A DNA stretch of 37,323 nt, taken from Nocardia ninae NBRC 108245 (GTDB lineage Bacteria > Actinomycetota > Actinomycetes > Mycobacteriales > Mycobacteriaceae). The stretch covers positions 1 through 37,323 of the forward strand of contig NZ_BJXA01000084.1 in NCBI RefSeq assembly GCF_007990755.1, read 5' to 3'. A program made the position numbers and the translations under genes. Under the pieces are notes generated by a model. That model made no database searches, was not told the origin of the DNA, and was given only the letters and a program-made list of their open reading frames with translations. Below, piece after piece: positions 1-37,323 of this stretch (its first letter is position 1; each line of letters starts with the position of its first letter).

Positions 1-3000
1 CCGCGCCGCCCCGACCCGACTGCCGCCGCGCCGCTCTCGGCCGCGCAGCAGCGGATCTGGTTCCTGGAGCAGCTTTTCCCGGATCGGGCGACCTACACCA
101 TGCCGCTGGCGCTTCGCCTGCGCGGCCACCTCGACGTCGCGGCCCTGCAGGGCGCGCTGTCGCTGGTCGTGGCCAGGCACGAGTCGCTGCGCACCAGCAT
201 CGAAGTGCGCGACGGTGTTCCGGTCCAGGTGGTCGGACCGGTGGCGCCCCTGCCGATGACCATGGTGTCCCCGGGGCAGCTCGATGCGGAACGACCGCTC
301 GCCGACGCGATCGCGCAGGTGGAGCAGTTCAGCCGGACCGTGTTCGACCTGTCCGGTCAGCTGGTCGAGGTGCTGCTGGTGCGGTTGAGCGAGGACGATT
401 CGATCTTCGCGGTCGCGATGCACCACATCATCTCCGACGGCTGGTCGCTCGGGGTGTTCGCCACCGAGCTGATGTCGGCCTATGCCGATCTGACCGCAGG
501 CAGGCACCAACCCGAATTGCCCGCCCTGCCATTGCAATACCCCGACTATGCGACGTGGCTCCAGGATCTCGCCCAGCAGGACAAGTTCGGCGCCGACCTC
601 GACTACTGGCGCGGCGTGCTCGGCGACGAACCGCCGCTGGTCACCTTCCATCCCGACCGCCCGCGCGCGCTCGAGCCGGAAAACCGCGGCGCCAGAGTGC
701 CGTTCATTATCCCGGCGCCGGTGCTGTCGGGGCTGCGGTACCTCGCCGACGAGGTCAGGGTGAACGATCGACCGGCCACCCTGTTCATCGCGCTGATGGC
801 GGGATTCAAAGCGCTGCTTCGCTATTACACCGGCGCGGAGGACATCACCGTCGGCACGCCCATCGCGGGCCGCAACCGGCCGGAGATCGAGCCGCTCATC
901 GGGTTCTTCGTCAACGCGCTCGCCTTGCGGACGGATCTGTCCGGTGCGCCGACGTTCCGCGAGCTGCTCGCCAGGGAACAGCGCGTCGTCTTCGACGCGT
1001 TCGACCACCAGGAGGCGCCGTTCGACCTCGTCGTCGAGCATGTGCGGCCCGATCGGGAACTCAGCCACTCGCCACTGTTCCGCACGGCCGTCGTGCTGCA
1101 GAACACCGCGCTCCCGGAACTCGCGATCCCCGGACTCAGCGCCGAATACGTCGAAGTCCATTCGGGCACTACCAAATTCGACGTGCTGGTTACTTTGCGT
1201 CAGGTCGGCGCGGAACTGGTCGGCGCCTTCGAATACGACGTCGATCTCTACGACGAGCCCACCGTCGTCGCCATCGCCCGGCACTTCGTCGCCCTGCTCA
1301 CCGCCGTGGTCGCCCAGCCCGACACCGCACTGCCGGAGCTGGACCTCCTCGAGCCGGCCGAGCGGGAACGCGCGCTGGCCGCGGCATTGCCCAGTGAGCC
1401 CGCCACCGAGCCAGCCCGGACGCTGCCCGAACTCTTCGCAGCGCAGGCGATCCAGACCCCCGACGCGGTGGCGCTCACCTTCGGCGACAGCGCACTGAGC
1501 TACGCCGAGCTGGCGGCCACCGCCGATCAGCTGGCGCAGCGCCTGCGCGCCCGCGGTGTCGGCCGCGGCTCGTTCGTCGGCATTCACCTCGAGCGGTCCG
1601 CCGAGGTGGTCGTCGCGATCCTCGCGGTGCTGCGGGCCGGCGCCGCCTATGTGCCGCTCGACCCGATGTATCCGGCCGACCGGATCGAGTTCATGATCGC
1701 GGATTCCGGTGCGCGGCTCGTGATCAGCCACAGCTCGCTGGTCTCGGCGGCGGCATCGGGCCCCGAGCTGCTGCTTATCGACCGGTCACCGGACGAGACC
1801 GTGCCCGATCTGCCGTTGGCGACGGCCGAACCGCACGATCCGTGCTACGTGATCTACACGTCGGGCTCGACCGGCGTCCCCAAGGGCGTGGTCATCGAGC
1901 ACGCCAATGTGGTTCGCCTGTTCGCCACCACCAGGCGCTGGTACGACTTCGGCCCGCAGGACGTGTGGACGATGTTCCACTCGTACTCCTTCGACTTCGC
2001 CGTCTGGGAGATGTGGGGCGCGCTGCTGTACGGCGGCCGATTGGTCGTGGTCCCCGGCTCGGTCAGCCGGTCCACCGCGGAGTTCGCCGAACTGCTTGCG
2101 CGCGAACAGGTCACGGTGCTCAACCAGACCCCGTCGGCGTTCACCCAACTGCTGCGTGCGCTGGAGAACGCACCGGGCACGGAGCTGTCGGTGCGCTGGG
2201 TGATCTTCGGTGGCGAAGCGCTCGATCTGTCCACGCTCACACCATGGTTCGACCGCTACGGCGAGTCCGCGCGGCTGGTCAACATGTACGGCATCACCGA
2301 GACGACCGTGCACGTCACCTATCGCGAGCTCACCCGCGCGGATGTGGTGTCGGCGGCGGGCAGCCTGATCGGTGTCCCACTGCCCGATCTGGGCGTGCTG
2401 ATCGTCGATCCGGCTGGTCGTCCAGTGCCTGACGGTGTGGCAGGGGAGATGCTGGTCTCCGGCCCAGGTGTCGGGCGCGGCTACCTGAACCGTGACGATC
2501 TCACCGCCGAACGTTTCGTGGAAAGCCCGGTGCTCGGCGGCCGCCGGGTCTACCGGACCGGTGATCTCGCCCGCCGCAGGGCCGACGGCGATCTCGAGTA
2601 CCTCGGCCGGATCGATCAGCAGGTCAAGGTGCGCGGCTTCCGCATCGAACTCGGTGAGATCGAGGCCGCGATCACCGCGCACCCGGGCGTCGACCAGTCG
2701 GTTGTGCTGGCGCGCAAGGACACCGGCGGAAACCTCTCTCTGGTCGCCTATTTCACCCCCGGCGACGCGGCCGCCGACGCGGCCGAGGCGGAACAGGACC
2801 AGGTCGCCAACTGGCAGATCGTCTTCAACAGCACCTACCGCCAAGGTCACGACGGTGCCGCCGATTTCGATATCTCCGGGTGGAACGACTCCTACACCAA
2901 CGCCGCCATCCCCGAGGAGCACATGCGGGAATGGGTCGAGGCCACCGTCGCCGCGGTGCGCACGCTCGCACCGCAGCGCGTCCTCGAAATCGGCTGCGGC

Positions 3001-5556
3001 ACCGGCCTGTTGCTGTCTCGGCTCGCACCGCAGTGCGCGGTCTACGACGCCACCGACGTCTCCGCCTCGGCCATCGAGAACGTGCGGACCAAGATTGTCG
3101 CGGGCAACCGGGATCTGGAGCACGTCCGGCTGGACCTGTGCGCCGCCGACGAACTGCCCTACGACGTCGCGGGCCCGTACGACGTCATCCTGATCAACTC
3201 GGTGGTGCAGTACTTCCCGAGCGCCGACTACCTGACCCGGGTGCTGGACTCGGTGGCCGGCCTGCTCGCCCCCGACGGCGTGCTGTTCGTCGGCGACGTC
3301 CGCGACCTCACGCTCAGCGAGTCGTTCCACGCGACCGTAGAGGCGACCAACGCGCCGTCCGCCGGTGCCGCCGAGCTCGCGCCTGCCGTGCGCGCCGCTC
3401 TCGACCGGGACGCCGAATTGGTCATCGCGCCACAATATTTCGAGGACTTCGTAGCCGCGCACCCGTCGCTGACCGGCTCCAGGATCCGGCTGAAGCGCGG
3501 CGAGCACCTCAACGAGATGTCCCGATTCCGCTACGACGCGGTGCTGTACGCGGGCGAGCGCGGACTACCGGTGCGCCCGAAACTGCTCGACGCCACGACA
3601 ACGCCGCAGCAGCTGGCGGACCTGCTAGAGCGCGACCGTCCCGCAGCGGTGCTGATCGCCGATGTTCTCGACGCGCGGGTAGCCGGTCCACTCGCGGTGG
3701 TCGCCGAGTTGCAGCGCGGCCGGGCCGGTGCGGCCCAGATCCGGGCCGCCCTCGCCGATTCCGGTGGCGTGAACCCGGAGGACTACCTGGCCCTCGCCGA
3801 TCGGCTGCCGTACCGCTTCGAGGCGCTGCGCCGCCCCGGCGGCCGATACGACGTCGTGGTGACCGGCTGGGACGTCCCCTTGCCGGCCATCCCGGCGGCC
3901 CGGGACGCCGAATGGCCGGACGATCTGGTCATCTCGGATCCCTTGCGCGTCAAGGCACGGGACGATCTGGTCGTCGATGTGCGTGCTCACCTGGCCCGGC
4001 GACTGCCGCAGCACATGGTGCCCGCCGCGGTGCTCGTGCTGGACGAATTCCCGTTGACCACCAACGGAAAACTGGACCGTCGCGCACTGCCCGCCCCGGT
4101 CCTGCGCCGCAACACCTTGGAGTACGAGCCGCCGCGCACCCCGCTGGAACAGCGGGTCGCGGGCGTCTTCGCCCACGTCCTCGGCATCCCGCGGGTGGGT
4201 CGCGAAGACAACTTCTTCGACCTCGGCGGTCACTCGCTGCTCGCGGCGCAGCTGATCCTGCGGCTGAAACAAACCTTCGGCGAAGACATTCCGCTCGGCT
4301 CGCTCTTCGCCCGGCCGACCGTGGCCGGTGTGGTCGCCCTGCTCGCCGGGGAGACCGCGGCGGAGGAAGCGATCGATCTCGAGGCCGAGGTGGCCACGGC
4401 GATCGAATCATGGCCCGCCGCACCGTGGACCGCCACCCCGCACAGCACGGGCGAGGTGCTGCTCACCGGCGCGACCGGCTTCGTCGGCGCCTTCCTGCTT
4501 CATGAACTCCTGGCACGCACCGATTCTCGCGTGCATTGCCTGGTGCGGGCGGACAGCAAAGAAGAGGGGCTGGCACGGCTGGCCGCCACCTTCGACAGCT
4601 ACGAACTGTCCCGCGTGGCGTTCGACCGGGTGATCCCCGTCCTGGGCGACCTGGCCGAGCCACGACTCGGGCTGTCCGAGAAGCAGTTCCTGCTGCTGGG
4701 CCGCACCATCGACGCGATCTACCACAACGGCGCGCAGGTGAACTTCGCGCTGCCGTACCGGGTGCTGGCGGCGGCCAACATCCAGGGCACCCAGGAGCTC
4801 ATCACGCTGGCCCGAACCAGCGGCGCGCCACTGCATTTCGTGTCCTCGCTGTATGTGCTCGGCCCGGGTGACGCGGTCGACGGCCGGGTCGCGGCACCGC
4901 TGCCCGCCCAGGACCCCACCCAGCTGTCGCTCGGCTATCTGCAGAGCAAGTGGGTGGCTGAACGTCTGGTCACCGAGGCGGGCGAGCGTGGCCTGCCGGT
5001 GAGCGTGTTCCGGCTCGGCCGCATCGGCGGTGACAGCCGCACCGGTGCCTGCCAGACCAGCGACTTCTTCTGGCTGCTGGTCAAGGCCAGCCAGGAGGTG
5101 GGTCTCGCGCCCGAGGTGGACTTCGCCGTCGACCTGGCCCCCGCCGACTTCACCGGCGCGGCCATGGTCGAACTGGCCCGCGACGCCGAACCGGGCACGC
5201 ACATCTACCACCTGCGCAACCCGCAGCCGTGCGGCTTCACCGACGCGATCGGCTGGCTGCGCGAAAGCGGCCGGCCGGTGCGCCTGGTCGCCCTCGACCA
5301 GTGGCGCGACGCGATCGCCGCGCACGCCGCGAGCGCGGGCCCGGGGTCGGCGTCCTTCAGCGTGCTGAGCCTGCTGAGCGCCAACGGCGGGCTCACCCCG
5401 CTGATCCAGTTCGACGTCGACCAGGCCGTCACCGCACTGGATTCGGTGGGCGTGCAGTGCCCGCCGGTCTCCCGTGACCTGTTCATCCGCTACCTGGATT
5501 ACTTCCGCAAGGTCGGCTTCCTCGCCGCGCCGTCACCACAGGAGGTCGGAGTATGA
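1..5556 (+). CDS. Nonribosomal peptide synthetase, C-A(N-MT)-T-R module, 5' end missing
   Basis: The frame is open from base 1, so the gene begins upstream. Residues below count from base 1. A condensation domain opens with motif C1 (AQQRIWF) and has the catalytic HHIISDG at 141-147. The adenylation domain has the ATP loop YTSGSTGVPKG (about 618) and A8 RGFRIELGEIE (about 878). An N-methyltransferase (SAM loop VLEIGCGTG near 994) is inserted between A8 and A10 (NGKLDRRAL, about 1354), the usual site for N-methylation. Aligning with GrsA gives pocket residues D665 F666 W669 N708 I735 G737 M762 V770 H771 K1356, i.e. DFWNIGMVHK, the established L-threonine code. The carrier serine is S1412 in LGGHSLL. 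The C-terminus is a thioester reductase (GATGFVG at 1490, Y1646-x3-K1650) in place of a thioesterase, so release should be NAD(P)H-dependent, giving an aldehyde or alcohol. Earlier modules may lie upstream. The stop overlaps the next start (ATGA). Confidence 0.95.
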   Translation, partial: PRRPDPTAAAPLSAAQQRIWFLEQLFPDRATYTMPLALRLRGHLDVAALQGALSLVVARHESLRTSIEVRDGVPVQVVGPVAPLPMTMVSPGQLDAERPLADAIAQVEQFSRTVFDLSGQLVEVLLVRLSEDDSIFAVAMHHIISDGWSLGVFATELMSAYADLTAGRHQPELPALPLQYPDYATWLQDLAQQDKFGADLDYWRGVLGDEPPLVTFHPDRPRALEPENRGARVPFIIPAPVLSGLRYLADEVRVNDRPATLFIALMAGFKALLRYYTGAEDITVGTPIAGRNRPEIEPLIGFFVNALALRTDLSGAPTFRELLAREQRVVFDAFDHQEAPFDLVVEHVRPDRELSHSPLFRTAVVLQNTALPELAIPGLSAEYVEVHSGTTKFDVLVTLRQVGAELVGAFEYDVDLYDEPTVVAIARHFVALLTAVVAQPDTALPELDLLEPAERERALAAALPSEPATEPARTLPELFAAQAIQTPDAVALTFGDSALSYAELAATADQLAQRLRARGVGRGSFVGIHLERSAEVVVAILAVLRAGAAYVPLDPMYPADRIEFMIADSGARLVISHSSLVSAAASGPELLLIDRSPDETVPDLPLATAEPHDPCYVIYTSGSTGVPKGVVIEHANVVRLFATTRRWYDFGPQDVWTMFHSYSFDFAVWEMWGALLYGGRLVVVPGSVSRSTAEFAELLAREQVTVLNQTPSAFTQLLRALENAPGTELSVRWVIFGGEALDLSTLTPWFDRYGESARLVNMYGITETTVHVTYRELTRADVVSAAGSLIGVPLPDLGVLIVDPAGRPVPDGVAGEMLVSGPGVGRGYLNRDDLTAERFVESPVLGGRRVYRTGDLARRRADGDLEYLGRIDQQVKVRGFRIELGEIEAAITAHPGVDQSVVLARKDTGGNLSLVAYFTPGDAAADAAEAEQDQVANWQIVFNSTYRQGHDGAADFDISGWNDSYTNAAIPEEHMREWVEATVAAVRTLAPQRVLEIGCGTGLLLSRLAPQCAVYDATDVSASAIENVRTKIVAGNRDLEHVRLDLCAADELPYDVAGPYDVILINSVVQYFPSADYLTRVLDSVAGLLAPDGVLFVGDVRDLTLSESFHATVEATNAPSAGAAELAPAVRAALDRDAELVIAPQYFEDFVAAHPSLTGSRIRLKRGEHLNEMSRFRYDAVLYAGERGLPVRPKLLDATTTPQQLADLLERDRPAAVLIADVLDARVAGPLAVVAELQRGRAGAAQIRAALADSGGVNPEDYLALADRLPYRFEALRRPGGRYDVVVTGWDVPLPAIPAARDAEWPDDLVISDPLRVKARDDLVVDVRAHLARRLPQHMVPAAVLVLDEFPLTTNGKLDRRALPAPVLRRNTLEYEPPRTPLEQRVAGVFAHVLGIPRVGREDNFFDLGGHSLLAAQLILRLKQTFGEDIPLGSLFARPTVAGVVALLAGETAAEEAIDLEAEVATAIESWPAAPWTATPHSTGEVLLTGATGFVGAFLLHELLARTDSRVHCLVRADSKEEGLARLAATFDSYELSRVAFDRVIPVLGDLAEPRLGLSEKQFLLLGRTIDAIYHNGAQVNFALPYRVLAAANIQGTQELITLARTSGAPLHFVSSLYVLGPGDAVDGRVAAPLPAQDPTQLSLGYLQSKWVAERLVTEAGERGLPVSVFRLGRIGGDSRTGACQTSDFFWLLVKASQEVGLAPEVDFAVDLAPADFTGAAMVELARDAEPGTHIYHLRNPQPCGFTDAIGWLRESGRPVRLVALDQWRDAIAAHAASAGPGSASFSVLSLLSANGGLTPLIQFDVDQAVTALDSVGVQCPPVSRDLFIRYLDYFRKVGFLAAPSPQEVGV

Positions 5557-7319
5557 CCACAACACTGCTCACCGGGGGCGCGCTCGAGTACGACACGTTG
5601 GTGCGCGCGCTGACCAACCAGGCCGCGCTGCGACCGGATCGGGTCGCGTACAGCTTCCTGCACTACCCGGATTCGTCGTCCCAGCACGGCGAGACCGAGT
5701 CGCTCACCTACGCCGAGATCGACCGTGCGGCACGGGCATATGCGGCCACCCTGCTCCAGGTCGCGCGCCCCGGCGACCGCGCGGTGCTGCTCCTTCCGCC
5801 GGGCCTGGAGTACGTGAAGGCGTTCTTCGGTTGCCTCTACGCCGGGATCATCGCGGTGCCGCTGTATCCGCCGAGCGCGCACAACTCCAACGGGCGCATC
5901 GACGCGGTCTGTGTCGACGCCGACCCGGCCTGCCTCGTCACCACCGACGGTGCACTGGCCAATGTGACTGCCTGGCTGGATAATTCGCCCACCGACACCA
6001 CCCGCCTCATCGTGACCACCGGCGAGGTGGACGAGAAGCTCGCGATCGACTGGGAACCCGTCCTGGTGGACCGCGAGCAGATCGCCCTGCTGCAATACAC
6101 GTCCGGCTCCACCCGCACGCCCGCCGGGGTGATGGTGCCGCATCGCGGACTGCTGGACAACGCCAGGCAGGTCTACGAAATGATGTATCACGTCGGCGTC
6201 TCCGCCGACGAGGAGGTCGGTTTCGTCAGCTGGCTGCCGCTGTTCCACGACATGGGCCTGATGGTCGGCGTGATCATGCCGATCATCAACGGCCATGGCG
6301 TGGTGCAGATGTCGCCGACATCGTTCCTGCGCAGGCCGCAGCGCTGGCTGCAGGCGATCAGCGACCACCCCGCGCAGGTCTTCGCGGCCTCGCCGAACGT
6401 CGGCTACGAGCTCTGCGCCGAACGTATCGGCCCCAAGGAGCTCGAAGGCATCGATCTGAGCCGGTGGCGGTATGCCCTGTCCGGCGCGGAGCCGGTGCGG
6501 GTCAGCACCATCGAGAAGTTCCATGCGGCCTTCGCCGACCACGGCCTGGCGCGGTCGAGCCTGATCGCCGGGTACGGGCTGGCGGAGTCGACGCTGATCG
6601 TGTCGGTGAACTGGCGAACCCTGTCCGGCGTGCAGACGCTCACGGTGGACCGCGAGGCGCTCGCCTCGGGCCAGGTGGTCGTCGCGCAGGACGGCGCGAG
6701 CATCGTCAGCGGCGGTGCCGCGGCGCCGGGCACCACCATCCAGATCGTGGATCCGGAGACCAGGGAGCCGCTGCCCGAGGACCGCCTCGGCGAGATCTGG
6801 GTCGCGGGCCCGGCCGTCTGCACCGGGTACTACAACCGGCCGGAGGAGACCGAACACACCTTCCGCGGCGAGCTCGCGCCGCGCGACGGCAAGTACTACC
6901 TGCGCACCGGCGACATCGGCTTCCTGCACGACGGCGAGGTCTATCCGACCACCCGGCTCAAGGACCTGATCATCATCGATGGCCGCAACTACTACCCGCC
7001 GGATCTGGAGGACGCCGCCGAGCAGGCGCACCCGCTGGTGCTGCCGGGTCGCTGCTCGGCGTTCTCCGTCGAGGTCGGTGTGCAGGAGAAGATCGTGGTG
7101 CTGATCGAGGCCAGGATCCCCAGCGACGACGAAGCCACCGCGCAAGCACTGCGAAACGCGGTGCGCCAGGCCATCTTCACCGTTCACGACGTCGGCGTGC
7201 ACGAGGTGGTGCTGCTCGGCCCCGGCGCGATCCCGCGCACGTCGAGCGGCAAGATCCAGCGTTCGGCCTCGCGCACCGCCTACCTCGACGGCACGCTCCG
7301 CTTGCCGGGTGCGAAGTGA
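5553..7319 (+). CDS. Fatty-acyl-AMP ligase (FAAL)
   Basis: A 588-residue ANL-superfamily enzyme closest in sequence style to the mycobacterial FadD32/FadD26 FAALs. It carries the phosphate loop YTSGSTRTPAGVMVPH (about 184-199), the FAAL-typical SWLPLFHDMGLM, GYGLAEST and the C-terminal lysine motif RTSSGKIQRSA. FAALs activate a long-chain acid with ATP and pass the acyl-adenylate to a carrier protein rather than to CoA. Here the acceptor could be the stand-alone ACP at 10010 or a carrier domain of the NRPS; the sequence does not decide. The ATG overlaps the NRPS stop by four bases and follows a strong AGGAGG, so translation is coupled. The gene implies that the cluster product carries a fatty acyl group. 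A mycolate-type role is less likely because no polyketide synthase is nearby. Confidence 0.93.
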   Translation: MTTTLLTGGALEYDTLVRALTNQAALRPDRVAYSFLHYPDSSSQHGETESLTYAEIDRAARAYAATLLQVARPGDRAVLLLPPGLEYVKAFFGCLYAGIIAVPLYPPSAHNSNGRIDAVCVDADPACLVTTDGALANVTAWLDNSPTDTTRLIVTTGEVDEKLAIDWEPVLVDREQIALLQYTSGSTRTPAGVMVPHRGLLDNARQVYEMMYHVGVSADEEVGFVSWLPLFHDMGLMVGVIMPIINGHGVVQMSPTSFLRRPQRWLQAISDHPAQVFAASPNVGYELCAERIGPKELEGIDLSRWRYALSGAEPVRVSTIEKFHAAFADHGLARSSLIAGYGLAESTLIVSVNWRTLSGVQTLTVDREALASGQVVVAQDGASIVSGGAAAPGTTIQIVDPETREPLPEDRLGEIWVAGPAVCTGYYNRPEETEHTFRGELAPRDGKYYLRTGDIGFLHDGEVYPTTRLKDLIIIDGRNYYPPDLEDAAEQAHPLVLPGRCSAFSVEVGVQEKIVVLIEARIPSDDEATAQALRNAVRQAIFTVHDVGVHEVVLLGPGAIPRTSSGKIQRSASRTAYLDGTLRLPGAK

Positions 7320-8275
7320 CCACCGCCCTCGCCCCGCACGGCGACAAGCTGACCTGCTTCACCGCGGCGTTGGCCAGCGCGCTCGTGGCCCGCGGCGAAA
7401 CCCGGTGGTGGCGGCCGCTGCTCGCGGGCGGCCCGACGCTCGCGGTGAGCCCCGCCGAGGACGATCTGCTGCTGTTCGAGCACGACGCCACCCCGCCGCT
7501 GCCCGCCCTCGGCCTCCGGGTGAACGGCACGGACGACTGGGCGACGGCCTATCACGCGCTCGAAGAGCAAGTGGCCGAGCGCGGTTCGGTGGTCCTGCTC
7601 GCCGACATCTTCCACCTGCCGTGGCAGCACGGCTACCAGCGCTGGCACGCCCCGCACTGGCTCGCCATCGTCGAGACCCTCGACGGCTGGGTGGTGGAAG
7701 ACCCGCTCACGATGACCACCGAGCTCGGCAAGCAAGCCGGGCAACGGGTTCCGGTGCTCTCGGCGGGGGAACTGCGCGACTGGTCGGTGGGTCTCGGCGC
7801 GGACGACACCGTCGCACTGCTGCGAGAACGAGCGATGGCCGGTTCCAACGCGATTCATGCCGGCCGGACCTACCGGTGGCTCGAATCCCATCCGGTCGCG
7901 CCGCTGTCGCCGCGCGAGGACCGTCTCGTCGGCGGCGACGCACTGGTGGCGCTGGCCAGCCGCTACCAGTTCGCCGCGACACCGGACGATTTCACGCAGC
8001 TGGACGATCTGTGGCAGGCACTTCGCCAGCGCGAACTGCTGCTCTGGGCGGCCGACCTCGATCCCGAGCTGCTCGATGCCGATGGTCGCGACCACTGGGA
8101 ACGCGCGGTGACGCAATGGCGCAAACTGCCGCCGCTGCTGATGCACGCGAGGATGCGCGCCGCCGGCGGCCGCACCGTGCACACCGCGCACATCGCCGAA
8201 ACTTTGCTGTCACTGGCCGAATTCGAAGGCAAGCACCTGGCCTTCGCACACCGTCCCCGTACGGAGGGGGAGTAG
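7316..8275 (+). CDS. BtrH-like papain-fold protein, putative ACP-to-amine acyltransferase
   Basis: A 319-residue protein starting at GTG that overlaps the FAAL stop (GTGA); no in-frame ATG gives a better start. The N-terminal ~130 residues look like the BtrH_N/C39-like fold: Cys14 in a KLTCFTAALA segment at the start of a helix, HAPHWLAIV with His114, and WVVEDPLT with Asp129, spaced as a Cys-His-Asp triad. The C-terminal half is helical and Trp/Leu-rich, comparable to the DUF4872-like half of BtrH proteins. In butirosin biosynthesis BtrH moves an ACP-bound acyl side chain onto an aminoglycoside amine. By analogy this protein could transfer an acyl group from the adjacent ACP to an amine or hydroxyl of the peptide. 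Fold recognition is by eye from short motifs, so function is an inference; a thioesterase or peptidase role is also possible. Confidence 0.65.
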   Translation: MTTALAPHGDKLTCFTAALASALVARGETRWWRPLLAGGPTLAVSPAEDDLLLFEHDATPPLPALGLRVNGTDDWATAYHALEEQVAERGSVVLLADIFHLPWQHGYQRWHAPHWLAIVETLDGWVVEDPLTMTTELGKQAGQRVPVLSAGELRDWSVGLGADDTVALLRERAMAGSNAIHAGRTYRWLESHPVAPLSPREDRLVGGDALVALASRYQFAATPDDFTQLDDLWQALRQRELLLWAADLDPELLDADGRDHWERAVTQWRKLPPLLMHARMRAAGGRTVHTAHIAETLLSLAEFEGKHLAFAHRPRTEGE

Positions 8276-8277
8276 CC

Positions 8278-10020
8278 ATGGCGACCGATGTGGCAGTAGA
8301 GCTTTCACCCGCCGACGGCTACGTGACGTGGACGCAGCGGGCGAAGGCGCTTGCGCGCGAGCCCGGTACGCCCGCCGTCGCGGTGCGGATGGCACTGCTG
8401 GCCACCTACACCACCGACTTCCTCGCCGAACTGCTGCCGGTGGCAGGCGCCAGGGCCGGGTTGACGCCGGAACTGCTGTCGTTTCCGTTCGGTCAGGTCG
8501 AGCAGGTACTGCTCGCGCCCCAAACACCGTTCCGCGAGGGCGATTACGTGGTGCTGGCCGGTACGCACCACGACATCACCGGCACGGTGGACGAGACCGT
8601 CAACCGCTGGGTCGGCCTCTGGGACGCGGCCGCGCGCTCCGGTGTCCGGGTCGTCCAGCTTGGTTTCGCGCCGCCCGCGGTGGACGCTTACGGCCCGGCG
8701 GCCTGGCGCGCGCCGCAATCGCTGTCCCATCGGGTTCGGGAAGTCAACGCCCGGCTCGCCGAACATGCCGCGGGCCGAGTGCTTTTCGTCGACGTCGAGC
8801 AGCTGGCCGCCCAGGTCGGCTTGCGGCAGTGGGAAGACCCGCGCAGCTGGTACCGCGTCCGCCAGCCGTACGCACCGGACAGCCTGCCCTGGCTCGCCGC
8901 GGCCATCGCCGACACCATCGCCGCCGACCGTGGCCGTTCGGCGCGCTGCGTGGTCGTCGACCTGGACGGCACCCTGTGGGGCGGCATCCTCGGCGACGAC
9001 GGCATCGACGGCATTCGCGTCGGCACCGGCGCGGACGGCGAGGCGTTCGCCGACTTCCAGCGCTACCTGCGCGCACTGACCGAGCGCGGCGTGCTGCTCG
9101 CGGTGGCCAGCAAGAACGATCGTGACCTCGCACTGCGCGCCATCGCAGAAGCCCCGGGCATGGTGCTCCGGGTCGAGGACTTCACCCACATCGTCGCCGA
9201 CTGGCGGCCCAAATCCGAACAGCTGCAAGAAATCTCGGACAAGATCCGGCTCGGCCTGTCGAGTTTTGTGTTCGTGGACGACAATCCGGCCGAATGCGCC
9301 CAGGTCGCCGCGGCACACCCGGAGGTGCGCGCGCTGTGCCTGCCCGCGTCCGCCGCGAAGTTCGCCCCCGAACTGGCGGCGCTGCCGTGGCTGCACCCGG
9401 GCTCGCTGTCCAGCGAGGACTTCACCAGACAGCGCTCCTACCAGGCCCTCGCCGCCGCCGAGCGGACCGCGACGGACAACCTCGACGAGTTCCTGGCCGG
9501 TCTGGAGATGGTGGCCACCATCGAGCCGATCAACAGCACCACCCTCGACCGGGCGGCGCAGCTGATCGCCAAGACCAACCAGTTCAACCTGACCACCCGC
9601 AGGCACACCCAGACCCAGGTCCGCAAGATCGCCGAGGACCCACAGTGGTTCGCAGCCACGCTGCGCCTGCGGGACCGCTTCGCCGATCACGGCATCGTCG
9701 GTGTGCTGCTCGCTGAAGACCTCGGCGGCACCGTCGAGATCGACACGCTGCTGCTCAGCTGCCGGGTGATCGGGCGGAACGTGGAGAACAATCTGCTGGC
9801 CGCCGCCGCCGAATGGGCGCTGGCACAGGGCAGTTCGCGACTGGTGGGCCGGTATCTGCCGACCGCCCGCAACGCGCTGGTGCGCGATCTGTACCCCGGG
9901 CAGGGCTTCGCGCTGGACGCGGAGTCCGAGCAGGGGTCGGTGTTCGGTTACGACCTTTCGGGCGGCGTGCCCGCACGCAGCCCGCATGTGCGAGAGGCGC
10001 AGGTGCAACATGGCTACTGA
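8278..10020 (+). CDS. FkbH-like HAD protein, glyceryl(acyl)-ACP synthase
   Basis: A 580-residue protein starting at ATG with a GGAGGGGG ribosome site just upstream. It has three parts: an N-terminal SGNH-like/unknown region (1-220), a HAD phosphatase domain (D228-x-D230-GTLWGGILGDDG, motif II VASKND, lysine in WRPKSEQ, motif IV FVDDNPAE), and a C-terminal GNAT-like domain (NQFNLTTRR, then CRVIGRNVENNLL). This is the FkbH layout. FkbH enzymes take 1,3-bisphosphoglycerate, dephosphorylate it and load the glyceryl group on an ACP, as in methoxymalonyl-ACP and tetronate pathways. The very next gene is an ACP, the expected partner. The methoxymalonyl partners (FkbG methyltransferase and the two dehydrogenases) and any polyketide synthase are absent from the window, so the three-carbon unit probably has another fate. 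Related enzymes can also load lactyl-type groups. Confidence 0.9.
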   Translation: MATDVAVELSPADGYVTWTQRAKALAREPGTPAVAVRMALLATYTTDFLAELLPVAGARAGLTPELLSFPFGQVEQVLLAPQTPFREGDYVVLAGTHHDITGTVDETVNRWVGLWDAAARSGVRVVQLGFAPPAVDAYGPAAWRAPQSLSHRVREVNARLAEHAAGRVLFVDVEQLAAQVGLRQWEDPRSWYRVRQPYAPDSLPWLAAAIADTIAADRGRSARCVVVDLDGTLWGGILGDDGIDGIRVGTGADGEAFADFQRYLRALTERGVLLAVASKNDRDLALRAIAEAPGMVLRVEDFTHIVADWRPKSEQLQEISDKIRLGLSSFVFVDDNPAECAQVAAAHPEVRALCLPASAAKFAPELAALPWLHPGSLSSEDFTRQRSYQALAAAERTATDNLDEFLAGLEMVATIEPINSTTLDRAAQLIAKTNQFNLTTRRHTQTQVRKIAEDPQWFAATLRLRDRFADHGIVGVLLAEDLGGTVEIDTLLLSCRVIGRNVENNLLAAAAEWALAQGSSRLVGRYLPTARNALVRDLYPGQGFALDAESEQGSVFGYDLSGGVPARSPHVREAQVQHGY

Positions 10021-10258
10021 TCTGATGGAACAGTTGCTCGAGCTGTTCGCCGAGGTGGTCGGCGAGCCGGCCGCACACGGCCCCGACACGGTCCGCGCGG
10101 ACATGGACACCTGGGACTCGCTCGCCCAGGTGCGGCTGGTCTACGCGGTGGAACGCGCCTTCGGCGTGGAACTTCCGGAGCGCACGCTCACCTCGGAGCC
10201 GTCGCTGGCCGAGATCGCCGCCATCGTGGCGGCCGCACGGCAGGAGCGGGTGTCATGA
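10010..10258 (+). CDS. Stand-alone acyl carrier protein
   Basis: An 82-residue ACP beginning MATDLMEQLLELF. I chose ATG 10010 over the in-frame ATG at 9986 because a GAGAGGCG ribosome site lies between the two. It overlaps the end of the FkbH gene by 11 bases. The pantetheine site is the serine of DTWDSLAQVRLV, followed by the usual acidic helix AVERAFGVELPE. In FkbH systems the dedicated ACP lies directly beside the loading enzyme, so this is the likely carrier of the glyceryl-type group. The FAAL could also charge it. A phosphopantetheinyl transferase is not encoded in the window and would act in trans. Confidence 0.92.
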   Translation: MATDLMEQLLELFAEVVGEPAAHGPDTVRADMDTWDSLAQVRLVYAVERAFGVELPERTLTSEPSLAEIAAIVAAARQERVS

Positions 10259-11802
10259 ACAGCAGGGTGTTCCGGGTTACCGATACCGATGTGGCGACCT
10301 ACGCCGCTGCGGTCGGCGATCGGAACCCGCTGCACGTGGACAACGACTTCGGCCACCGCTCGCCGTACGGCAGGCCGGTCGCGCACGGCGCACTGGTGGT
10401 CACTCTGGCGCTGGCCGCGCTGGCCGAGACCACCGATCCGATGGCGGTGCGTGATATCCGGGCGACGTTCCGGCAGCCCACGATTCCCGGCCGTCGCTAC
10501 GAGGTCGACTGGACGGTGTCGGAGAGCGAGGCCCGCGGCCGGGTCAGCTTCGGCGGCATCGAGGTGGTCGGCATCCGATGCAGGCTCGGCTCGGTGCTGC
10601 CGTGGTGCGGCCCCGCCGCCGAGGACGAGCCGCGCCGTGATGCCCCGCGAGTACTCGGATTGGCCGATGTGGCAGGCGATTCCGCGCAGTCACCCGGCCA
10701 GGAGCGCGGTTCGTACTCGGTGGACTATCCGCTCATCGCGGGACTCGTGTCGCGGGTCATCGGCGGTCGCGTTCCCGAACATGTTGCGGCGGTGCTCGGT
10801 TGGGCCAGCTACTGGACCGGCATGTGCACGCCGGGCCGGGACGCCCTGCTCGTCGCCTGCACCGTGGTGTTGCACGGATCCGGTTCCGGCGCCGTCGCAT
10901 TCGAGACCGCCGAACCCGAGGTGGACCGGCGATCCGGGCTCGTCACCTTGCGTGCGGGCATGCGCTGCGGCGCCAGTGCCGACGTCACGGTGCAGAGTCT
11001 GATCAGGGAGTCGGTGCCCGGCCCGGACCCGGCCGAACTCGCCGCGGTGCTGCCGCCGTCGGACACGCTGGCCGGGCGCACCATCCTGGTCGTCGGCGGT
11101 AGCCGCGGGCTCGGTGCCGCGGTCTCACTGGGTTTGGCGAGCCAGGGTGCGCGCGTGCTGGTGAGCTGCACCCGGGCGCCCGAGGTGCTCGCGTCGGCCT
11201 CGCACGCCTACCGGGATCGCTTGTGGCCGGTGCTCGCCGACGCCAGCGACGGGTACGCGCTGGGCGCGGCATTGCCGGAAGGCCCCCTGGATGGCGTGGT
11301 TCTGCTTGCCGCACCGGCCATTCCAACGCTGCCGCTGGCACCGGACGCGGTCGAAACCGCCGCGCAGTTCATGGCGGCGAGCACCCGGCTGGTCTTCGCT
11401 CCGCTGTCGGTGTGCGTGCCCCGGCTCCGCAAAGGAGCGACCGTGGTGATGATCTCCTCGGAGGCGGTACTCGCGCCACCGCGCTGGTGGCCGCACTACG
11501 CGGCGGCCAAGGCTGCCGTCGAGGGTCTCGCGGAATACGTTGCGCGACACCATCCCTGGAACGTCGTGGTGGTACGGCCACCGCGACTCTGGACCGACCT
11601 GACGAACACGCCGGGCGGACGAGCCGTGAGCAATCCCATCGCACCGGTCGCCGCCGACATCGTCAACGCGTTCTCCGCGCAAGACGTTGTCGCCGGGGAA
11701 GTCTCGGTGCTCGGCGCCGCCGGTTGGGGCGCACCATGGCCAATTCTGAGTGAGGAGGTGCGGGATGCTGGAGATCGCCGACCTGAACAAGTCGTACGGT
11801 AG
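10255..11802 (+). CDS. MaoC-like hydratase / short-chain dehydrogenase fusion
   Basis: A 515-residue two-domain protein whose ATG overlaps the ACP stop (ATGA). The N-terminal ~120 residues carry the R-hydratase signature: YAAAVGDRNPLHVDNDF followed by PVAHGALVV, with the Asp/His pair of MaoC hotdog hydratases. Residues 130-270 are a second, degenerate region that may be a catalytically silent hotdog. The C-terminal ~240 residues are a Rossmann SDR with a GGSRGLGAA cofactor loop (about 282), a catalytic-serine region VVMISSEAV and Y-x-x-x-K in HYAAAKAA. MaoC enzymes add or remove water at a 2-enoyl thioester and SDRs interconvert keto and hydroxy groups, so together they could process the beta-carbon of a carrier-bound acyl chain. 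Substrate unknown. No ketosynthase is present to make a beta-keto intermediate, which makes its job unclear. Confidence 0.85.
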   Translation: MNSRVFRVTDTDVATYAAAVGDRNPLHVDNDFGHRSPYGRPVAHGALVVTLALAALAETTDPMAVRDIRATFRQPTIPGRRYEVDWTVSESEARGRVSFGGIEVVGIRCRLGSVLPWCGPAAEDEPRRDAPRVLGLADVAGDSAQSPGQERGSYSVDYPLIAGLVSRVIGGRVPEHVAAVLGWASYWTGMCTPGRDALLVACTVVLHGSGSGAVAFETAEPEVDRRSGLVTLRAGMRCGASADVTVQSLIRESVPGPDPAELAAVLPPSDTLAGRTILVVGGSRGLGAAVSLGLASQGARVLVSCTRAPEVLASASHAYRDRLWPVLADASDGYALGAALPEGPLDGVVLLAAPAIPTLPLAPDAVETAAQFMAASTRLVFAPLSVCVPRLRKGATVVMISSEAVLAPPRWWPHYAAAKAAVEGLAEYVARHHPWNVVVVRPPRLWTDLTNTPGGRAVSNPIAPVAADIVNAFSAQDVVAGEVSVLGAAGWGAPWPILSEEVRDAGDRRPEQVVR

Positions 11803-12724
11803 GAAACAGGTCCTCACCGGTATCGATCTGACCGTGCGGCCCGGCGAGATCGTCGGACTGCTCGGCCCCAACGGCGCGGGCAAGACCACGACGGCCTCGA
11901 TCGTCTCCGGGCTGACCGCCGCGGATTCCGGCACGGTGCGCATCGACGGCATCGACATCCGCAGCAAGCCACGCCAGGCGCGCCGCAAGCTCGGCCTCGC
12001 GCCGCAGGAGCTCGGCGTGTACCCGACACTGACCGCCGAGGAGAACCTCATCTTCTTCGGCAGGCTGATGGGTGTCGGTCGCAAGGACCTGACCGCGCGC
12101 ATAGCGGAGGTCGGCGAGCGGCTCGGCGTCACACCCTTCTTACAGACGCGGGCGCACCAACTCTCCGGTGGCCAGCAGCGGCGACTGCATACGGCGATGG
12201 CGTTGCTGCACGAGCCGGATGTCCTGTGGCTGGACGAACCGACGGTCGGCGCCGATGTTTCGGCGCGTCAGGACCTGCTCGCCGAGGTGCGCAACCTGGC
12301 CGACCAGGGTGCCGCCGTCGTGTACGCGACGCACTATCTGCCCGAACTCGAGGTGCTCGACGCGCGAGTGGTCGTGCTGCACGAAGGCCGAATCCTGGCG
12401 CAGGGCAGTGCCTCGGATCTGGTGGAGGAGTACGCGCAGGCGGCGGTGAGCCTCGAGTTCTCGGCGGCCATCCCCGCGAGCCTCGGCGGGTTCCTCGCCG
12501 CGCCCGGCGCCGCGGTGCTGGAGTCGAAGCGATTGAACATTCCGACCAACACCCCGGGACAGCTGCTCGCGCAGTTGTTCGCCACCTTGGACACCGACAC
12601 CGACCAGCTGCTGGCCGCGGAGATCCATCACCCGAATCTGGAAAACGCCTACTTGGCGATCATGCGCGCAGCGCAGGACGCGGTCGACCAGCCCGTGGAA
12701 GGAATCCGAGATGCTGTTGCATGA
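11765..12724 (+). CDS. ABC transporter ATP-binding subunit (DrrA-like)
   Basis: A 319-residue ATPase. I chose ATG 11765 because GAGGAGGTG lies seven bases before it; the frame extends upstream to 11750. It overlaps the MaoC-SDR gene by 38 bases. Walker A is GPNGAGKTT (34-42), the signature is LSGGQQRRL and Walker B is VLWLDEPTVGADV, with a C-terminal extension after the nucleotide-binding domain as in DrrA/NodI-type drug exporters. It should energise the membrane subunit encoded next. Its place as the tail of a biosynthetic operon suggests export of the product, and so possible self-protection. Confidence 0.93.
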   Translation: MLEIADLNKSYGRKQVLTGIDLTVRPGEIVGLLGPNGAGKTTTASIVSGLTAADSGTVRIDGIDIRSKPRQARRKLGLAPQELGVYPTLTAEENLIFFGRLMGVGRKDLTARIAEVGERLGVTPFLQTRAHQLSGGQQRRLHTAMALLHEPDVLWLDEPTVGADVSARQDLLAEVRNLADQGAAVVYATHYLPELEVLDARVVVLHEGRILAQGSASDLVEEYAQAAVSLEFSAAIPASLGGFLAAPGAAVLESKRLNIPTNTPGQLLAQLFATLDTDTDQLLAAEIHHPNLENAYLAIMRAAQDAVDQPVEGIRDAVA

Positions 12725-13499
12725 CTCTGCCGTCGATCGGGTGCGCGCGTTGTCCTGGGCGGATCTGCGCCGCATCCGCTCCGATCCGGCCCAGCTGATC
12801 GTGATGATGGTGCTGCCCATCGGCATGATGGCGTTCCTGACTCCCGCGAACCGGGCGCAGTTGCGGTTGACCGGATACTTCGACGCCACCGGTATCGAGC
12901 AGTCGGGACCGGGCACGATCGTGCTGTTCGCGTTCTTCATCACGACGCTGCTCGGCGCCTCGTTCTTCCGCGAACACGAGTGGGGGACCTGGGATCGGTT
13001 GCGGGCCGCGCCGGTGCGCGCAGTGGAGGTGATCCTCGGGAAGTCGTTCCCGTCCGTGCTGTTCTCGGTGTTCCAGCTGACCTTCTTGTGGTTGGTCGCG
13101 TTCACACTGTGGGACCTGCACAGCAAGGGTTCGACCTGGCTGCTCGTTCCGCTCACCGCGTCGCTCGCCGTCGCGACCTGGGGATTCGGCATCGCCCTCG
13201 TCTCGCTGTGCCGGACCATCGATCAGCTCGCGATCATGGCGCAGGTCGGCTCACTCGCCATCGGTGGTCTCGCCGGCACGATCACCCCGCGCGACACCCT
13301 GCCCGCGTGGGCCCGCGCGTTGTCGCCGTACACGCCGCAGTACTGGGCGCTGAAGGGATATCAGGACGTCATCTTGCACGGCGCCGGCTTCGGCGACATC
13401 GTCAAGCCGTGCTTGATCCTGCTCGCCGTCGGCGTCGCGGGCGGACTGGTCGCCCTGTTCAAATTCCGGCTCAACCACAGCAAGGTCGGCCGGAGCTGA
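12711..13499 (+). CDS. ABC-2 type transporter permease (DrrB/NodJ-like)
   Basis: A 262-residue inner-membrane protein whose ATG lies inside the end of the ATPase gene (14-base overlap), after a GGAAGGAA ribosome site. About six hydrophobic segments are visible, near residues 23-40, 65-82, 110-135, 145-170, 175-195 and 225-250. The motif EWGTWDRLRAAPV after the second segment is the conserved ABC-2 linker. PAWARALSPYTPQYWALKGYQD before the last segment is typical of the DrrB family. It pairs with the preceding ATPase to form an exporter. It is the last gene of the operon; only four bases separate it from the convergent gene that follows, so no dedicated terminator fits between them. Confidence 0.92.
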   Translation: MLLHDSAVDRVRALSWADLRRIRSDPAQLIVMMVLPIGMMAFLTPANRAQLRLTGYFDATGIEQSGPGTIVLFAFFITTLLGASFFREHEWGTWDRLRAAPVRAVEVILGKSFPSVLFSVFQLTFLWLVAFTLWDLHSKGSTWLLVPLTASLAVATWGFGIALVSLCRTIDQLAIMAQVGSLAIGGLAGTITPRDTLPAWARALSPYTPQYWALKGYQDVILHGAGFGDIVKPCLILLAVGVAGGLVALFKFRLNHSKVGRS

Positions 13500-13503
13500 C
13501 GCG

Positions 13504-14004
13504 CTACTCGATCGGCTGGGTGATCGCGTTGTGTTCGTCGTTGATCAGGTGAAACGCGGAAGCCAGGTCATCGAGCGCGGTCTGCCAGAGCGGTTCGGTG
13601 CCGTCGCCGTGCGGGTTGCCGCTGCTCAGTGAGAGCAGCACCTGCGCGGCCTCGGCGGCCCTGGCCGCGGCGTCGAGCAGCACCGGGGCCTGGTCGGAGG
13701 TGTCGCGCGGGGCCAGCGCGTCGATCCGGTTGTGCAGCCAGTGCGCGTCGAAATGGGCCTGTTCGGTGGCGTTTTCGCCGTCCAACGCGGGCTGGGTGCT
13801 CGCCGCGGTCCAGCGCCTGGCCAGCTCGTTCTGGTCCGGCGCGGTGGTGACCGCGGTGCGCAGTTCACTGCTGAAGACCCGTTGCAGCAGCGCCGCCAGC
13901 TTGGCGCGTTCGACCGCGGTGTCGTTGTGCGCGGGGACATCCATCTCGCCCGGGTCGATATGCAGCACCGCGAGAATTGCCCTCAATTGCGCGATCGTGG
14001 CCAC
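13504..14004 (-). CDS. Hypothetical protein, mostly helical, 166 aa
   Basis: Begins at GTG 14004 with only a weak AGGGG upstream and ends four bases from the converging exporter gene. It has no signal peptide, membrane segment or motif I can name. It is predicted mainly alpha-helical and Ala/Leu-rich, with an acidic, Asp/Asn-rich middle (residues 60-110) and a conserved-looking C-terminus WQTALDDLASAFHLINDEHN. Codon usage is normal for the window and the opposite-strand frames look like shadows, so I accept it as a gene. Function unknown; convergent orientation argues against a part in the biosynthetic operon. Confidence 0.7.
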   Translation of the reverse strand: MATIAQLRAILAVLHIDPGEMDVPAHNDTAVERAKLAALLQRVFSSELRTAVTTAPDQNELARRWTAASTQPALDGENATEQAHFDAHWLHNRIDALAPRDTSDQAPVLLDAAARAAEAAQVLLSLSSGNPHGDGTEPLWQTALDDLASAFHLINDEHNAITQPIE

Positions 14005-14237
14005 TCAACCCCTGCCTTGTCATGACTCGCCGAGCTGCTCTCGGCTACCACCCGACCCCCGGTATACCGAACGATTAACTAAATGATAGCCGCACGGTGT
14101 CAGCGCGGCACCGCAAACGCCGCGCGAATGCTGCGGTGGCGGCGCCGGTCATAGCCTGCTGCGCAACCGATCTCGCGTCGCGTCTGGTTGTGCCTTGAAT
14201 CACCGCCACCCCGCTGGCTGATATAGAACGATCCCTC

Positions 14238-14243
14238 TAATAT
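14238..14243 (+). promoter_or_regulatory. Putative -10 box of a leaderless gene (TAATAT)
   Basis: TAATAT is followed by exactly six bases and then the ATG at 14250, so transcription would start at or next to the start codon. There is no Shine-Dalgarno sequence. GAACGAT occurs at 14226-14232 just upstream and again at 14069-14075, possibly regulator half-sites. Visual inference only. Confidence 0.45.
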
Positions 14244-14249
14244 CGAGTT

Positions 14250-14645
14250 ATGAGCAATCGGGAAGTAGTAGAAAAGTTCTATCTGGCAACACAATCCGAC
14301 GACGCCGCCGCGATCCTCGACGCGCTGCACCCACGGTTCACGGCTCGCATCGCACCCGGGATGCCCAGCGTCACCGACACCGCGCCGGAAGGTCCGATGG
14401 CCGCGCTGAACGGAGTGTGGGGGCCGGTGTTCGGTGACTTCGAGATCGCGCCGTTCGCCGAGAACTGGTACGAGGCGCAGGACGATGCCGTGATCGTCAC
14501 CGGGCATTACCGCGGCACGGCCCGCGCGACCGGCAAAGCCGTGGACGCCGAGTTCGCGCACGTCTGGCACGTTTCGGACGGGAAAATCAGTGCGTTGCAC
14601 CAGTACACCGACACCTGGTGCTGGCGCACGGCCTCGGCCGAGTGA
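14250..14645 (+). CDS. NTF2/SnoaL-fold protein
   Basis: A 131-residue protein with the SnoaL/ketosteroid-isomerase-like pattern: helix SNREVVEKFYLATQSDDAAAIL, a mid-region WGPVFGDFEIAPFAENWYE, then strands VIVTGHYRGTARATGK and FAHVWHVSDGKISALHQYTDT. Such proteins form a conical pocket that binds or isomerises small hydrophobic molecules; the substrate cannot be read from sequence. It starts six bases after a TAATAT box with no ribosome site and appears leaderless. It stands alone, so no pathway is implied. Bases 14005-14249 upstream hold only this promoter region, and 14646-14813 downstream show nothing recognisable. Confidence 0.85.
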   Translation: MSNREVVEKFYLATQSDDAAAILDALHPRFTARIAPGMPSVTDTAPEGPMAALNGVWGPVFGDFEIAPFAENWYEAQDDAVIVTGHYRGTARATGKAVDAEFAHVWHVSDGKISALHQYTDTWCWRTASAE

Positions 14646-14813
14646 GGGGTGCCGCGACGGCTCCGCGGACGTCGCTGCGTGCCGGGCTGGACCGAACCTC
14701 GGGTGTGCCATGGTGACCTCATTCCGAAACATCGATGCCTACACATCTACGTTCGGTCTGGCCCCCCGTCTGGATTGACGGCGCGCCGAAGCAATATCGG
14801 CGGGCCTGTCGCC

Positions 14814-15011
14814 TCAGCCCTCGGAGTCGGCCGTCGCCACCATGTCGAGAACGAGATCCTGTAATAGTCGGCGCGTCGCATGCGCCTGCGCGATCAACGC
14901 CTCCGACGACCCCCCTTCCGCCAAATCGACCAGCTGATTCATCAGATGGCACACGGCGACCAGCCGTCGTACGGCCTGCCGCCGCTCACCGCAAGTGAGG
15001 TCGGTACGCAT
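14814..15011 (-). CDS. Small hypothetical helical protein, 65 aa
   Basis: A short reading frame, starting at ATG 15011 after a GGGGA; an upstream in-frame ATG at 15032 lacks such a site. The product (MRTDLTCGERRQAVRRLVA to ATADSEG) is strongly amphipathic-helical, with leucines at heptad-like spacing and no membrane segment. No family recognised. Opposite frames here are arginine/proline-rich shadows, which supports this strand, but the size makes it uncertain. Confidence 0.5.
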   Translation of the reverse strand: MRTDLTCGERRQAVRRLVAVCHLMNQLVDLAEGGSSEALIAQAHATRRLLQDLVLDMVATADSEG

Positions 15012-15137
15012 ACAGTCCCCATCGCGCCACACCGCCCCACCGTTTCGGCCGCCACGCCGTGCGCAACCGCCGCCCTCGAGTTGCTACACCAGTTCGACTG
15101 TCTGCCGCGCCGATCCGGATTGTGGTAGCGAAGTCTC

Positions 15138-15680
15138 ATGTATCCCGAGCCGGGCGAAGTCCTGCATTTTTCCGAGGACCCGACCATCGAACACTTCGTG
15201 CCGCATGTGGCGCCGTCCGCGCGTCAGCCGGAGGCCTATGTCTGGGCTGTGGATCGGGCCCGTTCTCCCGACTATTGGTTTCCCCGGGCGTGCCCGCGCG
15301 CCATGGCGTGGGTTACGCCGAGCACGACCGCTGCCGATCGCACCGCCATCCTCGGGCCCGGCGGGGGAGAACGGGTGCATGCCATCGAATACGGCTGGCT
15401 CGATGCGCTGCGCCAGGTAACACTTTTCGCCTACCGCCTGCCCGCAGCGCCCTTCCGCCCCTTCGGCTCACCGGTATCGCACGCGCACGTGGCGACGGTG
15501 CCGGTCGAGCCGTTGGCACCTCCGCACAAGGTCGGCGATCTGCTGAAGTTGCATGAGGAAGCCGGGATTCAGCTGCGCATCCTGCCGAATCTGTGGGACT
15601 TCTGGGATGCCGCTACCGCCAGTTCGCTCGGTTTCAGTGGCATCCGGCTGCGTGCGGCGCGACCTCGGGCTACGGGGTGA
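15138..15680 (+). CDS. DUF6886-like protein
   Basis: A 180-residue protein beginning MYPEPGEVLHFSEDPTIEHF. The order HFSEDPTI-x-F-P-H, then VWAVDRARSPDYWFPRACPR and later LHEEAGIQLRILPNLWDFWD, is the pattern I associate with the conserved family DUF6886, whose biochemical role is not established to my knowledge. It is soluble with no signal peptide. Its last 11 bases overlap the convergent NTF2-like gene on the other strand. The family name is from memory and would need a profile search. Confidence 0.8.
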   Translation: MYPEPGEVLHFSEDPTIEHFVPHVAPSARQPEAYVWAVDRARSPDYWFPRACPRAMAWVTPSTTAADRTAILGPGGGERVHAIEYGWLDALRQVTLFAYRLPAAPFRPFGSPVSHAHVATVPVEPLAPPHKVGDLLKLHEEAGIQLRILPNLWDFWDAATASSLGFSGIRLRAARPRATG

Positions 15681-16104
15681 GGTCGAGGACCGCCGCCCCG
15701 GTGGCGAAGTCGGTTGGTGCCGAGGTGTGGTCGTGCACGATGAGCCACTGCCCGTCGCGCTTCTGGAAACAGGCGGTCCAGCGGAACCAGAGGTCGGTCT
15801 GCCGGCCGTCGGCCATGGTGCCCATCATCCGGTTGAGGCTGCGGCTGAAGGCGAGATCACCACCGATGGTGATGTCCAGGTCGCGGATCTCGAAATTGAT
15901 CGGGCCGGAGAAGTTCTGGAAGGTCTCCTCCCACGGTTTGCGATAGGCGTCCGTTCCGACGAATCGCAGCGGCGGCACGATATCGAACGACACCGTGTCC
16001 GCGGAATGGATCGCCATTGCCGCGTCCACATCGCGATCCCGGAACGCCGCCACCCACTTATCGATCACAGCCCGGATCTGCGCCTCGTCCGTCGCGTCGG
16101 TCAT
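15670..16104 (-). CDS. NTF2-like (SgcJ/YybH-type) protein
   Basis: A 144-residue protein with the pattern of SgcJ/EcaC- and YybH-like nuclear transport factor 2 folds: DEAQIRAVIDKWVAAFRDRD, then MAIHSADTVSFDIVPPLRFVG, and a C-terminal WTACFQKRDGQWLIVHDHTSAP. Two ATGs lie in tandem (16107 and 16104); GGAGGGG is better spaced from the second, so I use it. Members of this family are often small-molecule-binding accessory proteins; substrate unknown. It is a second, unrelated NTF2-like protein within 2 kb of the one at 14250, on the opposite strand, and shows no close identity to it. Confidence 0.85.
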   Translation of the reverse strand: MTDATDEAQIRAVIDKWVAAFRDRDVDAAMAIHSADTVSFDIVPPLRFVGTDAYRKPWEETFQNFSGPINFEIRDLDITIGGDLAFSRSLNRMMGTMADGRQTDLWFRWTACFQKRDGQWLIVHDHTSAPTDFATGAAVLDLTP

Positions 16105-16196
16105 CATTCCCCTCCAGCTTCCCCCGCCGAACGATCAGCAGGCACGTTTGGTCGAAACCCACCCTGCCAGAAGCCACCGACAGATTCGGCCGGCCG

Positions 16197-16796
16197 CTAA
16201 CCGGGCTGCCAGAACGTGAGGTCGCTGCGCGGGTGCGTCGCCACCCACTCGGAAAGGCCGCTGCCGGAACGGAGCCCGCCCTCGATGACGGCGCGGTAGA
16301 TGTCGATGGATGGACACCGCGGGATCGCTTCGCGCTGCATCAGCGACTTCAGCTCCAGAATCGCGCGCCGGGTTTCCGGAGTCAGCACGTCGCGCAGCGG
16401 ACGCACCAGTTGCGCGGCGCACGGACCCGGATGATCGCGGGCCAGCGCCCACATGTCGATCTTCCAGTCGGTGCCGTCGGCGGCGCGGTAGTCGAGCCGC
16501 CAGTACAGCCCTTCGTCGGCGTCGTTCAGGTGGTTGCCGAACCGCGCCTTGCGCACCCCGTCGAGCATCGCGCAGTCCCGCAACACGGCGAAGCCATCCT
16601 CGATCCGTGGTGTGTCGCAATAGATCTCCACGTCGATATCCGGCGCCAGCGCCAACTCGCAGGCCACCGCGCCCACCAGGACCGGCGTCCCGAACTCCTG
16701 CCAGCGCTCGAAAAGCCGCAACCGGCCGAGGATCTCGTGCGCTTGCCTGATCCGTTCCCGGCTCTGTTCGAGGATATCGGGCGTCTCCGGACTCAC
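16197..16796 (-). CDS. Nucleotidyltransferase-like protein
   Basis: A 199-residue protein whose N-terminal half has the shape of a nucleotidyltransferase-fold domain: a helix ending LFERWQEFGTPVLVGAVA, then LALAPDIDVEIYCDTP, where D-x-D-V-E stands at the metal-binding position. The usual GS pair is replaced by GAVACEL. A further acidic strand, TDWKIDMWALA, could supply the third carboxylate. It starts at GTG seven bases after a TATTGT box (16804-16809) with no ribosome site, so is probably leaderless. What it might adenylate is unknown; similar proteins act on small antibiotics or on toxin-antitoxin partners, but no partner gene is adjacent. Confidence 0.65.
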   Translation of the reverse strand: MSPETPDILEQSRERIRQAHEILGRLRLFERWQEFGTPVLVGAVACELALAPDIDVEIYCDTPRIEDGFAVLRDCAMLDGVRKARFGNHLNDADEGLYWRLDYRAADGTDWKIDMWALARDHPGPCAAQLVRPLRDVLTPETRRAILELKSLMQREAIPRCPSIDIYRAVIEGGLRSGSGLSEWVATHPRSDLTFWQPG

Positions 16797-16803
16797 GCTG
16801 CCG

Positions 16804-16809
16804 ACAATA
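16804..16809 (-). promoter_or_regulatory. Putative -10 box of a leaderless gene (TATTGT)
   Basis: On the minus strand TATTGT precedes the GTG start at 16796 by seven bases, with no Shine-Dalgarno sequence in between. Visual inference. Confidence 0.4.
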
Positions 16810-16826
16810 CGACAGCGGTCACGTAC

Positions 16827-18578
16827 TCAGCGTCGATGGACCTCGACTGCGGCGCGCACGCCACTTTCCAAGGCGCCTTGGATCCACGCGGTGTCGAGGC
16901 TGGTGTGGTCACCGGCGAAATGTGTTCTGCCTTCGACCGTTCGGGTGGCGCTGTGGTGGTCGTGCAGTTGGCCGGGGGTGGGGATGGCGGCCTCGCCGAG
17001 CGCGTAGCGGGCGCGCACCCAGCTCTGGGTCAGGCCGACGCCGGTGAATTCGGTGTCCACCCGCGGGCCGAACAGTTCGCGCAGCCCGGCCATCGCGAAG
17101 TGGATCCGTTCGCCCTCGGTGAGCGAATCCCAGCGCATCGCATCGTCGGCGAAGGTGTAGGACGCCAGCACCACGCCGCCGTCGGAATCCTCGACGTGCG
17201 AGGGGAAATAGAGGTTCCGGCTCGGCGAATCCGTGATGCAGCGGCCGCCGCGGAACCCGGTCGGTCCCTGCTCCCAGAAGCGAGTCTTGAACTCCAGCAA
17301 TACTTTTGTCGCCGCGTCGTGGTGCAGTTCGATGATGGCCCGGCGCTTGCCGTAGGACAGTGGCGGGTCGAAGGTGCAGAAGCGGGCGGCGGTGAGCGGG
17401 ATGGCCACGATCGCGTAATCGGCCTCGAACGACTCGACCGGACCGGTCGGCTGACCGTCGGAGCTCTCGTCGCCGGTCTCACCGGTGGTCCAGACCCGTA
17501 CGCCGTGCTCGGTCTGTTCCAGCCGGGTCATTCGCTTACCCATCAGGATGGCGGGCCCGAGTCGCGCGGTCAGGGCGTCGGTGAGCGAGGCCATGCCGCC
17601 CGCCAGTTCCCAGTAGGTCGCATCGGACGGGATCAGCGTGTGATCGACGAGCGGGAAGACGACGCTGTGCCGCAGGCGAGCGGTCAGGTTCTCCAGCGTG
17701 CCGACCGCCTCGATACGTTCCTTCGGCCAGCCCTGCTCCCTGAGATAGCGTCGCAGGGAATGGTTTTCGTAGGTGTGCAGCAACTCCGTCCATCCCTCGA
17801 CCTGCCGCTCGATCGGCTGGTCGGCCAGCAGCGCGACCTGACGCAACGCGGCACCGAGGACTTGCCGGCTGGCGGCCGGCAATCCGCAGCCGAAGCCCGC
17901 GTGCACCGCACCCGGGTTCGCGGCGTATTCGCCTCGGGTGGTGGTGATTCCGTTGACCCTGATCAGACCGCGCCCGGCCGCGGGCGGTGGCACGTAACGC
18001 TGCCTCGGCCCATTGGACCACTCCTCGCCGGTGCGCGATCGATAGAACACCGGGGGAGTCGCGGGAGTGGGCGTTTCCACGAGCACGTCGGAGTTGTAGA
18101 ACGGCCTGCGCGGCACCCCGAGCTTGTCCGCGAGCGCCAACACCATCGGGTGCGCACTGGACAACCGCATCGCGCCCGCCTCGGCGTGCAGGGCAGGATC
18201 GGTGAAGACGCCACGAAAAGTCTTGACCCGCCCACCCGTTCGATTCCCGTTGGCCTCCAGCACCGTGACCTGATGCCCGGCTTCGGCCAGCAGATTCGCC
18301 GCGCTCAACCCCGCAGGCCCGGCCCCGACGACAATGATCTTCTTGCGCCGATCCGTCGCAGGCAGACCGGTATCGACGAGGATCTTCAGGTAGTCCAGCG
18401 TGCGGTCGTTTCCGTTCTCATCGACCCCGAGCAGCTGCCGGGCGAGCGCTGCACTGCGGTCACGCCCGGCGTTCTCGGAAGCGGCCGGCGCGCACGCCGT
18501 CGCCGCAACAGCGCCGGAAGCGACGGCCCCCAGGGCGCCGCGCATCAGACGGCGCCGCGAAACTCTACTCTCTGCCAA
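16827..18578 (-). CDS. Tat-exported FAD-dependent amine/L-amino-acid oxidase
   Basis: A flavoprotein of the monoamine/L-amino-acid oxidase family. I chose the TTG start at 18578 because GGGAGG sits seven bases upstream; an in-frame ATG at 18614 lacks a ribosome site and would add 12 residues. From TTG it is 583 aa. A twin-arginine signal SRRRLMRGALG followed by an Ala-rich core and ATACAPAASE predicts folded export, perhaps with a lipid-anchored cysteine. The FAD-binding loop is VVGAGPAGLSAANLL with VLEANGNRTGGRVKTF. The conserved C-terminal flavin segment is HFAGDHTSLDTAWIQGALESG. These enzymes oxidise an amino acid or amine to the keto acid or aldehyde with H2O2 and ammonia. Substrate unknown. 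Confidence 0.9.
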   Translation of the reverse strand: MAESRVSRRRLMRGALGAVASGAVAATACAPAASENAGRDRSAALARQLLGVDENGNDRTLDYLKILVDTGLPATDRRKKIIVVGAGPAGLSAANLLAEAGHQVTVLEANGNRTGGRVKTFRGVFTDPALHAEAGAMRLSSAHPMVLALADKLGVPRRPFYNSDVLVETPTPATPPVFYRSRTGEEWSNGPRQRYVPPPAAGRGLIRVNGITTTRGEYAANPGAVHAGFGCGLPAASRQVLGAALRQVALLADQPIERQVEGWTELLHTYENHSLRRYLREQGWPKERIEAVGTLENLTARLRHSVVFPLVDHTLIPSDATYWELAGGMASLTDALTARLGPAILMGKRMTRLEQTEHGVRVWTTGETGDESSDGQPTGPVESFEADYAIVAIPLTAARFCTFDPPLSYGKRRAIIELHHDAATKVLLEFKTRFWEQGPTGFRGGRCITDSPSRNLYFPSHVEDSDGGVVLASYTFADDAMRWDSLTEGERIHFAMAGLRELFGPRVDTEFTGVGLTQSWVRARYALGEAAIPTPGQLHDHHSATRTVEGRTHFAGDHTSLDTAWIQGALESGVRAAVEVHRR

Positions 18579-18711
18579 TCCCCAACCTCCCGCACCGTGG
18601 AGCCGCTCCGCCATGACGGCCGCAGACGGTACCCGAATCCGCAGGCCCCACCGGTGAGCTCGACCCCCCGGCCGGTGGCAAGGGCGATTCGTGGCAGATG
18701 CGCACTGCCAG

Positions 18712-19284
18712 TCAACTTTTCGCTGATCGGTGATAGAGCATCCGGGCACGCGCCGCATCGAGCGGTTTGTCGCGGTGCAGTGGCAGGAAGTGCTCCAGCT
18801 GCCATACCTGCGCGCCGGCCGCCTGACGGTTGGCGGTGTGCGCCCACGGCGGATAGACGCGGAAGGCCCGTTTCCCACCGTCGCCCCCCGACGCGAGGAC
18901 CCCGCGCTCGTGCAGCACGTGCGAAGGAAAGACGAACTGGCCCAACTGATCCCGCTCCCGAGTGCTGATGACGAAGAGGTCGATGGGGTCGGTGCGGTCG
19001 AAGGGCTGGATCGGCCCACCCGGGGACCGCTTCCACACGGTGACGAATTGCCCGACTTTGGTGGGGGTCGTCTTGGCCGCGCGAAACCGGATCGAGCGGC
19101 CGTCGACGGTGAACGAGTGGGCGGCGTACGCGGCGCTCTCGGCTTCGGGGATCGGTTGTGAGCAGGCGAATCCGCACGGGTCGTACACGAGCGCTTTCGC
19201 CGTGTGCAGGTCGCCGTCGATGACGGTCGTCGACCATGGCGTCAGGTCGGCGGGCGGTAGGTCGGTGGCGCGCTCGCCGTTCAT
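18712..19284 (-). CDS. MepB-like protein
   Basis: A 190-residue soluble protein from ATG 19284; the frame is open further upstream, but the translation there is low-complexity and begins without a ribosome site. Recognisable MepB-family blocks are VGQFVTVWKRSPGGPIQPFDRTD, FVISTRERDQLGQFVFPSHVL, KRAFRVYPPW and the C-terminal WQLEHFLPL. MepB is encoded beside a MATE efflux pump in Staphylococcus, but its biochemical role is not established and no pump is adjacent here. It lies upstream of the amine oxidase in the same direction with a 133-base gap, so co-transcription is possible but not shown. Confidence 0.82.
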   Translation of the reverse strand: MNGERATDLPPADLTPWSTTVIDGDLHTAKALVYDPCGFACSQPIPEAESAAYAAHSFTVDGRSIRFRAAKTTPTKVGQFVTVWKRSPGGPIQPFDRTDPIDLFVISTRERDQLGQFVFPSHVLHERGVLASGGDGGKRAFRVYPPWAHTANRQAAGAQVWQLEHFLPLHRDKPLDAARARMLYHRSAKS

Positions 19285-19481
19285 GATCACGCGGCCACCT
19301 TGGCATGGGCCACCGACAGAACTCGGCGGGCCGCAATGGCCGAGCCGGGCCTTCTCGAAGCTGGTACAGCAGTCGCGCCCTGCTTCGCCGGTGTGGGGAG
19401 TGCTGCCGTTCCGGGTGAGTAGCGCTGTCCCGGAATTCAATTCCGTTGCGGGGGATGGGTGCGGGCCAGCACTATTCCGGT

Positions 19482-20351
19482 ATGCGTTTCTCGATCAACA
19501 TTCCGAACTTCGGGGACTTCGCCGATGCCAGGACGGTGGCGATGGCGGCAGTGGCGGCGGAACAGGCGGGCTGGGACGCGCTGTTCATCTGGGACCACGT
19601 GGTGCACGACAAGGAGGAGCGGCGGGGGCAGCCGTTCGGTGATCCGTGGATGCTGCTCACTGCGGCAGCGTTGGCGACGTCCCGGATCAGGCTGGGTGCT
19701 TTGGTTACCCCGGTGGCTCGGCGGCGGCCGGAGCAGCTCGCCCGCCAGGTGGCGACTTTGGACTCGCTCAGTGGTGGCCGGGTTATCTTCAGCGCGGGCC
19801 TCGGTGGCCCGGTAGCGGACGAATTCGGCAGCTTCGGCGAGCCGACCGATCCCGTCGTGCTCGCCGAGCGTCTGGACGAAGGTCTGGAATTGTTGCAGCG
19901 CTACTGGTCCGGCGCGCGAGTCGACCATCTCGGCAAGCATTACGAGGTCCGGGACGTCACGTTGCTGCCCGCCTCGACGCAGCAGCCCCGCCCGCCGGTC
20001 TGGATCGGTGGGTTCTGGCCCCGTCGGCGCCCGTTCCGCCGAGCCGCGCGCTGGGACGGCGTCGTCCCCCTGTTCACCGGCGCGAGCCACGGGCATGTAC
20101 CGCCCGTCGATGAGCTGCGTGAGGTCGTCACCTATGTGCACGAACATCGAAAAGAACACCAGGACAAGCCATTCGAGGTCGTAGTCGGCGGCGTCAGTCC
20201 AGGCGATCCCGATAAGGCGCGAGACCTGATCGCCCCACTCTCCGACGTGGGCGCGACCTGGTGGGACGAACGCCAGCTGATGACCACCGATGCTCTGCAC
20301 CGACTCGCACCGATCATGCGACGCATCAATCAGGGCCCTCCCACCCTTTGA
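19482..20351 (+). CDS. LLM-class (F420-type) flavin-dependent oxidoreductase
   Basis: A 289-residue luciferase-like monooxygenase-fold protein. The frame opens at 19446 but MRFSINIPNFGDF at 19482 is the canonical N-terminus. Family landmarks are AAEQAGWDALFIWDHVV (about 22-38), DPWMLLTAAALATSRIRLGALVTPV, the RPEQLARQVATLDSLSGGRVIF block and a C-terminal TWWDERQL. Actinobacterial members commonly use F420H2 or FMNH2. The substrate cannot be inferred. It is divergent from the MepB-like gene; the ~200 bases between them show no clear operator. Confidence 0.9.
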   Translation: MRFSINIPNFGDFADARTVAMAAVAAEQAGWDALFIWDHVVHDKEERRGQPFGDPWMLLTAAALATSRIRLGALVTPVARRRPEQLARQVATLDSLSGGRVIFSAGLGGPVADEFGSFGEPTDPVVLAERLDEGLELLQRYWSGARVDHLGKHYEVRDVTLLPASTQQPRPPVWIGGFWPRRRPFRRAARWDGVVPLFTGASHGHVPPVDELREVVTYVHEHRKEHQDKPFEVVVGGVSPGDPDKARDLIAPLSDVGATWWDERQLMTTDALHRLAPIMRRINQGPPTL

Positions 20352-20405
20352 CGGACTGGCTACCAGCCGGGGTGGCCTCCTCCGCCCCAGCTACCATCGG
20401 ACGCG

Positions 20406-21353
20406 ATGCATATCGACTTGATGCTCGATTCACTGGACGGGCTGTCCGTGGGGGACGCGTTGGGTGCGGAATTTCCCGTCATGCGACGGTCGATTCCGGA
20501 TCTCGGCACCGACAATCTCCCGGCAGGCCCGTGGGGCTGGACCGACGACACCGAAATGGCCTGCTCCGTGGTCGCCGAGCTCGGCCGCCACGGCGGCATC
20601 GACCAGGATCGGCTGGCCGCTGCCTTCGCACGACGCTTCGACCCGCGCCGTGAGTACGGCTTCATCGCCGTCAGCACGTTGCGTCGGATTCGGGAGGGCG
20701 CGCACTGGCGGGAGGTGTCCGGCGCGGCGTACGACAACCAGGGTTCCTGTGGCAACGGTGGCGCCATGCGGGTCGCCCCGCTGGGCGCCTTCTACGCCGG
20801 TGACCCGAAAAGGATTGTCGCCGAAGCGGTCCGGTCGGCGCAGGTAACACATATGCATCGTGAAGGTGTCCTCGGCACGGTCGCGGTGGCACTCGCGGCC
20901 GGGCAAGCCGCGCACGCCCGGTTGAGCGGAACTAGGCCCACGCCAGCGGAGTTCATCACCGCCGTCCTCGACCGCCTCGACGACGGTGAGACGACCCGCC
21001 TGATTCACCGTGCCCGCGCCCTGCTCGGCGCCTCCGTTGCCGAGGCCGCGGCCGAACTGGGCAACGGTTCTCGGGTCACCGCGCAGAACACCGTGCCGTT
21101 CACGATGTGGGTCGCCGCAGCACATCTGCACGACTACCGGACCGCGATCACGACATGCATTGCGGCAGACGGTGATATCGACACGACCAGCGCCATCGTC
21201 GGCGGAATCGTCGCCGCCTACACGGGTACCGCCGGAGTGCCGCAGTACTGGCTCGCCGCGCGCGAACCGCTGCCCGACTGGTTCGATCCGCCACGCCGAC
21301 GCAAACGTTCCGGCATCGGTCGCGTTCGGAGCTGGTTGACCGGCGCATCCTGA
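20406..21353 (+). CDS. ADP-ribosylglycohydrolase (DraG family)
   Basis: A 315-residue protein with every signature of the ADP-ribosyl-glycohydrolase fold: SVGDALGAEF near the N-terminus, the dinuclear-metal motif WTDDTEM (T46-D47-D48), GSCGNGGAMRVAPLG in the middle and the second metal motif AADGDIDTTSAIVGG near residue 250. It should remove ADP-ribose from a protein side chain or a small ADP-ribosylated molecule, using two Mg2+ or Mn2+. The basic C-terminal tail PRRRKRSGIGRVRS is unusual and could be for nucleic-acid or membrane contact. No ADP-ribosyltransferase is in the window. TACCAT lies eight bases before the ATG and no ribosome site is seen, so it may be leaderless. Confidence 0.92.
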   Translation: MHIDLMLDSLDGLSVGDALGAEFPVMRRSIPDLGTDNLPAGPWGWTDDTEMACSVVAELGRHGGIDQDRLAAAFARRFDPRREYGFIAVSTLRRIREGAHWREVSGAAYDNQGSCGNGGAMRVAPLGAFYAGDPKRIVAEAVRSAQVTHMHREGVLGTVAVALAAGQAAHARLSGTRPTPAEFITAVLDRLDDGETTRLIHRARALLGASVAEAAAELGNGSRVTAQNTVPFTMWVAAAHLHDYRTAITTCIAADGDIDTTSAIVGGIVAAYTGTAGVPQYWLAAREPLPDWFDPPRRRKRSGIGRVRSWLTGAS

Positions 21354-21400
21354 GGTGCTCGGCTGACCTGCGGGTCCCCCTGCCGGGTCGGCAGTTCGAT

Positions 21401-21406
21401 TACTCT
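21401..21406 (+). promoter_or_regulatory. Putative -10 box of a leaderless gene (TACTCT)
   Basis: TACTCT matches the actinobacterial TAnnnT pattern and is followed by six bases and the GTG start at 21413, with no ribosome site. Confidence 0.4.
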
Positions 21407-21412
21407 GACGAC

Positions 21413-21622
21413 GTGGGGTTTACCGAATATGCGCCAGGTGACGTCGTCTACTTCCCGGAAGGGCCGTTCAGCGGTGTCTGCGCGGTCGTGCGGGCGGTCG
21501 ACGCCGGGACCGCGAAGCTGCGCCTCGACTTCGGTGAGGGTGCGGTCCACCGGGAAGGGAATGTGCTGCGGGAGCGGCGGCACAGCCTGACCGTCGGATT
21601 CGACGAGATCGAGTTGGTCTAG
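21413..21622 (+). CDS. Small KOW-like beta-barrel protein, 69 aa
   Basis: A 69-residue protein starting at GTG. The pattern YAPGDVVYFPEGPFSGVCAVVRAVDAGTAKLRLDFG resembles a KOW motif (G-D-x-V-x-x-x-x-G-P-F-x-G), as at the end of NusG/RfaH or in ribosomal L24. There is no accompanying NGN domain, so it is not a full NusG paralogue; it may bind RNA or protein through the small barrel. It precedes the membrane-protein gene by six bases and probably shares its transcript. The function is an inference from a short motif. Confidence 0.7.
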   Translation: MGFTEYAPGDVVYFPEGPFSGVCAVVRAVDAGTAKLRLDFGEGAVHREGNVLRERRHSLTVGFDEIELV

Positions 21623-21628
21623 GCACGC

Positions 21629-22465
21629 GTGTCCGCAAACGCTTCGCGGTCCACCGGTCGTTCGGTCGCCCTGCTCGTCACGCTCGCCGTGGGTCTGGTG
21701 GTTGCTTTCGTCGCCGCTCCTGGCAAGGTGGCGGCGAACGGCTCGAGCGAAAGCTTCGGTGATGAAAGCAGCCTTCGCGCGGCCCTCCGCGTGGCGTTCG
21801 TCGAATATTGGAGCTCCGGCGACCGGGACTTCCCGCCTGCCTTATCGGACGTCGTCGATTATTGGTTCCGCTACCACGTAGTCAAAGCCCTGATAGCGGC
21901 CGTTTTGCTGGTCGTGCTCGTGGCACTCGCGGTTCTGCTCTGGCGGGCATTCCTGCGTGGTACCCGAAACAGCCCGGCTCTCGCCTCGGCAGGCGGACTT
22001 GTCACGCTGCTCGCCCTCGCCTCATCAGTGCTGGTAATGGCCAACATCCAGGGTGCGGTAGCCCCCTTCTCCGCCCTGTTGCCGATGCTGACGACCGGCG
22101 CACCCGACGGGCCGCTCGCCGACACGCTCGACCAGATCCGCCTGCAACTCGCCGACTCCCTGAGTGCAGGTGGCCGAACCCCGCCCGCCCTCGACGTGAT
22201 GATCAGCGATTTCGCCCGCTACCACCTGGCCATGGCCGTGATCGCCGCCGTCGCGACCCTCATCCTCATCGCCATGAGCATCGCGTCGTGGACAATGTTC
22301 GCGCGAACGAACTCGTCCGACAACCGATCCCGGCGTGTATGGGGTTCCTTCGGCGCGCTCTTCGCGGTGGTGTCGCTGGCCGCGCTCATCATCGCCGTAG
22401 TGAACACATCCACCGCCACAGACTCGGCCCCCGCCCTCCTAGCCTTCTTCGAGGGCAGTTGGTGA
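21629..22465 (+). CDS. Membrane protein with internally duplicated two-helix unit
   Basis: A 278-residue protein starting at GTG, six bases after the preceding stop. Residues 12-31 form a signal-like or first membrane segment. Four further membrane segments lie at about 86-106, 119-139, 199-222 and 240-260. The two pairs are clearly related: RYHVVKALIAAV at 81-92 matches RYHLAMAVIAAV at 197-208 with a constant offset of 116 residues, each followed by a W-x-x-F end of helix, a polar linker, a Gly-starting helix and an Asn/Ala-rich exit. No family or function recognised. Export or membrane insertion is expected from the N-terminus. Confidence 0.8.
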   Translation: MSANASRSTGRSVALLVTLAVGLVVAFVAAPGKVAANGSSESFGDESSLRAALRVAFVEYWSSGDRDFPPALSDVVDYWFRYHVVKALIAAVLLVVLVALAVLLWRAFLRGTRNSPALASAGGLVTLLALASSVLVMANIQGAVAPFSALLPMLTTGAPDGPLADTLDQIRLQLADSLSAGGRTPPALDVMISDFARYHLAMAVIAAVATLILIAMSIASWTMFARTNSSDNRSRRVWGSFGALFAVVSLAALIIAVVNTSTATDSAPALLAFFEGSW

Positions 22466-22540
22466 AGACCGCCAGCGCTGTCGGCACGCCCGAATCCGCG
22501 TCCGCACTGCTGCATTCCGCACTGACCGAGACTTACGGGG

Positions 22541-23035
22541 TCAGGACGGAATGGGCAGCGGCCGGCGCGGCACCGGCTCGGCGACGACGATCGACGTGGT
22601 CGTCTGCCCGAACATGAGGAACCCGTCGAGTATCTCCTCGAGTTGACCGATCGACGGTCCGTGCACCTGGAGCAGGAAGCAGTCCTCGCCGGTGATCCGG
22701 AAGCACTGCACCACCTGCGGTGTATCTCGGGCCGCCGCAACGATCTTCGGGAGCTGGCCGGGGCCGGGGCGGATGCGCACCAGCGCGGTCACCGGCATGC
22801 CGAGGGCGGCCGGGTCGACCTCCATCCGGAAGCCGGTGATCACGCCGCCGCGTTCCAGCCGCTGCACCCGCTCGGTGACCGCGGGCGCCGACATGCCGAC
22901 CCGGCGGGCGAGCTCGGACATGGACAGCCGTGGATCCGCGTGCAGCTCGTTGAGCAGCCGCACGTTCACAGCGTCCAGCAGCCGCGATCGCCCGGTAAAG
23001 GAATCTCGACCGTTTTGCTTTGATTTTCCAGCCAA
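22541..23035 (-). CDS. Lrp/AsnC-family transcriptional regulator
   Basis: A 164-residue regulator with an N-terminal AsnC-type helix-turn-helix (LLNELHADPRLSMSELARRVGMSAPAVTERVQRLERGGVITGF) and a C-terminal RAM ligand domain ending FLMFGQTTTSIVVAEPV. The frame extends to 23185, but that extension would run through the neighbour's promoter. The TTG at 23035, preceded by GGAAG about ten bases away, gives the normal family length. It is divergent from the EamA exporter with a 63-base intergenic region, so the natural model is that an amino acid bound by the RAM domain controls the exporter. The ligand is unknown. Confidence 0.9.
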   Translation of the reverse strand: MAGKSKQNGRDSFTGRSRLLDAVNVRLLNELHADPRLSMSELARRVGMSAPAVTERVQRLERGGVITGFRMEVDPAALGMPVTALVRIRPGPGQLPKIVAAARDTPQVVQCFRITGEDCFLLQVHGPSIGQLEEILDGFLMFGQTTTSIVVAEPVPRRPLPIPS

Positions 23036-23055
23036 CTCGAGCCATCTTCCTGGAT

Positions 23056-23090
23056 AATGCCATTCCGGCAGTGGGTATTTCTTAGCAAGA
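23056..23090. promoter_or_regulatory. Candidate Lrp operator region between regulator and exporter
   Basis: Two small inverted repeats lie in the 63-base divergent intergenic region: AATG-C-CATT at 23056-23064 and TCTT-AGC-AAGA at 23080-23090. The second is nine bases before the exporter ATG and is close to the 15-bp imperfect palindromes that Lrp proteins bind. No Shine-Dalgarno sequence precedes the exporter. Assignment to this regulator is inferred from position. Confidence 0.4.
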
Positions 23091-23098
23091 TACTCCGC

Positions 23099-23977
23099 AT
23101 GACAACACCGTCCGGGCTCGCTACGCGGCGAACCGCACCGCGGGTGCCCGCGTCGGCCTACTTCGGCATCAGCGCGATCTTCCACTATCTGGGGCCCGCC
23201 TTCGCCGTGCTGCTGTTCGCCCGCGTCGACGTGCTCGGCGTAGCCTGGCTGCGAATCGCTGCCGCCGCAGTAGTTTTCGCGATATGGCGTAAGCCGTGGC
23301 GGCTGGTTCGTCGGCTCACGCCGGAGCAGCGGTGGGTACTGCTCGGGCTCGGTGTGGTGCTCGCGACCATGAACGCGACGTTCTACCTGGCCATCGAACG
23401 GCTACCGCTGGCCACCGTCGGGGCGATCGAGTTCCTCGGCACGATCGTGCTCGCCGCGATCGGTATACGCAACGGCCGCAACGGTATCGCCCTGGTGCTC
23501 GCCATAGCCGGGGTGGTCGCGTTAGTCGATATCCAGTTGGCCGGTGCACCATGGGGTTTCGTCTTCGCCTTCGTGAACTGCGCGTTGTTCATGCTCTATG
23601 TGGTCCTCGGCCACCGGATCGCGAACACCGACAGGGGACTGTCCGGCATCGACCAGCTCGCCGCCGCGATGCTGATCGCCGCAGTCGTCGCGACACCGTT
23701 CTGCCTCGGCTCGGCGATTCCCGCCCTCACCAGCCCGGCGGCGCTGTTGGCCGGCGTGGGCGTCGGCGTCTGCTCGTCGGTCATCCCGTATGTCACCGAC
23801 CAACTCGCCATGGCCCGATTACGCCGCCACACCTTCGCATTGATGCTGAGCATCCTGCCCGCCGTCGCGACGGTGATCGGGATCGTGGTGCTCACCCAGA
23901 TCCCCACCCTCCAGGAGTTGACCGGCATCGCGTTGATCGCCGTCGGTGTCCTGATCCACCAAGAAAGCAAGGAGTAG
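23099..23977 (+). CDS. EamA/RhtA-type drug-metabolite transporter
   Basis: A 292-residue inner-membrane protein with about ten hydrophobic segments in two EamA repeats (roughly residues 15-140 and 150-285). Typical features are GVAWLRIAAAAVVFAIW, NATFYLAIERLPLATVGAIEFLGTI at the end of the first repeat, and VIPYVTDQLAMARLRRHTFALMLSILPAVATVIG in the second. RhtA-like members export threonine/homoserine and other amino acids. Divergence from an Lrp regulator fits amino-acid export. ATG 23099 was chosen over 23057 because the extra 14 residues overlap the promoter. It is followed after two bases by the aldo-keto reductase gene, so the two are co-transcribed. Confidence 0.92.
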   Translation: MTTPSGLATRRTAPRVPASAYFGISAIFHYLGPAFAVLLFARVDVLGVAWLRIAAAAVVFAIWRKPWRLVRRLTPEQRWVLLGLGVVLATMNATFYLAIERLPLATVGAIEFLGTIVLAAIGIRNGRNGIALVLAIAGVVALVDIQLAGAPWGFVFAFVNCALFMLYVVLGHRIANTDRGLSGIDQLAAAMLIAAVVATPFCLGSAIPALTSPAALLAGVGVGVCSSVIPYVTDQLAMARLRRHTFALMLSILPAVATVIGIVVLTQIPTLQELTGIALIAVGVLIHQESKE

Positions 23978-23979
23978 CG

Positions 23980-24960
23980 ATGGAGTACCTCAGGTTGGGC
24001 ATCTCCGGTCTCACCGTGTCCCGGATCTGCCTCGGCATGATGAGTTACGGCAGTCCCGACTCGTGGGCCTGGATGCTCGATGAGGATGCCGCGGCACCGA
24101 TCGTCCGGCAGGCCGTCGAATCGGGCGTCACGTTCTTCGACACCGCGGACATGTACTCCGACGGGGCCAGCGAGCAGATCACCGGTCGGCTGCTCGCCCA
24201 GTTGTTTCCCCGCCGCGACGACTACGTGCTCGCCACCAAGGTCTACTTCCCGATGGGACCCGGCCCGAACGACAAAGGCTTGTCCCGCAAGCACATCATG
24301 TCCGCTATCGACGCCTCGCTCGACCGGCTCGGCGTCGACCACGTCGACCTGTATCAGATCCACCGCTGGGACAACGAGACTCCGATCGAAGAGACCATGA
24401 ACGCCCTGCACGACGTCGTCACCGCCGGAAAGGCCAGATACATCGGCGCCTCCAGCATGTTCGCCTGGCAGTTCGCCAAGGCGCAGCACGTCGCCGAGAC
24501 CAACGGCTGGACGAAATTCATCTCGATGCAGAACCACTACAACCTCGCCTACCGCGAGGAAGAGCGCGAAATGATCCCACTCTGCCGAGACCAGGGCGTC
24601 GGCATCATCCCGTGGAGCCCACTCGCCCGCGGCCTGCTCACCGGCTCCCGCGAACGCGGCGGCGGCCAGACCACTGTGCGCTCCGGCACCGACCCCATCG
24701 CGGACGCCATGTACACCGACGAGGACTTCGACGTAGTCGATGCGGTACGCAAGGTAGCCGCCGAACGCGACCTCCCACCAGCCCAGATCGCCCTCGCCTG
24801 GCTACTCGGCCGCCCCGGGGTAACCGCGCCGATCATCGGAGCGACGAAGACGAAGCACCTCGAAGATGCAGTCGCCGCGGTCCCGATCCGGTTGAGCGAG
24901 AAGGAGATTGCGGCATTGCAAGCGCCGTATCGCCCGCACCCCGTACTAGGCCACCAATAG
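23980..24960 (+). CDS. Aldo/keto reductase
   Basis: A 326-residue (beta/alpha)8 oxidoreductase that starts two bases after the transporter stop, with GGAG overlapping the upstream gene end. The catalytic tetrad is visible: Asp54 in FFDTAD, Tyr59 in MYSDGASEQ, Lys in LATKVYF and His in YQIHRWD. The NADPH-binding end is IIPWSPLARGLLTG and later IIGATKTKHLEDA. It belongs with YajO/Tas-like (AKR11/12-type) reductases, which reduce aldehydes and ketones broadly. Pairing with an exporter under an Lrp regulator suggests detoxification or catabolism of an amino-acid-derived carbonyl, but this is speculative. Confidence 0.93.
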   Translation: MEYLRLGISGLTVSRICLGMMSYGSPDSWAWMLDEDAAAPIVRQAVESGVTFFDTADMYSDGASEQITGRLLAQLFPRRDDYVLATKVYFPMGPGPNDKGLSRKHIMSAIDASLDRLGVDHVDLYQIHRWDNETPIEETMNALHDVVTAGKARYIGASSMFAWQFAKAQHVAETNGWTKFISMQNHYNLAYREEEREMIPLCRDQGVGIIPWSPLARGLLTGSRERGGGQTTVRSGTDPIADAMYTDEDFDVVDAVRKVAAERDLPPAQIALAWLLGRPGVTAPIIGATKTKHLEDAVAAVPIRLSEKEIAALQAPYRPHPVLGHQ

Positions 24961-25148
24961 CGCTGGCGTGGAACGACGTTCGCGCTAGGGTCCGCATACT
25001 CGATGTGCCGACGCCGCGCGCTGAAAGGCTTTGCCGGACCCACGCCCGTCCCATCGAACGATGCGAGTCAGCAGCCGCTCGCTCCCGGCGTGCTTTTCCG
25101 GCATCGGCGGACAGGCGGCACGTGACAGCGCCAAACAAGAGCAGGCAC

Positions 25149-25201
25149 GCCCTGACGTCCCCCTCGGTGATCAGCAGCCCGCCGAACGGGACATGACGGC
25201 G
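25149..25201 (+). repeat. Direct repeat unit 1 (53 bp)
   Basis: First of two copies spaced 72 bases start to start, differing at 9 of 53 positions. Its core reads GGTGATCAGCAGCCCGCCG, flanked by GTCCC and GGGAC arms, so each unit can form a hairpin or present a palindromic binding site around TGATCA. Confidence 0.8.
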
Positions 25202-25220
25202 GCGAAGCGCGAGTGGTCGT

Positions 25221-25273
25221 GCCCTCATGTCCCGTTCAGTGATCAGCGGCCCGCCGGACGGGACGTGGCGGCG
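25221..25273 (+). repeat. Direct repeat unit 2 (53 bp)
   Basis: Second copy, with the better inverted arms: GTCCCGT at 25229-25235 and ACGGGAC at 25258-25264 enclose TGATCAGCGGCCCGC. The nine differences from unit 1 include four that change an amino acid in the opposite-strand frame, so coding conservation does not explain the repeat. Confidence 0.8.
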
Positions 25274-25459
25274 ATTACAGCTGTGGCCGGCTTCCGGAGC
25301 AGGAACATGCCGAACTACAGGCGCTTGTCGAGGCGCAACCGAACACGAGGCTTGACTGAGAAGACCGCCGATCTCGTCCGAGCTGTGGTCCGTGATCGCA
25401 GTCGATGGTGGCGCAAGGTGGTTGGTGCGCAGGAACCGTCGGCGGCGGGGCGGGGGAGC

Positions 25460-26056
25460 TTAGGTTGCGATGTCCTCGGCCGACTCCACCGCCGACATGA
25501 AGTGGGTGAACAAGGGCCAGGGAAGGTTCACCTTGCCGTGTGGGGTCAGCACCGCCCGGTCAACTGTGGCCGGAGTGAACGGGCCGTTCGGTGTTAGGTC
25601 TGGGACGAGCACTTCGAGGTAGGTGTTGGTGTTGGGATCCGGGTCTGGCACACAGAGTTCGTAGCACCATACTTCGCGGTCGCTGAAGTAGAACGAGTTG
25701 ACCTCGCATCGCTGGTCCCCGTAGTGCCAGGCGTTGTTGGACCGCCGGATATCGCCGACCACCTCAGTCTGTTGGCTGTTCGTGGCGATGTCTCCGGAGG
25801 CCTGCACATGGTCGCGGAACCGGCGCAGGACCAGCCAAGGGATCGAGCCCGGGCCGAAGCTCACCACCACGTAGTGCTGGGATTTCGGGGCGAACGGGCC
25901 CTTGTCGGGAGTCTTGTCCGCAACGCTGACATCGAGGTGCGGTTCGGTGCCGGGCGGGCCGGTAATCCCTTGCAGTGCATAGGTCCAGGCGTCGTCGGGC
26001 AGGCAGTAGTACGAGCTGACCTCGTACAGATTGCCGTCGTGCTCCCAGATCTCCAC
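25460..26056 (-). CDS. Hypothetical protein of two tandem ~90-aa repeats
   Basis: A 198-residue protein starting at GTG 26056 (no good ribosome site seen). It consists of two homologous halves, residues 1-92 and about 108-198, offset by 105-106 residues. Paired features are W4/W110, EV at 12-13/116-117, W24/W130 with Y26/Y132, GPFAP 53-57/GPFTP 158-162, IPW 72-74/LPW 177-179 and a final DIAT at 89-92/195-198. Aromatic-rich beta strands and conserved Gly-Pro-Phe suggest a small beta-sandwich or barrel repeated in tandem. It has no signal peptide and few cysteines. Family and function are not recognised. Confidence 0.75.
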   Translation of the reverse strand: MEIWEHDGNLYEVSSYYCLPDDAWTYALQGITGPPGTEPHLDVSVADKTPDKGPFAPKSQHYVVVSFGPGSIPWLVLRRFRDHVQASGDIATNSQQTEVVGDIRRSNNAWHYGDQRCEVNSFYFSDREVWCYELCVPDPDPNTNTYLEVLVPDLTPNGPFTPATVDRAVLTPHGKVNLPWPLFTHFMSAVESAEDIAT

Positions 26057-26142
26057 ATCGGCAGCATCGCACGGAACCGTGGGCGGCGCGGGTGGGTTAG
26101 TCCGGGCTGCTCAGCCGGTGCAGGATACGCCGGCAGACTTGA

Positions 26143-26547
26143 TCAGAGCCAGGAGCGGGAATCCTTGCGCAGGACGCGAATGATTCTCGAAGCGGCGAGT
26201 CCTGAGGCGAGGCCGATCAGTGCTGTGATGGCACGGCTCCCTCGGTTGCCGATCGGGCGGTAACGGACTGTGCCGTCACGGATTTCGATGTAGCCCATGG
26301 CGCGTACGTCTGCGCCGCCGCCTTCGGCTCCGTCGCTGGATCCGGTGCGACTGTATCCGAAGCGTGCGCGCGCGACGGGGATGACTGTGATGCCCTCGGC
26401 AGTGACGGGTTCACCGAATACTGTTGCCGCACGGGCCTGCTCACCGAGAACGCCCGCCTCTTGCTGCCGCAGTTCCGCAGAGATCGCTGCGACGTCCGCC
26501 CGTTCGATCGCATTGAGCGAGGGGTCAGGCTCCTGCGCTGCCTCCAT
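26143..26547 (-). CDS. GerW/YtfJ-like protein
   Basis: A 134-residue protein with the Spore_YtfJ/GerW pattern: ATVFGEPVTAEGITVIPVARARFGYS, a Gly-rich middle (SDGAEGGGADVRAMGYIEI) and RDGTVRYRPIGN, then a hydrophobic C-terminal helix ALIGLASGLAASRIIRVLRK that may contact membrane. In Bacillus, GerW acts in spore germination; actinobacterial homologues outside sporulation have no settled role, so a sporulation function should not be assumed. An AAGGG ribosome site precedes ATG 26547. Confidence 0.85.
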   Translation of the reverse strand: MEAAQEPDPSLNAIERADVAAISAELRQQEAGVLGEQARAATVFGEPVTAEGITVIPVARARFGYSRTGSSDGAEGGGADVRAMGYIEIRDGTVRYRPIGNRGSRAITALIGLASGLAASRIIRVLRKDSRSWL

Positions 26548-26615
26548 TGCCGTGAACCCTTTCTAACCGTCGCCGCCTTCCACCGAACAGTAACCGCAGT
26601 CGATGGCGGAAGTCG

Positions 26616-28097
26616 TCAGCGCGCCGCCCCCGCGGCCTTGAATCTGCGGATACCCCGGCTCAGTAATGGCTTGTCCCACAGGCTCGGTGGCGTGTGTTCG
26701 GGATCCAGCAGTTCGTTCTCCGCCAGCGGACTGTCCTCGTCCTCGACGGTCTCCGGCTCGAATCGCACCAGGGTCCGGCCGTCGCCGCGCAACGCCTCGA
26801 CCGTGCGGAGCAGCGATGACGTCTCGGTGAGGGTGGCATCGAACTTCGCGGGTTCGGCACCGAGATGCTCGCAGATCAGCTGGCGCCGGATGCCGAGGAT
26901 GGTTTCGCGCAGCTGGTCACCGTTCGCGGTGGCGGGGGTAACCTCCACGGCCAGATCGCATTCGGTGTCGAATCCCATCGAACGGTTGTTGAGGTTCGAC
27001 GATCCCACCCGCAGCAGTCGATCGTCCATCACCAGCACCTTGGCGTGGACATAGATCGGGTTACCGGCGTCGGTGACGGGGTAGTAGACGCCGAGCCGGT
27101 TCTCGGTGTCGACCTTCCACAACAGATGCAGTAAGCGCCGGCGAGCACCATCCATCGCCTGTTGCTCGAGCCAGCCGTCGGCGTGCCGCGGCAGCACCAG
27201 CACGATCTCCGGACCGTTCGGCTCGCGCAGCCGCGCGGCGATCGCCTCGGCGAGGGTGCGCGAGGCCAGGTACTGGCTTTCGATGTACAGCGACCGGGTG
27301 GCGCCAGCGATCGCCGCCAGATATAGCGCTTCGATCTCCCTGACCTCGGCGCGGTCGGCGAGCTCGGGGAAGGTTCGCGCGATACCGACATCCACGGACC
27401 GCATCGTCGGCTCCAGCCCGTCCGGCCACGGTGTGTCCCCGGCGATTTCGTCGATCGCGGCCAATTGCTGTCCCGTCGCCGCCTGCCAGCGGGCCCGGGC
27501 CAATTCGCCGATCGCCTTCGCTGCGGCACCGTCGACGGCGGTGGTCGCGTCGTGCCATGGTCCGTACCGGTTGCCGTTCGGCTTGGTGCGGTAGTGGTTG
27601 TCGTCGCGGTGGTCGCCGGTGTCCCAGCGGTCGACGGTCATGTCGATGCCACCGCAGAACGCGAGCGCGTCGTCGATCACCACGATCTTCTGATGGTGCG
27701 CCGAACCCAGCGGGTGCGCGCCGTCCATCTCGAAGTGCAACCGTCGATCGGTGATCCAATTGACCACGAAGATCGGCGTCATCCCGCGGCTGATCGCGGC
27801 GAACGCGCCGACATTCCATTTCAGCAGGTAGATGTCGAGGTCCGGTCGCACTTTCGGCAGCCAGGACAAGAATCTGCCCAGCCGATCAGGTCCTTCGAGG
27901 GTCTTGCCCTGCGGTTCGAACTTGATCCGGGTATCGAAGTCCCAGCCGATCAGCACAATGCGCTTGCGCGCCTGCAACATCGCGGACTTGGCATAGCGGA
28001 AATAGTCGGCCGCATCGACAATGCACGCCAGCCGATCGGCCCGGGCGATCTGCCAGCAGGTTTCGCCGGGGGTGAGGATTTGCTGCTCATCGCTCAT
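26616..28097 (-). CDS. Phospholipase D / cardiolipin-synthase-like enzyme
   Basis: A 493-residue cytosolic or peripheral protein with two PLD catalytic motifs: SAHHQKIVVIDDALAFCGGID (about 133-153) and VHAKVLVMDDRLLRVGSSNLNNRSMG (about 351-376). Each gives H-x-K-x4-D, so the active site is complete. There is no N-terminal membrane anchor, as in ClsB/YmdB-type and eukaryote-like PLDs. It probably hydrolyses or transfers phosphatidyl groups in phospholipids; cardiolipin synthesis is one option. It is single-gene, 68 bases upstream of the GerW-like gene in the same direction, so co-transcription is possible. Confidence 0.93.
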   Translation of the reverse strand: MSDEQQILTPGETCWQIARADRLACIVDAADYFRYAKSAMLQARKRIVLIGWDFDTRIKFEPQGKTLEGPDRLGRFLSWLPKVRPDLDIYLLKWNVGAFAAISRGMTPIFVVNWITDRRLHFEMDGAHPLGSAHHQKIVVIDDALAFCGGIDMTVDRWDTGDHRDDNHYRTKPNGNRYGPWHDATTAVDGAAAKAIGELARARWQAATGQQLAAIDEIAGDTPWPDGLEPTMRSVDVGIARTFPELADRAEVREIEALYLAAIAGATRSLYIESQYLASRTLAEAIAARLREPNGPEIVLVLPRHADGWLEQQAMDGARRRLLHLLWKVDTENRLGVYYPVTDAGNPIYVHAKVLVMDDRLLRVGSSNLNNRSMGFDTECDLAVEVTPATANGDQLRETILGIRRQLICEHLGAEPAKFDATLTETSSLLRTVEALRGDGRTLVRFEPETVEDEDSPLAENELLDPEHTPPSLWDKPLLSRGIRRFKAAGAAR

Positions 28098-28203
28098 GCT
28101 GTGGTCAGTTCTCCCGTCCGGCCGGACACCCGTTCCTGCAGGTGAACGATTCAGAGTACTGGTAACAGGCGAGAATTCAGGGCCGCGGCGAGGACGACCG
28201 TGG

Positions 28204-28572
28204 TCAGTCGCGGTAGATCGCTACGTGAGCGTTGGTAGCGGTCCCGACGCTGAAGGGCCCGATGCACGAGGCCGTGCCACCGCCCGACGGACTGAACGAA
28301 CCGCTCCACGAGCCGTTATAAGGGCCGACGGCCATCAACGGGAACGCATTCGGCACGCCGTGCAAGCCGAAGCACTCGACGATCAAGGCGTACTCCCTGC
28401 CTGCGGGGGCGTCGACATCATGGCATGTGGCCGTCGCACTGATCAGATCCCGCGTGATCACGCAGTCCTGTGGCGCAGCTCGAGCCGCGCCGACGCCGGT
28501 CATTGCGGTAACGCCCAGACCCAACACTGCAGCGGCCGTTACTCGTGCGGTGGCGACTGTCGGACTTCTCAT
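28204..28572 (-). CDS. Small secreted protein with four cysteines
   Basis: A 122-residue protein. I chose ATG 28572 because AAAGGGA lies six bases upstream; the frame extends further without a ribosome site. Residues 1-33 form a Sec signal peptide (MRSPTVATARVTAAA, then LGLGVTAMTGVGAARA, cut before APQDC). The mature part has four cysteines (in QDC, ATC, VEC and ASC), enough for two disulfides, and is otherwise Gly/Ser/Ala-rich. It resembles small Nocardia/Mycobacterium secreted proteins of unknown function. It is divergent from the DUF3291-like gene, with a palindrome between them. Confidence 0.8.
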   Translation of the reverse strand: MRSPTVATARVTAAAVLGLGVTAMTGVGAARAAPQDCVITRDLISATATCHDVDAPAGREYALIVECFGLHGVPNAFPLMAVGPYNGSWSGSFSPSGGGTASCIGPFSVGTATNAHVAIYRD

Positions 28573-28656
28573 TCGAATCCCTTTCATCGGAAGATCCTGC
28601 ACAACGAGAGGAACAGTGGATTGCCGGTCTGCTGTTTGGTCGAGCATATCTTGCCG

Positions 28657-28683
28657 TTGACAAGTTACATTCCACTGTGGAAT
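28657..28683 (+). promoter_or_regulatory. Palindromic operator with adjacent TTGACA
   Basis: TTGACA at 28657-28662 is a perfect -35 hexamer. The 15-bp palindrome ATTCCAC-T-GTGGAAT (28669-28683) sits where the spacer and -10 element would be for the plus-strand gene at 28737. It is also within about 100 bases of the divergent secreted-protein gene. The local sequence is much more AT-rich than its surroundings. Repressor identity unknown. Confidence 0.6.
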
Positions 28684-28736
28684 ATAGTGGAGTCAGTCGG
28701 CGGTCCGCCGTCTCCCTCCTGATCGAAAGAGCGTCT

Positions 28737-29156
28737 ATGCCCACGCTTCCCTGGATGACAGTCGGGGTGCCCAACACGTCCGAGGTCCAGTGCATGGCCT
28801 CCCGCCTCGAGGTCACGTCTCTGCTCAGTGCACCCGGGTTCCTCATCGCTTCACTGGCGCTGTGGTGGCAGGCCCGCCGCTCGCCGGGAGTGCTGGGCGT
28901 GGCCTTGAAGGCAGAGATGCTGAAGGGGACATTCTGGACTTATTCGGCCTGGGACGACAAGGCGGCCATCTACGCCTACGCGGGGTCCGAGCCGCATAAG
29001 TCAACCGTCGGGCGCAAGCGAAAAGTCATGCGGGACGCGACCTTCGTGTTCTTCACCGCACCGGTGGACGAGTTGCCCCTGCCGTGGTCCGCGATCCGCC
29101 TCCGCATCGCCGAGCAACGCGACTCGACACAATCGGATCACAAGCCTGCGCAATGA
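28737..29156 (+). CDS. DUF3291-like / monooxygenase-fold protein
   Basis: A 139-residue protein from ATG 28737 with GAAAGAG upstream. The pattern MPTLPWMTVGVP, VQCMASRLEVTSLLSAPGF, RRSPGVLGVALKAEMLKGTFWTYSAWDDKAAIYAYAGSEPH is that of actinobacterial DUF3291/antibiotic-biosynthesis-monooxygenase-like proteins (ferredoxin-like dimeric barrel). An anthrone-oxygenase-type or haem-related activity cannot be inferred from sequence alone. The palindrome just upstream suggests inducible expression. Confidence 0.82.
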   Translation: MPTLPWMTVGVPNTSEVQCMASRLEVTSLLSAPGFLIASLALWWQARRSPGVLGVALKAEMLKGTFWTYSAWDDKAAIYAYAGSEPHKSTVGRKRKVMRDATFVFFTAPVDELPLPWSAIRLRIAEQRDSTQSDHKPAQ

Positions 29157-29393
29157 CCGGTTTCGACGTACCCGCGGGCTGCGGCGACGGTCACCGACGT
29201 CCTGGTCGATCCACCGAAAACGACGGACTTCGGTCTGGCACTGCTGCCCGAACCGTGCACGATCGATCCGGAACAGGTGATCGAACACCCGAACTCGGCG
29301 GAGCTCGAGGAGGAGTTTCGGCAACGAGTGAAGCAGTGGAGGATGGTCGACTGGCAGATCAGACGCTGGTGCCGACTCGACTCGGCAATCTGA
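29157..29393 (+). pseudogene. Coding-looking fragment without a start codon
   Basis: Immediately after the preceding stop, in the same frame, 78 sense codons run to TGA at 29391. From about residue 14 the translation (VTDVLVDPPKTTDFGLALLP, later ELEEEFRQRVKQWRMVDW) has normal residue composition, unlike the Arg/Pro-rich shadow frames. There is no ATG and the only start-like codon is a GTG halfway in. It may be the 3' remnant of a lost gene. No family recognised. Confidence 0.35.
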
Positions 29394-29447
29394 TGGGTTG
29401 CACTGCAACGTGTTTGGATGCGGAGGCGCCGTCGGCAGCGGGTCGGG

Positions 29448-29894
29448 TCAGTCCGGGCTGGTTGTCATGTGGGTATGCAACTGCTCGAGGATGCTTTGCA
29501 GGCTGCGTCGGCGCGCTGGGGTCAGAATTTCCAGCGCCGCGCGGACGCCGTGCATCCCCTCGCGCAGCTGCATGGCGATCGCGGCGCCCTCGGCGGTGGC
29601 GACGACCTTCTTCACGCGGCGATCGGCTTGGTCGATGTGCCGCTCGACCAGTCCGCGCTGCTCCAATCGATCGATGAGCAAGGTGATGTTCGATGCGTCA
29701 CAGGACAGGTCTCCGGCCAGTTCACGCATTGCTCGCGGTTCGGCCAGCAGGCAGACGAGCTTGGCTTGGCTGTAGGTCAGGTCCAAGCTCTGCGCCGCGG
29801 CGAGAAAGTCCTGTTGGTAGACGCGGCAGAACTCCGAGAGGGTCGCCATGACATCGAGTGCGGTCGGCGCGGCCGGTGGCGAGGAGTGTGGCAC
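29448..29894 (-). CDS. MarR-family transcriptional regulator
   Basis: A 148-residue winged-helix regulator. The DNA-binding core is LTYSQAKLVCLLAEPRAMRELAGDLSCDASNITLLIDRLEQRGLVERHIDQADRRVKKVVAT, with the wing D-x-x-D-R-R, and helices at both ends for dimerisation. GTG 29894 is six bases after a TACCTT box on the minus strand with no ribosome site, so it is probably leaderless. Its promoter -35 overlaps the first TTGA-N5-TCAA site, implying autorepression. It is divergent from the Old Yellow Enzyme gene, which it very likely controls. The inducer is presumably an electrophile or phenolic compound, but this is inference. Confidence 0.92.
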   Translation of the reverse strand: MPHSSPPAAPTALDVMATLSEFCRVYQQDFLAAAQSLDLTYSQAKLVCLLAEPRAMRELAGDLSCDASNITLLIDRLEQRGLVERHIDQADRRVKKVVATAEGAAIAMQLREGMHGVRAALEILTPARRRSLQSILEQLHTHMTTSPD

Positions 29895-29916
29895 AGTGCA
29901 AAGGTATGCCGAATAC

Positions 29917-29929
29917 TTGACGAACTCAA
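29917..29929. promoter_or_regulatory. MarR operator site 1 (TTGA-N5-TCAA)
   Basis: TTGA CGAAC TCAA, extended to ACTTGA...TCAAGT, overlaps the putative minus-strand -35 (TTGAGT) of the MarR gene, 17 bases before its TACCTT box. Confidence 0.65.
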
Positions 29930-29972
29930 GTTTCTCGGCGGGTCCCCGCGTCTGTGCCGCTCGACGGAATGC

Positions 29973-29985
29973 TTGACAAAATCAA
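29973..29985. promoter_or_regulatory. MarR operator site 2 (TTGA-N5-TCAA)
   Basis: TTGA CAAAA TCAA overlaps a perfect TTGACA -35 hexamer of the oxidoreductase promoter. Confidence 0.65.
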
Positions 29986-30002
29986 ACACTCTCGGTTGTA
30001 CT
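29973..30002 (+). promoter_or_regulatory. Promoter of the Old Yellow Enzyme gene
   Basis: TTGACA (29973-29978), an 18-base spacer and TGTACT (29997-30002). It is flanked by operator sites 2 and 3, the standard geometry for repression. The leader to the ATG at 30120 is about 110 bases. Confidence 0.5.
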
Positions 30003-30015
30003 GTCGATGAGTTGC

Positions 30016-30028
30016 TTGAGTTGCTCAA
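30016..30028. promoter_or_regulatory. MarR operator site 3 (TTGA-N5-TCAA)
   Basis: TTGA GTTGC TCAA lies just downstream of the putative transcription start of the oxidoreductase gene. Confidence 0.6.
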
Positions 30029-30119
30029 CTATCTGAAGGCTCGAGCGCCCCCTGGCTCTTCCCCATACCGCGGCCGACCACGGTGCTGTCACCGGCTCGG
30101 CGCCGATTTCGGAGACGAT

Positions 30120-31229
30120 ATGACCTCGGTAGTAGACACCACTCGGATCCGGCGGTTGCTGGATCGCCCATTCACTGTCGGAGACCTGACCGTTGCGAAC
30201 CGGATCGCGATGGCCCCGATGACCCGCAATATGTCGCCGGACGGCGTTCCGGGACCCGACGTCGCCGAGTACTACGCCCGCCGGGCAGCCAACAATGTCG
30301 GTCTCATCGTCACCGAGGGCACCTACATCAACCGGGCTGCGGCCGGCGCCTACGACAACGTGCCGCACTTCTACGGTGAGCAGTCGCTCGCCGGCTGGGC
30401 GCACGTGGTCGAGCAGGTGCACCTCGCGGGCGGAAAGATCATTCCGCAGCTGTGGCATACCGGAGTGGCGCGCATCGCGACCGAGCCGCCCGCCGAAAGC
30501 CCGTCCGGGGTAGGGCTGTCCGGTGATGCGACCGGAAAAGCCATGACGCAGCGCGATATCGACGATACGGTCGCCGCGTTCGCCGAGGCGGCGGCCGCGG
30601 CGGAGCGCCTCGGCTTCGACGGCGCCGAACTGCATGGCGCGCACGGCTATTTGATCGACAGCTTCCTGTGGAGCGGCACCAACCAGCGCACCGATGGCTA
30701 CGGCGGTGACCCCGCGTCCAGGGCCCGGTTCGCCGTCGAGATCGTCGAGGCCGTGCGTGCCGCCGTCTCGCCCGGTTTTCCCCTCTTCTTCCGGCTATCC
30801 CAGTGGAAGTCCGGGAACTACGAGGCCAAGATCGCCGAGAGCGCGGGCGAGCTGGACCAGCTCCTGGCGCCACTGGTCGACGCGGGTGTGGACGCCTTCC
30901 ACGCCTCGACCCGCCGATACTGGCTCCCCGAGTTCGACGGTAGCGACCTCAACCTGGCCGGCTGGGTCAAGAAGCTCACCGGCAAGCCAACGGTGACCGT
31001 CGGCTCGATCGGACTGGACCAGGAGTTCGTCGGTTCCGGCGGCTGGCAGAAGCAGGCCGCCGTCGCGGGCATCGATCAGTTGCTCGATCGCCTCGAACGC
31101 GACGAGTTCGACCTCGTCGCTGTCGGCCGAGCGCTGCTGGCCAATCCCGACTGGGCCACCAAGGCGCTGCAAGGCCGCCTCGATGAGACGATCGCCTTCG
31201 ACCGCGCAGTGTTGAAGTCCCTCAACTGA
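30120..31229 (+). CDS. Old Yellow Enzyme family NADH:flavin oxidoreductase
   Basis: A 369-residue FMN-dependent ene-reductase. The frame is open far upstream but ATG 30120 follows GGAG and starts the family fold. Landmarks are RIAMAPMTRNMSPDGVP, QLWHTGV, the active-site H172-x-x-H175 in ELHGAHGYLIDSFLWSGTNQRTD, and the FMN phosphate end VAVGRALLANPDW. OYEs reduce activated C=C bonds or nitro groups of electrophiles with NAD(P)H. Control by a divergent MarR protein fits a response to reactive electrophiles. The physiological substrate is unknown. Confidence 0.94.
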   Translation: MTSVVDTTRIRRLLDRPFTVGDLTVANRIAMAPMTRNMSPDGVPGPDVAEYYARRAANNVGLIVTEGTYINRAAAGAYDNVPHFYGEQSLAGWAHVVEQVHLAGGKIIPQLWHTGVARIATEPPAESPSGVGLSGDATGKAMTQRDIDDTVAAFAEAAAAAERLGFDGAELHGAHGYLIDSFLWSGTNQRTDGYGGDPASRARFAVEIVEAVRAAVSPGFPLFFRLSQWKSGNYEAKIAESAGELDQLLAPLVDAGVDAFHASTRRYWLPEFDGSDLNLAGWVKKLTGKPTVTVGSIGLDQEFVGSGGWQKQAAVAGIDQLLDRLERDEFDLVAVGRALLANPDWATKALQGRLDETIAFDRAVLKSLN

Positions 31230-31299
31230 TCCCAGCCTTTAGCCAACCCGCTCCCTGGGCGAACTCGATGGACCGCCGGCAGGGACGCCGTGTGTCGGA

Positions 31300-31728
31300 C
31301 TACTTGCTGGCAAGTTCTTTGGCGCAGGCGTTGAGGATTCGGCCGAACACATGGCCGACCACGGTTCTGGCGATGCTGCCCACAAAGGAGCCCGCATCGA
31401 TGGCGGTAGTCCAGACCACCCGGGTTCCGCCCGGCACCGTCGTGAACGTCATCGATGCGCCTTTGTGCGGTATAGGCGGAAAACTACGGTCGACGACGTA
31501 GCCGAACGAATGCGGCGGCTCATAGCTGGTGATGCGCTCATAGAAGTGGCCGATCAGCCAAGTGTGCCGCCGGATCGCGCCGACCCCGTATGCCGCGCCT
31601 TCGCCCGGCCGGGTGAGCTTGTCACGCAACACCCAGGCCGTGCGCTCGTAATTCGTTGTAGTGGCACACCATTCGAAGACTTTCTCGAGCGGTGCGGCGA
31701 TGGTGCGCTCGACAACGATGGTTTCCAT
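31300..31728 (-). CDS. SRPBCC (START-like) family protein
   Basis: A 142-residue protein from ATG 31728, preceded by AAGGGGG at good spacing; the longer upstream frame is not coding-like. The N-terminus METIVVERTIAAPLEKVFEWCATTTNYERT and the later GTRVVWTTAIDAGSFVGSIARTVVGHVFGRILNACAKELASK are characteristic of polyketide-cyclase/SRPBCC helix-grip proteins, which bind hydrophobic ligands in a deep pocket. Ligand unknown. It converges on the oxidoreductase gene and lies downstream of the thioesterase in the same direction, separated by ~195 bases. Confidence 0.88.
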   Translation of the reverse strand: METIVVERTIAAPLEKVFEWCATTTNYERTAWVLRDKLTRPGEGAAYGVGAIRRHTWLIGHFYERITSYEPPHSFGYVVDRSFPPIPHKGASMTFTTVPGGTRVVWTTAIDAGSFVGSIARTVVGHVFGRILNACAKELASK

Positions 31729-31790
31729 ATCGATCCCCCTTGGTGTTGTTCCGGACGTGCCTCTTGGACACCGGCCGACTCTTGATCGTG

Positions 31791-31804
31791 ACATCGCGCG
31801 ATGT
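31791..31804. promoter_or_regulatory. 14-bp perfect palindrome ACATCGCGCGATGT
   Basis: Located 63 bases upstream of the SRPBCC start codon, in the 195-base gap after the thioesterase gene. Perfect symmetry and position suggest an operator for the SRPBCC gene. No regulator gene is adjacent, and CG-rich palindromes arise more easily in this composition. Confidence 0.4.
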
Positions 31805-31922
31805 GGTCTGCCACACGGCAACATCGTGATTCGCGTTGCGCGCATCGACGGTCCGCGTATCGGCATGCCCGGATCCGGCGTTGAGCGGCCTAGCGCGCCC
31901 TCGACGTCGATCGAATCAATCG

Positions 31923-32390
31923 TCAGCGCCGTGGGAATCTGATCCTGCGCCCCACCCCATCGGGATGGCCGCCTGCCGCACGCTGTTCGGTAGCGAACTG
32001 TGTGAGCCGGGCGCGGACGTCGTCCGGCATCGCCGCAGTTCTTCTCGTCCCGAGGTCGACGTGCAGGTCCAGCTGTTCGGAAACGGCCACCCGTGTCCGG
32101 TCGCCGAGATTGCGTACCTCGTGAAAGAAGTGCAGCCGCTTGGCATCCACGCCCAGCAACCAGGAATCGACGGCCAGCCGCGACCCGTGCAGCACCTCTC
32201 GTTCGTAAGTCATGGCGGTCTGCACGACGACCTTCCCGAACCCGGTTGTCCGGACGTACTCGTCGCCGAGACCGAGGGCGTCGGTGAACGCGGCATGGGC
32301 GCGGTAGACCACGATCCCGTAGTACTGGGCGTTCATATGGTTGTTGATGTCGATCCACGTCGCATCGACGTCACATTCGAGGGTTCGCAA
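31923..32390 (-). CDS. Hotdog-fold acyl-CoA thioesterase (4HBT-like)
   Basis: A 155-residue thioesterase-family protein starting at TTG 32390, with GGAAGG about seven bases upstream. Typical 4HBT features are WIDINNHMNAQYYGIVVYRA near the N-terminus (D-x-N-x-H-M-N), GFGKVVVQTAMTYEREVLHGSRL in the middle and KRLHFFHEVRN. Such enzymes hydrolyse acyl-CoA or acyl-ACP thioesters; chain type unknown. Its putative promoter, TTGAAC-N18-TAGCCT on the minus strand, encloses a 20-bp palindrome, implying repression by a TetR-like protein. Confidence 0.88.
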   Translation of the reverse strand: MRTLECDVDATWIDINNHMNAQYYGIVVYRAHAAFTDALGLGDEYVRTTGFGKVVVQTAMTYEREVLHGSRLAVDSWLLGVDAKRLHFFHEVRNLGDRTRVAVSEQLDLHVDLGTRRTAAMPDDVRARLTQFATEQRAAGGHPDGVGRRIRFPRR

Positions 32391-32703
32391 ACCGCCACCT
32401 TCCCCGCGCTGTCAGCAGTTACGAGGCTCAGGCTACAACCAAGCAGTTGCTTGGTTCAACTGATGCCTTGCCTGCTATATCTGAATTCGGTTCTTACGGA
32501 GGGCTTTTGCGGCGCTTGCGCATGAGCGCCAAGTCACGCCACATCAGCTTGTGCTGTCGAACCACCCGACCGCCGAACAGCGCGCAGGACTGACGGAGTC
32601 GCTCGCGAACGAGTCTGCCCGAGTTTCGGATGGCACCGCCCGGGTAGATCTTGATTTTCTGCTCCGATCGACAGGTGACGTGCGCGGTGGCGTGGCAACG
32701 ACG
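32391..32703. other. Divergent intergenic region, 313 bp
   Basis: Lies between the thioesterase (minus) and antiporter (plus) starts. It contains the 20-bp palindrome and an AT-rich TATATC at about 32476, a possible -10 for the antiporter. I see no gene in it; frames reading through it are shadows. Confidence 0.5.
32437..32456. promoter_or_regulatory. 20-bp TetR-type palindromic operator
   Basis: AACCAAGCA-GT-TGCTTGGTT: nine-base perfect arms with a two-base centre. It falls between the putative -35 (TTGAAC) and -10 (TAGCCT) of the thioesterase promoter. The CAAGCA/TGCTTG core is like operators of TetR-family lipid regulators (for example KstR2, AAGCAAG-N2-CTTGCTT) in mycolic-acid bacteria. 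No TetR gene is in the window. Confidence 0.7.
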
Positions 32704-33978
32704 ATGACCAATCTCGATATCGAACGCGCGTACCTGATCGCCGGCATCGCATTGTTGTTGGCGGCCACGCTGCCTCGGCTCTTCAAGGATCGGGCGATCA
32801 CGGCGCCGATGCTGATGCTGGGGGTCGGGGCGGTCGGGGGACTGGTGATCGGGCCGACCGGCTTGCGAGCCGTGTCCCCGTTGTCCCATCCGACCGTGAT
32901 CGAACACCTCGCGGAGGTGTGTGTGATCGTGGCGCTGATGGGTGTCGGGCTGGCCATCGACCGTCCGCTGCACTGGCGTACCTGGGGGTCCACCTGGCGG
33001 TTGCTAATGATCACGATGCCGCTGTGCATCGCGGCGGTGGCGGTATTCGGGTGGTGGGCGGCGGCGTTGTCGCCTGCCGCCGCGGTTCTTCTTGCCGCGG
33101 TGCTGGCACCCACCGACCCGGTGCTGGCCTCGGATGTGCAGGTGGAGGGGCCGACGCCCGGCGGCGCGGGCTCCGCCGAGGAGGACGACGAGGTGCGTTT
33201 CGCGCTCACTTCGGAGGCGGGCCTCAACGATGCCCTGGCCTTCCCCTTCGTCTATTTGGCGATCTTCCTCGCGACCCAGGGCTCGGTGCAGAACTGGTTC
33301 GCCGGTTGGTTCGCGTGGGAACTCCTCGGCAAGATCGCCGTCGGCGCCCTCCTCGGGGCCATCGTGGGGGACCTGCTCGGGCGCGGCTTGTTCCGATTCC
33401 CCATCGAGAACGCACGACTCGCCGACCAAGGCGAACCGATCGCCGCCTTGGCCGCGGTGTTCGCGGTTTACGGGCTCACCGAACTCGTCGGCGGCTACGG
33501 CTTTCTCGCGGTGTTCGCGTGCGCGATCGCCATGCGACGGATCGAGCGCGACAGCGGATACCACGAGCAGATGCACAGCCTGGTCGAACAGTTGGAACAT
33601 GTCCTGACGCTTGTAGTGCTGCTGCTACTCGGAGCGGCATTGACCACCGGCCTGTTGAACGCGCTGTCCTGGCAAGGAGCCGCGGTCGGTGTCCTGCTCG
33701 TTTTCGTCTTCCGGCCGTTCGCCGGGTGGCTGGCGTTGCAGCGATGCGACGAGATGGCGCCGAAAGAGCGCGCCGTCACCGCATTCTTCGGCGTCCGCGG
33801 TATCGGCTCGGTCTACTACGTCTCCTATGGCCTGACCCAGGCAGCCCTTTCCTCGGAAGCTGAGACGCTGTGGGCGATCACGGCATTCACGATCGTCCTG
33901 TCCGTGCTCGTTCACGGCGCCAGCGCGGGATGGGTGATGAAACACCTGGAGAACGTTCGCGGGAAGGAGAGTGCCTGA
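32704..33978 (+). CDS. CPA1-type Na+(K+)/H+ antiporter
   Basis: A 424-residue integral membrane protein with about twelve hydrophobic segments. CPA1 landmarks are LLAAVLAPTDPVLASDVQVEGP (the paired-discontinuous-helix region), ALTSEAGLNDALAFPFVYLAIF with the ion-binding acidic/ND residues, and near the C-terminus KERAVTAFFGVRGIGSVYYVSYG, where the conserved arginine-glycine segment lies. It exchanges Na+ or K+ for H+ across the membrane for pH and salt balance. The frame opens at 32551, but MTNLDIERAYLIAGIALLL at 32704 places the first membrane segment correctly. The ribosome site is weak. Confidence 0.92.
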   Translation: MTNLDIERAYLIAGIALLLAATLPRLFKDRAITAPMLMLGVGAVGGLVIGPTGLRAVSPLSHPTVIEHLAEVCVIVALMGVGLAIDRPLHWRTWGSTWRLLMITMPLCIAAVAVFGWWAAALSPAAAVLLAAVLAPTDPVLASDVQVEGPTPGGAGSAEEDDEVRFALTSEAGLNDALAFPFVYLAIFLATQGSVQNWFAGWFAWELLGKIAVGALLGAIVGDLLGRGLFRFPIENARLADQGEPIAALAAVFAVYGLTELVGGYGFLAVFACAIAMRRIERDSGYHEQMHSLVEQLEHVLTLVVLLLLGAALTTGLLNALSWQGAAVGVLLVFVFRPFAGWLALQRCDEMAPKERAVTAFFGVRGIGSVYYVSYGLTQAALSSEAETLWAITAFTIVLSVLVHGASAGWVMKHLENVRGKESA

Positions 33979-34101
33979 CGCGGTCGGAATCGCGCAAGCT
34001 GAACGACCTTGATTGCTGTCGTTTGTGCGCCGACGAGCCGGGTAGGGCGTCGATGGGTGGCTATCAGCCCGGCCATCCAGGCAGACCAGGAGGTATCAAC
34101 C

Positions 34102-34668
34102 ATGGCAACACAACGCATCGACAGCACTGCGGATGTCATCGACTTCCTAGTGGAACAACACAATCGGATTCGGCAGCTGTTCACCGAAACCGCCGCGGCG
34201 GTGACCCCGGAGGAACGTGAGCAGAAGTTCTTCGAGCTGCGTCGGCTGCTCGCGGTCCACGAGACCGCGGAGGAGGAGATCGTCCACCCGCGGGCTCGCC
34301 GTGCCATCGATAACGGCGACGCCATCGTGGACGCCCGGTTGCAGGAGGAGAACAAGGCCAAGCAGGCGCTGGCCGAACTCGACAAGATGAACGTGAACTC
34401 GCCGGAATTCGGCGTGAAACTCGCCGCCCTACGCGACGCGGTACTCAACCACGCCGGGCACGAGGAAAGCGAGGAGTTCAAGCAGCTGCGGACCCAGCTC
34501 GATCAGAACGACCTCGAGCGGATGCGCGGCGTTGTCGAATTCGCCGAGAAGACCGCGCCGACCCGGCCGCACCCGGGTGTGGAGTCCGCACCGGCGAACA
34601 TGTTCGCGGGTCCGTTCGCCGCAGTGCTCGACCGGGTACGCGACGCAATCTCGAAACCGCGTCAGTAG
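34102..34668 (+). CDS. Hemerythrin HHE-domain protein
   Basis: A 188-residue protein from ATG 34102, with a strong AGGAGGT upstream. The HHE-type metal ligands are visible: H20 (EQHNRI), H53 and E57 (VHETAEEE), H62 (VHPR), then H117, H120 and E121 (HAGHEE). A di-iron four-helix bundle is expected, binding O2, NO or peroxide, or acting in iron/redox homeostasis. The Pro-rich tail APTRPHPG to SAPANMFAGP is outside the bundle. It is single-gene, followed by a strong hairpin. Confidence 0.92.
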   Translation: MATQRIDSTADVIDFLVEQHNRIRQLFTETAAAVTPEEREQKFFELRRLLAVHETAEEEIVHPRARRAIDNGDAIVDARLQEENKAKQALAELDKMNVNSPEFGVKLAALRDAVLNHAGHEESEEFKQLRTQLDQNDLERMRGVVEFAEKTAPTRPHPGVESAPANMFAGPFAAVLDRVRDAISKPRQ

Positions 34669-34694
34669 CAACACCTTTCGCTATGAGGTAACAC

Positions 34695-34732
34695 GAGCGG
34701 CGGTCGCGGGCACTGAAGCCTGACCGCCGCTC
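34695..34732. terminator. Hairpin between convergent genes, likely bidirectional terminator
   Basis: GAGCGGCGGTC (34695-34705) and GACCGCCGCTC (34722-34732) form a perfect 11-bp, mostly G-C stem with a 16-base loop. It lies just after the hemerythrin stop and before the end of the converging esterase gene. There is no run of T, as is common in actinobacteria. Confidence 0.65.
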
Positions 34733-34846
34733 ATGCTGTTCGGCAGGCAACGGCCACTGCATGATTCGGTGCGGGTGGTTGCCGTGTCACTGCTCAGGCG
34801 AAGACCTCACCCCCGCTGTCTATTCGTCGAACTCCGGGCCCGGGTA

Positions 34847-36370
34847 TCAGGACGTCCAGATCCCGCGTTGAGCAGCGAACGGATCGGGTTCGACACGGCC
34901 CTGATCGGACCAGATCATCGTCTGCCGCTTGTCCAGCGTGTAGCGGGGCCAATTCGAACCCGGGTCACGGTTTTTGATGAAAGCAACCCACGACATGTGC
35001 ATGGCGTCGGCCAGTGCTTGCGGCGGCGCGTCACCCTCTACGTCGGTGACGCCAGGTGCTTTCAGCAGATCGAACTCGAACGGCAGGTCCAGGCAATGCG
35101 CTGCCAGCCCGCGATAGCTCGGAGCCGTTGACGTCCAGTCGAATTCGTACAGCCAGGTCGGCAGATTCAGCCCGGCCCGTGCTTCGGCGACCCGATACGA
35201 CGGTCCGCGAATGATGCTGTCGCTGATGGCTTGACCGGCCAGCTGGGTCGGGTCCGCGCCGGGATAGGCGGCACGGTAGGCGTCCATGTCGGCCCCTCGA
35301 CCGGCGAGCGCGAGCGGACTGGCGGCCGCCGCTTCCGGATTCTGCGCGAGCATGGTTGCCGCCATATTGAATTCGTGCCTGGTGAAGCCGAGCAGCAGCG
35401 GAATGTCGCCGCCCGCACCGTTGTTCAACATTGCCGGTGTCGCGTCGGGGATCAGCTGGCCGTCGGCGAACGGTGCCAAGCCCAGCATCGGCACGCTCTC
35501 GCTACCCGGCCCCGGCGCCTGGAGCGCATCTTGCAGGTCGAGCACCTTGTCCTCGGGCAGGGCGCGTAACGCGGCCGCCGTCGCGGGCACTCCGGTGCGC
35601 CGGGTGAACAGCTCGGCGACGGCGCGTCCCGCAGCGAGATCGTTCGGTTGGGTCACCGCGCCGGACGCGCAGATGCCGGCCCGGAACAGACCGCGCGCGG
35701 ACGGCGTGGCCATCAGCGCCCAGACCGCCCCGCCGCCTGCGGACTGACCGGCGACGGTGACCTGAGCCGGATCGCCACCGAACGACGCGATATTGTCGCG
35801 AACCCACTGGAGACCCGCGATCCAGTCCAGCACCGCTCGATTGTCCGGAGCGCCGTCGAGGCGCAGGAAGCCATCGATGCCCAGCCGATAACCGACCGAA
35901 ACCACCACCACCCCATCACGATTGAACGCGGTGCCGTCGTACCAGGGGCTGGCGGGACTGCCCGCGACGAAGCCGCCGCCGTGGATCCACACCAGCACCG
36001 GCAGCGCGCGCGCCGACGGGTCCGGGGTGAAGACATTCAGGTTGAGGATGGCCGCGCCCGGAATGCTCGGCTCCGGGATGGTGGTCACCGAACCCAGCGA
36101 TCGGCGCTGGGCGGTGGGGCCATACGTGGTGCACTCCAGCGTTTCGGTCCACGGCGCGGGCGGTACCGGAGCCGCGAACCGCAACGCACCGACCGGCGGC
36201 TTCGCGAACGGCACACCGAGGAACGCGATGCCGGTGTCGCGTCGGCTACCCCGGACCGGACCGTATGTCGTCTGGACGACGTCCGACGGAGTGCGCTCGG
36301 CCGAGCACGCGGCGGCCAACGCCAGCGCGCCGGCTCCGAGCAGCACCGTCCGGCGGGTCAGGTGGGGCAT
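34847..36370 (-). CDS. Type-B carboxylesterase, exported lipoprotein
   Basis: A 507-residue alpha/beta hydrolase. ATG 36370 follows GAGG and starts a signal peptide with a twin-arginine-like TRRTVLLG and a lipobox LALAAACS (Cys about 22), so the mature enzyme is probably lipid-anchored outside the membrane. The type-B fold is shown by GIAFLGVPFAKPPVGALRF, the oxyanion region WIHGGGFVAGS, the nucleophile elbow GQSAGGG with Ser210, and the catalytic His425 in AAHCLDLPFEF. It hydrolyses esters of unknown origin. It is divergent from the ROK regulator; about 100 bases lie between them, so that regulator may control it. Confidence 0.92.
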   Translation of the reverse strand: MPHLTRRTVLLGAGALALAAACSAERTPSDVVQTTYGPVRGSRRDTGIAFLGVPFAKPPVGALRFAAPVPPAPWTETLECTTYGPTAQRRSLGSVTTIPEPSIPGAAILNLNVFTPDPSARALPVLVWIHGGGFVAGSPASPWYDGTAFNRDGVVVVSVGYRLGIDGFLRLDGAPDNRAVLDWIAGLQWVRDNIASFGGDPAQVTVAGQSAGGGAVWALMATPSARGLFRAGICASGAVTQPNDLAAGRAVAELFTRRTGVPATAAALRALPEDKVLDLQDALQAPGPGSESVPMLGLAPFADGQLIPDATPAMLNNGAGGDIPLLLGFTRHEFNMAATMLAQNPEAAAASPLALAGRGADMDAYRAAYPGADPTQLAGQAISDSIIRGPSYRVAEARAGLNLPTWLYEFDWTSTAPSYRGLAAHCLDLPFEFDLLKAPGVTDVEGDAPPQALADAMHMSWVAFIKNRDPGSNWPRYTLDKRQTMIWSDQGRVEPDPFAAQRGIWTS

Positions 36371-36438
36371 TGCGACCTCGATTCGTGTGTGTGGTTGACC
36401 AAGGCATGTTCGCGGTTCCCCCGGAAATAAGTCAATGG

Positions 36439-36466
36439 TTGAAAAAATTCTCCACCAGCCTATTGT
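36439..36466 (+). promoter_or_regulatory. Putative promoter of the ROK regulator gene
   Basis: TTGAAA (36439-36444), a 16-base spacer and TATTGT (36461-36466), then six bases to the GTG at 36473. This fits a leaderless transcript. It lies in an AT-rich island between divergent genes. Confidence 0.45.
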
Positions 36467-36472
36467 TGGATT

Positions 36473-37323
36473 GTGGAGACAAGTCCGGCACACGATTCGG
36501 TGGCCGTCCGCCGCCGCAATCTGGGATTGGTGCTGCGCTACGTCGCCGAGCACGGTCCCTGCGCGCGCACCGAGATCGCCGTGGCCACCGGCCTGTCGCA
36601 CGCGTCGGTCACCACCCTGGTGGCCGACCTCACGGCCCGCGGGCTACTGCGTGAAGACGGCGTACTGAACAGCGGTGGGCGCGGGCGGCCGCGCCGCCTG
36701 CTGCGCATGGTCCCGCGCCGCGCGGTGACCGTCGCGGTGCAGATCTCCGCCGAACAGCTCCGCGTGGCCGTCGCCGATCTCGCGGGCACGATCGTGTGGC
36801 AGGACGCCGTGCCGCACCACAGTGCCGCCGGCGTGCCCGCCACCATGGCGGACGCGGTCGCCACCGCGGTCCGGCGGGCCGAAGCGGCGGCGCCACCCGG
36901 CGCGGAACTGGTGCGCGTCGCGGTGGCGATGGCGGGGCCGGTCGCTGACGACGACGCGCAAACCGTGCTCGTCGCACCGGATTTCGGCTGGCTGCGTCCC
37001 GTCCGATTGCGGGCGCTGATCGCCGCCCGGCTGCCCGGCCGGACCTGCCCGATCGACGTGATCAACGATGCGAACGCCGCCGCACTGGCCGAATATCACG
37101 CGCAGCCACGGCGACCGCGCGGCGTCGTCTACATCGCGGCAGGCACCGGCATCGGCGGTGGCGTGGTGCTGGACGGGCGCATCCACACCGGCAGCCACGG
37201 CATCGCCGGCGAACCGGGGCACATGCCCGTCGCCATCGACGGACCGCCCTGCGCCTGCGGTGCGCACGGCTGCCTCGTCTGCTACGCGGGCCCCGAAGCG
37301 CTGCTCACCGCCGCCGGTCTCGG
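36473..37323 (+). CDS. ROK-family regulator/kinase, 3' end missing
   Basis: Opens at GTG 36473 and runs off the right edge with 283 codons visible. The N-terminal winged helix is RRRNLGLVLRYVAEHGPC followed by RTEIAVATGLSHASVTTLV. The ROK domain shows the sugar-binding and catalytic segment DVINDANAAALAEY, the phosphate loop YIAAGTGIGGGVV, and GEPGHMPVAID followed by the zinc-type cluster CACGAHGCLVCY. The usual glutamate after GCL is replaced by valine, which could weaken sugar binding or kinase activity. With the helix-turn-helix it is most likely a NagC/XylR-like sugar-responsive repressor. The divergent esterase is its nearest possible target. Confidence 0.9.
   Translation, partial: METSPAHDSVAVRRRNLGLVLRYVAEHGPCARTEIAVATGLSHASVTTLVADLTARGLLREDGVLNSGGRGRPRRLLRMVPRRAVTVAVQISAEQLRVAVADLAGTIVWQDAVPHHSAAGVPATMADAVATAVRRAEAAAPPGAELVRVAVAMAGPVADDDAQTVLVAPDFGWLRPVRLRALIAARLPGRTCPIDVINDANAAALAEYHAQPRRPRGVVYIAAGTGIGGGVVLDGRIHTGSHGIAGEPGHMPVAIDGPPCACGAHGCLVCYAGPEALLTAAGL

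Follow-up and report, generated by a model that had tools for sequence, protein, structure and literature searches.

A hybrid PKS-NRPS cluster of Nocardia in which an FkbH unit probably supplies lactate and a BtrH-like protein is proposed to carry it

Lankacidin biosynthesis has been assigned to plasmid pSGRIFU1 of S. griseofuscus (PMC8443760), and the published passages on its starter name a lactoyl- or pyruvoyl-ACP derived from 1,3-bisphosphoglycerate. According to its title, the study of He et al. (2014) concerns a starter unit pathway with a glycerate dehydratase/ketoreductase. The vioprolide synthetase, in the passages of PMC8949500 devoted to it, combines a fatty-acyl-AMP ligase (FAAL) with an ester-forming condensation (C) domain. 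Here we analyzed a Nocardia locus that links a FAAL and an FkbH protein to a BtrH-like acyltransferase. The three-carbon unit of this cluster is probably lactate, drawn from an intermediate of sugar breakdown, and the BtrH-like protein is proposed to carry the lactyl unit either to a module lacking an adenylation (A) domain or, following the precedent of its family, to an amine.

The window, that is, the whole stretch of 37323 bases analyzed, is identical to contig C84. Its base 1 is a contig end, and the cluster is split across two contigs of the same genome, beginning at C57:47865-60039 and continuing in the window; when the end of C57 and the start of C84 were each mapped on a relative (G156), 19 bases lay between them. 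The genes in the window are as follows.

1..5556, + strand: NRPS, C-A(Thr)-N-methyltransferase-PCP-reductase (Pfam; domain HMMs on a relative; Thr-type code)
5553..7319, + strand: FAAL (AMP-binding and FAAL-type models, below NCBIfam cut-offs)
7316..8275, + strand: BtrH/CcbD/CtaG-type cysteine acyltransferase (invariant C14, H114, and D129)
8278..10020, + strand: FkbH glyceryltransferase/phosphatase (TIGR01686 above cut-off; DLDGT motif; PDB relative 3slr)
10010..10258, + strand: discrete acyl carrier protein, partner of FkbH (PP-binding; WDSL serine)
10255..11802, + strand: fused MaoC dehydratase and short-chain reductase, MaoC-SDR (catalytic D/H and S/YxxxK intact)
11765..12724, + strand: ABC exporter ATPase, DrrA-like (Pfam family models)
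12711..13499, + strand: ABC exporter permease, DrrB-like (Pfam family models)

The eight coupled genes in one direction described in the initial annotation were all recovered at their places with intact motifs. The NRPS stop (5556) overlaps the FAAL start (5553), and overlaps also join FAAL to the BtrH-like gene (7319 and GTG at 7316), FkbH to ACP (10020 and ATG at 10010), ACP to MaoC-SDR (10258 and 10255), MaoC-SDR to the ATPase (11802 and ATG at 11765), and the ATPase to the permease (12724 and 12711), while the BtrH-like gene ends at 8275 and the FkbH ATG lies at 8278. The first 28 residues of the NRPS, as judged by G156, are encoded on C57 and in the gap; its condensation, AMP-binding, methyltransferase, and PP-binding domains are followed by a thioester reductase (TIGR01746, 315.8 bits; cut-off, 213.35). 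The PP-binding, MaoC and SDR, ABC ATPase, and permease matches all exceed the Pfam cut-offs. FAAL models match strongly, yet under the NCBIfam cut-offs (PRK05850, 493.3 of 775).

Across C57 and the window, the assembly line reads ACP-KS-AT-ACP / C-PCP (without A)-C-A-PCP / KS-AT-ACP / C-A(Thr)-NMT-PCP-R, followed by the FAAL, BtrH-like, FkbH, ACP, MaoC-SDR, and ABC exporter genes. The two KS modules and the A-less C-PCP module are found in this genome and in six relatives; the lack of a ketosynthase noted from the window was an artefact of the contig end. In all seven clusters, the second NRPS (NRPS2) has a single A3 motif, located after its second C domain (C2), and retains the serine of its first carrier domain (PCP1). 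In the C-domain tree, C1 is set apart from C2 and from the C domain of the Thr module (100/100 each). The first PKS of this genome carries an N-terminal ACP with a TSA serine, and together with the FAAL family matches this supports the FAAL-primed lipopeptide of the initial annotation. The A codes were located by landmarks of the PheA numbering, with the tenth residue (K) appended by script rather than read; they are DALH[AG]GLVAK for NRPS2, to which no amino acid was assigned, and DFWNIGMVHK for the window NRPS, which we take to specify Thr. The A code of the LkcA-like NRPS-PKS, presumably Gly, served as the control for the alignment. Together with the methyltransferase domain, the window code supports an N-methyl-Thr unit. 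A reductive release is likewise upheld by the YxxxK motif of the R domain, intact in 7/7 clusters; because this reductase motif is kept, reduction was preferred over a Dieckmann-type release.

We propose, with a probability of roughly 0.5, that this hybrid PKS-NRPS cluster makes a fatty-acylated compound terminating in N-methyl-Thr as an aldehyde or alcohol, with a lactyl unit delivered to PCP1. If the line works in collinear order, the FAAL would charge the N-terminal ACP of the first PKS with a fatty acid, which the KS-AT-ACP of this PKS would extend by one C2 unit; the three-carbon hydroxy acid would be taken up by the A-less C1-PCP1 module, C2-A-PCP2 would add one amino acid, and the second KS-AT-ACP a further C2 unit. 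The window NRPS would then add N-methyl-Thr and release the chain by reduction, with the ABC pair exporting the product. The notion that two acyl groups converge on N-methylthreonine was not retained: the line ends with the Thr module, and the upstream A-less C-PCP is the better candidate for the three-carbon unit.

An FkbH with its own ACP as the source of such a unit is supported, the window protein scoring 274.7 bits against TIGR01686 (cut-off, 146.65), being related to PDB entry 3slr (E 4.3e-38), and lying next to the ACP. A discrete ACP also adjoins FkbH at places where no FAAL was seen, and one stands beside FkbH in locus L088; because of the FAAL-free pairs and the N-terminal ACP of the first PKS, the discrete ACP is disfavoured as a partner of the FAAL. 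On pSGRIFU1 of S. griseofuscus, FkbH, ACP, and MaoC-SDR lie between the LkcA-like NRPS-PKS gene and the lankamycin side. The presence of this trio beside the lankacidin genes, taken with the published lankacidin starter, makes lactyl-ACP supply, and not methoxymalonyl supply, the best reading, and it is the MaoC-SDR accompanying FkbH and ACP, for which the initial annotation gave no explanation, that points to lactyl. In this route, FkbH would convert 1,3-bisphosphoglycerate to glyceryl-ACP on the discrete ACP, the MaoC domain would remove water from it (the 3-OH being the beta-hydroxyl) to give pyruvyl-ACP, and the SDR would reduce the latter to lactyl-ACP. The window MaoC-SDR is 35% identical to its lankacidin-side homologue over 501 positions, with GD-N-LH and YxxxK intact. 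Against the lactyl reading count the low identities of the two FkbH proteins (31%) and of the two MaoC-SDR proteins, and the grouping of the window MaoC-SDR with those of G430 and G479 and not with that of lankacidin. The window FkbH also falls outside the lankacidin-side subgroup, in a separate clade (100/100), and has DLDGT where the lankacidin-side protein has DCDNT; other FkbHs also carry DLD, and DLDGT was dismissed as a special trait.

Alternatively, the FkbH unit might deliver glyceryl itself, as in modules of the vioprolide and cystomanamide type, in which FkbH replaces an A domain. The MaoC-SDR would then act elsewhere, for instance on the beta-keto groups of the PKS modules, which would fit the finding that Pfam detects neither KR nor DH domains in the two PKSs of genome G035. 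The vioprolide passages of PMC8949500 also describe FAAL and FkbH in one line, with glycerate taking the position of an amino acid. Outside Nocardia, however, the MaoC-SDR lies near an FkbH in 8/12 places, including two plasmid PKSs in which the two are fused, despite only 1-4 FkbH per genome in the ten genomes checked. Because it stands beside or is fused to FkbH in other kinds of cluster, the MaoC-SDR appears to belong to the FkbH unit and not to the PKS, and we regard glyceryl delivery as improbable. Homologues lacking a nearby FkbH (G430, G1193, S. atratus, and, at a contig end, G1174) weigh against the lactyl reading.

Far less probable still is the supply of hydroxy- or methoxymalonyl-ACP as an extender for the upstream PKS modules, the classic role of FkbH. 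The AT of the first PKS carries YAFH in 5/7 clusters, as such a role might suggest, but HAFH in the other 2/7. In the second AT, HAFH is present in 6/7 clusters, those where the search pattern matched; YAFH was accordingly not treated as unusual, and nothing was drawn from it. Upstream sequence encoding a methoxymalonyl pathway, a possibility raised in the initial annotation, was not found: the unit and the nine upstream neighbours scanned contain no acyl-CoA dehydrogenase, 3-hydroxyacyl-CoA dehydrogenase, or O-methyltransferase gene, and thus neither the FkbI/FkbK-type dehydrogenases nor the FkbG O-methyltransferase. In contrast, another FkbH of the same genome (L091) is located next to a PKS, immediately after a gene for an acyl-CoA dehydrogenase. 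Since the partner genes are lacking, methoxymalonyl or hydroxymalonyl supply was rejected.

The BtrH-like protein matches BtrH_N at 25.5 bits, below the Pfam cut-off of 29.7, and the match is sub-threshold in 14/14 of the proteins listed (best E, 1.7e-5); when the BtrH alignment was searched against the sequences of solved structures, nothing matched. It has an invariant Cys-His-Asp triad and a predicted fold as in CcbD, CtaG, and AziU3, with 10-17% identity to BtrH, CcbD, CtaG, and AziU3 in structural alignments, and the triad and fold uphold BtrH-type acyl transfer. The known characterised relatives act on amines or take part in making aziridines, and BtrH, CcbD, and CtaG make amides by moving an acyl group to an amine; for this reason, we know of no precedent to cite for a BtrH-type transfer onto a PCP thiol. 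With the same lactyl-ACP supply, the BtrH-like enzyme might, as these proteins do, form an amide by transferring lactyl (or glyceryl) to an amine, either in the product or in a small-molecule partner. PCP1 would then be idle or be charged in trans by a different A domain. We consider this amide route less likely: the chain is predicted to contain no free amine, except one that the NRPS2 residue might bring, and the distribution of the genes argues against it.

The FAAL-BtrH-FkbH core occurs in 15/150 genomes of the genus. The three genes are adjacent in 15/16 loci of the genus, the window included (the other 14 being 59-99% identical), so that the arrangement is not a matter of chance. The cassette recurs in the Nocardia MAG G143, ahead of another NRPS that likewise has a module without an A core. 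Both NRPS settings of the cassette BtrH-like genes thus contain an internal C-PCP module without an A domain, a correlation that spans two NRPS contexts, whereas an A domain is present in the NRPS gene of all four trio loci that lack BtrH and show an NRPS C domain (G315, G490, G1221, and S. griseofuscus). BtrH-linked FkbHs form one clade (100/100), as do BtrH-linked MaoC-SDRs (94/94), as expected for a cassette. These patterns suggest, tentatively and at somewhat less than even odds, that the BtrH-like enzyme acts as a transacylase between carriers, moving lactyl from the free ACP to the A-less PCP, and that FkbH-ACP-MaoC/SDR-BtrH is a portable four-gene cassette for lactate insertion in at least two Nocardia NRPS lines. 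Via its catalytic Cys, the enzyme would most likely pass lactyl to PCP1, giving an ester-linked (depsi-) unit. Several observations count against this transacylase reading: the C domain of the A-less module of G143 does not group with C1 (weak fork) and is unplaced in the tree, the NRPS beside a distant BtrH homologue (G724) has its A domain, and in Antrihabitans a BtrH-like gene stands alone next to a transposase.

If the transacylase reading is correct, an ester-linked lactate enters the lipopeptide line with no activating domain involved, and hydroxy acids would have an additional route into nonribosomal peptides, in which glycolysis supplies them and a free transferase hands them to an A-less module. 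Such an insertion would not be predictable from the A domains, and the route might be transferable from one line to another; for genome mining, a MaoC-SDR beside FkbH would be a recognisable marker that may tell lactyl from methoxymalonyl supply. The chemistry is for the most part known, and the gene combination and its product appear to be uncharacterised: for this lipopeptide cluster, conserved in several Nocardia species, neither a matching description nor a known product was found in the literature searched (titles and abstract starts, with most subscription journals outside its scope).

Among described systems, the lankacidin locus (pSGRIFU1 in S. griseofuscus; pSLA2-L of S. rochei in papers) likewise has a discrete FkbH, ACP, and MaoC-SDR near an NRPS-PKS line. 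Its three-carbon unit is the starter, unlike that proposed here, and HMMs over 40.6 kb found no BtrH-like gene, A-less module, or R domain, nor was a FAAL present among its annotated genes. The pathway of He et al. (2014), likened by its title, similarly joins glycerate dehydration to reduction of an alpha-ketone and serves starter unit biosynthesis. In the passages on vioprolide and cystomanamide, FkbH likewise supplies a hydroxy acid instead of an amino acid, but as a domain inside the module, whereas the window FkbH is a free protein and the module a C-PCP; those passages mention neither a MaoC-SDR nor a BtrH-like enzyme. FAAL-primed lipopeptides such as the daptomycin relatives (PMC9113097) also use a FAAL and a carrier for the fatty acyl start; the window cluster differs in the proposed entry of the fatty acid into a PKS module, N-methyl-Thr, reductive release, and the FkbH cassette. 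The window BtrH-like protein shares with BtrH, CcbD, CtaG, and AziU3 the predicted fold, the Cys-His-Asp triad, and a neighbouring carrier protein and, unlike them, is linked to FkbH and FAAL.

The eight genes of the window unit, which the initial annotation had described as running from an NRPS to an ABC exporter, were borne out: they lie on one strand in the proposed order, with neighbours overlapping or touching. The window is the complete contig C84 (37323 bases) of a 9.7-Mb genome in 204 contigs, and the unit's first base is window base 1, the contig end. In the window NRPS, the condensation (C) domain carries an intact HHIISDG motif, a methyltransferase domain sits between the adenylation (A) subdomains, and the R domain retains TGATGFVG and YxxxK, as in all seven clusters compared (window included). 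The A-domain code is DFWNIGMVHK in five of the seven clusters and DFWNVGMVHK in two, both of which we take to specify threonine. As a control, the lankacidin-side NRPS gave DILQLGMIWK in the same alignment, presumably a glycine code, as expected for lankacidin. Downstream of the unit (13504-37321), nine proteins were scanned, and the scanned genes appear unrelated to the cluster.

Genes in the downstream scan (window positions)
16827-19019, minus strand: flavin amine oxidase
19446: luciferase-like monooxygenase
20406: ADP-ribosylglycohydrolase
22541/23057: AsnC regulator and EamA transporter, divergent
26616: PLD-like protein
32551: Na/H exchanger
34847: carboxylesterase

Contig C57 of the same genome matches PKS1 of the relative G156 at 98% (query, the first 948 residues), and mapping of both contigs on G156 places the end of C57 19 bases from the start of C84. 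The upstream gene order is common to N. ninae and six relatives (G156, G008, G035, G021, G012, and G075), although in G021 the matches to the opening gene and to the N-terminal ACP are partial.

Upstream genes, in C57:47865-60039
First gene: CAAX-protease-like (PF02517, by Pfam)
PKS1: ACP-KS-AT-ACP
NRPS2: C-PCP-C-A-PCP
PKS3: KS-AT-ACP

Two KS-bearing PKS genes thus lie on C57, and the earlier statement that the cluster has no ketosynthase does not hold; it arose because the contig break had cut the cluster. The CAAX-protease-like membrane protein gene (C57:47865-48701; L072:2866-3702) is the first of the cluster in each of the seven genomes compared, only half of it being matched in G021, and its product perhaps has a role in self-protection. 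In G035, tandem 21/42-base and 24-base arrays (L018:5246-5564 and 12100-12231) in the NRPS2 and PKS3 linkers encode A-G-x-x-G-E-like repeats, and the NRPS2 linker is ~300 residues longer than in G156.

Within the genus, 16 of 150 genomes encode the BtrH-like protein (N. ninae counted). Its gene lies between FAAL and FkbH in 15 of them; in the sixteenth, the MAG G143, it adjoins FkbH alone. A draw of 396 genomes from the phylum yielded one other genome, G724, with a relative of the protein (E <= 1e-10), a distant one. When named genomes were scanned with the BtrH-like alignment, 11 loci were obtained, and in 9 of them the run is complete from PKS3 through the exporter.

BtrH-like loci in named genomes
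N. suismassiliense: 97% identity
N. colli, N. altamirensis, N. vulneris, N. transvalensis, N. pseudobrasiliensis: one locus each
N. brasiliensis: two records
Nocardia sp. CDC159 and a Nocardia MAG
Antrihabitans cavernicola (L045): lone gene (57%) beside a transposase, close to the contig end, with no FkbH at this locus

The MaoC-SDR protein is rare: a search of 397 genomes from the order found it in 6 (E <= 1e-40), and a profile search of 394 from the class found it in 4 (E <= 1e-60), N. ninae included in both. When plasmids were searched with residues 1-195 of the G1221 protein, 20 records matched (NBC_01224 among them being G1221 itself), 7 of which cover >80% of the query; those of S. griseofuscus, S. 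anulatus, Ensifer canadensis, and one of three S. atratus records were inspected. The 13 partial matches cover the MaoC part and were left out of the 12 places considered outside Nocardia. FkbH lies within ~2 kb of MaoC-SDR in 8 of these 12.

MaoC-SDR places outside Nocardia
G315, G490, G483, G479, G1221, S. griseofuscus: FkbH nearby as a separate gene
S. anulatus, Ensifer: FkbH fused with MaoC-SDR in one protein
G430: no FkbH seen in 60 kb scanned; Tyr replaces the catalytic His of MaoC
G1193: no FkbH seen on its 16.5-kb contig
G1174: no FkbH seen in 20 kb; the MaoC-SDR gene reaches the contig end
S. atratus: no FkbH seen in 12.5 kb (annotation only)

Chance adjacency is unlikely because the ten genomes checked hold only 1-4 FkbH matches each (one match being below the cut-off). 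FkbH proteins that accompany MaoC-SDR are scattered over several places in the FkbH tree, with at least three changes; therefore, their association either arose or persisted across different FkbH subfamilies. The PKS proteins of the Ensifer canadensis and S. anulatus plasmids (L089 and L090) begin with a MaoC-SDR-FkbH fusion that precedes the first KS, and these starts resemble lactyl loading modules. In G1174, the MaoC-SDR frame leaves the end of contig C169 (L087), contig C38 (L096) begins within an open FkbH-KS frame, and the FkbH encoded there clusters with the fused one of S. anulatus (99/98); the two contigs may hold another fused loading module split by the contig break. In G315 (L054/L055) and G490 (L056/L057), FkbH, ACP, and MaoC-SDR stand alongside a C-A-PCP NRPS, G315 also having a DAHP synthase, a chorismate-binding/glutamine-amidotransferase fusion, and a pre-ATP-grasp protein.

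The available text of PMC8443760 assigns lankacidin to the S. griseofuscus plasmid pSGRIFU1. There, genes for MaoC-SDR, ACP, FkbH, and a PQQ protein are flanked on one side by an LkcA-like NRPS-PKS gene and on the other by sugar, P450, and glycosyltransferase genes of a neighbouring lankamycin-like cluster. The MaoC D/H and SDR YxxxK residues are intact in both the window and lankacidin-side proteins, whereas the lankacidin-side FkbH has a DCDNT motif and the window FkbH, of another subgroup and a separate clade, has DLDGT. The published starter of lankacidin is lactoyl- or pyruvoyl-ACP, derived from 1,3-bisphosphoglycerate. Conversion of glyceryl to pyruvyl and lactyl on a carrier is therefore already described chemistry, and homology at 31-35% identity suggests its use in the Nocardia cluster. 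N. ninae holds three further FkbH genes, on C2, C13, and C18 (L091, L092, and L093). One (355 aa, L091) is methoxymalonyl-like, directly 3' of an acyl-CoA dehydrogenase gene and beside a PKS; a second (~630 aa) is accompanied by an ACP and neighbours a free-standing A-PCP protein; the third lies inside a PKS/NRPS protein with C-FkbH, adjoining a PCP and R-domain protein.

In all seven clusters, NRPS2 starts with an A-less module, C1-PCP1, with C1 motif HHLVLDG and PCP1 motif LGGTS(L/I), and its single A3 motif follows C2. PCP1, if functional, must have some loading partner. In G143, the cassette BtrH-FkbH-ACP-MaoC/SDR precedes a different NRPS, whose second protein opens with a C-PCP module retaining the C-terminal A subdomain only (by Pfam, two condensation, two PP, two AMP-binding_C, and one AMP-binding). 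Among places with FkbH, ACP, and MaoC-SDR and no BtrH-like gene, four have a C-domain NRPS gene (G315, G490, G1221, and S. griseofuscus), each module having an A domain. This co-occurrence of BtrH-like genes with A-less modules, based on two NRPS contexts, suggests that the BtrH-like protein puts lactyl on PCP1; C1 would then join lactyl to the fatty beta-ketoacyl chain as an ester. The main rival is that the BtrH-like enzyme acylates an amine, an acceptor with precedent in the BtrH family, rather than PCP1. The locus of the distant homologue in G724 has an ordinary C-A-PCP protein.

The cluster is real and conserved, and no description or characterisation of it was found in the literature searched; the available main text of a Nocardia survey (PMC7413640) makes no mention of FkbH. 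Its parts are known and their arrangement is new; BtrH-like delivery to an A-less module, if shown, would be a new step. In the cystomanamide and vioprolide synthetases, FkbH domains take the place of A domains, and the vioprolide synthetase additionally contains a FAAL and a C domain that forms an ester (PMC8949500, available text). The Nocardia cluster would act similarly, except that it would rely on free-standing enzymes and would include a dehydratase-reductase and a transferase.
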